The notes under the pieces were generated by a model. That model saw nothing but the letters and a program-made list of their open reading frames with translations, was not told the DNA's origin and ran no database searches. Shown one piece after another: positions 1 to 44,566 of a DNA stretch of 44,566 nucleotides. The stretch is from a virus. Position numbers and translations under genes: made by a program. The stretch is taken from positions 1 to 44,566 of the IMG/VR virus record IMGVR_UViG_3300017971_001825; one strand, given 5' to 3'. Each line of letters begins with the position of its first letter. Positions within the stretch are counted from its first letter, which is position 1.

Positions 1-143
1 CTAGTAGGGTCGACCTGTTGCCAATTAATATCCAATTGGAATCCATCTATTTGATTTATACCTATGGCACCACTAACACTTTGAACACCAATCATGAACT
101 TAGAGAAAATCCCCCCTCCTATGGTCCTTACCTTTACGTTCAT
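1..143 (-). CDS. Partial hypothetical protein, 3' end outside window
   Basis: The first 47 codons of a minus-strand gene run off the left edge of the window. The ATG overlaps the TGA stop of the methyltransferase gene in an ATGA arrangement, which is typical of translational coupling, so this is the next gene of the same operon. The visible part (begins MNVKVRTIGGGIFSK) is glycine- and isoleucine-rich and shows no motif I recognise. From its place at the distal end of a glycosyltransferase operon it may also act in glycan synthesis, but nothing in the residues shows this. Confidence 0.55.
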   Translation of the reverse strand, partial: MNVKVRTIGGGIFSKFMIGVQSVSGAIGINQIDGFQLDINWQQVDPT

Positions 144-685
144 TTGGTTGCTTCAACATTTAAACTAATTAGAGTACCATTTTCTTTATCCATATGTGGT
201 ATGTAAGCTTGTGAATGGTCGTCGAAGTCAGAATGTTCAGTATCCCTCCAATCATATCTTTTAACAAAGTTAAACCCACACTCCTCTAATACATTCTTTA
301 ATGATGGGAAGTCATAGGTTGTTCTATGGTAAATGGTTTCTTCACCCATACTCATTCTACCATATAGTGGACCTAATATACCTTCTAAGGTTAATATATC
401 TCCATCATCATATAACTTAATCATTGTATAGAAATCGGGTGTTGCCAATCTTATAACACCACCAGGTTTTAATACCCTATACCAATCCTTTAAAATCTCT
501 TTGATTTGTTCTCTATCGAAATATGCTATAACGTGTGAAGCGTAAATTAAGTCAGCCACATTATCCTCAAGAGGTAATGGTTTAGAAACATCTGTCTTAT
601 AGTCTAGATGTTCATAATCTCCGTTATCAATGTGGACCCAATCAGAACCAAAGTTCCTCCATCCACATCCTAAATTAATTTTCAT
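140..685 (-). CDS. SAM-dependent class I methyltransferase
   Basis: This 181-residue protein has the compact Methyltransf_11-like layout. An SAM-binding loop LGCGWRNF lies at residues 5-12, an acidic end of strand 2 near HIDNG at about 18-22, a D-L-I-Y-A-S-H strand-4 region near 45-51, and the RVLKPGGVIRLATPD stretch usual in this family near 70-84. The target is not evident. It overlaps the cupin gene by about 11 bases and the next partial gene by 4, so it is co-transcribed with the sugar genes. Methylation of a sugar or of a sugar-nucleotide precursor is a reasonable inference. The fold assignment is firm and the substrate is unknown. Confidence 0.85.
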   Translation of the reverse strand: MKINLGCGWRNFGSDWVHIDNGDYEHLDYKTDVSKPLPLEDNVADLIYASHVIAYFDREQIKEILKDWYRVLKPGGVIRLATPDFYTMIKLYDDGDILTLEGILGPLYGRMSMGEETIYHRTTYDFPSLKNVLEECGFNFVKRYDWRDTEHSDFDDHSQAYIPHMDKENGTLISLNVEATK

Positions 686-1094
686 CTAAAAACACTTTAT
701 CTAATGCCTGACCCTCGTAAGGTCCTGTCTTATACTCATATACGATTGTGTCGTCTTCCATAATCTCATATGTATGACCACCGTATAGAGTGAAACTAGC
801 ATCACCAACCTCTAAAATAGGTTCAGCAATCAATGTATCATCTATATCATAGAATCTACACTTAACACGACCTTTAATAACAACCCAAGATTCTTGAGCT
901 ATTTGTTTCTCGTAGGTACGTTGTTTCTCAATGTGTTTATGGGGTTTAAATGTTTTACCGTTCTCCATTTTTAATGTAGCACACTGAATAAAATTATCTT
1001 CAGGTACAACATCATTCCTACCATCAATATCTGATAAACGATTTATGATGTGTAATAATTTATTGGGTTCTATTTTAGAATAAATCTTTTCCAT
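675..1094 (-). CDS. Cupin-fold protein in glycan operon
   Basis: A small single-domain protein with a cupin core: a first motif around FKPHKH, then QESWVVIKGRVKCRFYD, a turn with GDASFTLYGGHTYEI, and a final strand VYEYKTGPYEG. Histidines in the first motif could bind a metal. Cupins in polysaccharide clusters are often sugar-nucleotide epimerases or isomerases or have no known activity, so no reaction is assigned. I chose the ATG at 1094, two bases after the stop of the fucosyltransferase gene. A second in-frame ATG at 1112 would add six residues and overlap that gene by 16 bases. Confidence 0.75.
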   Translation of the reverse strand: MEKIYSKIEPNKLLHIINRLSDIDGRNDVVPEDNFIQCATLKMENGKTFKPHKHIEKQRTYEKQIAQESWVVIKGRVKCRFYDIDDTLIAEPILEVGDASFTLYGGHTYEIMEDDTIVYEYKTGPYEGQALDKVFLDEN

Positions 1095-1096
1095 AT

Positions 1097-1906
1097 TTAT
1101 ACTTTTATCCATTCCTCAGGTAATACATCATTGGTGTTGAAGTGGTTATAAGCTGGGCCAAACCATTTAGATGGTCCTACAACAATCTTATCAGGATTAT
1201 CGTTTAACCAAGCACCCCACCAAGAGAAACTTGAGTTTGCTATTATGTTATTATCCATTAGAGACATTAAATAAATCTCTATGTAATCTTTTTCGTTTTC
1301 AATAAACGTGACACCATCACCATTAAAGTGTTTTTTACACCATTGGATGTCGTCACTAAACACGACATATATGTCCGTTTTATCTTTTGTTAATTCTATC
1401 GCTTTTTGGTAATATTCTAAAGTCTGTACTGGATGGTGTTGTGGATGTCTCACATAATCACCTCTTCTAACGTGTATACTAGTCACTCTCTTATCTAATA
1501 AATGACCATATTTAGTTTTTATCTCACCTAATATATCTTCAGGTATTTTAAATAGTTCTCTAATTTCTTTAGAGTATTTTTTGAAATATTTTTCCGATTG
1601 GAAGAACCCATCTAAAATAGCTACATCACCATTTATAGGAATATCTTGATAATGAAATGGATACGTATATACCTTAGTGTTGGGTGGTGCTGGTTCCATA
1701 ATCATGTTCTTAAGGAAGTTAAGTCTTAGATATTCTGAACTGTGTTTAAGATTAGGGTTAAAGTTATTCTCTCTATTTAAGTAAGCTAACTGATTATCCC
1801 TATTATTAAAAGATGGTTTGGTATTTTTAGATAACGCGATAGCATGTGTTGCAGCAATACCGAACATCATATTAGCTAACCCACCTCTTAATGTGTAGTA
1901 AATCAT
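1097..1906 (-). CDS. Alpha-1,2-fucosyltransferase-like glycosyltransferase (GT11)
   Basis: The 269-residue protein fits glycosyltransferase family 11. The N-terminus YTLRGGLANMMFGIAATHAIA is the usual opening with the G-x-x-N-x-x-F pattern. The GDP-fucose-binding HVRRGDYV motif lies near residue 145, followed by a VVFSDDIQWCKKHF segment and the C-terminal NSSFSWWGAWLN signature. Family members transfer fucose from GDP-fucose onto galactose-type acceptors. The gene overlaps the GT25 gene by 4 bases at its start and is followed within two bases by the cupin. The acceptor could be host surface glycan, phage protein or modified DNA base, and the sequence does not say which. Confidence 0.9.
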   Translation of the reverse strand: MIYYTLRGGLANMMFGIAATHAIALSKNTKPSFNNRDNQLAYLNRENNFNPNLKHSSEYLRLNFLKNMIMEPAPPNTKVYTYPFHYQDIPINGDVAILDGFFQSEKYFKKYSKEIRELFKIPEDILGEIKTKYGHLLDKRVTSIHVRRGDYVRHPQHHPVQTLEYYQKAIELTKDKTDIYVVFSDDIQWCKKHFNGDGVTFIENEKDYIEIYLMSLMDNNIIANSSFSWWGAWLNDNPDKIVVGPSKWFGPAYNHFNTNDVLPEEWIKV

Positions 1907-2562
1907 TTTAGGAATTTATAGTTTACGTTAGAGTGTTGGATGTCAGAATAACCATCCAATTGCCAAGCTAGATGTGGTTTAAAACAATATACACCTAATG
2001 ACCTATGTAATTCAGCTAAAAAGTAATCTACAGCAACAGAAGGCGTGAACCTAGTGTCCCTATTATCTAATACCTTTTTAATGTTTTTCTCTAAATGAAG
2101 TATCATAATATCATAAACATTCTCACTAATACCACATGCGTGAATAGCGTAACTTTTGTTAAGTCTTACCACCCCATTATTTATGGGTCTCACACCACCA
2201 ATGTGGTTACCACCGAAAAATAATATATCCCAATTTGGTGGTACGTTATTAATTAGACTACTAAATTTCTCATTTAAATCATCGACAAATACTACATCAT
2301 CTTCTAATAGTAGTAATCTTTTTACCCCCTCTTCTTTAGCCTTTTTAATAGCATTAAGATGACTATAACATCCTGCTAACTCCGCGTTATATGTTTTCCC
2401 ATGAGGTAAATCTAACTCTGATTGTCCATCGGTAGCGGAGAATCTCTCCACTTCCAAACCTAATTTTTTGAATTGTGGTAAACAATTCTCTTCCCATCTA
2501 TCGGGTCTCCTGTCTAGGTTAATACAGTAAATTTTATCGAAATATTCATTTACACTTCCCAT
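1903..2562 (-). CDS. Glycosyltransferase family 25 (LPS-type)
   Basis: The 219-residue protein opens with FDKIYCINLDRRPDRW, the hallmark of family 25 (LPS galactosyltransferase-like, PF01755). An acceptor or donor loop LAGCYSHLNAIKKAKEEG and the metal-binding LLLLEDDVVF (E-D-D) follow in the middle third. Length and motif order match the family. Enzymes of this family add hexoses to lipooligosaccharide or to hydroxylysine. It sits between a GT2-like gene and GT11 with short overlaps on both sides, so it is part of one polycistronic message. Confidence 0.88.
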   Translation of the reverse strand: MGSVNEYFDKIYCINLDRRPDRWEENCLPQFKKLGLEVERFSATDGQSELDLPHGKTYNAELAGCYSHLNAIKKAKEEGVKRLLLLEDDVVFVDDLNEKFSSLINNVPPNWDILFFGGNHIGGVRPINNGVVRLNKSYAIHACGISENVYDIMILHLEKNIKKVLDNRDTRFTPSVAVDYFLAELHRSLGVYCFKPHLAWQLDGYSDIQHSNVNYKFLK

Positions 2563-3344
2563 GTGTTAAAAAGTTTATCTACTTTAACGATATCGTAAAA
2601 TTTATCAGGAGCTCCACCCATCAATCCTTTTTTGGGGTACTCCCACGACTCATAGTAGTTTACTAGTTTGTCGATATTTTTAAAGTTAGGTGATGCTGAC
2701 GAATTTTGTAGTTTTTTACGAATATCCTTACGTACATAACTCATATGATGCATTTCCACCTCTTCTCTGGTGAATATTTTGGTGTTTATTAAACCTGTGT
2801 TAGCGTAATTAACCCTTCTTGTTGGGTCTACTAGTACAGGGAATGGGGCTCCGATAACATATTCGATACCTTGACCCATTTTATGGAATAATGATACATA
2901 ATACTCTTCTTTTGGTTCTAACCTATGTTCCGAATCCTTGTAATATGTCACCATTTGACAAGCTGAAGTGTTGTAATCACCCTCTTCTATTGTTTTTTGA
3001 ACGTACTTCATTTGTTCGTCCGTATAGAACTCATCCGAATCCATAGCCATATGGTAATCACATCCAGCACCTTCTGAAAGTATTATACCAATATTTCTTT
3101 TTCTTATTTCGTTGTAGTGCCCACCCTTATCTACTTTAGGTCTGTATTCAAACAACTCATCTATTAAACCTTCTGATTTTAATCTTTCTAATAGTGGGAC
3201 CAACCCCTCAGAACAAGGGTGTCCGAAATTTGATGTGGTCTGATAAACGACTGATACGAAATCAACGTTATCTCTTATAGACTTTATGGAAGACTCTAAT
3301 AGTTCTTCACCATCAAATAAATTATATGATACTCCGTATTTCAT
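2550..3344 (-). CDS. GT2-like glycosyltransferase
   Basis: A 264-residue protein opening MKYGVSYNLFDGEELLESSIKSIR, which matches the first strand and helix of inverting GT-A enzymes that begin with a nucleotide-binding strand. A D-x-D-type motif MAMDSDEFY lies near residue 100, as in family 2-like enzymes that bind a divalent metal and the UDP/GDP sugar. A late MHHMSYVRKD stretch could supply acceptor-side residues. It overlaps the GT25 gene by 13 bases and follows the two-domain transferase gene after 2 bases. The donor and acceptor are not predictable from the sequence. Confidence 0.75.
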   Translation of the reverse strand: MKYGVSYNLFDGEELLESSIKSIRDNVDFVSVVYQTTSNFGHPCSEGLVPLLERLKSEGLIDELFEYRPKVDKGGHYNEIRKRNIGIILSEGAGCDYHMAMDSDEFYTDEQMKYVQKTIEEGDYNTSACQMVTYYKDSEHRLEPKEEYYVSLFHKMGQGIEYVIGAPFPVLVDPTRRVNYANTGLINTKIFTREEVEMHHMSYVRKDIRKKLQNSSASPNFKNIDKLVNYYESWEYPKKGLMGGAPDKFYDIVKVDKLFNTWEV

Positions 3345-3346
3345 TA

Positions 3347-4885
3347 TTACACCAATCTTTTCATTGTCTGCCCAATTAATAATTCTAAATCTTTTGCCGA
3401 AATGTTATCAAAATAATTGTGACATCTTTTACTTGTTATGATTAAAGGTATTAACCTTTTTGTATAATCTTCACCCTCTCTTCTAATCTTCTCAGGGTCA
3501 TTATTTCTTGTTTGACTTTCATAATGGTAACATACCGCATCAGAAACGAACACATTCTTAAGGTTTCTAGTTAAACAATCTATGTTAAGTTCAACATCTT
3601 CAAAACACTCTTGGTATCCCTGATTAAACCCACCAATCTTATTGAACATATCTTTTCTAATCATCATGAAAGCAGCGGTATTACCGAATACATTAGTGTT
3701 CCTAGGGTGGTACCCATAATAAGAACCTAATCCTTTGTGTGATACCCTAATTCTACGGTCCTGACCTATGAAGGCGACAATACCTGAATGCTGTATAGTT
3801 TTATTCTCGTAATACAATCTAGCACCAACAGTGCCAACACCACTTTTACTAGCCACTGAAGCCATTCTTGTTACAGCGTTGTTTATTAGTTCGATATCAT
3901 TATTACAGAATAATAATAATTCAACGTCATCATCTATATGATTCCATACTACATCATTATTGATTTGTGCGAAGTTATAGTAGTCATATTCAATTAACCT
4001 AATATCTCTAACACCATGTTTAGTGATTAGGGATTTAGTTTGTTCAAGTTCATCAGGTGTAGACCCAGTATCGGCAATATAAATGGTCATATTTTCGTAA
4101 CCATCTTTTTCAATGAGGGAATCAACACACTTAGTTAGTAAATGTAGATTACCTTTCGTGGGTATGATAACACCTACCTTTGGTGGTGTTTTAATGTTAA
4201 CCTCTTTTTCTGAATAGAATATTTCACTCTCTAAATTAATAGGTAGTTTGTCCTCGTATTTAGAGATGAACTGTTTTCTATTACTTTCCCATTCATCATT
4301 AGTCATACCGATAGACTTATGAGTGATTCTAATATCTGACATAACACCCACTTTAACATCGTTTAAATGGTTGTTAACACAAAAATCTATTTCATAGAAA
4401 TGGAATCCCTTAAAGTCCTCATCGAAATCAGATTTTAATCTACTCTTTTTAACAGCAAAGAATAATCCGTCAACAATCACGGATTCTAATACCTTATCAC
4501 TGAAGTTTGGACAATATATTGAGTCCCATGATTTACCTTCGTGACTATGTCTAACTTGACCTAACATTTTAGTGTTATCGTCCCACCATCTACCACTTTC
4601 TGATATATCGGTAGTTCCGGCAACGCCTAATATTCCGAAATCAGTAGTTTCGAAATGTTTTATTAATCTTTTTGCCCACTTCTTCGTATTGAATACAATA
4701 TCATCATGACAGAAAACAATAATATCATTTGATGCTTCTTTTAAACCTTTGTTATAAAACTCTGTTAACGGTTGTCCATGGTTTATATACTCGATAACCT
4801 CAACGTCCTTAAGACCTGAGGTTTTCTTAATGTGTTCTTGGTGACTAGGAAACTCTTCTCTAGTACAATATATTACCGTAATCAT
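3347..4885 (-). CDS. Two-domain GT2-family glycosyltransferase
   Basis: The 512-residue protein is a fusion of two GT-A modules. The N-terminal half (about 1-230) opens MITVIYCTREEFPSHQEH, carries IVFCHDDIVF as the D-x-D equivalent, and has an HFYEIDFC segment. The C-terminal half opens KVGVIIPTKGNLHLLTKCVD, has YIADTGSTPDE, LLFCNNDIEL and a late GFNQGYQECFEDVELNID with the ED-x-E acid pair of classical family 2. Such bimodular enzymes often build disaccharide repeats or carry one inactive domain. The gene overlaps the proteasome-like gene by 4 bases. Confidence 0.85.
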   Translation of the reverse strand: MITVIYCTREEFPSHQEHIKKTSGLKDVEVIEYINHGQPLTEFYNKGLKEASNDIIVFCHDDIVFNTKKWAKRLIKHFETTDFGILGVAGTTDISESGRWWDDNTKMLGQVRHSHEGKSWDSIYCPNFSDKVLESVIVDGLFFAVKKSRLKSDFDEDFKGFHFYEIDFCVNNHLNDVKVGVMSDIRITHKSIGMTNDEWESNRKQFISKYEDKLPINLESEIFYSEKEVNIKTPPKVGVIIPTKGNLHLLTKCVDSLIEKDGYENMTIYIADTGSTPDELEQTKSLITKHGVRDIRLIEYDYYNFAQINNDVVWNHIDDDVELLLFCNNDIELINNAVTRMASVASKSGVGTVGARLYYENKTIQHSGIVAFIGQDRRIRVSHKGLGSYYGYHPRNTNVFGNTAAFMMIRKDMFNKIGGFNQGYQECFEDVELNIDCLTRNLKNVFVSDAVCYHYESQTRNNDPEKIRREGEDYTKRLIPLIITSKRCHNYFDNISAKDLELLIGQTMKRLV

Positions 4886-5376
4886 TTCTTAACCTTAAAC
4901 ATATTAATAGGTTCTTCACAATATACTGATAAATGACACGCTGCTTTAATCGCATCCTTACAAGATTTCCCTAAATAAAGGGCTGACAACGCGAAATCCA
5001 TACCAGCACCTATAGCATCATAATCATGAACCTCCTTTACGTAATAACCGTTATTTAATGAGAATGCTTTTTTCTTAAAAACTATAATATAATCGTTTTG
5101 TAATTCTACATCACCTGTTTTAGATTTTAACCAATCATGGAACTCTGATATGAAATCTACCATAGCTTCACAATTAGCTGCCCTAGGTTTTCTAGTCTTA
5201 CAATACATCCTCAATAAAGCCCCTTCTTGAGCCATACCAACAGAACCAATAATCATTCCGTTAACCTTCTCAATCTTGGCTAGTTTATTTTTTTCTTGGG
5301 TCCACCCATAGGCTAGAATACTATCCGCACCTATAGTGATTTTTTTATCCGTTACTTTTACCGCTACTACACTCAT
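4882..5376 (-). CDS. Proteasome beta/HslV-like Ntn hydrolase
   Basis: The 164-residue protein has the layout of a proteasome beta or HslV subunit. It opens MSVVAVKVTDKKITIGADS, has KLAKIEKVNG next, and later AIGAGMDFALSALYLGKSCKDAIKAA, the usual helix after strand S7. If the initiator Met is removed, the chain starts with Ser1 and places Asp17 (in IGADS) and Lys33 (in LAKIEK) exactly where the catalytic Thr1/Asp17/Lys33 set of proteasome-fold peptidases lies. Ser instead of Thr as the N-terminal nucleophile is unusual for this fold but used by other Ntn hydrolases. No unfoldase partner (HslU-like) is visible. It sits between a transferase gene and the small gene next to dUTPase, with 1-4 base spacing. 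The fold call is good, the activity an inference. Confidence 0.75.
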   Translation of the reverse strand: MSVVAVKVTDKKITIGADSILAYGWTQEKNKLAKIEKVNGMIIGSVGMAQEGALLRMYCKTRKPRAANCEAMVDFISEFHDWLKSKTGDVELQNDYIIVFKKKAFSLNNGYYVKEVHDYDAIGAGMDFALSALYLGKSCKDAIKAACHLSVYCEEPINMFKVKK

Positions 5377-5377
5377 C

Positions 5378-5545
5378 CTAATTATAATATATTGGTTTGA
5401 TTGGGATGTTATTGATTTTAATTAACTGTCTTGGGCCCATTTTACCAAACGGTCTCCTATATACAGTTTTACCCTTATCAGGGCTCTCGTATACCCAAAC
5501 TACCTTCTTATCGTTATTTTTCACCTGTTGAACCGAATCCACCAT
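5378..5545 (-). CDS. Small hypothetical protein between dUTPase and Ntn hydrolase
   Basis: A protein of about 55 residues with a basic, beta-rich core (VVWVYESPDKGKTVYRRPFG) and no motif I recognise. The start is uncertain. The ATG at 5545 lies inside the 3' end of the dUTPase gene, giving a 32-base overlap. A GTG at 5524 would shorten the overlap to 11 bases and give a 48-residue chain. The stop lies one base before the next gene's ATG. Spacing and strand agree with a real operon member. Confidence 0.55.
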   Translation of the reverse strand: MVDSVQQVKNNDKKVVWVYESPDKGKTVYRRPFGKMGPRQLIKINNIPIKPIYYN

Positions 5546-6113
5546 CACCACGACTAGTCTCACCTAGTTCATTAACCTCTATTAGATTAGCGGTCTCAGA
5601 ACCAATTCTATGTGATATAACACCTTGTGCTATTCTATCACCCTTTTCCCAACTATACTCGTCGTTAGATAGGTTGACTAACAATACTTTAACCTCACCA
5701 CGATATCCTGTATCTACGGTTCCTGGTGTATTAAGTACTGTTATACCGTGTTTATATGCCATACCACTTCTAGGTCTAATCTGTAATTCACACCCATGTG
5801 GTAATTCAAAATATAAACCTGTTGGGACTAGTGTTCTTTCTAGTGGTTTTAGGGTACCACCTTCCATGGCTCTAAAATCGAAACCTGAATCACCTTCCTT
5901 AGCGTAAACAGGACTTTTAAAATCTGATTTATTTACGAATTTCACAGGTATCTTAACACTATGATTAGTGTCTTCACCCATATTTTGTACACCCTCAGCA
6001 AATGCGATTGCTTTAGATATTTCATCTTTAGTTTCTTGTGGTAATACATCTAATTGTTGTAAATCCCTCAATTCTTTAATGTAACCACCAATAACTTCTT
6101 TATTGTTATCCAT
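5514..6113 (-). CDS. dut: dUTP diphosphatase (dUTPase)
   Basis: All five motifs of trimeric dUTPases are present in order: DSGFDFRA (75-82), RPRSGMAYK (113-121), GTVDTGYRGEVKVLLVN (131-147), GDRIAQGV (158-165) and the C-terminal lid RGDGGFGSTG (188-197). The enzyme converts dUTP to dUMP and pyrophosphate, keeping uracil out of phage DNA and feeding dTMP synthesis. About 54 extra residues at the N-terminus (IKELRDLQQLDVLPQETKDE region) are predicted helical and are not part of the usual 140-150 residue core. The start overlaps the exonuclease stop by one base. Confidence 0.95.
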   Translation of the reverse strand: MDNNKEVIGGYIKELRDLQQLDVLPQETKDEISKAIAFAEGVQNMGEDTNHSVKIPVKFVNKSDFKSPVYAKEGDSGFDFRAMEGGTLKPLERTLVPTGLYFELPHGCELQIRPRSGMAYKHGITVLNTPGTVDTGYRGEVKVLLVNLSNDEYSWEKGDRIAQGVISHRIGSETANLIEVNELGETSRGDGGFGSTGEK

Positions 6114-6823
6114 TATTCTAATGAATTTAATTTCTGTGTTATATCAATCAATGCTTTCACATCTCTTTCACAATATTCTCCAATTAATTTGTGTTCACCC
6201 TTCCAATAGAATTCGTTAACACTATCACCCCTAACATCACCATTCTTAGGTGAATCAACACCCAACATAGTGGTAATTAAATCTAAAGATGATAAACCAT
6301 AACTACCAAAACTCCATACGTCTTTAGTGTCAACCAATTTTAGGTCCCATGGTTTAGTATCATGTGAAGGGAACATTTTTGGTGGCTTCAACCCATTAAT
6401 GAAGTATCTTTTACCTAGAAATGGTATGTCGAATTTTTTAATATTCTGACCACAAAGTGTGAAATCCATACTTTCTACTTTATCGAAAACTTTTCTAGTG
6501 TTGATAAGTATTGTTCTTTCGTCTTCACCACAATGAGATTCTAATTTAACTTCACCTTTATTAGTGACGAAACCTAATGACACACAACAAACCTTACCAA
6601 ACTCAGGGAATAATCCAGCTGTTTGTTTATATAATTCTTCTAGGTACTCATCCCCATCAGGGTTCCACCCGACTAATTTACTTTCATCAGTAACCCTTTT
6701 CTCGAATGTGTTTCTGTAACTATCCCATATTTTTCTCTCATCAGACGGCATGTCTTTAAGAGATTTATATTTTGCTACAGTCTCTACATCAAAATAGAGT
6801 AATTTCTCTAATTTTAAATCCAT
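6113..6823 (-). CDS. DEDD-family 3'-5' exonuclease (polymerase B-like)
   Basis: The 236-residue protein carries the RNase H-like exonuclease signature: LLYFDVET near residues 8-15 (Asp12 and Glu14 as metal ligands), LCGQNIKKFDIPFLGKRY in the middle (Exo II), and GEYCERDVKALIDI near the C-terminus (Exo III, Y-x-x-x-D). This resembles the stand-alone 'PolB-like 3'-5' exonuclease' family. It probably trims or proofreads DNA during phage replication. It overlaps both neighbours by a single base, which ties it to dUTPase and the GT4-like gene in one transcript. Confidence 0.85.
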   Translation of the reverse strand: MDLKLEKLLYFDVETVAKYKSLKDMPSDERKIWDSYRNTFEKRVTDESKLVGWNPDGDEYLEELYKQTAGLFPEFGKVCCVSLGFVTNKGEVKLESHCGEDERTILINTRKVFDKVESMDFTLCGQNIKKFDIPFLGKRYFINGLKPPKMFPSHDTKPWDLKLVDTKDVWSFGSYGLSSLDLITTMLGVDSPKNGDVRGDSVNEFYWKGEHKLIGEYCERDVKALIDITQKLNSLE

Positions 6824-8136
6824 TATGCGTTAGTTTCTTCTATTAATTCTTTTATTTCTGTTTGATTATCTTTAACGATAGTCTTGTAAAATTCCGCTCT
6901 AGTATGTGTAACTGTATCAATATGATACTTATCCTTCACTGTGTTGTATAAGTTCTCACTAAGTAGGTTAATCAATTCAGGATTGTTCTTCAACTTCTTC
7001 ATAGCCTTATACCATTCCTTATGGTTCTTTCTAGATTCAATCAGTACGGCGTTACCGTTTTCATTAATCTTACCACCATATTCGAAAATAGGTACACAGT
7101 CAATTTGGTATGGTCCGTAATCTTGTGCTATGATAGCCTTCTTATGGAACCCTGCTTCAATGACTTTCAACTGAGACTTACATTTGTTGAACATATTCTC
7201 AGTAATTGGTGCCATAGAAACGTCGAACATATTGTAGTTCGATGCGTATGTGGTAATCGGTTTAGTCCAAACCCTCTTATATAAACCATTAGAGAAATCG
7301 TATTCTTTATCTGAATCCCTATCATATCTTTTAAGATTCTTCAATAGTTCACCGTCTGTTAGTTTATAGTTGTCAGTAAAGAACTCCTCATAACGAACCC
7401 AAATACTTTCTTCAGGTCTAATCTTTCTAGTAGTAATCTCACCTGTCATAGGGTTTCTTTCATTAATATTACCCCTAAGGTCAAACCCACAAATAACCAT
7501 TTGTGAATCATCTTTAAATTCCCTCAAGAACCTAGTCACATTACCAGACATTAACTTTAAATCGTGGTAGTGAGAAGAACCACCTAACCAACCGAACCTA
7601 AGTCTATCACTTTCCTCTACATTAGATTGGAATTGTTTCTCAGACGGGTCAATAGCGTTAGGTAACACAATAACATTCTTATTGTGTTTACTAATCTCTT
7701 TAGCGTATATTGGTGTGGTTGTTGTTACGTAATCAGCTTTAGATAAATTTGACACCACCTTAAGAGGTAATTTATCGTTAACAATAGCATCATAAGCGGG
7801 GTGTTCTCTACTAGGCATCCAATAATCATCGATATCCATTATCGTGATGATACCTAACCCACGAAGTTTTTCGAATAGAGGGTCCACCTCTTCTAGATAT
7901 ACTTGTTGAATACTTCTATCTACAACCTTAGGTAGTGTTCTATGGAAATGTACTATTTGGAACTTTTTTAGATATTTGTCGTCGTCCCAATTAAATCCGT
8001 CTGTACCAGCTGTAACGATTTCAATATGAAAATCATCATTATACAATTCTTGTAGTTTCATGTGTGGTTCTACAGACCTAAATTTTGATACACCCGTCCT
8101 ATCAGATGGGAATACTAAAACATTAATTTTACTCAT
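6823..8136 (-). CDS. GT4-type glycosyltransferase
   Basis: The 437-residue protein has the two Rossmann-like halves of a GT-B enzyme. The N-terminal half begins INVLVFPSDRTGVSKFRS and includes the VHFHRTLPK strand. The linker has VTTTTPIYAKEISK and the strand NVIVLPNAIDP typical of GT4 enzymes. The C-terminal half has RFGWLGGSSHYHDLKLM, then DVSMAPITENMFNKCKSQLKVIEAG, the nucleotide-sugar-binding end with the E-x(7)-E-like segment degenerate. It is the first gene of the minus-strand operon. Upstream lies a short gap ending in a terminator, so its promoter should be within 8137-8206. Confidence 0.82.
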   Translation of the reverse strand: MSKINVLVFPSDRTGVSKFRSVEPHMKLQELYNDDFHIEIVTAGTDGFNWDDDKYLKKFQIVHFHRTLPKVVDRSIQQVYLEEVDPLFEKLRGLGIITIMDIDDYWMPSREHPAYDAIVNDKLPLKVVSNLSKADYVTTTTPIYAKEISKHNKNVIVLPNAIDPSEKQFQSNVEESDRLRFGWLGGSSHYHDLKLMSGNVTRFLREFKDDSQMVICGFDLRGNINERNPMTGEITTRKIRPEESIWVRYEEFFTDNYKLTDGELLKNLKRYDRDSDKEYDFSNGLYKRVWTKPITTYASNYNMFDVSMAPITENMFNKCKSQLKVIEAGFHKKAIIAQDYGPYQIDCVPIFEYGGKINENGNAVLIESRKNHKEWYKAMKKLKNNPELINLLSENLYNTVKDKYHIDTVTHTRAEFYKTIVKDNQTEIKELIEETNA

Positions 8137-8206
8137 ATTTTTATTGATTTATAGAGGAAATATAAAGAAAAAGGAAACTTATGTAAACAAATCTTAGGGC
8201 ATAAAA
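8137..8206 (-). promoter_or_regulatory. Probable promoter region of the glycan/nucleotide operon
   Basis: The gap between the GT4-like start and the upstream terminator must contain the operon's promoter. Read on the minus strand it holds a TTTG, then 23 bases, then TATATTTC, which loosely resembles the Bacteroidota TTTG / TAnnTTTG pair, with somewhat long spacing. The ATATTTATTA late box is absent. This is a weak, by-eye match. Confidence 0.3.
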
Positions 8207-8230
8207 AAACCTGAGGTTTAACTCAGGTTT
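8207..8230 (-). terminator. Rho-independent terminator
   Basis: A perfect 9-bp stem (AAACCTGAG / CTCAGGTTT) with a 6-base loop is followed on the minus strand by a run of seven T. It ends the transcript of 10834-8237 and separates it from the glycan/nucleotide operon. Confidence 0.85.
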
Positions 8231-8236
8231 CTCTAC

Positions 8237-8296
8237 TTATTTCTTTTTTGGACTTCCTTTTTTTCCTTTACATCCACATCCTGTCGTCGGTTTCAT
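8237..8296 (-). CDS. Candidate 19-residue basic microprotein
   Basis: A short ORF reading MKPTTGCGCKGKKGSPKKK lies between the stop of the 235-residue gene and the terminator hairpin, on the same strand. It is strongly basic and has a CGC motif. The ATG is preceded by an A/T-rich stretch like that of other genes here. Being the last cistron before a strong terminator gives it context, but at 20 codons chance cannot be ruled out. A metal- or nucleic-acid-binding peptide, or a small virion component, is possible; no family is recognised. Confidence 0.4.
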   Translation of the reverse strand: MKPTTGCGCKGKKGSPKKK

Positions 8297-8319
8297 AGTT
8301 ATAAAATTTTTAATGGTCG

Positions 8320-9027
8320 TTATACTCTTTTCTTAGTGGCTTGTTGACTCTTAATAACATATTTCATCAACTTCATATTTTCTTTTATGACTTTCTTATC
8401 AAAATAGTTTTCAACAACTTTAGGTAATACTTTAGCAATCTCTTCAGCTATCATTCTTTTGATTTGTTTTTCTGATATACCATTACCACCGATTTGTTTA
8501 CTAGGTACTTGTTGTTCTCTAACAACTCTACGCCTTGGTTTAGGTTGGTGTCTTTGTTCTGTCATGAAATCGTACTCATCATCATCAGAATACACCTCGT
8601 AATCTTCCGTTTGGACTTTACCGTAATTAGGGTTTAACTCTCTAATATCATCTTCAGTAACATCACCTACCCCAGACATACTACCTTGTGGGATTGGGGT
8701 TTTCAACATTGCCTCAGCTACTGCTGGAGGTAATCCTGAATTTTTAACTCTATCCTCGTAGTGTGGGTTGGCTGATGACACAGGTTGTGCCACGGCTGTT
8801 GGGGTTTCGACTAATTGTTGATGACCTCCACTTACACCCGCTTCTTCAGCGGTGATTAAAGCCGTACCATCGATACTAGCTATTTGGTCGTATATACCAC
8901 CATTAGAACCTCTATTTATTTTACTACCACCATGGGTACCAGGTCCACCTGATTCACCGTAAACAGCGTTAGTCTTCGCTTCAACTGCTTTGGATTTTTT
9001 TAATATTGCTAATAATTTCGGGTCCAT
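8320..9027 (-). CDS. Hypothetical acidic protein, probable virion component
   Basis: A 235-residue protein of low complexity in its first 150 residues (glycine/serine-rich with a GGPGTHGG stretch, then acidic EDYEVYSDDDEYDF). A short arginine-rich patch KPRRRVVREQ follows, then a helical, charged C-terminus (ISEKQIKRMIAEEIAKVLPK...VIKENMKLMKYVIKS) that could form a coiled coil. The start overlaps the preceding stop in a TAATG arrangement. It belongs to the late transcript that begins near 10850. Disorder plus a terminal coiled coil would suit an assembly or scaffold role, but this is a guess. Confidence 0.7.
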   Translation of the reverse strand: MDPKLLAILKKSKAVEAKTNAVYGESGGPGTHGGSKINRGSNGGIYDQIASIDGTALITAEEAGVSGGHQQLVETPTAVAQPVSSANPHYEDRVKNSGLPPAVAEAMLKTPIPQGSMSGVGDVTEDDIRELNPNYGKVQTEDYEVYSDDDEYDFMTEQRHQPKPRRRVVREQQVPSKQIGGNGISEKQIKRMIAEEIAKVLPKVVENYFDKKVIKENMKLMKYVIKSQQATKKRV

Positions 9028-9413
9028 TAAAACCTTGCTTGTTTATAAATTGTTATCATACTATCGTCTCCATTTTCTCTATATCTAGGAACCGATGGGT
9101 CTCTATCAGATATTGGTTGGAAGAAGACTTTGGGTGTTCTTACCCATCTACTGATTTTGTCCGCTCTAAAAGTTTTCCAAGCAGGTTGTTCAGTATCAGT
9201 AACACCTTCAATCTGAAATGCCCTAATAATAGGGTTTCCGGCTTTAGACTCACCATACACATATGGTTCAATCCATCTCCATCCTCTAGCCATAGTTTCA
9301 TCACCTTCATAGTAAATCCTTACTGTTTGGTGTTTCTCTATCGCAGATTCTATCTCAGACCTACTCGCTACCTCTAAAATAAGTTTATTAAGTAGAGAGT
9401 AAAGTTTTCCCAT
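9027..9413 (-). CDS. WYL-like domain protein with head-targeting-like N-terminus
   Basis: Residues about 20-95 follow the WYL/SH3-like pattern seen in bacterial regulators: IESAIEKHQTVRIYYEG, then WRWIEPYVYG, then NPIIRAFQIEG and WKTFRADKISRW. There is no helix-turn-helix, so it is not a complete WYL transcription factor. I chose the ATG at 9413, one base after the preceding stop; a GTG at 9455 would force a 41-base overlap. From this start the chain opens MGKLYSLLNKLILE-VAS, which resembles the (I/L)-x-E leader shared by other proteins in the window. It lies in a late transcript and is likely a virion or head-packaged protein. Confidence 0.6.
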   Translation of the reverse strand: MGKLYSLLNKLILEVASRSEIESAIEKHQTVRIYYEGDETMARGWRWIEPYVYGESKAGNPIIRAFQIEGVTDTEQPAWKTFRADKISRWVRTPKVFFQPISDRDPSVPRYRENGDDSMITIYKQARF

Positions 9414-9414
9414 T

Positions 9415-9777
9415 TTACCAATATTGTTCTCCGAAGTTAAAACTATAGTATCCACCCACAGGACTAAACTTGTTTCCTGAAGAATAAAGTAATGTAGTTT
9501 TAGTTATCTTATCAGTTTTGGTACCAACACCTCCGTTAGGATTTGCTTCACCCCTACCTTCTTCGTCACCATCACTTTGTGCGTTAGGGTGAGTAGCGTC
9601 ATATCTGTTACCTGTACTATCTTTATATTCGTTAAAGGTAGTTAACTGTAATCTACTGATTTCACCTTGTGCTTTCAATGACGGTAGTTGGTTTAATACC
9701 CCACCACCATTTGGGTTCAATTCTTGTACTGAACCATTATCAGTTAATACTGGTGAGATTGGTGTTCCGTTAGGCAT
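9415..9777 (-). CDS. Hypothetical protein, probable virion component
   Basis: A 120-residue, glycine/asparagine-rich protein (VQELNPNGGGVLNQLPSL, then DEEGRGEANPNGGVG) that ends in an aromatic tail FNFGEQYW. No domain is recognised. It overlaps the upstream gene by 34 bases and ends one base before the WYL-like gene. A strongly polar, low-complexity sequence with an aromatic C-terminus is common in phage structural proteins, but that is only suggestive. Confidence 0.65.
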   Translation of the reverse strand: MPNGTPISPVLTDNGSVQELNPNGGGVLNQLPSLKAQGEISRLQLTTFNEYKDSTGNRYDATHPNAQSDGDEEGRGEANPNGGVGTKTDKITKTTLLYSSGNKFSPVGGYYSFNFGEQYW

Positions 9778-10250
9778 AATTGTTTGTTTTTATCTATCGT
9801 TTTTATTAAATCCTCCATAATCCCTATACTATAAATACCTTCTTGTCGTAAAATTTTATTAGTATCTGAATCATGTGGGTCTATTTTTACCCCATCCTTA
9901 CTATGAGTTTTTTGGTATTGGTTTGACATACCAACATCCTTCATAGCTTTTTTCTTTCCTTCTATATTCTTTCTAGCATCCTTTAAAGTTTTGTTAATCC
10001 ACTCTTTCATCATAGTACCACCGTTAAGTAAATATGGTGTACTATTCCTGTTACCATCATAGTTATCAAAAAAGTTTTTCATCCTTTTCATTTGTTCATA
10101 ACTAATTTGGTCTTTGTCAACTAACTTCTTAAGACGTGCATAACCTTCAGCAGTTTCATCACCTTTATAAGCCGTGAATATTCTACTCAAATGAGTTTGT
10201 ACCTTTTCAGGTATGAACATTTTACGACCTTGTAACTTACTGTTTGCCAT
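9744..10250 (-). CDS. Hypothetical basic helical protein
   Basis: A 168-residue, lysine-rich, mainly helical protein (opens MANSKLQGRKMFIPEKVQTHLSRIF, with QISYEQMKRMKNFFDNYDG and KEWINKTLKDARKNIEGKKK). No catalytic motif is apparent. The start shares a TAATG overlap with the gene before it, and its 3' end overlaps the next gene by 34 bases, so it is translated from the late transcript starting near 10850. Its role is unknown; a DNA-associated virion protein is one possibility. Confidence 0.65.
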   Translation of the reverse strand: MANSKLQGRKMFIPEKVQTHLSRIFTAYKGDETAEGYARLKKLVDKDQISYEQMKRMKNFFDNYDGNRNSTPYLLNGGTMMKEWINKTLKDARKNIEGKKKAMKDVGMSNQYQKTHSKDGVKIDPHDSDTNKILRQEGIYSIGIMEDLIKTIDKNKQLCLTEHQSHQY

Positions 10251-10834
10251 TATGCTAATTTCTTTTTAAGTTCCTCTTTATATTCTCTAGGTACATCAAC
10301 CATGTTCATACCTAGTAGGTGATTAAGTATAATAGCCTTTTCTTCACCTGTTGCATCATTCTTTTCGATAATATCTTTAAGAGCTGATACTTTTCTAATT
10401 AAAATTGGATTAGTGTCTTTGATAGTTTCTAGGGCCGGAATACCATTCATTCTTACTTGGTTGTCCCTATACTTTTTAACGATATCGTCATCGAATTTCT
10501 TTTTGGTAAAGATATCTTCGATAACATTGGTCATTTTATTCTTCGCAGTTTCATCTAAATCACAAGACTCACACTTCTCGTCATCATCTTTTTTAAATCT
10601 AGATACATCTCCTGGTGGTAATTCTAATTCATCATCTTCGACTTCATCATCCTCACCAAAGAACCCACGATATAAAAATCTACTCATACCTTGACGTGAT
10701 GTTCTTACGAAATCATCTGTGGTATAATCAGAAGCGGCGATGGCGTCATCAGAACTGATAGCACCATCATCACCTTTAATTCTTTTACCATCACTGTCTA
10801 CTAATTCGTTAATTATCTTGCTTAAACCTATCAT
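10250..10834 (-). CDS. Hypothetical acidic protein, probable virion component
   Basis: A 194-residue protein opening MIGLSKIINE-LVDSDGKR, which fits the short helix plus I-x-E pattern shared by head-cargo candidates, though with Leu after Glu. The middle is highly acidic (FFGEDDEVEDDELELPPGD) with a CESC pair. The C-terminal third is helical (NPILIRKVSALKDIIEKND). It is the first gene behind a late-type box at 10851-10860 and heads the 10834-8237 transcript. No enzyme motif is seen. Confidence 0.65.
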   Translation of the reverse strand: MIGLSKIINELVDSDGKRIKGDDGAISSDDAIAASDYTTDDFVRTSRQGMSRFLYRGFFGEDDEVEDDELELPPGDVSRFKKDDDEKCESCDLDETAKNKMTNVIEDIFTKKKFDDDIVKKYRDNQVRMNGIPALETIKDTNPILIRKVSALKDIIEKNDATGEEKAIILNHLLGMNMVDVPREYKEELKKKLA

Positions 10835-10850
10835 TTGTAATCCTTTTCTC

Positions 10851-10860
10851 TATAAATATC
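10851..10860 (-). promoter_or_regulatory. Late-promoter-like box
   Basis: On the minus strand this reads GATATTTATA, 16 bases before the ATG at 10834. It matches the ATATTTATTA box found ahead of other structural genes and starts the 10834-8237 transcript, which ends at the hairpin near 8207. Confidence 0.55.
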
Positions 10861-10866
10861 ATAGGA

Positions 10867-13791
10867 TTACGATAAATTGAACCTGTTTTCACGAATGTTA
10901 GTCATTTTATTTACCAGCTTCTGGTCCTTTGAGTCAAGACTCTTCTCTATACCTTCGAATCTATCACAAATCATGTACTCAGGAGAGATACCTTTCATCT
11001 CCCAAAATCTTAACTCTTCATCACTAATAGTCATTAATTCTTCTAACGTATCTTGGTCACCTTCTTCACTTGGGATTCCTGACACTAATTCTAACTCACT
11101 GTTTGTGAAATATTGTCTTTCAGCCGGGTCAGTTATAATTAATACATCCCTCACATTCTTGTTAAATGTAACTAATAATGGTGTAACCTTTTTGTTAAAA
11201 GCGTCAATGTATTTAGCTATATTATATTCACCCTTAAGATTAGGGTTTGATTCCATTTGTTCTCTATCAATGTGGTAACAATTGAAAACCAACGTCCCCT
11301 CAGGTGGGTCAGTCTTTCTTTTTCTCACTTGAATGTCTCCATGTGATTTTCTTGTACCGTTATTCACGTAGTAAATTGTCTCACCTAAATCAACATGTAA
11401 ATCTTCTTTAATAATCAATTCCATGTGTGCCTGTCTAGGTAATGGTTTACCATTTTTATTCATACCACGGTTTTTGTACTGTTGAACGGTTTTCTTAACT
11501 TTTGATTTGTTAGCAATCTCAGCTAAAGGAATGTCCATATTATAGATTCTCTCCAAATAAGAATAGTAGTAATCAACAAATCCCTTACCGTCACCATTTA
11601 ATAACATCTTAATACCATTATCTAAGAATGTTCTAATATATTTTGGAATCGTTTTACCTTTAATGGTGTTACCCGTTAATTTAATTTTACCGTTTGGTTT
11701 TAATGTAGCGTAGTTTTTACGAGAAATGTTAATAGTTGCCGGCCAAATATCATCGATATCTAGACCCATCGCGTCATACATGAATCTATCATTATATTCA
11801 GCAACATCAGCATCAATACCCTTATAAACTTTCCCTTCCTCAGAAAACCTATGATAACCCCTACCAACATACTCATGTTCTAGAACGTCTTCACCGTATG
11901 AGAAGTTAACACCATCCGTATCAAGTACCAAAGGTTTGTAACCCCTCTCCATGAAGAACCCAATCAAATGCCTCAAGTACTGTCTACCTGTACATGTAAT
12001 AGTCTCACCAACATCAATATTACCCCAAGGGAAGATGTATGGTGCCGAAATCGAACCGAAGGCAGAGTTGTTGAAAATCTTAATTGGTAGTTGTTTCTTA
12101 TCGAACTTACTAGCCATTTTTTCATCACCCTTTTCCTTATATTCACCAGCCAAATATTTGTATTCATTACGGGTGTCCAATAGGTATTTCAACATGGCTT
12201 TAAGAGCTCCTGATATATCTACATTAGGGAATACGTTGTGTGTTAACTGAATAGATGGATATAGTGAAGCGTAGTCAAACTTAGCAATATTCTTACTATA
12301 ACCAAGGTTCAACAATCTAGATAAACCACCAACGAAGTTCCTCTTTGGTTGTGTTCCCGGCAACGCCAAACCATTTTCATATGACCATGCCATCATCAGG
12401 GTCTTCCACATTGTAGCCGTACCCATAGTAATTGACCTAATGAAGTTGGTTGGTACTAATGCCGCTGTCAAGAAACCTGCCTGTGAATAAATGTCATCCA
12501 CTTGTTCGGTTTCCAAAAGGTCATCATTCAAGTATTCCTTAATTAGGAAATGGCCATTTACAATCTCCCATTTATCTTCATAACCCTCCATGATTTCGTC
12601 ATCCACCATTTTAGGTTCAGGTTTAACACCTTCTAACCCATACCACTGTCCCGAAGTTGGGTTGTAATAATAATCTTTATTCTCAGTCCAAATCTTACCT
12701 AATTTATCACCTTCAATATAAACCCTATTTGGTCTCTCTACTTTAGCCTCTTTCGCAATATACTTCAAACGACCTTCTTGTAGACTTGAGTTAAGTGCCA
12801 TCGCCTGTCTAACACGATGATAAGTATCCATCACGTTACAACCCCACATTTGAGTTTGTTCGTAATCCTCTACTTCAGCACCTAGTTTTAGTGAAGCAAC
12901 TTTTCTCTTAAGTTTGATTAATGGATGTCTAGTTTTAATGACATCTGTATCAATTGTTTTAGACGTTATTTGGTTGGTCTTTTTGTTTCTATGGATGATA
13001 GATTTAGACATACCTAAAATCTCCATCCTACCTAAAATGTAGTGCCAGTCAAAGTTCTCTGAGTTGTAACCTGTGATTACAGTAGGTTCTAGTTGGTGAA
13101 CGATTTCAAAGAAATCGATATACATTTGTTTCTCTAAATCAGGACACCATTCACCTTCTTCGTTGTAGGCATTCAATAATCTTCTGAAACCACGATTATC
13201 CTTAACCCCAATCATGAAACAGTGTCCTTGGTTAGGTTCAAGACTCGTGGTCTCGATATCGAACGTTAACTTATGTACTTCGGTATAGTCTTCATACCCT
13301 TTGAATAATCTCTTACCTGTTTGGATTAGGAATTGTTCTACAGGTGGTAATATCTGTACTAATCTTCTATCTCTATCCCATGGATTAATACCACCTCTTC
13401 TAAAGAAGTTTACCAAATCACGGTAAGTACCACTTGTTTTTACGATATACTTATAACCATCTTCTAGACGTTCATTATCACCTGTTTCTAATTTCTCAGT
13501 GTAGATTCCATACTTCCTCGCTTCAGCTTTAATACGTTCAACGTTATCGTCATAGAAACCACTTCCTCTAAGTGATTTAGTCCAACAAAATGGTGTGAAT
13601 TTTTGTGTTTTGATTTTTTTACCCTTCTTAGGGTCATCGATAATCATATAGACTTTGTTTGAATTGTCCTGACTCCAATCATCAGTTTGGTCCAATTCTA
13701 TAGATACGATATATTTTTCGGGGTCGTGACCTTCAAGGAATTTCTTGATGTCTTCGGGAGTTGCCTGTTTAACGGCATTTTTCTTACTCAT
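10867..13791 (-). CDS. DNA polymerase, family B (T4 gp43-like)
   Basis: The 974-residue protein is a complete replicative polymerase with proofreading. The exonuclease domain has LTFDIETTSLEP (Exo I) and ITGYNSENFDWHYI (Exo II). The polymerase domain has FDYASLYPSIQ (motif A), a K-x-x-x-N-S-x-F-G form of motif B in KIFNNSAFGS, and LVLDTDGVNFSY (motif C, DTDG as in many archaeal enzymes rather than DTDS). INISRKNYATLK is the K-K/N-Y motif that grips the primer end. It synthesises phage DNA with 3'-5' proofreading. No late box precedes it, which fits early or middle expression. Confidence 0.95.
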   Translation of the reverse strand: MSKKNAVKQATPEDIKKFLEGHDPEKYIVSIELDQTDDWSQDNSNKVYMIIDDPKKGKKIKTQKFTPFCWTKSLRGSGFYDDNVERIKAEARKYGIYTEKLETGDNERLEDGYKYIVKTSGTYRDLVNFFRRGGINPWDRDRRLVQILPPVEQFLIQTGKRLFKGYEDYTEVHKLTFDIETTSLEPNQGHCFMIGVKDNRGFRRLLNAYNEEGEWCPDLEKQMYIDFFEIVHQLEPTVITGYNSENFDWHYILGRMEILGMSKSIIHRNKKTNQITSKTIDTDVIKTRHPLIKLKRKVASLKLGAEVEDYEQTQMWGCNVMDTYHRVRQAMALNSSLQEGRLKYIAKEAKVERPNRVYIEGDKLGKIWTENKDYYYNPTSGQWYGLEGVKPEPKMVDDEIMEGYEDKWEIVNGHFLIKEYLNDDLLETEQVDDIYSQAGFLTAALVPTNFIRSITMGTATMWKTLMMAWSYENGLALPGTQPKRNFVGGLSRLLNLGYSKNIAKFDYASLYPSIQLTHNVFPNVDISGALKAMLKYLLDTRNEYKYLAGEYKEKGDEKMASKFDKKQLPIKIFNNSAFGSISAPYIFPWGNIDVGETITCTGRQYLRHLIGFFMERGYKPLVLDTDGVNFSYGEDVLEHEYVGRGYHRFSEEGKVYKGIDADVAEYNDRFMYDAMGLDIDDIWPATINISRKNYATLKPNGKIKLTGNTIKGKTIPKYIRTFLDNGIKMLLNGDGKGFVDYYYSYLERIYNMDIPLAEIANKSKVKKTVQQYKNRGMNKNGKPLPRQAHMELIIKEDLHVDLGETIYYVNNGTRKSHGDIQVRKRKTDPPEGTLVFNCYHIDREQMESNPNLKGEYNIAKYIDAFNKKVTPLLVTFNKNVRDVLIITDPAERQYFTNSELELVSGIPSEEGDQDTLEELMTISDEELRFWEMKGISPEYMICDRFEGIEKSLDSKDQKLVNKMTNIRENRFNLS

Positions 13792-13898
13792 ATATTACTT
13801 AATCTTTAAGATTTTGGTACGGGATAATCTTTTAACCTCTCGTTATATCTGTATAGATACGTTAAGACTAAGTATTATAAAATGATAACTAAATAAGT

Positions 13899-14288
13899 TT
13901 AACAAACAATTTTTGAGTTGGTTTGGCTATCTAAAACGTTCACGAATAACTCTTCGTAAATAGGTACAATAAGTGTACAACCATCATCTAAGAAATCTAT
14001 TTTGAACTCAGCTCTATAACATCCAGCTTTATCCGTATCCTTTGTGGTGAATTTATAACCTATGTAATATTCTTCTTCTCCACAAGCTTCATTAAAATAA
14101 GGTATAACTAGACCCATTTTATTAAAGACTTTGAATCTATTGGTTTCAACATCTCTCATAGAAAAAGTTACTGTAGCATTCTCTAACTTATCGAAGATGT
14201 CTTTGTAGTCACTTCTACCATCATTGGTTACCTTCATCTTAAGTATTGGTAACTGTGAGTTCTTACGTATGAAAAAATGTTGTGCCAT
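13899..14288 (-). CDS. Small BppU-like baseplate/tail protein
   Basis: A 129-residue all-beta protein. It opens HFFIRKNSQLPILKMKVTNDG, continues with NATVTFSMRDVETNRFKVFNKMG, and ends with YRAEFKIDFLDDGCTLIVPIYEELFVNVLD. This strand order is like the N-terminal domain of baseplate upper proteins and related small tail proteins that dock fibres. A late-type box ends two bases before the ATG. It is next to the LamG fibre gene region, in agreement with a virion role. Similarity is by pattern only. Confidence 0.55.
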   Translation of the reverse strand: MAQHFFIRKNSQLPILKMKVTNDGRSDYKDIFDKLENATVTFSMRDVETNRFKVFNKMGLVIPYFNEACGEEEYYIGYKFTTKDTDKAGCYRAEFKIDFLDDGCTLIVPIYEELFVNVLDSQTNSKIVC

Positions 14289-14289
14289 A

Positions 14290-14847
14290 TTAATAAATAT
14301 CAGGTTTATACCATCTTATTTTTATACCGTGTAAATTATTTTGATTAACCAACGATACACCCCAATCAGAACCGATATTGGGTCTTTTATTTGGTGATAG
14401 TATTAACAGGTTATCACAGTTTCTAGACAGTTGGTAAATTAGGTTCGGCAATTTACTTTGTTCGTATAAATGCATTGCATAACTACAAACTATTGTGGAG
14501 TATTTAACGTCTAGCCCACTTTTCATAATATCATCGAAACTAAGTGATTTACATGTGTTACCTGTTTCTCTAGAATATAAACCACAAGTATATGGGTCTA
14601 TACCAACTACGTTAGTGTATCCATGGTAATCTAAAATCTTTGTTATTTCACCACTTCCTGCAGCTAAATCTAGTGTTTTAGAAAAATCGATAGACCAATT
14701 ATCAATCACCCAATCCATAGCTAATTGTAGCTCAGTCTCATGAGGGTTATGGTACTCATCACCATATTTTTCATAATAACCTTCTACACCGTGTTTCTCG
14801 TATTCACCACGAATAGATTCTAATATAACTCTTCTTAACAGTCCCAT
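14290..14847 (-). CDS. Class I SAM methyltransferase with head-targeting-like leader
   Basis: The 185-residue protein has a Rossmann methyltransferase core: TLDLAAGSGEITKIL (motif I), NVVGIDPYTCGLY (acidic strand 2), YSTIVCSYAMHLYE (motif IV region) and LLILSPNKRP. The first 16 residues, MGLLRRVILE-SIRGEY, resemble the (I/L)-x-E leader of other proteins here, which would place it inside the head. Its gene overlaps the LamG fibre gene by 13 bases. Its last codons (D-I-Y-stop) are themselves the late-type box of the next gene. The substrate is unknown; methylation of host or phage DNA, RNA or protein are all possible. Confidence 0.75.
   Translation of the reverse strand: MGLLRRVILESIRGEYEKHGVEGYYEKYGDEYHNPHETELQLAMDWVIDNWSIDFSKTLDLAAGSGEITKILDYHGYTNVVGIDPYTCGLYSRETGNTCKSLSFDDIMKSGLDVKYSTIVCSYAMHLYEQSKLPNLIYQLSRNCDNLLILSPNKRPNIGSDWGVSLVNQNNLHGIKIRWYKPDIY
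14291..14301 (-). promoter_or_regulatory. Late-promoter-like box inside a stop codon region
   Basis: Minus-strand GATATTTATTA overlaps the stop of the methyltransferase gene and ends two bases before the ATG at 14288. If it is a promoter, the mRNA for the 129-residue protein would be nearly leaderless or use a start further inside. Confidence 0.5.
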
Positions 14848-16655
14848 GGGTTATAATTTCCTCTACCACAATCATCACAGTGTTCGTAACCTGGTATTAT
14901 ACTAACAGCCCCACCGAAACTCTCAGGTTTACAATATCTATTACAATCAACGAAGAAGTTATTCCTAATCTCCATAAGATTAAGTGGTTTCTCGTAGAAT
15001 CTTAATTGAGATAATTCACCCTCGAAAGTACCCGCAAAATAAGTCTCAAGGTCTAACCCTTGGTCAGCTGGGTCGGGTCCACCGAATGTTTGTGACTCCA
15101 ACAAACCTTGCGTTCCACCACCCCAAGAGATGTTAAACGGTACGCCTAGTTGTTTATCACTCCACTCATCTAGAGCTCTTAATTGTAATCCTATAAATTC
15201 TTCTACACGATAAACAACCCTACCATTAACCCAAAATCTAAGAGTACCCGCTGGTAATCCATGTACAATGGTATTATAAGTCCAAGTAACTGCTACATGA
15301 TTCCATGTATCACCACTAAAGAATACAGGGTTTTCTGAATAACCCTCTTCCATGGTAGTACCTGTTATTCTGTCTTTATTATTATAACACCCAACAGATA
15401 CGGTCATTTTTCTATAACCAATTCTACCGTCAGGGGTGATTCTAAATCCTAAAGCATTTTCTGATAATACATCACAATAAGTCGATGCCGTAGTTGGTGT
15501 AGATGTTGTGGCCGTAGTTCCTGTAGGGCAAGGACACCAACAAGACGGTGTACCTAAATCACTCCTATTAAACCAATTTTGGCCACCATTATTAATGTTA
15601 AGTTCCTCGTTAGGTGATAATGGTATACCATGACAAGTATATAACCCTGTTTCACCTGAGAACACATTCCTAAATTTATTTTCAGCTCTTGTACCAATAT
15701 AGAAGAAGAATCCTGTGTTACCACTGTAATCCATATTCAACGTATGACCTGACGTACAAACAGTATTACCTGTAGTACCCGATGTGGTCCCTGAAGTGGT
15801 TCCTGTACCACCAGATGTTGTACCTGAAGTTATACCTGATACACAACCAAATTGACAGTAAGAATTATCCCACTTAATCCATGTCTCCATAGTCCACCCA
15901 TCCTCAAATTCGGTAGGCATTAAATCATACTTCATAGCATCGGGGTCACCCTCCACAAATGTTCTAGTATGAGCCGTTGTACCACATTGTGGGTCATCAC
16001 TTATTTCTATTTCGGGGGTTGGTTCTAGGAAATCTAATTTAAAGTATCCCTGATAGAATCCACCATTTAAACAAATGGTTGGCCCCACATCACAACCTTC
16101 TGTTGTTGTTGAACCTGTTCGATATAACCATGGGTAATCATACTTTCCTTTGGATGTGACGTACTCTGTTGAAGATGAGTAAGACACACATGTTGTAGCT
16201 GTAATACCTGATACCACAGAAGTTATTGCTGAAGTACAAGCTGAAGTTGTAACCTCTTGTATTGTATAACCTGTCACAGGATATAGTGTTACTCTAGTAT
16301 CTGCCGATGTGATTGTAACGGTAATACCTGACAACATGTCATACCTACCATTATCTACACCCGTCAACCCGAAATCACATAACGTAAATCCTGATGGAGG
16401 TTTAATTTCATAATTTTCCCATTCCACTAAAGATTTTATATAAGAACCGTCTACGGTTGAACCTGATTTAGATGTGTCAAACCATACCAACAAACCATCA
16501 TCAACTATATCAAAGTTATCGTTACAAGAGTCACTACACTGTGTAGCATACCCTAAACAATCACCTTGGTCATCCCCCGTGATGTAAAAATCCCAATAAT
16601 CATCCTTAATTAATTCGGACCTTAAGTTCTTAAAATAATAATCTCTTATTCCCAT
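14835..16655 (-). CDS. LamG/concanavalin-like tail fibre or adhesin
   Basis: The 606-residue protein has a LamG-type jelly-roll split by a threonine/glycine/serine-rich linker. DGWTMETWIKWDN marks the first part of the fold, and DTWNHVAVTWTYN, LRFWVNGRVVYRVEEF and GTFEGELSQLRFYEKPLNLMEIRNNF its second, near residues 450-570. The N-terminal 200 residues are rich in cysteines and T/S stretches with beta-strand character. The likely job is binding a host surface glycan from the tail. It is preceded by a late-type box and lies in the adhesin block with the leucine-rich-repeat and YadA-like proteins. Confidence 0.8.
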   Translation of the reverse strand: MGIRDYYFKNLRSELIKDDYWDFYITGDDQGDCLGYATQCSDSCNDNFDIVDDGLLVWFDTSKSGSTVDGSYIKSLVEWENYEIKPPSGFTLCDFGLTGVDNGRYDMLSGITVTITSADTRVTLYPVTGYTIQEVTTSACTSAITSVVSGITATTCVSYSSSTEYVTSKGKYDYPWLYRTGSTTTEGCDVGPTICLNGGFYQGYFKLDFLEPTPEIEISDDPQCGTTAHTRTFVEGDPDAMKYDLMPTEFEDGWTMETWIKWDNSYCQFGCVSGITSGTTSGGTGTTSGTTSGTTGNTVCTSGHTLNMDYSGNTGFFFYIGTRAENKFRNVFSGETGLYTCHGIPLSPNEELNINNGGQNWFNRSDLGTPSCWCPCPTGTTATTSTPTTASTYCDVLSENALGFRITPDGRIGYRKMTVSVGCYNNKDRITGTTMEEGYSENPVFFSGDTWNHVAVTWTYNTIVHGLPAGTLRFWVNGRVVYRVEEFIGLQLRALDEWSDKQLGVPFNISWGGGTQGLLESQTFGGPDPADQGLDLETYFAGTFEGELSQLRFYEKPLNLMEIRNNFFVDCNRYCKPESFGGAVSIIPGYEHCDDCGRGNYNPWDC

Positions 16656-16659
16656 ATTT

Positions 16660-16669
16660 GATAAATATC
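16660..16669 (-). promoter_or_regulatory. Late-promoter-like box
   Basis: Minus-strand GATATTTATC lies between the stop of the leucine-rich-repeat gene and the ATG at 16655, four bases before the start. It has the same core as the other boxes. Confidence 0.5.
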
Positions 16670-16672
16670 AAT

Positions 16673-18397
16673 TTATACGAACACCGTCCAATTATTAGTA
16701 GCTCCTGTTAAACTATTTATCGCAGCTACCCCATCATAACCACCACTAGTGGTGTCAGGACTCGCGTTCGTACCACCAATGTGTAATGTCACACCAGTCC
16801 ATCCTGCTGGGTTTTGATTCGTTACAATTTCATCAAAATCTACCAAAACATGGTTAACCTCTGCAGCAGTCATACTATTACTACCTAGGTGAATTGAAGC
16901 CCCATAAATATAACCAACATCCATAGTAATTCCGGCCATAGGTAAAAAATTAACATACCCAAGGTCACAACTTTCAAAAGATATCGCTTCTCTTATACTA
17001 GTGTTTCTAAATGTACCTGTGGCTGGTGGTAATATCACATTTGTCATATTATTGTTATTATAACCAAATATGTGTGTAGTTAATCCTGACAACATAGATA
17101 TATCGTGGTCACCTGTTATATCACAATTATGGAAACTATATGTAGTAAATGTTTGTGTACTAGCTGTATGTGTTATACTAGTTAGGTTAGTATTATTGTA
17201 TACATTGAAAGCACCACCTAGATTAGGGAACATAGTTAAATCAAGGTCACCAGTCAGATTACATGTATTAGCATCGTATTGGGTAAATGTTTGGTTACTA
17301 TATGTGTGGGTGATACCTGTTAAATTACTGTTATTCCTAATAAGAAAACTACCTCCGAAATTTGGGAACATAGATAAATCGTGATTACCCGTTATATCAC
17401 AATCATGAAGTTGGTATTGTGTGAATACCGTTGTAGATGCTGTATGTGTAACACCCGTTAAACTAGGGTTATTATGTGCATCAAATCTAGCCCCAAGACC
17501 TGTTAACATAGTTAAATCGTGATTACCTGTTAAATCACAATCGTAAGCGTAGTAGTAAGTGAAAGCATTGGAACTATATGCGTGGTCAATACCAGTAAGA
17601 TTTGGGTTATCGTTTATTCTGAAATGACCACCTAACCCATCATAAAACATGGTCATGTCATGACGACCTATGATATCACAATTATCTGCTCTATAAAGAC
17701 CCCAATCCCTAGTAGATGCGGTATGTGTAATACCTGTTAAACTAGGATTATTGTAACACGTAAATATAGTACCCAAGTCATAAAACATGGTCATATCTAA
17801 TTCACCTTGTAAATCACAATTATATACCTGATAACCAAAAGTACTACCAATAATGTTGGGGTGATGTTTTATTCTAGTTAAGTTAGGGTTGTTATATGCA
17901 TTAAACCTACCACTATTGAAAATGGGGAATGGTGTTGTGATATATTTTAAAAAGTATTGAAGCCCCGATAAATCTAGTTCTCCTGTTAAATCACAATTAA
18001 AAACATCATAACTAATAACTTCTTGTGTACTAGCTGTATGAGTGATACCTGTTAGACTTGGGTTATTAGAGACATTGAAGTATCCACCGAAGTTGGTCCA
18101 CTTATTGAAATCCAAGTGACCCACAATATTATCCGACCTACTATCAAACTGTCTTAGATTTGATAGTTTATTGGTCCTCATTTCTACGGTTTTTAATAAA
18201 CCACCATCACTAAAAGTGTAGGCTAAACTGTTATCGGCAGTGTAACCTGTAGGACCCGTAGGACCTAAATTCCAATGAACTCTACCTGGGTTGCCAGGTA
18301 AGAATAATACTGAAGGGTCGAATAAACTGTTGCTATCTGTTTGATAGGAGAAGATTTCACCTACTGTATTACGTGACCTAAATTGTCCTCTACTCAT
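16673..18397 (-). CDS. Leucine-rich-repeat-like tail adhesin
   Basis: A 574-residue protein with eight tandem units of 46-47 residues (first spacing 58) from about residue 111 to 490. Each starts with NNPxLTGITHT, then a variable aromatic stretch, then a cysteine-containing NCDLTG-x-x-DLTMF turn. The alternation of the asparagine ladder and buried Leu/Cys points to a right-handed solenoid of the leucine-rich-repeat kind. A serine/glycine-rich C-terminus (TSGGYDGVAAINSLTG) follows. The N-terminal 70 residues may be the virion anchor. Its start overlaps the stop of the YadA-like gene. Receptor binding is the natural inference. Confidence 0.72.
   Translation of the reverse strand: MSRGQFRSRNTVGEIFSYQTDSNSLFDPSVLFLPGNPGRVHWNLGPTGPTGYTADNSLAYTFSDGGLLKTVEMRTNKLSNLRQFDSRSDNIVGHLDFNKWTNFGGYFNVSNNPSLTGITHTASTQEVISYDVFNCDLTGELDLSGLQYFLKYITTPFPIFNSGRFNAYNNPNLTRIKHHPNIIGSTFGYQVYNCDLQGELDMTMFYDLGTIFTCYNNPSLTGITHTASTRDWGLYRADNCDIIGRHDMTMFYDGLGGHFRINDNPNLTGIDHAYSSNAFTYYYAYDCDLTGNHDLTMLTGLGARFDAHNNPSLTGVTHTASTTVFTQYQLHDCDITGNHDLSMFPNFGGSFLIRNNSNLTGITHTYSNQTFTQYDANTCNLTGDLDLTMFPNLGGAFNVYNNTNLTSITHTASTQTFTTYSFHNCDITGDHDISMLSGLTTHIFGYNNNNMTNVILPPATGTFRNTSIREAISFESCDLGYVNFLPMAGITMDVGYIYGASIHLGSNSMTAAEVNHVLVDFDEIVTNQNPAGWTGVTLHIGGTNASPDTTSGGYDGVAAINSLTGATNNWTVFV
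16920..18070 (-). repeat. Tandem coding repeats, period about 138 bp
   Basis: The DNA of the leucine-rich-repeat gene contains about eight units of 138-141 bases, diverged at third positions but sharing a NNP-LTGITHT core in the product. It is a coding repeat and not a CRISPR or satellite. Confidence 0.7.
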
Positions 18398-20577
18398 TAC
18401 GTGTAATCATTACCTACAGTCCAATACATTGTGGAACCGTTATAGGTGAATGATATAATGTCTGTGGCGTTTGCTGTAGCTGTTAACGTTATTGTACCAC
18501 CTCCACCATTAACTACTTTGTGAGTTCCGGCAGCACCGTTAACGGTACCTAATGTTATTGTTCTACCACCTATAGCATCTTGGTTAACTATCATAGTGCC
18601 ATATTCACCGTTTCTTACGTTAGATAGGTTTACTATGGTGTTACCTGTCATATTCATTTCGTAGTTAGTACTTGTACCCGAAACATTCCATGTAATACCT
18701 ACCGTATCTGAAGGGATTACTTCGTAAGGGTCGATGGAAACTCCACCCCCACCACCTGAAGTACCTATAACAACCTCACCGTTAACATCGATACCTAAGT
18801 TATTAATCGATGTACCTGTACCCACATTTGAAATGTTCAAATAAGGAACATATACTGTACTATCTGTTGTGGCCGTAATACCGTTACCACCTAAAATAAC
18901 TGAGTCATCTCTACCGTTTATGCGATGATTTTGTCCACCAATTATAGCACATCTGTCTGTCGTTGGTTCTGTTAAATTATTAACACCACCTAAAATAGTA
19001 TTATAGTTACCACGTAAATGGTGACCATTACCCGCTAAAATAGCCGAACTAGTTGAGTCTAACCTATTGGAATCTCCACCTAAAATTGTGGAGAATCTAG
19101 CTCTATTATACATCTCATTTCCGAATCCTCCTAACATTCCGTTACTAAGACCGAAACCAGTAAAGTTCGACATTCTATTACCATTACCACCTAAAATAAC
19201 GTTGTCAGTCTGTGTACCACCTGTCATTACATGGTTACGACCCTGACCAATCATAGAGTAGTCAGCAGTTATTAAGTGTGAACCGTATACAGATTTAAAC
19301 GAATCAATACCACTATCACCTATCCAAAAATTAGTAGACCCACTAGTACCACCTGAAACAGGTGCCCAAGAAACATTACCATTAGCATCTGATGTCATAA
19401 CGTATCCAGCTTGTTGGTTACCGTCCACAAATTTGAATGTTCCTGTGTAAGCCGTACCACCAATCTGTAAATGTGAAGAAGGTAATTCAGTACCATCAGG
19501 GTTTAATCCTAAACCTAAGAATCCTGTTTGACCGTAAGCCTCAAAGGACCCCCTTAATAACATTATCGAACTTCCGTCAGCCTCCCACCATACAGTAGAG
19601 TTAACATCACTAGCCGTACCTTTAATAACCATACCACTAGTATCTGCCGCACCTTGTAGAACAATCTTATTTCTATAGAAATCATCACCTACTGGTGGGG
19701 AACTGTTTCTAGTATATGCTGTACCATGGTAACTTAAAGAACCTAATGGTCTTGATGTTGGCCATGGGGCGAAGTTACCGAAAAATACACCTGTGTTACC
19801 CGATGGGTTTGAGTTAGATATTATATTACCTACAGTTAAATCCTCATCGAAAGAGGTTAAAGTACCCCTAAAGACTGGTGTTAATGATGGGAAATCAACT
19901 AACCCATCGTTATCTGAATGTACAATGTGGTCACCCTTAACATAAATGTTACCACCATTCATTATATCCACAGTAAATCCACTATCTGAACCAAAATACA
20001 CATTACCCTCATCTAGTGGGTTAATGTATAATGGAGAACATGAATGTATTTTAGAAACCCATAAATCAGTGATACATGTTGCTGATGTGTTACCTGTAAA
20101 AGTACCTGTTAAACCTGTCAATACACAAGTGAAGTCAACATTATAAAATGAGGTGTCACTCATTGTTAACGTTAATACATTATTACTACAGTTTAATGAT
20201 GCGGCACTTAGATAGGTGTCGGTACTACCCGAAGCTCCAGCCGCCCAAACAACACTACCTTTAGAGTCTAAGGCGGTTAACACCATACCCGTAACATCTA
20301 TTGTTGTAGTACCTGTAGTACCACTCATTTTTAAAACAGGTGGGTATACTTGGAAACCTGATACTCTACCCTCATTCAAATAACCTGTAAGACCATTTAT
20401 AGTCGTAGTTGTGCTCGCTGTTGTAGTTCCTGTGAAATCTAAAACAGTAGGCATTGTGATAAACATACCTTGGTGTGAAGCCTTGGTAAATCCTGACAAT
20501 GTGATAGAATCACCACTATACTGAACATGTTGTCTATCCTCGAAATGAGGTCTAGTATGGAAAAAATTACTACTCAT
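18397..20577 (-). CDS. Tail fibre with YadA-like beta-roll segment
   Basis: A 726-residue threonine/glycine/serine-rich fibre. Residues about 420-580 form a repetitive series (MIGQGRNHVM, NVILGGNGNRM, TILGGDSNRLD, AILAGNGHHLR, TILGGVNNLTE, AIIGGQNHRIN, VILGGNGITA), the left-handed beta-roll pattern of trimeric YadA-type adhesin heads. The C-terminal 120 residues (NGEYGTMIVNQDAIGGRTITLG) look like a beta-sandwich tip. No late box precedes it, so it is probably read from the promoter upstream of the gp13-like gene at 21727. Overlap with the next gene is one base. Confidence 0.75.
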   Translation of the reverse strand: MSSNFFHTRPHFEDRQHVQYSGDSITLSGFTKASHQGMFITMPTVLDFTGTTTASTTTTINGLTGYLNEGRVSGFQVYPPVLKMSGTTGTTTIDVTGMVLTALDSKGSVVWAAGASGSTDTYLSAASLNCSNNVLTLTMSDTSFYNVDFTCVLTGLTGTFTGNTSATCITDLWVSKIHSCSPLYINPLDEGNVYFGSDSGFTVDIMNGGNIYVKGDHIVHSDNDGLVDFPSLTPVFRGTLTSFDEDLTVGNIISNSNPSGNTGVFFGNFAPWPTSRPLGSLSYHGTAYTRNSSPPVGDDFYRNKIVLQGAADTSGMVIKGTASDVNSTVWWEADGSSIMLLRGSFEAYGQTGFLGLGLNPDGTELPSSHLQIGGTAYTGTFKFVDGNQQAGYVMTSDANGNVSWAPVSGGTSGSTNFWIGDSGIDSFKSVYGSHLITADYSMIGQGRNHVMTGGTQTDNVILGGNGNRMSNFTGFGLSNGMLGGFGNEMYNRARFSTILGGDSNRLDSTSSAILAGNGHHLRGNYNTILGGVNNLTEPTTDRCAIIGGQNHRINGRDDSVILGGNGITATTDSTVYVPYLNISNVGTGTSINNLGIDVNGEVVIGTSGGGGGVSIDPYEVIPSDTVGITWNVSGTSTNYEMNMTGNTIVNLSNVRNGEYGTMIVNQDAIGGRTITLGTVNGAAGTHKVVNGGGGTITLTATANATDIISFTYNGSTMYWTVGNDYT

Positions 20578-20578
20578 C

Positions 20579-21727
20579 TTAAATTACATTAATATGATGA
20601 CCAAGAGGTCTGAATTGGAGTGTCTTATTGAGACTTTCAGCTTCATTAGCTTTTCTCTCTAACATCTTATCAGGTTGTAATCTCTCTAATCTTTCTTTTA
20701 ATCTTTCTTCTAGTTTATCTTTATCAGCGGTAGCCTCACTCAATAATGAATCATAATCCATTGTGACCTCAGCATCGGTAACACCTAAAGCCCCACCGAA
20801 TTTACCACGAATTCTACCAAGAGTCTCTTTACAAAGAGCTGTGAACCAATCCCTAACCCATTGTTTAGATGGACTATTTAACTCATCAAAATTAACAACA
20901 TCGATTGGAACGTCTGATGGTAGTTTAATAATATCTTTATTCTCGTTAAGACATCTCTGTCTTTCTTCTTCTGAAGTTGTTTCATAATAATGGTACCATA
21001 CTTTACTACCCGTAACATTAATATTACCTGTAGCTCCTGGCCCACCTCTTCCGAATAGAATTCTAGAACCTGGTGGTGGAATAAGATGTAATAACTTAGT
21101 ACCGTTTGGTCCTGCTGTGATTTTATAAATCAAGTCAGACGAAATAATTCTTTGTTTTAAATTGTAGTCAGCGTCTCTAGATAAGATGTCGTATGAAGAA
21201 CCTAAATAGAACCCACCATAACCGAATCCTCCACCACCTCCGAAAGGTGTTTGTGCGAATCCTCCACCGAATCCATAATCACCCCAACCATAAGCACCAT
21301 ATAATGCGTGGTCGATAGTTGGTGGTGTAATCCATAATACTTCATTGATTTCTCTACCTGCAGGGATTTCATATACCTGTTGACCCTCGGTTATTGTAAC
21401 AAAATCCTTTTTAAGTTCCCAAGGACCACGTGCTTGTAGACCAACAATTTTAGAATAAGCATATGTCCATGAATCTTCATATGCCTGTTCTCTAACCGTT
21501 AAACTTTTAGCTATATCTGTTGTAGTAATATCTTTACCATATAATGATGACCATTGGGCCTCGATTAACCATTCGTTAATTCTAGATGAATGGTCCTCTA
21601 TAGCAATCTCAAGTAGTGTACACATAACTTCATCCTCCAATTCTACCTTACGGATTGGAGCTCCTAGTCTGTGTCTTACTTGTCTGAATATTTTCGCTTT
21701 TTCAGCATCGTTTATAATTAAGGACAT
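20579..21727 (-). CDS. Neck protein, T4 gp13-like head completion protein
   Basis: The 382-residue protein resembles T4 gp13 at both ends. Near its start it has RHRLGAPIRKVELEDEVMCTLLEIAIEDHSS, corresponding to the gp13 RRLGAPI..VEL segment. Near the C-terminus, KQWVRDWFTALCKETLGRIRGKFGG followed by a charged coiled stretch matches the gp13 WVKDWATALAKEL region. Between these lies a glycine/tyrosine-rich insert (YGAYGWGDYGFGGGFA). gp13 and gp14 close the head for tail attachment. The start is just behind a late-type box and is divergent from the gene at 21764. Confidence 0.8.
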   Translation of the reverse strand: MSLIINDAEKAKIFRQVRHRLGAPIRKVELEDEVMCTLLEIAIEDHSSRINEWLIEAQWSSLYGKDITTTDIAKSLTVREQAYEDSWTYAYSKIVGLQARGPWELKKDFVTITEGQQVYEIPAGREINEVLWITPPTIDHALYGAYGWGDYGFGGGFAQTPFGGGGGFGYGGFYLGSSYDILSRDADYNLKQRIISSDLIYKITAGPNGTKLLHLIPPPGSRILFGRGGPGATGNINVTGSKVWYHYYETTSEEERQRCLNENKDIIKLPSDVPIDVVNFDELNSPSKQWVRDWFTALCKETLGRIRGKFGGALGVTDAEVTMDYDSLLSEATADKDKLEERLKERLERLQPDKMLERKANEAESLNKTLQFRPLGHHINVI

Positions 21728-21740
21728 AATTCGCTTTATT

Positions 21741-21750
21741 GATAAATATT
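21741..21750 (-). promoter_or_regulatory. Late-promoter-like box (leftward)
   Basis: Minus-strand AATATTTATC is 13 bases before the ATG of the gp13-like gene. With the plus-strand box at 21754 it forms a back-to-back divergent pair within 25 bases. Confidence 0.55.
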
Positions 21751-21753
21751 CAA

Positions 21754-21763
21754 GTATTTATTA
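21754..21763 (+). promoter_or_regulatory. Late-promoter-like box (rightward)
   Basis: GTATTTATTA directly abuts the ATG at 21764, or lies 3 bases before the ATG at 21767. Together with 21741-21750 it marks two divergent late genes in a 36-base gap. Confidence 0.5.
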
Positions 21764-22231
21764 ATGATGAGAAATCTTATAAAGAAAATACTAAGAGAAT
21801 CTGATTTTGATTGGATTGAAGCCACGCCCGAAGCACCAAATGTTGGTGGTCATCCTCAAGGTGTTGTTCATCTAAGAAGTCATGCTGAGATTGCTGAGTT
21901 CATAAAATTGTTAGAAGAATACAATGACGGATGGGAAGGCCCCTATCCCGATGGGTATCATGATTTCCATACGGCTTTTGACTATACCTTAGACCAATAT
22001 GAGGATGGTGAATTCAGTGAAGGGTGGATACCCACTTTATCAGCATCTTTCTTTGTCTATAAAGATAATCCTGATAGATTAGTTTCTGGTTATTGGGATT
22101 ATGACGTTTCGGAGGATAGTGTACGTGAATGGTTAACACATGGTGGTAGGGACAATGTCATAAACACAACCGATTGGAAAATCTATACTAATTTAGAAGA
22201 TGTTAAGAATCTATTCAAAGCAATTAACTAA
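21764..22231 (+). CDS. Hypothetical protein with capsid-targeting-like leader
   Basis: A 155-residue acidic protein of unknown family. It opens MMRNLIKKILRE-SDFDW, a basic amphipathic helix ending L-R-E before Ser, the pattern of T4 internal-head proteins cut by the prohead protease. The body is rich in Trp, Tyr, Asp and His (YNDGWEGPYPDGYHDFHTAFDY). The start may be the second ATG at 21767. Its 3' end overlaps the convergent helicase gene by 8 bases. I infer that it is packaged in the head, and do not know what it does. Confidence 0.65.
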   Translation: MMRNLIKKILRESDFDWIEATPEAPNVGGHPQGVVHLRSHAEIAEFIKLLEEYNDGWEGPYPDGYHDFHTAFDYTLDQYEDGEFSEGWIPTLSASFFVYKDNPDRLVSGYWDYDVSEDSVREWLTHGGRDNVINTTDWKIYTNLEDVKNLFKAIN

Positions 22232-24059
22232 AGTTATGTAATAGACTAATCTCTTTAATGAAATCGGTCATAATATCAACCTCCTCTATCTCATCCCCAA
22301 TTACGGTATTAATGATATTAATCTTCTTCTGTAAGATTCCATAAATCATCTCATCCAATGTACCTTGTGCTATCGGATAGTATACGTTAACCGTATTTTC
22401 TTGACCAATCCTATACGCTCTATCTTCAGCTTGAGCGTGGTTAGCAGGAACGAAATCTAAATCATTCATAATAACAACCTCAGCTTCAGTAAGTGTAATA
22501 GCCGTACCCGCCGATATTAGGTTACCAACAAATACTTTTATCTTATCATCCCCTTGGAATGAATCGATAGACCTTTGTTTCTGAGTACCATTCATTTGAC
22601 CATTATGTCCAACAGCGATACTACCGAAGTGTCTCATTAAGTCATTAAACGAATCGGTGAAGTTTGTGAAGATAATAACCTTCTGACCATTTTCTATAGC
22701 TTGTTCAGCTAACTCAATACTCTGTTTAACCTTCTCACTAGCAAGATATTTTCTAAGAACAACCAATTCAACCATATGTCTACCGGCACCAAGTCTCTTA
22801 CCTTCAGACTTAGCCCATTCTAGATATTCTTCGAACACTCTACCGTATTGTGCCATATCATCTAATTCCATATAGTATGGTGCCACAATTTTTGGTGGTA
22901 GGTCTAGGTGGTCCTCTTTCTTTCTCCTAATAATTAAACTCTTAGTTCTTTCGTGAAGTTCTTCCAAATTAGAAGCACCATCTGTAACCCATATATCACG
23001 GAATTTACCTGCTTTGGTCTTCTTACGGAATTTCTTACCATCACAGTAACGGAAAGCATAATACTTCCAACTAGAACAAACAGGGGATTCACAAAGATTG
23101 AGGAGATTGTAGAAATCCATTGGTCTATTAGCAATTGGTGTACCCGTTAACAACCATCTTCTATCTATGTTCTCACAGATTTGGTTGATAATCTTTGTCC
23201 TATTGGCTTTAGGGTTTTTTACCATGTGTGCCTCATCCATAATGATTAGGTCGAAACCTTCATCATACAGATGTCTATGAATCTCCCACTCTTCGTATTT
23301 CTTCCTTCTATCAACGAGTGTGTGAAAGTTTTTAAGTATATCGTAATTAATTATTGTAAATCTTTTTGGGTTATAGTGACCTGTTTTTAAGATGGTAATA
23401 TCATCCTCAGGTACGAAGTTTGCTATCTCCCTGAACCAATTAATCTTAGCGTTTGCTGGACAAACAACTAAAACTTTTTGTGCGTCACACTCTAAAGCGG
23501 CAACAATAGATTGATATGTTTTACCAAGCCCCATGTCATCACCTAGAATACATTTCTTCTTACTCAAAAGGAATTTAATTCCGTCTTCTTGATGGGGGAA
23601 TGCTCGCCACCCACGTTTATCTAATTCTTGGTACTTATCGAAATCTACTTCGACTTCCTCAACCACATCCATTAAATTCTCATATACCTGAGTTTTAGGG
23701 ATATAGAACAGTGGTGAGTACTTTTGGTTCCTAAATACCTTACCTTTAACGTGGTAAGCCTTATCTGTTTCACCAAGAACAGTTTCAACCAGTACCCTTT
23801 CAGGTATATGATTTAAATCGAAATCTTTTTTGAATTTTTCACCTAGATATTCGGTGATACCGACGACCCTATTAATGGTTAATGGGTCCCTATGGAAGTT
23901 AGACTCAATATAATCGGCAAGGGAAGGTGAGATGGTAAAACTACCCTCTTTTATTAACCTTTCCTTTAATGATAACAGGTACTCATTCTGACCTTCATAA
24001 TCTTTAAGTTTAAGTAAAGTTTTCTTGTTTTTCAATCTACTGATGTCCAACATATCCAA
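22224..24059 (-). CDS. SNF2-family DNA helicase/translocase
   Basis: The 611-residue protein has the full superfamily 2 SNF2 set: GDDMGLGKTYQSI (motif I), a VLVVCPANAKINWFREI segment, IIMDEAHMVKN (motif II, DEAH), WLLTGTPIANRP (motif III), KVIIFTNFTDSF (motif IV), VGNLISAGTAITLTEAEVVI (motif V) and QAEDRAYRIGQ (motif VI). The N-terminal 150 residues are variable. Layout is closest to SMARCAL1/HARP-like annealing or fork-remodelling ATPases. It should act in DNA replication or recombination. It runs opposite to its late neighbours and has no late box. Confidence 0.9.
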   Translation of the reverse strand: MDMLDISRLKNKKTLLKLKDYEGQNEYLLSLKERLIKEGSFTISPSLADYIESNFHRDPLTINRVVGITEYLGEKFKKDFDLNHIPERVLVETVLGETDKAYHVKGKVFRNQKYSPLFYIPKTQVYENLMDVVEEVEVDFDKYQELDKRGWRAFPHQEDGIKFLLSKKKCILGDDMGLGKTYQSIVAALECDAQKVLVVCPANAKINWFREIANFVPEDDITILKTGHYNPKRFTIINYDILKNFHTLVDRRKKYEEWEIHRHLYDEGFDLIIMDEAHMVKNPKANRTKIINQICENIDRRWLLTGTPIANRPMDFYNLLNLCESPVCSSWKYYAFRYCDGKKFRKKTKAGKFRDIWVTDGASNLEELHERTKSLIIRRKKEDHLDLPPKIVAPYYMELDDMAQYGRVFEEYLEWAKSEGKRLGAGRHMVELVVLRKYLASEKVKQSIELAEQAIENGQKVIIFTNFTDSFNDLMRHFGSIAVGHNGQMNGTQKQRSIDSFQGDDKIKVFVGNLISAGTAITLTEAEVVIMNDLDFVPANHAQAEDRAYRIGQENTVNVYYPIAQGTLDEMIYGILQKKINIINTVIGDEIEEVDIMTDFIKEISLLHNFS

Positions 24060-24107
24060 TTAAATATAAAAACAAACCGTGGAAAATAAATAAATCCCGA
24101 TTCTCTA

Positions 24108-24117
24108 AATATTTATA
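24108..24117 (+). promoter_or_regulatory. Late-promoter-like box
   Basis: AATATTTATA, 16 bases before the ATG at 24134. It lies between the divergent helicase and gp14-like genes. Confidence 0.55.
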
Positions 24118-24133
24118 TAAAAAACCAATTTAT

Positions 24134-24652
24134 ATGGCTAAGAAAAAATACCCTATTTCTAGATTAAGTAAATTCTATGACGAAGCTGATTTCCGTTTGG
24201 AGAACGAAATGGCTAGAGAGTTCGTAGAAGGAGACCTAGACTTCAAAGTTGTTCTATTCCAAGTAGACAGACTTAAAAGTGATACTGATGATGTTTGGGG
24301 TGAAGCCGATGCTGAAGAAATTAAGTTTAAACCACCAAAGGAAATTAATGTTAGACCTTTGTTAGGTGAATCTAAACAGAGTACTTACTCAGATGGTTAC
24401 GGTCAAATATTAGAATATGGTGATTTTAATTTCACAGTATTCACTGACCATCTTGAGGAGTTGGGTGTTGACATCAGGTATGGTGACTATATTGGTTATG
24501 TAGATAGGGAAGATAATATAAAATATTTCACCGTTGCTAATGACGGTAGAATCAATTCAGATAATGCACACACTAGATTAGGGTACAAAGGGTACTACAG
24601 AACTATTATGTGTGTTAACGCGGATGTGGACGAATTTAATCCAAACTTTTAA
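24134..24652 (+). CDS. Neck protein, probable T4 gp14-like
   Basis: A 172-residue protein. The pattern QILEYGDFNFTVFTDHLEELGVDIRYGDYIGYV, then NIKYFTVANDG, parallels the T4 gp14 region where a short strand-rich segment is followed by G-D-L-I-Y-F-P and the F-E-I-N-W-V strand. It is followed by one-base-overlapping coding of the gp15-like protein, and gp13 is on the other side of the helicase, so the neck genes gp13-gp14-gp15 are together. The likely role is head closure and connection to the tail. The similarity is weak and by eye only. Confidence 0.55.
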   Translation: MAKKKYPISRLSKFYDEADFRLENEMAREFVEGDLDFKVVLFQVDRLKSDTDDVWGEADAEEIKFKPPKEINVRPLLGESKQSTYSDGYGQILEYGDFNFTVFTDHLEELGVDIRYGDYIGYVDREDNIKYFTVANDGRINSDNAHTRLGYKGYYRTIMCVNADVDEFNPNF

Positions 24653-25692
24653 TGGCATTACCTAAAAAAAGAAAACTAACCGTACCAATTAAAAGGATTG
24701 ACCCACAAGGTGGCCCTGCTAATTGGGTTGACCAATTCTTAGATAAGAACAAACAATTCTTGCCTAGAACTGTCGACCACGGTGATTTAGATAAAGGATT
24801 CATAGAATTCGTAAATAATGAATTGGGTATTGTTATAAAAGGTGACCAAGTACCCGTACATGCTTTTAGTATTCAAAGATGGAATGAGTTCTCAAAGACT
24901 TGGACCAACTCTGATAAGTACGGTAACATTAAAATACCTTTTGTTTCGGTTGTTAGAAAACCTGACGGACAGACAGGTACTAACCCAGCCGATTTTAAAA
25001 TTCCTGTAAGAAAGAACTTCCCATATATGAAAATCCCTGTATGGAATGGTAATAGAAAAGGAATGGATATTCATACGATACCAAACCCTGTGGGTGTTGA
25101 TTTAACTTACACAGTTAGATTCTTCAGTTACAGACAGAGAGAACTTAATAAATTCAATCAAAGAGTATTACAAGAATTTGCATCAGCACAAGCTTATATA
25201 AATGTTAAAGGACACTACTTCCCGATATTACTTGAGAGTATTGGTGATGAGAGTCAAGTGACGGACATTAACGCGAAAAGATATTACGTACAGGCTTACG
25301 AAATGAAACTTCAGGGATACCTTGTTGATTCAGAGGAGTTCGAAGTACAACCAGCGGTAACGAGAGCATTCATAACTACTGAAGTTATGGATAAGTCAAC
25401 TAAACCTATTGTTAGATACATTAAAGATGATGGACCTAAGGATAAGACATTGACTTGTGTTATACAATTTTTAGTGGGGTCCCCAACTAGTGTGAGATTC
25501 ACAGTGGAGAACGATACTAATTATACCACGATAGATACGGATAACATAACTTCCTACACAATATTGAAAAATGGTAGTCCTGTGACGGCACCATTCACTG
25601 TTAACACAGGTGACGAACTAATTATAGATATAGTTAAAGACATCTCTACAGAAATTTCAGAAATAACACTTAGAGGATTAGTACCAGTTTAA
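24652..25692 (+). CDS. Probable tail-sheath terminator, T4 gp15-like
   Basis: A 346-residue protein. The middle segment, PNPVGVDLTYTVRFFSYRQRE, then LQEFASAQAYINVKGHYFPILLESIGD and the YYVQAYEMKLQGYLVD strand, follow the same order as gp15 (I-Y-E-L-S-I-F-T-R-Y then the EQILPYF helix and the final W-S-L-T-F-E-V-N-G-W). The last 95 residues form a separate beta-sandwich-like extension not found in gp15. Place right after the gp14-like gene agrees. gp15 caps the sheath and joins it to the head. Identity is by pattern. Confidence 0.55.
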   Translation: MALPKKRKLTVPIKRIDPQGGPANWVDQFLDKNKQFLPRTVDHGDLDKGFIEFVNNELGIVIKGDQVPVHAFSIQRWNEFSKTWTNSDKYGNIKIPFVSVVRKPDGQTGTNPADFKIPVRKNFPYMKIPVWNGNRKGMDIHTIPNPVGVDLTYTVRFFSYRQRELNKFNQRVLQEFASAQAYINVKGHYFPILLESIGDESQVTDINAKRYYVQAYEMKLQGYLVDSEEFEVQPAVTRAFITTEVMDKSTKPIVRYIKDDGPKDKTLTCVIQFLVGSPTSVRFTVENDTNYTTIDTDNITSYTILKNGSPVTAPFTVNTGDELIIDIVKDISTEISEITLRGLVPV

Positions 25693-26126
25693 TGAGTAAT
25701 TGTAATACGGACATAGTAAAATATATTGTAGTACAACCTGAGCCACCTGCATTTACGGGTGACACTATACAGGGTGACTTGGTAGTTACGGGTGATATCA
25801 TCAATTGTGGTACGGGTACGACTAATACAGTCTATACAGATAATGTAGACCCTTGTAGTAGTGGTGTGACTATCAGTAATATAGTTACTTTCTACCCTAA
25901 CCCTAGAGTGGAACCTGTATTAGATGATAATGTACAATTAGGTACACCGACAAGAAGATTTAGAGAGGTTAATACCGTAAGTGGAACGTCCACAACATGG
26001 ACCTCAACTAATAGGGTTATAACACCTAATTTAGACTTAGGTTTAGACTCACAAAGTAACGGTAGGATTATAACCGCAAATAATTCAATAATACAAGACG
26101 ATTGCTTGGACGCAGGTGATTATTAA
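25692..26126 (+). CDS. Short fibre-like protein with DDCLD C-terminal tag
   Basis: A 144-residue, threonine/asparagine-rich protein with two segments of the LG-x-x-x-RF/RW-x-x-V type (QLGTPTRRFREVNTVSG, NLDLGLDSQSNGR) common in fibre trunks. It ends DDCLDAGDY, a tag that recurs at the end of the next gene's product (DDCLDGGTY). It starts right after the gp15-like stop with a one-base overlap. Size and composition suggest a short tail-fibre or adaptor protein. Confidence 0.7.
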   Translation: MSNCNTDIVKYIVVQPEPPAFTGDTIQGDLVVTGDIINCGTGTTNTVYTDNVDPCSSGVTISNIVTFYPNPRVEPVLDDNVQLGTPTRRFREVNTVSGTSTTWTSTNRVITPNLDLGLDSQSNGRIITANNSIIQDDCLDAGDY

Positions 26127-26128
26127 GC

Positions 26129-26138
26129 ATATTTATTA
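26129..26138 (+). promoter_or_regulatory. Late-promoter-like box
   Basis: ATATTTATTA, preceded by C, 13 bases before the ATG at 26152. This is the exact consensus. Confidence 0.6.
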
Positions 26139-26151
26139 AAAAAATTCAAAA

Positions 26152-28176
26152 ATGGCTTTAAGAGACTTTAGATTAAAAATTAAAAACTCGGATATAGTAA
26201 ACAGACCTTTACCGTCTCAACTATTTCCAGGTGAACCGATTGTTAACACCGCTGATGGTGTTATGTACTTTTCAGGTATCACCACTTCATCACAAGAGTG
26301 GACATCTGCTGGTACAGGTGCGACAGCTAACTTTTTCGAGGTTGGTTCTAACCTGTATGATTTAGCACTTAGAAATAGAATCATTAAATATGAAGGTGTT
26401 ACAGGTGCTGGATTAGTAGATAAGTACTTAAAGGGTACGGCTAGTGGTTTTGTATTAGATGATATTTCTAATATTACCACATCTGATTCATATGTTTCAG
26501 GAGCAACATTCAACAATGGTACTAATCTATTAACTCTTAATTTAACTGAAGGTAAACCAAATGTTACAGCTTATATTGATATTACGTCAGCATCAGGTTT
26601 AACATTAAACCACAACACACAGTTAACTAGTTTACAAGGTGGTGAGTCAGGGCAATATTTCCATATTAACGGTGATGAATACGCAGCCGTAACGGGAGCC
26701 ACTAACCCATCAACATCTAACCCATTTGCTACACTATCTGATATAGCGGCGGCATCAGGTGATACACAACAAGTTAAAGTCTCATCAAACGATACAACAC
26801 CTGGATTTTTAGAAGATAAACTTAGTGGTAGTACAAACATTTCACTATCTGTAGTGAATGAGGGTGGTAATGAATTTATCTTTATTGATACTACACATAC
26901 AATAGATACTAACAACTATGTTACAGGTAACACGGGTACGGTATCGGCTACAAACAACGATAACAAATACAACACAACATTAGTATATAATCAAGACCCT
27001 GGCACGGGACCACATATCTTAGGATTAGAAGATACGTTTGTATCGGGTGGTACTCTTTCAGGTAACAACTTATTATTGACTAGAAATGACGGTGTTACGT
27101 TAGCTGGAATCGATTTAAGTTCATTAGCAACCGTTGACACTTTTGTGACAGGGTTCACATATGATAACGCGGGTACCCTAACAATTTATAGAAATCAAGG
27201 TCAGGATGACTTAGATGTTACAATAGACACTTTTGATAATTTAAATGTTGATGGTGACCTAACCATGACAAGTGGTGGTACATTGACAGTCTGTACAATA
27301 TTACCAACGTCACACTTAAGTTGTGATATCGGTGCTGTAGGTTCTAGGTTCGACGAGATTTTCGTTAGAAAAGTTAAATTAGGTACATCCACAACTGATT
27401 TAGTTGATGATGGAGCTGGCCTAGTAGTTAGTGGTAACACGGGAGACTTCAACTTCTATCCAGCAGAAGATTTTATTTCTCACGCACACTTTAACCCTGG
27501 AATTGATTTAGGTTATAACTTGGGTTCACCGTCTGAAAGATGGGACACTGTTTACGTGGGAGATATTTCAGCAACAGGATTAACAATTACAGGTCTAGGA
27601 GCTGGAAGAGTTGTTTACACTGACGGTGGTGGTAGTTTAACTACTGAAGCAGGTTTCGAGTACAACGAGGCTAATGATTTATTAACTGTTGGTAACTTAA
27701 ACGTAGCTAACCAATCAGGAACGACAGCTAACATCGGACAAGGTGGGTTAGTTATTGGTTCAGGTGGAGCTCCTGGAAATAACCCAGGTGTTGGTGACTT
27801 GACGGTACACGGTAACTTAACTGTTTATGGTACTGAAACAATCGTAGATACAACTAACCTATACGTAGAAGATAATAATATCACAATAAACTATAACCCT
27901 ACAGGTGACACGAGTTCAACATATCTAGGGGCTGGATTCACTATTCAAGATGGTGATGGAGCGGGTACCGATATTGTTCTAGCAACAGGACAAATGTTCT
28001 CTAACCCGAACATCAACTCTAACTCTGAATATACTTCAGCAACAGGAGCAGAAAACTTGAGTTTCTTCACATCAATGAATGACTTACTAATTAGAAACAC
28101 TAATGGTAACTCAGGAGCACCTGATGGTAAGAGAGTTCTAGCGGAAGACGATTGTCTAGACGGTGGAACTTACTAA
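26152..28176 (+). CDS. Large tail fibre with N-terminal anchor-like motif
   Basis: A 674-residue threonine/glycine-rich fibre. The N-terminus, RDFRLKIKNSDIVNRPLPSQ then LFPGEPIVNTADGVMYFSG, is the pattern of virion-binding domains shared by many phage fibres. The body has repeats of the type D(I/L)GYNLGSPSERWDTVYVGDI. The C-terminal 150 residues (GSGGAPGNNPGVGDLTVHGNL..., ETIVDTTNLYVEDNNITINYN) match a common fibre-trunk motif, and the chain ends DDCLDGGTY. It is the first gene behind a strong late box and ends shortly before a terminator. Confidence 0.8.
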   Translation: MALRDFRLKIKNSDIVNRPLPSQLFPGEPIVNTADGVMYFSGITTSSQEWTSAGTGATANFFEVGSNLYDLALRNRIIKYEGVTGAGLVDKYLKGTASGFVLDDISNITTSDSYVSGATFNNGTNLLTLNLTEGKPNVTAYIDITSASGLTLNHNTQLTSLQGGESGQYFHINGDEYAAVTGATNPSTSNPFATLSDIAAASGDTQQVKVSSNDTTPGFLEDKLSGSTNISLSVVNEGGNEFIFIDTTHTIDTNNYVTGNTGTVSATNNDNKYNTTLVYNQDPGTGPHILGLEDTFVSGGTLSGNNLLLTRNDGVTLAGIDLSSLATVDTFVTGFTYDNAGTLTIYRNQGQDDLDVTIDTFDNLNVDGDLTMTSGGTLTVCTILPTSHLSCDIGAVGSRFDEIFVRKVKLGTSTTDLVDDGAGLVVSGNTGDFNFYPAEDFISHAHFNPGIDLGYNLGSPSERWDTVYVGDISATGLTITGLGAGRVVYTDGGGSLTTEAGFEYNEANDLLTVGNLNVANQSGTTANIGQGGLVIGSGGAPGNNPGVGDLTVHGNLTVYGTETIVDTTNLYVEDNNITINYNPTGDTSSTYLGAGFTIQDGDGAGTDIVLATGQMFSNPNINSNSEYTSATGAENLSFFTSMNDLLIRNTNGNSGAPDGKRVLAEDDCLDGGTY

Positions 28177-28200
28177 AGTTTAAAACAATTTTAAATTTAT

Positions 28201-28223
28201 CCCCATTCTTAATAAGGATGGGG
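28201..28223 (+). terminator. Hairpin terminator after the fibre gene
   Basis: A 10-bp stem (one G-U pair) CCCCATTCTT / AAGGATGGGG with a 3-base loop is followed by ATATTTATTTTA. It ends the 26152-28176 transcript and its T-rich tail overlaps the next late-type box. Confidence 0.75.
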
Positions 28224-28232
28224 ATATTTATT
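28223..28232 (+). promoter_or_regulatory. Late-promoter-like box overlapping terminator tail
   Basis: GATATTTATT, 63 bases before the ATG at 28296, the longest leader in the set. The leader contains two perfect 12-base palindromes. Confidence 0.5.
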
Positions 28233-28239
28233 TTATAGA

Positions 28240-28251
28240 GGTTATATAACC
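28240..28251. repeat. Perfect palindrome, 12 bp
   Basis: GGTTATATAACC, perfect inverted repeat. Its centre is 22 bases (about two helical turns) from that of the palindrome at 28262-28273, and both have a TATATA core. Possible operator pair or RNA hairpins in the leader of the 28296 gene. Confidence 0.6.
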
Positions 28252-28261
28252 GAATCATAAA

Positions 28262-28273
28262 CCCTATATAGGG
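28262..28273. repeat. Perfect palindrome, 12 bp
   Basis: CCCTATATAGGG, perfect inverted repeat 22 bases from the one at 28240-28251, in the leader of the 28296 gene. A GGAG box at 28284-28287 lies 8 bases before the ATG, one of the few clear Shine-Dalgarno-like sites here. Confidence 0.6.
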
Positions 28274-28295
28274 AATACTTATTGGAGTCATAAAT

Positions 28296-29216
28296 ATGGC
28301 AGATAGAAATTCAAGATTTTTACTTAAAAGGTCTAACGTGCTGGGTAAAATACCTACCGTTGGTCAACTTAAAATAGGAGAATTAGCACTTAACACCGCT
28401 GAAGCACGTGCGTATACAACATATACAGGAGGTTTTAGTGGGGCAACAGGTGTTAGAGAAATAGGATGGAATAGAGTATCCATTTCAGGTGATACTTTAT
28501 TAGGAAAATTAGATTACACAACAGATTTATCACCATTCAGTGGTAATGAAATCCCATCAGCGTCATGGGTGTTATCACAATTAGGTACTGGTGCTACAGA
28601 TACATATGTAACAGGAGCCACTGTGTCTAGTGGTGGTACATTAACTTTAGGTAGGAACGATGGTCAAGTGGTGACCACAAATTTAAATAGTTGGTCTCCT
28701 GACCCAGGTTACGTTGGTATTCAGCTGGAGGAAAAAGGTGTTGGTAAAGGTACAGGTTTCGCGGATGAAGGTATTTTAGATGGTATTAAATCAGTTATTT
28801 TATTTGACCGTAGTAATACGGAAAAACTACTACTTAGTACCATTGTTACAGGTCAGGTGGATTTAACAACAGACCCATCATTCATATTCACATTATATAG
28901 TACAGATATACCTGTTAGTACAACTAGTGACACCCTATATTGGGAGATGGATGTTAGATATATTGGTGCTGGTGAAAGTACTAATAAATCTATAGACGAA
29001 TCTTTTAATGGTACCATAACCTTTACAGGTAGTACAACTAATCTAAGACAACCTTCAGGTATTGTAACATTAAACTCTTCACTAATAAATGAGAGTGATG
29101 AGATTGTTGTGGTATTAAGGAGAGTACCATCAAACCCATCTGATAATTATAGTGCCGATGTAGCACTTAGTTCTTCATGGTGGGTTTATAAGGAAAAAGT
29201 TGTCCCAACTATTTAA
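28296..29216 (+). CDS. Tail fibre/appendage protein
   Basis: A 306-residue protein. The N-terminus RFLLKRSNVLGKIPTVGQLK then IGELALNTAEARAYTTYTG is a classic phage fibre anchor and is related in pattern to that of the 26152 product. The centre has a beta-rich TDTYVTGATVSSGGTLTLGRNDGQ segment also seen in the other fibre. The C-terminal 140 residues look like a compact jelly-roll (FSSST..., IVVVLRRVPSNPSDNYSADVALSSSWWVY). It has the rare GGAG ribosome site and a 63-base leader. Confidence 0.75.
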   Translation: MADRNSRFLLKRSNVLGKIPTVGQLKIGELALNTAEARAYTTYTGGFSGATGVREIGWNRVSISGDTLLGKLDYTTDLSPFSGNEIPSASWVLSQLGTGATDTYVTGATVSSGGTLTLGRNDGQVVTTNLNSWSPDPGYVGIQLEEKGVGKGTGFADEGILDGIKSVILFDRSNTEKLLLSTIVTGQVDLTTDPSFIFTLYSTDIPVSTTSDTLYWEMDVRYIGAGESTNKSIDESFNGTITFTGSTTNLRQPSGIVTLNSSLINESDEIVVVLRRVPSNPSDNYSADVALSSSWWVYKEKVVPTI

Positions 29217-29224
29217 TATTTATA
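29215..29224 (+). promoter_or_regulatory. Late-promoter-like box
   Basis: AATATTTATA, four bases before the ATG at 29229 and overlapping the stop of the preceding gene. Confidence 0.5.
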
Positions 29225-29228
29225 AGTA

Positions 29229-29813
29229 ATGAGTACAAGATTTTTAGTAATAAAGAATACTGAGTTCAGTGGCAACACATCCAATGAATTTGTTGAGGTG
29301 TCAGAAAGTTTATCTGATACGGGTACTACTATTAATATTAGTCCCGAAAATTTATTAATAGGTGGGTTACAGGTAGGTGATAGTAAGTTCAAACATTGGG
29401 CTGAAATGTATAACGATAATAACACATTAACCACAACTATATCCACGTCTGGTGTAGCTGTTAAAGTTAATAGTACATCTATATTAGGTGGGGCTAGAGG
29501 TTTCTCACATTCAGATAATAGATTAACATATACCGCCTCAACTACAGGACAAACGTTTGAAATTACCGCAACAATGTCGGGTGAGGCACAAAGTGGTTCC
29601 CAATTAGCGCAATTCTCAATTTATAAAAATGGTACTGATGAGATTACTGCAACAATTACTGAAACTGAATGGACATCTACCAAGGAAAGTTTATCTCTAA
29701 CAGGTACGTTAGAGATTGGTGGCGGTGATTATGTTGAGTTGTGGGTACAAAATAATACTTCGAATAAAAACTTTGAGGTACAGACTTGGACTGTTAGAAT
29801 AGCACAAATATAA
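29229..29813 (+). CDS. Jelly-roll tail protein
   Basis: A 194-residue all-beta protein. It opens STRFLVIKNTEFSGNTSNEFVEV and from about residue 60 forms a TNF/C1q-like sandwich (LTTTISTSGVAVKVN, NRLTYTASTTGQTFEITATMSG, AQFSIYKNGTDEITATITETEW, YVELWVQNNTSNKNFEVQTW). Such domains end fibres or form receptor-binding tips. Its stop and the next ATG overlap by one base, so they are translated together. Confidence 0.7.
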   Translation: MSTRFLVIKNTEFSGNTSNEFVEVSESLSDTGTTINISPENLLIGGLQVGDSKFKHWAEMYNDNNTLTTTISTSGVAVKVNSTSILGGARGFSHSDNRLTYTASTTGQTFEITATMSGEAQSGSQLAQFSIYKNGTDEITATITETEWTSTKESLSLTGTLEIGGGDYVELWVQNNTSNKNFEVQTWTVRIAQI

Positions 29814-30532
29814 TGAAGATAGCGGTATTAAATACAAATGGTGTACAAACCACAAGAAAAGGTAAAATTAGACATTATTACTTAGTTGAGGATGATTATG
29901 ATTTTTCAGGTAATTCAGCGACAGACATTACCAATATAGATAATATTGTTTTATTCTTTAATCTTTTGAGAATCTGTTACTGTACATTTAGAGATATGTT
30001 AACAGTTCAATATAATCAATTGGATTATAATTCATTATCTACTGAACATAAAACATTACTAGCTAAACACTTATTATCTAGTAAGGTACAAACAGACGCC
30101 TTTTTCAATGATGAAGAGCAAAAGGAGTTTGCTGTAGATATTCAAAAGAAAATTATTGATTGTAAAAAGAATAGGGTATTAACCGATAACGCTGAAAACA
30201 TCATTAATGACCTTAATGGTATTAATAATTTATCAGGGGAGTTCTCAAACTATAAAGAAAAATTTGAGGGTTTTGATGGTGAGTACAATGGGGTTTGGCA
30301 TAAAGTGACGTTGAATGTTAGTCCTAACTCAATTGTTATGGTATCAGTGTATTGTACTAAGGGTACTAGAAAGGGTGGTATTAGAGAGGTCGGTTCCACT
30401 TTAGATAGAACGAAACAAATAAAACAAAATTCAGCTTTCTCAACACCCGTGAGAGTTGATGTTAATAGTCAAGTAGAGGTCTACAGACAAAATGACCAAA
30501 TAACGTTTTCTATAACGGCACAATTAAGTTAA
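29813..30532 (+). CDS. Tail protein with helical module and beta C-terminus
   Basis: A 239-residue protein. Residues about 40-105 form a helical module with the pattern FFNLLRICYCTFRDMLTVQYNQ followed by YNSLSTEHKTLLAKHLLSSK. The same pattern recurs in the next gene's product, so the two share a common module. The C-terminal 90 residues are a beta-sandwich (VWHKVTLNVSPNSIVMVSVYC...SFSITAQLS). It overlaps the jelly-roll gene by one base. Probably part of a tail appendage or its tip. Confidence 0.65.
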   Translation: MKIAVLNTNGVQTTRKGKIRHYYLVEDDYDFSGNSATDITNIDNIVLFFNLLRICYCTFRDMLTVQYNQLDYNSLSTEHKTLLAKHLLSSKVQTDAFFNDEEQKEFAVDIQKKIIDCKKNRVLTDNAENIINDLNGINNLSGEFSNYKEKFEGFDGEYNGVWHKVTLNVSPNSIVMVSVYCTKGTRKGGIREVGSTLDRTKQIKQNSAFSTPVRVDVNSQVEVYRQNDQITFSITAQLS

Positions 30533-30536
30533 TACA

Positions 30537-31583
30537 ATGGCAAATAAATTATACCAATACAATGGATTTGACCCTAATAGTAACACCATCTTAAATGGGT
30601 GGGATGTTAACAATGCTTATTTGTGGGGTGATGAATCGATTTATAGTGGTTATACGGGATACACCAATATCACTAATATAGTAAATATTGACTCTATTGG
30701 TGAGTTAGTTGGTTTAAGACATGTTGATGTTAGAAATGAGATTAAATCTATGTATGAACAAACTGGTACAACATGGACAGGACTAACTATTGATGAGAAA
30801 AAAGTTGTATCAAAATACTTCATTGTCGACAAACCCAAAAGAGATGAAGTCCTAACCCAACAAGAACAGGATGGTTATAATCATTATAAGTTATATGATT
30901 TTTTGTCGGATGACACAGTAGAACGTTTAGGTGGTAGTGCTGGTATAAATGAAAAGACTACGCCAAAATCAATTGACTATAAAAAGGATTTATTTAAGAG
31001 ATTACACCCAGATTATAAATTTGATAAGTTCGGATTTTTAACAGGTTGTACTTATTACGAAAACCTAACAATATCGTATGACCAATTAGGGTTCACTGTT
31101 TTTAACTTTAGTGACCCTGTTGTGGATTATAAAGCGGAATACGCTTTCGCTAATAACGGTTATGTTAGTACAAGAACTTGTACAAGGAAGTGGTACTTGA
31201 TGGATGGGACATTGAGTGACGATTCTAAAGTCACATTTAAAGTTTACCCACCGATGGTGGCAAGAGAAGAGGCGAGAAGAAGAAGGAAAAACCTAATCAA
31301 CAATCTATTAGTTCAGACTGTTGGTTTGTTTATTATGACATCTAATGATTTAAATAACGTGAATGAAGCGGAAGCTGATTCCATACCTCTTTTGAAAGAT
31401 TTAAATTCGGCTATATCAGCCTATTACGAATATGGTACAAAAGAAGATACACAAGGTAACCCGTGTGAATTAATACAAGAAGTGACGACACACACTTATC
31501 CTAGGTTGGATAATTTCGTACCTGGAACAAATGACACGGTGACAATAAGAATGTTCATTATAAATGGACTAAATCCACAATAA
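30537..31583 (+). CDS. Tail protein sharing a module with its neighbour
   Basis: A 348-residue protein with an N-terminal helical module (TNITNIVNIDSIGELVGLRH, IKSMYEQTGTTWTGLTIDEKKVVSKYFIVD, KRDEVLTQQEQDGYN) like that of the 29813 product, followed by a larger beta-rich body. An arginine-rich MVAREEARRRRKNLINNLL helix lies near residue 240, and a VTIRMFIINGLNPQ end closes it. The start is four bases after the previous stop. A virion role is likely by position and composition; no enzyme motif is seen. Confidence 0.65.
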   Translation: MANKLYQYNGFDPNSNTILNGWDVNNAYLWGDESIYSGYTGYTNITNIVNIDSIGELVGLRHVDVRNEIKSMYEQTGTTWTGLTIDEKKVVSKYFIVDKPKRDEVLTQQEQDGYNHYKLYDFLSDDTVERLGGSAGINEKTTPKSIDYKKDLFKRLHPDYKFDKFGFLTGCTYYENLTISYDQLGFTVFNFSDPVVDYKAEYAFANNGYVSTRTCTRKWYLMDGTLSDDSKVTFKVYPPMVAREEARRRRKNLINNLLVQTVGLFIMTSNDLNNVNEAEADSIPLLKDLNSAISAYYEYGTKEDTQGNPCELIQEVTTHTYPRLDNFVPGTNDTVTIRMFIINGLNPQ

Positions 31584-31595
31584 AAAAAAAGGTAA

Positions 31596-32546
31596 ATGAA
31601 AGCGTTAGTATTATCAGGGGGTGGTTCGAAAGGTGCATACGTAGGTGGTATGTTAGAATACATGAAAATGGAAATGGGTAAAGAATATGAACTTTATCTA
31701 GGAACCTCTACAGGTAGTTTATTACAGACATTGGCATCAGTCAATGACTTTGAATCCCTTAAAGAGGGTTACACAACAATGGGGTTAGATGATATTTATA
31801 AAATAAGTCCACTAAAGAAAAACGGTAAATTCAATCTATGGAGTATTTTCAGAATGATTGTATTTAGAAAAGAACCAACTTTCGGAGACTCGTCGAATCT
31901 AAAAGATTTAATCTACAGATTCTTCCCACAAGAGAAGTATAACCAATCACTAGCTGAAGGTAAAAATATTGTTACGTGTGTAACTAATCTGTCTAGAGCA
32001 CGTTCAGAATATTATAGTTCTGTTGCTTTAGGTGAGGAGGGTTACGACAAGTTCGTTGATTGGACTTGGATTTCAGGTAACGCTGTACCATTCACATCAT
32101 TGGTTAGGAGAGGTGTTGAAGACGATTATTACGCTGACGGTGGTTTCATGGAACATGTGCCAATTAGAAAAGCTATTGAAATGGGTGCAACAGAAATTGA
32201 CGTTATCAGTACAAAGACTGAGAACTATTCAGGAGATGTTGATGTCGACTTTGGTAATAACCCACTAGAACTAATAGAAAGAATGTTTGATGTATTCTTG
32301 AGAGAGAATGCTGACAGAGATATTGAAGCAGCAAAAAATATCGCTAAAGAAAACGATGTAACAGTTAATATATATTTCTTACCAAAATCATTAACAGACA
32401 ACACAATGTTTTTCGATGAGAAACAAATGAGGGGTTGGTGGGACGAAGGTTACAATTACATAAAGAAACTAGATGAACAGAAAGACCTTAAGAAAGCTTG
32501 TAAGGTTATTAAAATGAGGGCAAAGAAAAAACCAACAAGGAAATAA
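31596..32546 (+). CDS. Patatin-like phospholipase
   Basis: The 316-residue protein has the patatin catalytic set: oxyanion loop GGGSKGAYVGG (8-18), nucleophile elbow GTSTG (36-40, Ser38) and the Asp of YADGGFMEH (Asp181, in D-G-G). The dyad Ser-Asp would hydrolyse acyl esters of phospholipids. There is no signal peptide or transmembrane segment, so it would act in the cytoplasm or from within the virion. An AAGGT ribosome site lies before the ATG, and it follows the tail genes by 12 bases with no terminator. It could help membrane disruption at lysis or entry. Confidence 0.88.
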   Translation: MKALVLSGGGSKGAYVGGMLEYMKMEMGKEYELYLGTSTGSLLQTLASVNDFESLKEGYTTMGLDDIYKISPLKKNGKFNLWSIFRMIVFRKEPTFGDSSNLKDLIYRFFPQEKYNQSLAEGKNIVTCVTNLSRARSEYYSSVALGEEGYDKFVDWTWISGNAVPFTSLVRRGVEDDYYADGGFMEHVPIRKAIEMGATEIDVISTKTENYSGDVDVDFGNNPLELIERMFDVFLRENADRDIEAAKNIAKENDVTVNIYFLPKSLTDNTMFFDEKQMRGWWDEGYNYIKKLDEQKDLKKACKVIKMRAKKKPTRK

Positions 32547-32582
32547 TTTGACTATTATTCTGTTCATAATTACTATATTATT

Positions 32583-33164
32583 ATGAGCAAAAAAAACGAC
32601 CTAGTACGTATAATTAGAAGACTACAAACAGTGGTTTCTATTATGTTGTTCTTCGTCGTTTTTTTGTTTTGCTGGGATGTTACAGGGTTCAATATAAAAG
32701 AAATTCAATTATCAGTATGGGGTGGTGGTGAAAATGTTAAGACCAATGATATATGGAATACTATCATCATCCTCCTATCATTATCAATATTCTTTAACAC
32801 AATGTTATTCGTTAAGAAACATGTTAGGTTAAAGGTTAAAATAATACCCTACATATTATTCACGTTTGTTTCTTTATCACTCTTATTAGTGGGTATATTT
32901 AACGTGGACCAAAAACCAATCCATAACATTGCCGCATTCTCTTATTTCTTCTCATATCCATTAGCTGTATTCCTTATGGCATATCTTAATAGGAAAACTT
33001 TATTGTATAGGGAGTGGTTTACTCACTTAGTGTTTTCCGTGACAATGATTATACTACCATTATCAGCTATCAACATGTTTGAGGGTATGGGTGTGTCAGA
33101 GATTATACACATTGTTATTGTGTGTCTTTGGAATGTTTACGCCGCCTTCAAAAGGTTCCACTAA
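32583..33164 (+). CDS. Multi-spanning membrane protein
   Basis: A 193-residue protein with about six hydrophobic helices (SIMLFFVVFLFCWDV, IIILLSLSIFF, YILFTFVSLSLLLVGIF, FSYFFSYPLAVFLMAYL, HLVFSVTMIILPLSAI, IIHIVIVCLW) and a basic N-terminus. This topology resembles small DUF998-like proteins. Directly after a phospholipase it may be a holin-like or membrane-damaging partner, but no such family is recognised. Its stop overlaps the stop of the opposing regulator gene by 4 bases. Confidence 0.7.
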   Translation: MSKKNDLVRIIRRLQTVVSIMLFFVVFLFCWDVTGFNIKEIQLSVWGGGENVKTNDIWNTIIILLSLSIFFNTMLFVKKHVRLKVKIIPYILFTFVSLSLLLVGIFNVDQKPIHNIAAFSYFFSYPLAVFLMAYLNRKTLLYREWFTHLVFSVTMIILPLSAINMFEGMGVSEIIHIVIVCLWNVYAAFKRFH

Positions 33165-33319
33165 TCAATCGGTTCTCCGTATATATCTCTTTTAACTTCA
33201 CACGCATCACGTATTAATTTCTCAACATACGCGAACATCTTAAGACCATTTTTCTCACAATGCTCTTTTAAAATCTTGTGAGTCTTCGGGGTAATTTTTA
33301 TGTTTTTCGTTCTTTTCAC
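33161..33319 (-). CDS. Small ribbon-helix-helix DNA-binding protein
   Basis: A 52-residue protein in the gap before the sheath, found by reading the minus strand; it uses a GTG start with a stop codon a few codons upstream. It begins MKRTKNIKITPKTHKILK and continues KMFAYVEKLIRDAC, the beta strand (K-N-I-K-I-T) and two helices of the Arc/MetJ fold with the usual K-M-F/S-A-Y turn. It would dimerise and bind DNA. Three inverted repeats lie between it and the sheath promoter, so it may regulate itself, the sheath gene or both. It overlaps the membrane protein's stop by four bases. Confidence 0.72.
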   Translation of the reverse strand: MKRTKNIKITPKTHKILKEHCEKNGLKMFAYVEKLIRDACEVKRDIYGEPID

Positions 33320-33327
33320 GGGCTTTT

Positions 33328-33337
33328 CTTATATAAG
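33328..33337. repeat. Palindrome upstream of the RHH gene
   Basis: CTTATATAAG, a perfect 10-base palindrome 9 bases from the GTG start of the RHH gene. Candidate operator. Confidence 0.5.
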
Positions 33338-33343
33338 TATGAT

Positions 33344-33357
33344 AAAAGTGTACTTTT
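33344..33357. repeat. Inverted repeat, 6-bp arms
   Basis: AAAAGT-GT-ACTTTT, perfect arms around a two-base centre, between the RHH gene and the tail-sheath promoter. Candidate operator. Confidence 0.5.
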
Positions 33358-33362
33358 TGTCT

Positions 33363-33376
33363 TACTCTAAAGAGTA
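33363..33376. repeat. Inverted repeat, 6-bp arms
   Basis: TACTCT-AA-AGAGTA, perfect arms around a two-base centre, 29 bases before the sheath late box. Its spacer and arm length equal those of the repeat at 33344, and the two centres are 19 bases apart. Candidate operator. Confidence 0.5.
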
Positions 33377-33404
33377 ATAGGGAAACTTTTTGGGATTCGG
33401 TATC

Positions 33405-33414
33405 ATATTTATTA
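33405..33414 (+). promoter_or_regulatory. Late-promoter-like box of the tail sheath
   Basis: ATATTTATTA, followed by ATAAAA, 34 bases before the ATG at 33449. Exact consensus. Confidence 0.6.
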
Positions 33415-33448
33415 ATAAAATAACTAATAATTCAGAAAAACTTAAGAA

Positions 33449-36214
33449 ATGCCAGACAATAAAGTATTCGTATCACCAGGTGTTTTCACATCAGAAAAAG
33501 ACTTAACATTTGTAGCACAACAGGTTGGTGTTACAACTTTAGGTGTTGTTGGTGAAACTGTTAAGGGTCCAGCCTTTGAGCCAATCTTCATTACAGACTA
33601 TGAAGAATTCGTCGCAATTTTCGGTGGACAAAATCCGGCTAAGTTCGGAAATAACAAACCAAAGTACGAGGTACCATATATCTCAAGAAATTATTTAAGT
33701 GAATCAAACCAATTGTTTGTTACACGTATTTTAGGTTTGACAGGGTATGACGCTGGTTCAGCTTGGATGATTACAGCTGACGCTAACTATGACCCATCAA
33801 CAATCGTTGGAGGTTCGGCAACGACTTCAACATATACAGCAGACTTCACAGGTTCAACTTATGGTAACTTTAGTGACCCTAACGCTGAAGCACTATACAA
33901 CCTAGGATTATTCCCTAACGGACCAACATTAACTACTTCAGATATTCCAACCGATACTGAGACTTACCCTGAGGGTATTGTATTCACAAAGATTGGTTCA
34001 TCTTTCACAGGTACGTCAGCTACAGCGACACAAACATCAGTTACAGGTCTAACAGGAACAATTTCAGGTACAGTTACTACATACACAGCAACTGAATATA
34101 CTGAGTGGGAAGGTAAGATATTAGCGATGTTAAGGTCTAGAGCTGATTACTTAGTTGATACATTAGAATTTAGAACTGACCAATCAAGTGGTGGTGTAGT
34201 ATTGAACACAACAACTAACACTGACCCATTAGCGTCATTCACATTATCAGCAACAACTTCAGGTGGAACTAACACAGTTGCTTACAATGTATCATTTGAT
34301 ACTTCTTCAAGAAATTATATCACAAGAGTACTTGGAACAGATTGTTTCGATAAGGAAGGTATGATTTTCGTTGAGGAACACTATCCAGCAATGATGGAAC
34401 ATATGATAGCTAACAACTACATTTTAGGTGTTAACGCTTCATTAACATATACTACAGGATTTAATAACTACAAACAACCATACCAAACTCCTGAGACTCC
34501 TTGGGTTGTTTCGGAACTTCGTGGTAACGTTATTGATAAGTTATTCAAATTCATTTCTATCTCTGACGGTTCAGCGGCGAACAAGGAGATTAAAATTTCA
34601 ATCCAAAACATTAAACTTGATACTAAGGAGTTTGACGTTGTGGTTAGAGAGTTCGGTGACACTGATAGAAGACCTTCAATTATTGAAAGTTTCCGTAAGT
34701 GTTCTATGGACCCTGAAAGTGATAGATATATCGCAAGAATCATCGGTACAGCTGATGGTGATTTCGAGTTGAGAAGTAGATACATTATGGTAGTTGCTAA
34801 CCCTAACGCACCAATCGACGCATTCCCAGCAGGATTTGATGGGTACATTGTTAGAGATTACGCGGCAGGTATTCAAGCACCATCCCCAATCTACAAAACA
34901 GATTACGACCCAACAGCGGAGAAAATCAAGAAAGTATATCTTGGTCTTACAAACACTGAGGGTATCGACCAAAACCTATTCAATTGGAAAGGATATACTA
35001 ACGATAGTTCACCTAACCAATGGACAGCAATGACTAAAGGATTCCACATGGATAAGGACGCAGCAATCGCTGGTAACTATGAAGTTGGATGTTGTGAATT
35101 TAGAACGGTTGCGGGAATTCAAGGTACGGATTATGAATCAATCTTCGCGAGAAAGTTCACGTTCGCACCACAATTAGGATTTGATGGTTGGAACTGTTAT
35201 AGAGAAAACAGAACAAACACAGACAGATATAGAGTTGGTAAACTTGGTTTTACTGACGGATTGTTAACAGGAGAGTTCGAACAATTAGGACCTCAAGAAG
35301 GTACTTCTGACTTCTACGCTTATTTAGAAGGAATCAGAACATTCGAAAACCCTGAATCAGTAAACATCAACGTGTTCACGGTAACTAACGTGGATTACGC
35401 TGATAACAATGACCTTGTGACTGAAACAATTGATATGATTGAAGAAGAAAGAGCTGACTCAATCTATCTATTGACAGCACCTGAAGGTGTAACCTACGAT
35501 AACACTGTTCAATTAACAGGATTAGGGTTTAACACTTCTGAGGTATTCTCAGCAGAAGACATTGTTGACCTACTTGAATTAGCGGACATCGATAGTAACT
35601 ACACAGCCACTTATTGGCCATGGATTCAGTCTAGAGATAGTGAGAACAATGTAAATGTTTGGTTACCACCTACGTATGAGGTTACACGTAACTTAGCATT
35701 AACAGATAATGTATCCTTCCCATGGTTCGCTACGGCTGGTTACACTAGAGGTCTTACAAACGCTATTCAAGCAAGAGTTAAACTTACTGAAGAACAAAGA
35801 GATGAACTATATGAAGGTAGAATTAACCCAATGGCTACATTCTCTGACCAAGGAGTTGTAATTTGGGGTAACAAAAACCTACAAGTTAGAGATTCAGCTC
35901 TTGATAGATTGAACGTAAGAAGATTATTACTACAAACTAGAAAACTGATTTCAGCAGTAGCGGTTAGGCTACTATTCGAACAAAATGACCAAATTGTAAG
36001 AAACCAATTCTTAAACCTTGTTAACCCTATTTTGGATAACATTAGAAAAGAAAGGGGTATTACAGACTTTAGAGTAGTACTTTCAGATGACCCTGAAGAA
36101 ATCGATAGAAACGAGATGAGAGGAAAGATTTTCTTGAAACCTATCCCAGCTCTTGAATATATCATAATTGAATTTAACGTAACTCCTACGGGAGCATCGT
36201 TTGACGATATCTAA
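33449..36214 (+). CDS. Tail sheath protein (T4 gp18-like)
   Basis: The 921-residue protein has the sheath signature at both ends. It opens KVFVSPGVFTSEKDLTFVAQ, then GVVGETVKGPAFEPIFITDYEEF and IFGG, as in gp18-type proteins. The C-terminal domain has RLNVRRLLLQTRKLISAVAVRLLFEQND, then LDNIRKERGITDFRVVLSDD, the hexamer-forming strand. Between lie variable domains, making it about 260 residues longer than T4 gp18 (659). Hexamers of this protein form the contractile tail. It follows a late box, and is followed by a strong terminator. Confidence 0.95.
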   Translation: MPDNKVFVSPGVFTSEKDLTFVAQQVGVTTLGVVGETVKGPAFEPIFITDYEEFVAIFGGQNPAKFGNNKPKYEVPYISRNYLSESNQLFVTRILGLTGYDAGSAWMITADANYDPSTIVGGSATTSTYTADFTGSTYGNFSDPNAEALYNLGLFPNGPTLTTSDIPTDTETYPEGIVFTKIGSSFTGTSATATQTSVTGLTGTISGTVTTYTATEYTEWEGKILAMLRSRADYLVDTLEFRTDQSSGGVVLNTTTNTDPLASFTLSATTSGGTNTVAYNVSFDTSSRNYITRVLGTDCFDKEGMIFVEEHYPAMMEHMIANNYILGVNASLTYTTGFNNYKQPYQTPETPWVVSELRGNVIDKLFKFISISDGSAANKEIKISIQNIKLDTKEFDVVVREFGDTDRRPSIIESFRKCSMDPESDRYIARIIGTADGDFELRSRYIMVVANPNAPIDAFPAGFDGYIVRDYAAGIQAPSPIYKTDYDPTAEKIKKVYLGLTNTEGIDQNLFNWKGYTNDSSPNQWTAMTKGFHMDKDAAIAGNYEVGCCEFRTVAGIQGTDYESIFARKFTFAPQLGFDGWNCYRENRTNTDRYRVGKLGFTDGLLTGEFEQLGPQEGTSDFYAYLEGIRTFENPESVNINVFTVTNVDYADNNDLVTETIDMIEEERADSIYLLTAPEGVTYDNTVQLTGLGFNTSEVFSAEDIVDLLELADIDSNYTATYWPWIQSRDSENNVNVWLPPTYEVTRNLALTDNVSFPWFATAGYTRGLTNAIQARVKLTEEQRDELYEGRINPMATFSDQGVVIWGNKNLQVRDSALDRLNVRRLLLQTRKLISAVAVRLLFEQNDQIVRNQFLNLVNPILDNIRKERGITDFRVVLSDDPEEIDRNEMRGKIFLKPIPALEYIIIEFNVTPTGASFDDI

Positions 36215-36221
36215 AAATTAC

Positions 36222-36260
36222 AGGAGAATCGGACTAAATAAGGTCCTTTTCTCCTTTTTT
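36222..36260 (+). terminator. Terminator after the tail sheath
   Basis: A long hairpin with arms AGGAGAA / TTCTCCT, an inner GGAC / GTCC pairing and an AT-rich loop, followed by a T run. The next late box begins 4 bases later. Confidence 0.85.
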
Positions 36261-36263
36261 TAC

Positions 36264-36273
36264 ATATTTATTA
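36264..36273 (+). promoter_or_regulatory. Late-promoter-like box
   Basis: ATATTTATTA, 14 bases before the ATG at 36288, right behind the sheath terminator. Exact consensus. Confidence 0.6.
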
Positions 36274-36287
36274 AAAAACAATAAAAC

Positions 36288-36524
36288 ATGTCTACAATTA
36301 TTAAGAAAAAAGATTTGGACCTAGTTGTTGAAAACACTCTTAAGGAAGCTGGTTTGGTTACCGAGACTGTTGAAAAAAAGACTATCGAGGACGTTGAAAA
36401 AGACGTTGTTAATGAGTCTGTAAGTAACTTGGTTAACGAAATGAATAAAGATAATACAATCACTGAAGGTCTATCTAAAGAGAAAGAAAACTTCATGAGA
36501 TTCATAAACTACAACAATTACTAA
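36288..36524 (+). CDS. Small acidic protein, possible prohead core component
   Basis: A 78-residue helical, acidic protein. It opens MSTIIKKKDLDLVVENTLKE-AGL, with L-K-E before Ala as in T4 prohead-protease sites, and has a second (I-T-E before Gly) at about residue 60. Small acidic proteins with several such sites, such as T4 gp67, are cut to peptides during head maturation. That comparison is a guess based on size, charge and site. It lies between the sheath and the repeat protein, with the promoter at 36264. Confidence 0.6.
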   Translation: MSTIIKKKDLDLVVENTLKEAGLVTETVEKKTIEDVEKDVVNESVSNLVNEMNKDNTITEGLSKEKENFMRFINYNNY

Positions 36525-36536
36525 AAACCAATATAA

Positions 36537-37184
36537 ATGGCTAAGAAAAGATATAAAATTAGAAAAGAACAACTTGAGAGAGTTGTTGAATCATTTGTAA
36601 TGGAGTCTGCAGCTCCTGAAGCTAAGAAACACGTTAAGGGTGGTCTTGGAGATAAAATGGTAGACAAAAGAAGTAACACTAAAGACGCTCCTGAAAAGGA
36701 TTGGGGTCTTAATGATGAACCTTCTCACGCACCTGAAGCTAAGAAACACATCAAGAACAAGATGGATGGTAAGATGGTAGAAAAGAGAAGTAACTCTAAA
36801 TCAGCTACTACAACTGAAAAGAAGAAAATGAAACACGCTCCTGAGGCTAAGAAACATGTTAAAGGAACTGTATCAGAATCAACTGAACTTACAGAAGAAG
36901 AATTAAACGAGTTCTTCGGTGGTAGAAAGAGAAGAAAAAAGGCTCTAGAAGACGATTTCAAACTTAAAGCTAGATTGTGGAGAAAGAAAGGTGTTATCGG
37001 AGCAATGACTAGAACTGATTTCCTAGAATTCATGGCAGCAGCTGAAGAAGATGATTACGAAGGAAAAGTCGGATTAGATAAAGAAAATGGTAAACTTGTT
37101 TACAGAAACGCTGACGATGTTAATTGGGCTGGATTAGGTCTTAACAGAAGTGGTTCTTTCGGTGGAACAGGTACAGGTGGATAA
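36537..37184 (+). CDS. Lysine-rich repeat protein, probable head-internal
   Basis: A 215-residue basic protein. Its N-terminus MAKKRYKIRKEQLERVVESFVME-SAAPE resembles the leaders of its neighbours (here V-M-E before Ser). Three copies of APEAKKHVKG lie at residues 26-35, 65-74 and 101-110. Two are followed by a KMV(D/E)KRSN(T/S)K segment. A third site T-E-L-T-E lies at about 116-120. The C-terminal half is charged, then ends with a glycine-rich tail. Basic repeats with DNA-compatible charge suggest packaging with the genome. It ends just before the terminator at 37208. Confidence 0.65.
   Translation: MAKKRYKIRKEQLERVVESFVMESAAPEAKKHVKGGLGDKMVDKRSNTKDAPEKDWGLNDEPSHAPEAKKHIKNKMDGKMVEKRSNSKSATTTEKKKMKHAPEAKKHVKGTVSESTELTEEELNEFFGGRKRRKKALEDDFKLKARLWRKKGVIGAMTRTDFLEFMAAAEEDDYEGKVGLDKENGKLVYRNADDVNWAGLGLNRSGSFGGTGTGG
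36612..36863 (+). repeat. Three-copy coding repeat APEAKKHVKG
   Basis: The product has three copies of APEAKK-H-(V/I)-K spaced 39 and 36 residues apart, two with a downstream KMV(D/E)KRSN(T/S)K. The DNA repeats are diverged, so this is an old duplication within the gene. Confidence 0.7.
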
Positions 37185-37207
37185 TCACCTACAAAGATAC
37201 AAGAAGA

Positions 37208-37233
37208 CCTCCCATAGTGTGGGAGGTTTTTTT
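37208..37233 (+). terminator. Rho-independent terminator
   Basis: CCTCCCA / TGGGAGG arms of 7 bp with a 5-base loop, then seven T, ending the 36288-37184 transcript. It lies between that gene and the convergent membrane-protein gene. Confidence 0.88.
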
Positions 37234-37238
37234 ATGCT

Positions 37239-37607
37239 TTAATATTCGATTTTATCAACGTATTTCTTAACCAAGTACTCATTACTAGTATCAATGATAC
37301 CACTTTCCTTGTAGAATAATACAGACATCTTAAATGAGATTAATGCCGTCTTCTTATCATTACCTTTCCTGTTTAAAACGAAAAATAATACTATAGACGG
37401 AATAAAGAAGAATAAAGAGATAAACCCACCGAAGACTAATGTGGCAAGTGTAGCAAGAACGGTTGTGATAATGAAATGTCCAAGGATGTTTTTAAACGAC
37501 TTGTTAGACTTATTAATATTATCAACACGTTCACACAATTCCATTTGTAACAACTCAATTTCTGAATAGTTGTTAATGTCTTCGTCTGTTAAATCTTTTA
37601 TTCTCAT
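37239..37607 (-). CDS. Small two-helix membrane protein
   Basis: A 122-residue protein (from the ATG at 37607; a TTG-initiated form would add 10 residues). The N-terminal 55 residues are soluble and helical (IELLQMELCERVDNINKSNK). Two transmembrane helices follow (FIITTVLATLATLVFGGFI, LFFFIPSIVLFFVLN) and then a charged C-terminus. Function unknown; a holin-type or membrane-anchor role is possible. It runs opposite to the late genes and has no late box. Confidence 0.65.
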   Translation of the reverse strand: MRIKDLTDEDINNYSEIELLQMELCERVDNINKSNKSFKNILGHFIITTVLATLATLVFGGFISLFFFIPSIVLFFVLNRKGNDKKTALISFKMSVLFYKESGIIDTSNEYLVKKYVDKIEY

Positions 37608-37645
37608 ATATACTTTATTTTTAATGGTCAATACCAATATATGAA

Positions 37646-37655
37646 ATATTTATTA
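37646..37655 (+). promoter_or_regulatory. Late-promoter-like box
   Basis: ATATTTATTA within AAATATTTATTAATAAA, 14 bases before the ATG at 37670. It probably starts the transcript of the 37670-41873 cluster. Confidence 0.6.
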
Positions 37656-37669
37656 ATAAACAAAAAAAT

Positions 37670-37978
37670 ATGAAAACTTTTAAAAAATTCTTCATGTGGT
37701 TAGCACTAACTAATTTAGGAAGGATAATCGGTTCCTTTCTATTAGGTGTGTCATTTTTTGCTCTTTCCAATAAGACGTATGAAATGGGTAAAGATACCCT
37801 GTCAAACGTGTTTTTATACACTGCAATAGTATTCGGGACTATCTTAATGGGTCACTTTTTAGTTATGATGGCTTACGCATGGGTTATTAATCCATTACGT
37901 GATTATTGTAGTTATAAGGGTAAAGGTAAGAAATTTTGTAAAATCTTCTGTAAGAAATGTAACAATGAGGAGGTTTAA
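37670..37978 (+). CDS. Small membrane protein
   Basis: A 102-residue protein with a basic N-terminus MKTFKKFFMWLALTNLGRIIG and two hydrophobic helices (IIGSFLLGVSFFALS and VFLYTAIVFGTILMGHFLVMMAYAWVI). A cysteine-rich basic tail (CSYKGKGKKFCKIFCKKC) would lie at the cytoplasmic side, and its four cysteines could bind metal. It overlaps the next gene by 14 bases. Two-helix size is compatible with a holin, but nothing proves it. Confidence 0.65.
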   Translation: MKTFKKFFMWLALTNLGRIIGSFLLGVSFFALSNKTYEMGKDTLSNVFLYTAIVFGTILMGHFLVMMAYAWVINPLRDYCSYKGKGKKFCKIFCKKCNNEEV

Positions 37979-38486
37979 GGTTCACACAATTAAAGAAGGT
38001 AAACATAGGGCTAATAAACCTAGATTGAGACTTTATTGGAATAAAAAGAGGATGGCATATGACGTTCTCTTTACTAACTCTTGTTTGTATGAAACAAAAG
38101 ACCCAAAGAACCAAAAAGATATTAATAAATTGTTCGGTTTTTCCTTTGGGTTACATCATAAAAACTCGGTTAGATTTGGTTGGAGAGATAATGGTGTTGG
38201 TAAGATAGATTTAATGGCGTACATTTATCGTAACGGAAAGAGGATTAATGAGTGGGATGAAAGTATTTATATAGAGACTGTTGATGTTAACACACCGTAT
38301 AGAATGGAAATAAGTGTCGGTGGTGGTAACTTTATGTTTACCGTACTCAGAGACAGTAAGATTGTAGGAGCAACAATAATCAAACATGGGAAACTATTCC
38401 CTATAGGTTATCATCTAAACCCGTATTTTGGTGGGGATGAAAAGGCCCCACATGATATGGATATAGAATTGTACAGAATATTATGA
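37965..38486 (+). CDS. Beta-sandwich (lectin-like) protein with short leader
   Basis: A 173-residue protein. I chose the ATG at 37965, which overlaps the previous gene by 14 bases; an upstream in-frame start at 37899 would lie deep in that gene. The N-terminus MRRFKVHTIKE-GKH has an I-K-E-G site like its neighbours' leaders. The body is a beta-sandwich (RLRLYWNKKRMAYDVLF, RFGWRDNGVGKIDLMAYIY, MEISVGGGNFMFTVL) ending in a GYHLNPYFGGDEKAPHD segment common to uncharacterised Bacteroidota proteins. Function unknown; a glycan-binding fold is possible. Confidence 0.65.
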   Translation: MRRFKVHTIKEGKHRANKPRLRLYWNKKRMAYDVLFTNSCLYETKDPKNQKDINKLFGFSFGLHHKNSVRFGWRDNGVGKIDLMAYIYRNGKRINEWDESIYIETVDVNTPYRMEISVGGGNFMFTVLRDSKIVGATIIKHGKLFPIGYHLNPYFGGDEKAPHDMDIELYRIL

Positions 38487-39262
38487 GAAAAGATAGATTA
38501 ACTAATAAGGATATTAATAGACTCGTTAGACGAATTATTAAAGAAAATAATGAAGAAGACGAGGAATGGTCTAATTGGGGTGATGAAAGTGGTGAATGGA
38601 GTTGGTTTGAGGACCAATTCGGTTTCAACCAAGAAAATTCTTATAAAGAGAAAACCCAAGAGGAACTTGAGATTCTTAGGTATAAAAACGTTAAGAGTGG
38701 TGATGTTTTAATAATACACCCTGATGATAGAACAACGGATTTCCTTAAACCTTGTTACGAAGGTATGGACGCTACTATTCTAACACAACATGATGAGTTT
38801 TATAATCTAGCTGAAACCATGAAGAGACATAATAGGATTATTATGATGGGTCACGGTTCACCAGGTGGTTTGTTCATGCCAAGAATAGAGGGTATAGAAC
38901 AGGATGAAAATGGTGAGTTATTCGAGTATGTAGATTACTCAATCAATGACTCATACTCTCCAATCTTAAGAGAGAAACGTACAGTATGTGTTTGGTGTAA
39001 CGCTGATAAGTTTGTTGTACCACAAGATTTACATGGTTTTTACACAGGTATGGTTATATCTGAACTTTGTGAGGCTGATTATTGTGACGTTAGAGGGTGT
39101 GACCCAAGACAGTTAGAAGAATCGAATACCACATTTACTATGGGATTAAAAGAAGCTTTAAAAGTGGATGGACCAGAGTCTGTAAGGATTTTCAAAGAGA
39201 TTTACAATAACCCAAAAAACCCAATCATGGTTTATAACAATAGACGACTTTATTTTAGATAA
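38483..39262 (+). CDS. Caspase/CHAT-like (clan CD) protein with leader
   Basis: A 259-residue protein. Its N-terminus MRKDRLTNKDINRLVRRIIKE-NNE is a basic helix ending in I-K-E. A tryptophan-rich acidic linker follows. From about residue 70 the fold has alternating strands, IIMMGHGSPGGLF (His124) and RTVCVWCNADKF (Cys169 and Cys172). The G-H-G, then a strand ending in Cys, is the His-Cys dyad arrangement of clan CD peptidases such as CHAT, caspases and gingipain. Substrate and activity are unknown. It overlaps the previous stop by 4 bases and ends three bases before the HAD gene. A head-packaged protease is the inference. Confidence 0.6.
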   Translation: MRKDRLTNKDINRLVRRIIKENNEEDEEWSNWGDESGEWSWFEDQFGFNQENSYKEKTQEELEILRYKNVKSGDVLIIHPDDRTTDFLKPCYEGMDATILTQHDEFYNLAETMKRHNRIIMMGHGSPGGLFMPRIEGIEQDENGELFEYVDYSINDSYSPILREKRTVCVWCNADKFVVPQDLHGFYTGMVISELCEADYCDVRGCDPRQLEESNTTFTMGLKEALKVDGPESVRIFKEIYNNPKNPIMVYNNRRLYFR

Positions 39263-39264
39263 AC

Positions 39265-40134
39265 ATGAAAAAGAAATTTATATTAACAGAAGGTCAAATA
39301 AAAAGACTAAAGAGAGATTTACTTGAGATGAAGATGAGGTCTTACATCTTTGACTGGGATGACAACATATTGTATATGCCTACAACAATTAAAATGGATA
39401 AGAAAGAGGGTGACCAATGGGTACCTATCGATGTTCCAACAGATGAGTTCGCTCATGTAAGGACTAATCCTGAATATAGACTTAGAGATAATGACGCTGG
39501 TAAGGCTTTTATCGACTTTAGAAAAACAGATTCGTTTTTAAGGGATGCGGAAGAAGCTATACACCAAGGAAGTTTTGCTCCGAGTGCTGATAAATTTAAA
39601 GAAGCATTAATATACGGAAATCGTTTTGGTATTAACACCGCAAGGGGACATAAACCTGAGGCATTAAAACAAGGTGTTAGACTGTATATAAACATGGTAT
39701 TCTCTGATGAGGAAAAAGAGGAAATGGTAAAGAATATCAGAGAACAACTACACTTAACGAAAGGATTAAACGATGAACAAGTTATTGACTTATATTTGGA
39801 TGAGATGGGAGAGTACTATCCCGTGTCTAGCGAAGAATTCGGTGAAAGATTTGGTTTGGAGACCTCAGGTGGAGCAGCAAATCCAGAACACGCAAAACAA
39901 GTCGCAATCGAACACTTCGTCAAAAAAATCTTAAGAAACGTAAAGAAATTAGTGGAAAGTGGTAAATACACAAAAATGTCAGTTGGTTTCTCAGATGATG
40001 ATATTAGAAATGTTAAAGCTGTAGAGTCTTTCATTGAACACCAATTAACTAAGATGTACCCTGAAATCCATTTTGTGGTTTATGACACTTCAGAAAAGGG
40101 TTATAACAAAATGTGGGTTGAGAGGACTGATTAA
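39265..40134 (+). CDS. HAD-like phosphatase/nucleotidase with leader
   Basis: The 289-residue protein opens MKKKFILTE-GQIKRLKRDLLE and then SYIFDWDDNILYMPT (Asp30-x-Asp32, HAD motif I with Asp33-Asn34). GINTARGHKPEAL (Thr125) fits motif II, and SVGFSDDDIRNVKAVE (Asp244-246) fits motif IV. T4 PseT-like 3'-phosphatase domains have this arrangement, so a phosphatase on nucleotides or nucleic-acid ends is possible. The leader's L-T-E-G is a fit to the packaging pattern. It overlaps the next start by one base. Confidence 0.72.
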   Translation: MKKKFILTEGQIKRLKRDLLEMKMRSYIFDWDDNILYMPTTIKMDKKEGDQWVPIDVPTDEFAHVRTNPEYRLRDNDAGKAFIDFRKTDSFLRDAEEAIHQGSFAPSADKFKEALIYGNRFGINTARGHKPEALKQGVRLYINMVFSDEEKEEMVKNIREQLHLTKGLNDEQVIDLYLDEMGEYYPVSSEEFGERFGLETSGGAANPEHAKQVAIEHFVKKILRNVKKLVESGKYTKMSVGFSDDDIRNVKAVESFIEHQLTKMYPEIHFVVYDTSEKGYNKMWVERTD

Positions 40135-41873
40135 TGACAAAAGTTTACGATATATTTTCAAAGTTATTAACTGAAGCTCGTTGGAAGGATGTAGCTGAAA
40201 GATATCGTGCAAAGTGGCCTGAGAAGGCTAGACACTACAAAATATGGGATTTCGAGAACTATGATGATTTGGTTAATCATTTTATGGAGAACGACCCATC
40301 AGGTAGTAACAAATATCTACAATTCTATCTTAGTACTTTATTAGATACAAAAACTATTGTTAACCCGTTACAGATTACCCATTGGGTAAAGAAATTCCAT
40401 GAGTATAGTGAAAAGGGTTATATACAAAATAAAGACATCAACTCAAGAGAATATAAAGACCACGATAGGTTTTTCAATGTAATATACCAAGCTGAACGTA
40501 AGGAAGAGGCTAAACAAAGAGAAAAAGAATTACAGAGACAAATGAGAGCTGAAGGTGACCACGTCTTTGAGGATGATAGATGGAAAGTTGTTGTACCTAA
40601 AACCCATAGGGCATCATGTCATTATGGTCATGGTACTAAATGGTGTACCACAATGAAAAACAAAGATAGTTACTTCAAAACCTATACTGGTCAAGGTGTG
40701 TTATTCTACATATTAGATAAAACTTCACGACAAACCAACGTGATGTATAAATTCGCTATGTTATGGAAATGGGGTACCAATAGAGATGGTACTTTTAGTG
40801 AAAAACCTATAACAACTGCGAGTGGTTTTGATTCACATGATTCATCTGTTAATATGGGTCACGTATTACCTTTCATGCCTAAAGATATGATTGAGGCAAT
40901 AACTAATTACTATAAGAAAACTGTTAGAGATAAGAACCCTAAAGCAAGGGTGATTGAACACCCTGATAAGTTTTTGAAAACTTTATCTAACTACGGTTAT
41001 TATGAAGTGTTTTGGGAAAACTTAGAGAATGATTTATCAGAGGGTGGTAAATTACATCATTTAATAGCACCATTCGGTGGTAAATTCACAATGGAACACA
41101 CAACAGATGATTCCATTAGTTTTTGGGTTTCTGAGGAAATGGGTGATGATGTTGGTTTAGGTGAGATGGTATACCAATTCGACCTACCAAGTTCGGGTAC
41201 AGGTAATTTAGTGGGGTTTGATATCTATGAGTATGTTGTTGGCGGTCCTGTAGATGAGGGAGACTTTTTATCAACTTATCACGATAATCTAACATTAGAA
41301 TCATTCTTCATTAGTAGATTCATGAATAAGTACGGTTACAGTAATGATGACCTACAATTTATTATAGACCCAACTACTGATGAGGGTTATGATAAATCTG
41401 ACACAATTATAAGGGATTTACGTGATTACGCATACGCTTATTCAGTTTCTAGGTTTATGCCTATAATATCAAAAAGATTATGGAACGATGAGTCGGTACC
41501 AAAGAAAGATAATATTATTTATTGGTCACCTGTTAATTCATCATCAAAAATTAAATTAAAATACCCACCACAAAGAGGTAGTGTTACTGAAGCGTTTATG
41601 AAAATGGTTAAGGAAAAACCAGGAACCACACTTGAAGAGTTCTATCAACAACATTTTGGTAAGGGGAGTTATCCTGCTGAGGATAAAATCTGGATGCTCC
41701 AGTTACTTAAGGATTCGGGTATTGTTAGAGTTGAAAAGGGTCCTAGAGGGGTATTTAAATACTACCTTGGGCCAAACTACGAGGCTTGGACACAAGGTAG
41801 ATTAAAAAGGTATGAAGGATATCACACAAATTCTTATGATTTAATTGATACCCTTACTAAGAATCGTCATTAA
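40134..41873 (+). CDS. Large protein with GTKWC motif and leader
   Basis: The 579-residue protein opens MTKVYDIFSKLLTE-ARWKD, where L-T-E before Ala is a strong match to T4 head-processing sites. Residues 150-200 have HRASCHYGHGTKWCTTMKNKD (Cys162, His163, His166, Cys171) and then LFYILDKT. This GT-x-W-C block followed by a strand with aromatic residues recurs in many phage proteins, of which I know no proven function. The C-terminal 100 residues have a winged-helix-like region (LQLLKDSGIVRVEKGPRGVFKYYLG). It is convergent with clpP with a 4-base overlap. Confidence 0.65.
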   Translation: MTKVYDIFSKLLTEARWKDVAERYRAKWPEKARHYKIWDFENYDDLVNHFMENDPSGSNKYLQFYLSTLLDTKTIVNPLQITHWVKKFHEYSEKGYIQNKDINSREYKDHDRFFNVIYQAERKEEAKQREKELQRQMRAEGDHVFEDDRWKVVVPKTHRASCHYGHGTKWCTTMKNKDSYFKTYTGQGVLFYILDKTSRQTNVMYKFAMLWKWGTNRDGTFSEKPITTASGFDSHDSSVNMGHVLPFMPKDMIEAITNYYKKTVRDKNPKARVIEHPDKFLKTLSNYGYYEVFWENLENDLSEGGKLHHLIAPFGGKFTMEHTTDDSISFWVSEEMGDDVGLGEMVYQFDLPSSGTGNLVGFDIYEYVVGGPVDEGDFLSTYHDNLTLESFFISRFMNKYGYSNDDLQFIIDPTTDEGYDKSDTIIRDLRDYAYAYSVSRFMPIISKRLWNDESVPKKDNIIYWSPVNSSSKIKLKYPPQRGSVTEAFMKMVKEKPGTTLEEFYQQHFGKGSYPAEDKIWMLQLLKDSGIVRVEKGPRGVFKYYLGPNYEAWTQGRLKRYEGYHTNSYDLIDTLTKNRH

Positions 41874-42616
41874 AGATTTACCCCGATAACTTCATCAATG
41901 ATACCATAGTCGAGTGCTTCCTTAGCTGATAACCACAAGTCACGACTAGCATCTTCTTTAACTTGTGCCGCGTCTTTACCACAATATTCACCTAATAATT
42001 CGAATAAAAGGTCGTTAACTTTTTGCCACTCTTGCCATTGGATTTCTGCATCTTGGATGTTACCAACAGCTCCACCTGATGATTGGTGTAACATGGTTCT
42101 TGAGAATCTTAAGGAACTTCTCATTCCTTTGGTTCCTGCTCCTAGAAGAACAGAACCCATTGAGGCTGCCATCCCTGTGTTGATGGTTTCAATATTAACC
42201 CCGTTAGCCTCTCTAACGTAATCCATTACGTCAACCATAGATAATCCAGCTTTAACCGAACCACCTGGTGAGTCAATATGTAATCTGATTGTTTTTTTCG
42301 GGTCTTCTTGTGCCAAATATAATAATTGGGCTTGAAGGATGATTGCCATCCTGTCGTCTACAGGTCCAGCACACCAAATAATCCTGTCCATCATCAATCT
42401 ATCGAACACGGACATCATCGCGATGTTCATCTTTCTTTCTTCAATAATTGTTGGGGTTACAGAATTTGTGATTGGTTGTCCGTCAAGTCCTAAAATGGCT
42501 GACGCGTTCATTTTCTGATACGAGTGCTGATTTTCTGTATGTTTCTTAACATCATCTAGTAAGGTTGTACTTACACCATGATTGCTAACTAGATACTTTT
42601 CAAAATCGTTTTTCAT
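41870..42616 (-). CDS. clpP: ClpP-like serine protease
   Basis: The 248-residue protein has the complete ClpP triad: nucleophile in GMAASMGS (Ser152), His177 in TMLHQSSGG and Asp226 in ASRDLWLSAKEA. HIDSPGGSVKAGL supplies the oxyanion hole. It is longer at the N-terminus (about 65 residues) than host ClpP. It might supply a host-like protease, replace or redirect ClpXP, or act in head maturation. It runs opposite the late genes and has no late box, so early or middle expression is more likely. Confidence 0.9.
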   Translation of the reverse strand: MKNDFEKYLVSNHGVSTTLLDDVKKHTENQHSYQKMNASAILGLDGQPITNSVTPTIIEERKMNIAMMSVFDRLMMDRIIWCAGPVDDRMAIILQAQLLYLAQEDPKKTIRLHIDSPGGSVKAGLSMVDVMDYVREANGVNIETINTGMAASMGSVLLGAGTKGMRSSLRFSRTMLHQSSGGAVGNIQDAEIQWQEWQKVNDLLFELLGEYCGKDAAQVKEDASRDLWLSAKEALDYGIIDEVIGVNL

Positions 42617-42655
42617 TTAATCGTTGTTATTTGTTAAACATTCTACGATACAATG

Positions 42656-42665
42656 ATATTTATTA
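42656..42665 (+). promoter_or_regulatory. Late-promoter-like box (second, upstream)
   Basis: ATATTTATTA, preceded by G, 91 bases before the tail-tube ATG. A second box at 42714 is nearer, so this may be a tandem or chance copy. Confidence 0.4.
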
Positions 42666-42713
42666 TTAAAGGATTAGTCAAATTAAATTTTTCACACAAT
42701 TTCTAATTCCTAC

Positions 42714-42723
42714 ATATTTATTA
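42714..42723 (+). promoter_or_regulatory. Late-promoter-like box of the tail tube
   Basis: ATATTTATTA followed by ATA, 33 bases before the ATG at 42757, the same spacing as the sheath gene's box. Exact consensus. Confidence 0.6.
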
Positions 42724-42756
42724 ATAGATAATAAAAGAAACTAAAACAATACAGAT

Positions 42757-43245
42757 ATGGCTGATTTATTAATGAGGATGCCCGTCCCTTATGAACCAAA
42801 GAAGAAAAACAGATTTATCTTTAGGTTCCCTACACCACTTGGTATTCAAGAGTGGTTCGTTTCAACAGGTGCACGTCCAACGTACACGGCTGAAGAAACA
42901 GAAATTCAATTCCTAAATACATCAACGTTCGTTATTGGTCGTTTTACGTGGGAAACAATTGACGTTACATTCCGTGACCCGATTGGACCTTCAGCGGCAC
43001 AAGCATTGATGGAATGGATTCGTTTACACTCTGAATCTGTAACAGGTCGTCAAGGTTACGCGGCAGGTTATAAAAAAGATGTTGAGTTGGAATTACTTGA
43101 CCCTACAGGAGTAGTAATCGAAAAATGGATTTTACAAGGGACTATGGTAACATCAGCAAACTTTGGTGACTTGGATTATTCGACTTCAGATATAGCGGAT
43201 ATTTCATGTACACTAAGATTCGACAGGGCAATCCACGTATTCTAA
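42757..43245 (+). CDS. Tail tube protein (T4 gp19-like)
   Basis: The 162-residue protein has the length and strand order of gp19-type tube subunits. It opens MRMPVPYEPKKKNRFIFRFP, then GIQEWFVSTGARPTY and TFVIGRFTWETIDVTFRDPIGPS, followed by the helix ALMEWIRLHSESVTGRQGYAAGY. The end is EKWILQGTMVTSANFGDLDYSTSDIADISCTLRFDRAI. Hexameric rings of it line the inner tube. Here it lies about 6.5 kb from the sheath; in T4 the two are adjacent. Confidence 0.92.
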   Translation: MADLLMRMPVPYEPKKKNRFIFRFPTPLGIQEWFVSTGARPTYTAEETEIQFLNTSTFVIGRFTWETIDVTFRDPIGPSAAQALMEWIRLHSESVTGRQGYAAGYKKDVELELLDPTGVVIEKWILQGTMVTSANFGDLDYSTSDIADISCTLRFDRAIHVF

Positions 43246-43272
43246 AAACGTAAACCATCCACTCCCCTATAT

Positions 43273-43305
43273 GAAGAGACTCACATTATGTGGGTCTTTT
43301 CTTTT
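43273..43305 (+). terminator. Terminator after the tail tube
   Basis: A hairpin formed by AAGAGAC-x-CACA / TGTG-x-GTCTTTT, with a TTA loop and one internal mismatch, followed by a T-rich stretch. The next late box is 8 bases on. Confidence 0.75.
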
Positions 43306-43312
43306 GCCTCAA

Positions 43313-43322
43313 ATATTTATTA
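43313..43322 (+). promoter_or_regulatory. Late-promoter-like box
   Basis: ATATTTATTA inside AAATATTTATTAATAAA, 11 bases before the ATG of the lipoprotein at 43334. Exact consensus. Confidence 0.6.
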
Positions 43323-43333
43323 ATAAACATTTA

Positions 43334-43450
43334 ATGAAAAAAGTATTCCTACTGATTATATTATTGTCAATTCTTTCATCATGTGGTAATAGAAGACATA
43401 AATGTCCTGCTTACGGTGATAATGGTCAAACTGTTGAAAACGTTGCGTAA
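43334..43450 (+). CDS. Small lipoprotein
   Basis: A 38-residue ORF reading MKKVFLLIILLSILSSC-GNRR, a classic signal peptide with lipobox L-S-S-C (Cys17), then a short cysteine-containing mature part of about 22 residues (HKCPAYGDNGQTVENVA). It would be lipidated and anchored in the membrane; the size and type are like phage lysis or superinfection-exclusion lipoproteins, or Rz1. A promoter box and a terminator in front give it its own transcript. Confidence 0.75.
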   Translation: MKKVFLLIILLSILSSCGNRRHKCPAYGDNGQTVENVA

Positions 43451-43589
43451 CTTAATTAAAAACATATTATTAAAAGAAGGTCGTGTTGAAGAGGCTGGAC
43501 TTTGGTATTGGGGTGGAAATAAAAAGAACTCGTCTTTCCGAGTCGTCACTATTTTCCTCTTTTTTGAATTGTGGCTTAAAATAGTTTAA
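43422..43589 (+). CDS. Candidate small protein with packaging-type leader
   Basis: A 55-residue ORF opening MVKLLKTLRNLIKNILLKE-GRVEEA, which is very like the leader of the 21764 product (MRNLIKKILRE-S). It overlaps the lipoprotein's 3' end by 29 bases in another frame. Its 3' end runs over a hairpin that may be the terminator of the opposing gene, and its C-terminus becomes hydrophobic (VVTIFLFFELWLKIV). Either it is a real short gene with a poorly constrained end or a degraded copy of a cargo gene. Confidence 0.4.
   Translation: MVKLLKTLRNLIKNILLKEGRVEEAGLWYWGGNKKNSSFRVVTIFLFFELWLKIV
43521..43543 (-). terminator. Possible terminator of the M20-peptidase gene
   Basis: On the minus strand, ACTCG / CGAGT arms with a 6-base loop are followed by a TCTTTTTATTT run, 62 bases after the peptidase stop. 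The stem is short. Confidence 0.4.
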
Positions 43590-43604
43590 ATCGACACAAT
43601 ATTT

Positions 43605-44566
43605 TTACCAATCAAAATCGGTCTCTGAACCGTAATGTTTAATTGAATACCCGCCGTTGAAATCATCATAGTCCCAAAGGTCTTGGAAATCTGATTCATC
43701 AGTCTCTAAATCATCAACGTCAATCCAATTATCTTCACCACGTACTTCTCTTTCATACTCCTCCTCCAACTCAGCCAACCAAGCTTTAATTTCTTCGTCG
43801 TCCTCATCTTCTTCCTCGTTTAAGATTTCTTTCTTAGTTTGACTTTGAGTAGCGTCATATCTTGAAGAGTATCCATAACCTCTCTTCCACCATGGTTCTT
43901 TTTTATCAACCACAGGTTCAGGTCTGTCATAGAAGTTTTCACCTAACTCTTCAACCAATTTCACACCCAAATCGTAAGAATTTTGTACATCTTCTACGAT
44001 TACATATTCATTTGAACGGTGCATGTTGTAGTAACCTGCAGCTAAGTTCAAACATGAGAAATTGAACTTTTCTAGTAATTGCCAGATATCAGTGTATGGG
44101 TGATATGCCCACTTATCAATACCTGATTCGATAATTAAATCAGAAACCTTTGTACCGAAGTCACTTTCCTTAATGAATAGTTGTTTACTCATAAGAGTGA
44201 AACTCATTGAGTTACCCTCAGGAGAATCGTATTGGATTGCGTAACCCACGTTTGAGAAAAACTCAGGGTCAGCTACTCTTGAACCAACACAACCTATTTC
44301 TTCTGATACGAAGAAAGCGGCTTTTACATTGTCAAAAGTATCCAACATTTCAAGACATAAGAAAACACCACACTTATCATCACCACCAATACCTGATGGT
44401 TGTAAGGTATCTTTATTAACACCTGTAAGAATGGTTAATCCATTTTCTTCATCCCTAGTTTCAATTACAGTAAGACCATGGTCAATACTGTGAACTGTAT
44501 CAGTGTGTGATACAAAACATGGGTAATATTCTGCGACACCTTTAGTAACGTAAATGTTACCAATAG
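43605..44566 (-). CDS. M20-type metallopeptidase, 5' end outside window
   Basis: The gene enters at the right edge without a start in the window; the frame stays open to the edge. The visible part has the M20 metal-ligand series: CFVSHTDTVHSI (H-x-D), GIGGDDKCGVFLCLEM (D-D-K) and FFVSEEIGCVGSRV (E-E). YYNMHRSNEYVIVEDV further on would supply the late His. The last 90 residues carry a long acidic insert and tail (NEEEDEDDEEIKAWLAELEEEYERE). Peptidases of this family trim short peptides. A phage version with such a tail is unusual. The start and N-terminal zinc residues are not seen. Confidence 0.8.
   Translation of the reverse strand, partial: IGNIYVTKGVAEYYPCFVSHTDTVHSIDHGLTVIETRDEENGLTILTGVNKDTLQPSGIGGDDKCGVFLCLEMLDTFDNVKAAFFVSEEIGCVGSRVADPEFFSNVGYAIQYDSPEGNSMSFTLMSKQLFIKESDFGTKVSDLIIESGIDKWAYHPYTDIWQLLEKFNFSCLNLAAGYYNMHRSNEYVIVEDVQNSYDLGVKLVEELGENFYDRPEPVVDKKEPWWKRGYGYSSRYDATQSQTKKEILNEEEDEDDEEIKAWLAELEEEYEREVRGEDNWIDVDDLETDESDFQDLWDYDDFNGGYSIKHYGSETDFDW

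Follow-up and report, generated by a model that had tools for sequence, protein, structure and literature searches.

The locus analyzed here raises the question of why a series of proteins with unrelated bodies should begin with a similar N-terminal stretch. It lies on a 44,566-base IMG/VR fragment (the window) of a myovirus, in which genes for the tail sheath, the tail tube and a neck protein were detected. A preceding sequence-only reading had proposed that about ten of its proteins carry a basic and hydrophobic leader ending in [IL]-x-Glu, reminiscent of the capsid-targeting sequences of the T4 internal proteins, and travel as cargo in the phage head. The tail sheath places the window in a large family, the biggest contigs of which are G001 (318 kb), G002 (380 kb), G003 (130 kb) and G004 (171 kb), and gene calling was performed on the window and these four contigs. 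The leaders proposed for the window are the following (a slash marks the predicted cut):

21764 to 21799, plus strand: leader MMRNLIKKILRE/, then SDFDWIEATPE; 155-aa protein in which leader and D-F-x-W motif are both present
36288 to 36332, plus strand: probable leader, site VVE/N; 78-aa protein whose orthologs keep LIE/S there
36537 to 36605, plus strand: leader ending ERVVESFVME/; 215-aa basic repeat protein, Met-Glu/[AS] kept in most orthologs
37965 to 37997, plus strand: proposed leader, unsupported (score 1.2); 173-aa protein
38483 to 38545, plus strand: leader ending NRLVRRIIKE/NNEE (score 18.7); 259-aa protein
39265 to 39327, plus strand: leader ending IKRLKRDLLE/; 289-aa HAD-like protein with a DWDDN motif
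40134 to 40175, plus strand: leader MTKVYDIFSKLLTE/ARW; 579-aa protein of the GTKWC[TV] family with a C-terminal winged-helix-like part
43422 to 43478, plus strand: good-looking leader ending LIKNILLKE/GRVEE; 55-aa ORF
14818 to 14847, minus strand: leader MGLLRRVILE/S (score 12.8); methyltransferase
9372 to 9413, minus strand: leader MGKLYSLLNKLILE/V; WYL-like protein, Glu14 kept in 5/5 orthologs
10805 to 10834, minus strand: weak proposed leader MIGLSKIINE/L (score 1.1); 194-aa protein

The leader of the protein at 21764 reaches a score of 27.1, among the highest obtained for leaders of the window and its relatives, and recurs on dozens of unrelated IMG/VR ORFs among the matches listed. Comparison of orthologs reveals that leaders are exchanged while the Glu is retained. 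The G002 ortholog of the 38483 protein is 78% identical overall and diverges in the N-terminal 55 residues, yet Glu21-Asn-Asn-Glu is unchanged. Among the 19 sequences of the HAD-like 39265 family, the Glu is 94% conserved (18/19) and the neighbouring leader residues 5–10%, with three orthologs bearing an unrelated leader; paralogs of the 40134 protein similarly retain LxE/[GSAN]R behind differing leaders. For the 36288 protein the profile described below favours LKE/A, five residues further on, while its orthologs point to VVE/N and LIE/S instead. No relatives of the 37965 protein were found. In the 10834 protein the Glu is conserved in orthologs, but it is followed by Leu-Val within the conserved body, and the leader is very short. 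The 43422 ORF is probably a broken copy or remnant of the 40134 family, as what follows its site is similar to GRxED, with which that family starts. Hence, the initial list of members stands for 21764, 36537, 38483, 39265, 40134, 14847 and 9413, all well supported by score or orthologs, and probably for 36288, whereas 37965 and 10834 lack support and 43422 is a fragment. The leaders of 9413, 10834 and 36537 had been described as fitting less well; this applies to 10834, while the other two are well supported by their orthologs.

The leaders form N-terminal extensions beyond the proteins' own domains, as the HAD and WYL bodies begin just past the Glu. The earlier assignment of a methyltransferase is borne out by a match to PHROG 19153 (tRNA methyltransferase, 7e-26), and since this match begins at residue 12, the leader appears to be an added extension. 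The HAD phosphatase assignment is based on the motif, and the WYL-like assignment on a match of 1.3e-3, below the curated cut-off; both are tentative. For the 38483 protein, neither profile nor structure supported a clan CD protease, and its predicted structure was discarded (pLDDT 42). Neither this protein nor that at 40134 has sequence relatives with a solved structure, and the predicted structure of the latter gave no PDB match at E < 0.001.

To quantify the leaders, a 12-position profile was trained solely on ten window leaders, with thresholds taken from internal 40-residue windows of each genome. At a false-positive rate of 1%, it flagged 33 N-termini in G001 (3.2 expected), 36 in G002 (3.4 expected), 9 in G003 (1.3 expected) and, in the more distant relative G004, which has few leaders, 5 (1.4 expected). 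Retraining on G001 and G003 gave a profile that flagged 46/344 N-termini in the held-out G002. This profile, trained on two relatives and not on the window, flagged 8/42 window N-termini at the same rate, where 0.4 would be expected; at least one of the eight is false, as the site in the 22224 protein lies at residue 36. None of these flags falls within the ten-gene block at 140–8136 of the window, which encodes glycosyltransferases, a dUTPase and an exonuclease; this comes close to the comparison with an early operon that the sequence-only reading had called for. By a crude leader pattern, N-termini score at 2–5 times the internal rate. Clustering of the tagged bodies gave 41 clusters for G001 and 39 for G002, and a DNA pattern encoding M[KR][ND]LI[KR][KR]IL[KR]E yielded, among the IMG/VR matches listed, 100 ORFs in at least 45 clusters, some in tandem arrays. 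A tblastn search of named phages with a 24-aa leader, a short query, gave no match. The sharing of a leader by unrelated proteins is thus confirmed, at a larger scale than first described: the figure of about ten is too low genome-wide, as each of the large relatives has about 40.

When 105 leader proteins, otherwise mostly unalike, were aligned, the sole near-invariant column was Glu11, just before the predicted cut. Since the profile requires Glu, this P1 column is not independent evidence, which comes instead from the HAD orthologs and from the gp23 sites described below. P3 is Leu, Ile or Val in 99% of the leaders, and P7 (I/L/V/F) and P4 (I/L/V) are hydrophobic in more than 90%. Mutagenesis of T4 IPIII has assigned targeting to residues 4 and 7 and processing to residues 8 and 10 (PMC9026906). 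These residues correspond to P7, P4, P3 and P1, so that the same positions are conserved in the leaders. The window profile, applied to 59 T4 proteins, ranked gp24 second and the scaffold gp22 third, both gp21 substrates; the T4 internal proteins rank in the middle only, because they have no basic face. P1′ is often Glu in the leaders, a preference that, to our knowledge, has not been described for T4 gp21. The S-x-E or A-x-E motif at P3–P1, as in phiKZ and SPN3US, was not found, P3 being Leu or Ile.

According to the sequence-only reading, it would be decisive to look for a gp21-like protease and to see whether capsid and scaffold proteins contain I/L-x-E sites. Both were found in the relatives. 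A T4-type prohead protease gp21 (S77) is encoded in 13/13 related or leader-bearing contigs with intact gp23, namely in G001 to G004 and in exactly 9 of 17 further leader contigs, those with intact gp23. The other eight have no detectable S77 gene and no intact gp23 either and are probably fragments. In the window itself (44.6 kb), neither a gp21 nor a gp23 gene was detected. Among cultured phages, Flavobacterium phage immuto (MW353175) possesses gp21 and gp23 together with several leaders. The relatives' gp23 carries L-[IL]-[NST]-E/[ATS] at the position homologous to FLTE/A of T4, and ALLE/A is present in most of their gp22-like scaffolds, which open with a start related to leader class KLNENDIEKLVKKIIKE.

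On the minus strand of L202 (422–1045), the sequence behind a leader resembles part of gp23 (LEYWRVSNASPNSDEYEMGI); the contigs to which L152, L161 and L175 belong (G018, G022 and G025) contain gp23 fragments in separate pieces. In L340 (G023, 1015–3805), several genes with a KLNENDIExLVKKIIKE leader follow one another between gp21 and the scaffold gene.

Downstream of the cut, the leader proteins often display an acidic D-F-x-W motif, which is a new feature at the sequence level. D-[FWY]-x-W occurs within 20 residues past the cut in 22/105 leader proteins versus 6/852 other N-termini, and [ILVMF]xE lies within 10 residues upstream of 44/66 IMG/VR D-F-D-W-V matches versus 19% of random windows. 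One D-F-D-W DNA pattern search returned a single locus only. The motif may be read by the protease or may mark the start of a common small fold. Long ORFs of the relatives carry repeated [IVL]-x-E/S..DFDW junctions between mostly unrelated domains, with the same [IL]xE site and no basic helix. Fourteen proteins of G001 and G002 have at least two junctions, the largest being 1,577 aa long, and the independent contig L304 has five in a single ORF; a leader is absent at the start of some junction proteins. The pieces listed are in many cases 77–130 aa long, and some stretches between detected junctions extend over several hundred residues. The same domain can occur both solo behind a leader and inside a polyprotein, with homology from the [ILVM]xE site onward, as in the proteins at 330726 and 331738 of G002 (45% over 345 aa) and at 53409 of G001 and 116643 of G002 (43% over 254 aa). 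Over all proteins, [ILVM]xE was not enriched at homology boundaries (83/377 vs 22.7% random); many of the top boundaries there resemble inteins or terminase, helicase and tail proteins, and the boundary test is informative within leader or junction proteins only. In G004 (L116–L124), homology breaks with HN-type motifs, intein-like, were observed in proteins matching the relatives' terminase, DNA polymerase, ClpB-like and SNF2-like proteins. We lean towards the view that the polyproteins are head-packaged chains of unrelated domains, often of 80–130 aa, that would be cut in the prohead into proteins starting with D-F-x-W for delivery to the host. The open-access papers searched gave no earlier account of either the leader or head polyproteins.

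An indirect link to virions is provided by the 40134 protein, the N-terminal part of which distantly matches EST35_0205 of phage PA5oct (tblastn E 5e-3). The record of that protein lists it as a structural protein with the note ESI-MS/MS, and its start, MKLFEVFTLYE, resembles a T4-type sequence. A comparison of the predicted 40134 structure with viral models likewise returned a PA5oct structural protein among its matches. Most of the tagged proteins lack a match to any functionally characterized family. Among the named matches are superoxide dismutase (L201), a tRNA nucleotidyltransferase fusion (L099), GP88 (L171), glutaredoxin, lysozyme and the tRNA methyltransferase of the window; weaker ones are an Acb1-like 2H phosphoesterase, a PvuRts1I-like nuclease and DHH. 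The injected anti-host kit envisaged by the sequence-only reading would fit some of the relatives' cargo (Acb1-like, PvuRts1I-like, superoxide dismutase), these matches being few and some of them weak.

A shared leader, a conserved Glu, a protease with matching gp23 sites in relatives and an exchange of domains at junctions are thus evident from the sequences. We consider it very probable that the leaders act as T4-type capsid-targeting sequences, used on a very large scale by about 40 unrelated proteins per large genome, a reading supported by the S77 protease and the gp23 sites and by the match of P7, P4, P3 and P1 to the T4 mutagenesis (PMC9026906). The basic amphipathic leader helix would bind to the growing prohead core, with the hydrophobic residues at P7 and P4 conferring targeting, and the gp21-type protease would cut after [IL]-x-Glu to leave the mature protein free inside the head. 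Polyproteins, often with one leader at their start, would be cut at their internal junctions by the same enzyme, and some of the cargo would probably be ejected with the DNA, like the T4 internal proteins and Alt.

Three other explanations have to be weighed against this. The tagged proteins might be components of the prohead core or scaffold only, which would be cut after entering the prohead and then for the most part expelled, without ever reaching the host. Such a role would agree with the related start of the gp22-like scaffolds and with the clustering of leader class KLNENDIEKLVKKIIKE in the interval from gp21 to the scaffold gene, close to where T4 has gp67/gp68. However, many bodies are enzyme-like (superoxide dismutase, tRNA nucleotidyltransferase, methyltransferase), their genes are spread over the genome and the PA5oct homolog stays in the virion, and we regard this explanation as unlikely. 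Less plausible again, and in our view quite improbable, is an amphipathic helix addressing a membrane or an intracellular phage compartment, next to which the Glu would be incidental. The leader is indeed basic and helix-like, a helix being predicted in both models, themselves of low-to-medium confidence, yet the Glu is the most conserved residue, sits at the boundary to the body and recurs with its [IL]xE site in gp23 and at the helix-free junctions.

That the leader is merely a by-product of AT-rich N-termini, or reflects a single gene family that was duplicated recently, is hardly credible. The skewed codon use of the exact-leader core (ATA 91%, TTA 89%) could be taken in favour of this view and indicates that the tag DNA was probably copied between genes. 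Since lysine-rich N-termini are typical of AT-rich genomes, we tested AT-rich control phages (Staphylococcus phage K, crAss001 and Bacillus phage G, 50 kb each), of which 0/175 N-termini reached score 9 with the window profile versus 33/336 in G001 and 36/368 in G002; the roughly 40 body clusters per large contig equally speak against such an origin.

The proposed capsid-targeting system shares with that of T4 (IPI–III and Alt, cut by gp21) the short N-terminal propeptide with hydrophobic P7 and P4, [IL] at P3 and Glu at P1, the S77 protease, the same type of gp23 site and the diverse, unrelated bodies (PMC9026906, PMC3012670). It differs in the basic helix, in D-F-x-W past the cut, in polyproteins with internal sites and in number, with about 40 tagged proteins per genome compared to a handful in T4. 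In belonging to giant phages and comprising many head proteins, it resembles the inner-body and ejection proteins of phiKZ and SPN3US, in which a relative of gp21 cuts several head proteins behind Glu (PMC10052503, PMC5694885). Like T4 IPI* and other injected anti-defence proteins, which are delivered with the DNA (PMC3012670), the cargo consists of small proteins of many kinds that share nothing but a targeting tag; it differs in that its anti-defence role is putative, the Acb1-like and PvuRts1I-like matches being single and partly weak. If correct, the leader would provide a rule for predicting, with nothing but the genome, which uncharacterized proteins of giant phages are virion-borne. In each genome, dozens of genes without annotation would become candidates that can be tested for a part in early host takeover or counter-defence. 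The findings also point to polyproteins as a possible load of a phage head.

A ClpP/head-maturation-protease-like gene lies at 41870–42616 on the minus strand of the window, with the tagged block on one side and the tail tube gene on the other. A shared late promoter was looked for and was not evident. The regions upstream of 100 leader genes, from IMG/VR loci among the matches listed, show A at −3 and no clear Shine-Dalgarno sequence, which would fit Bacteroidota hosts.
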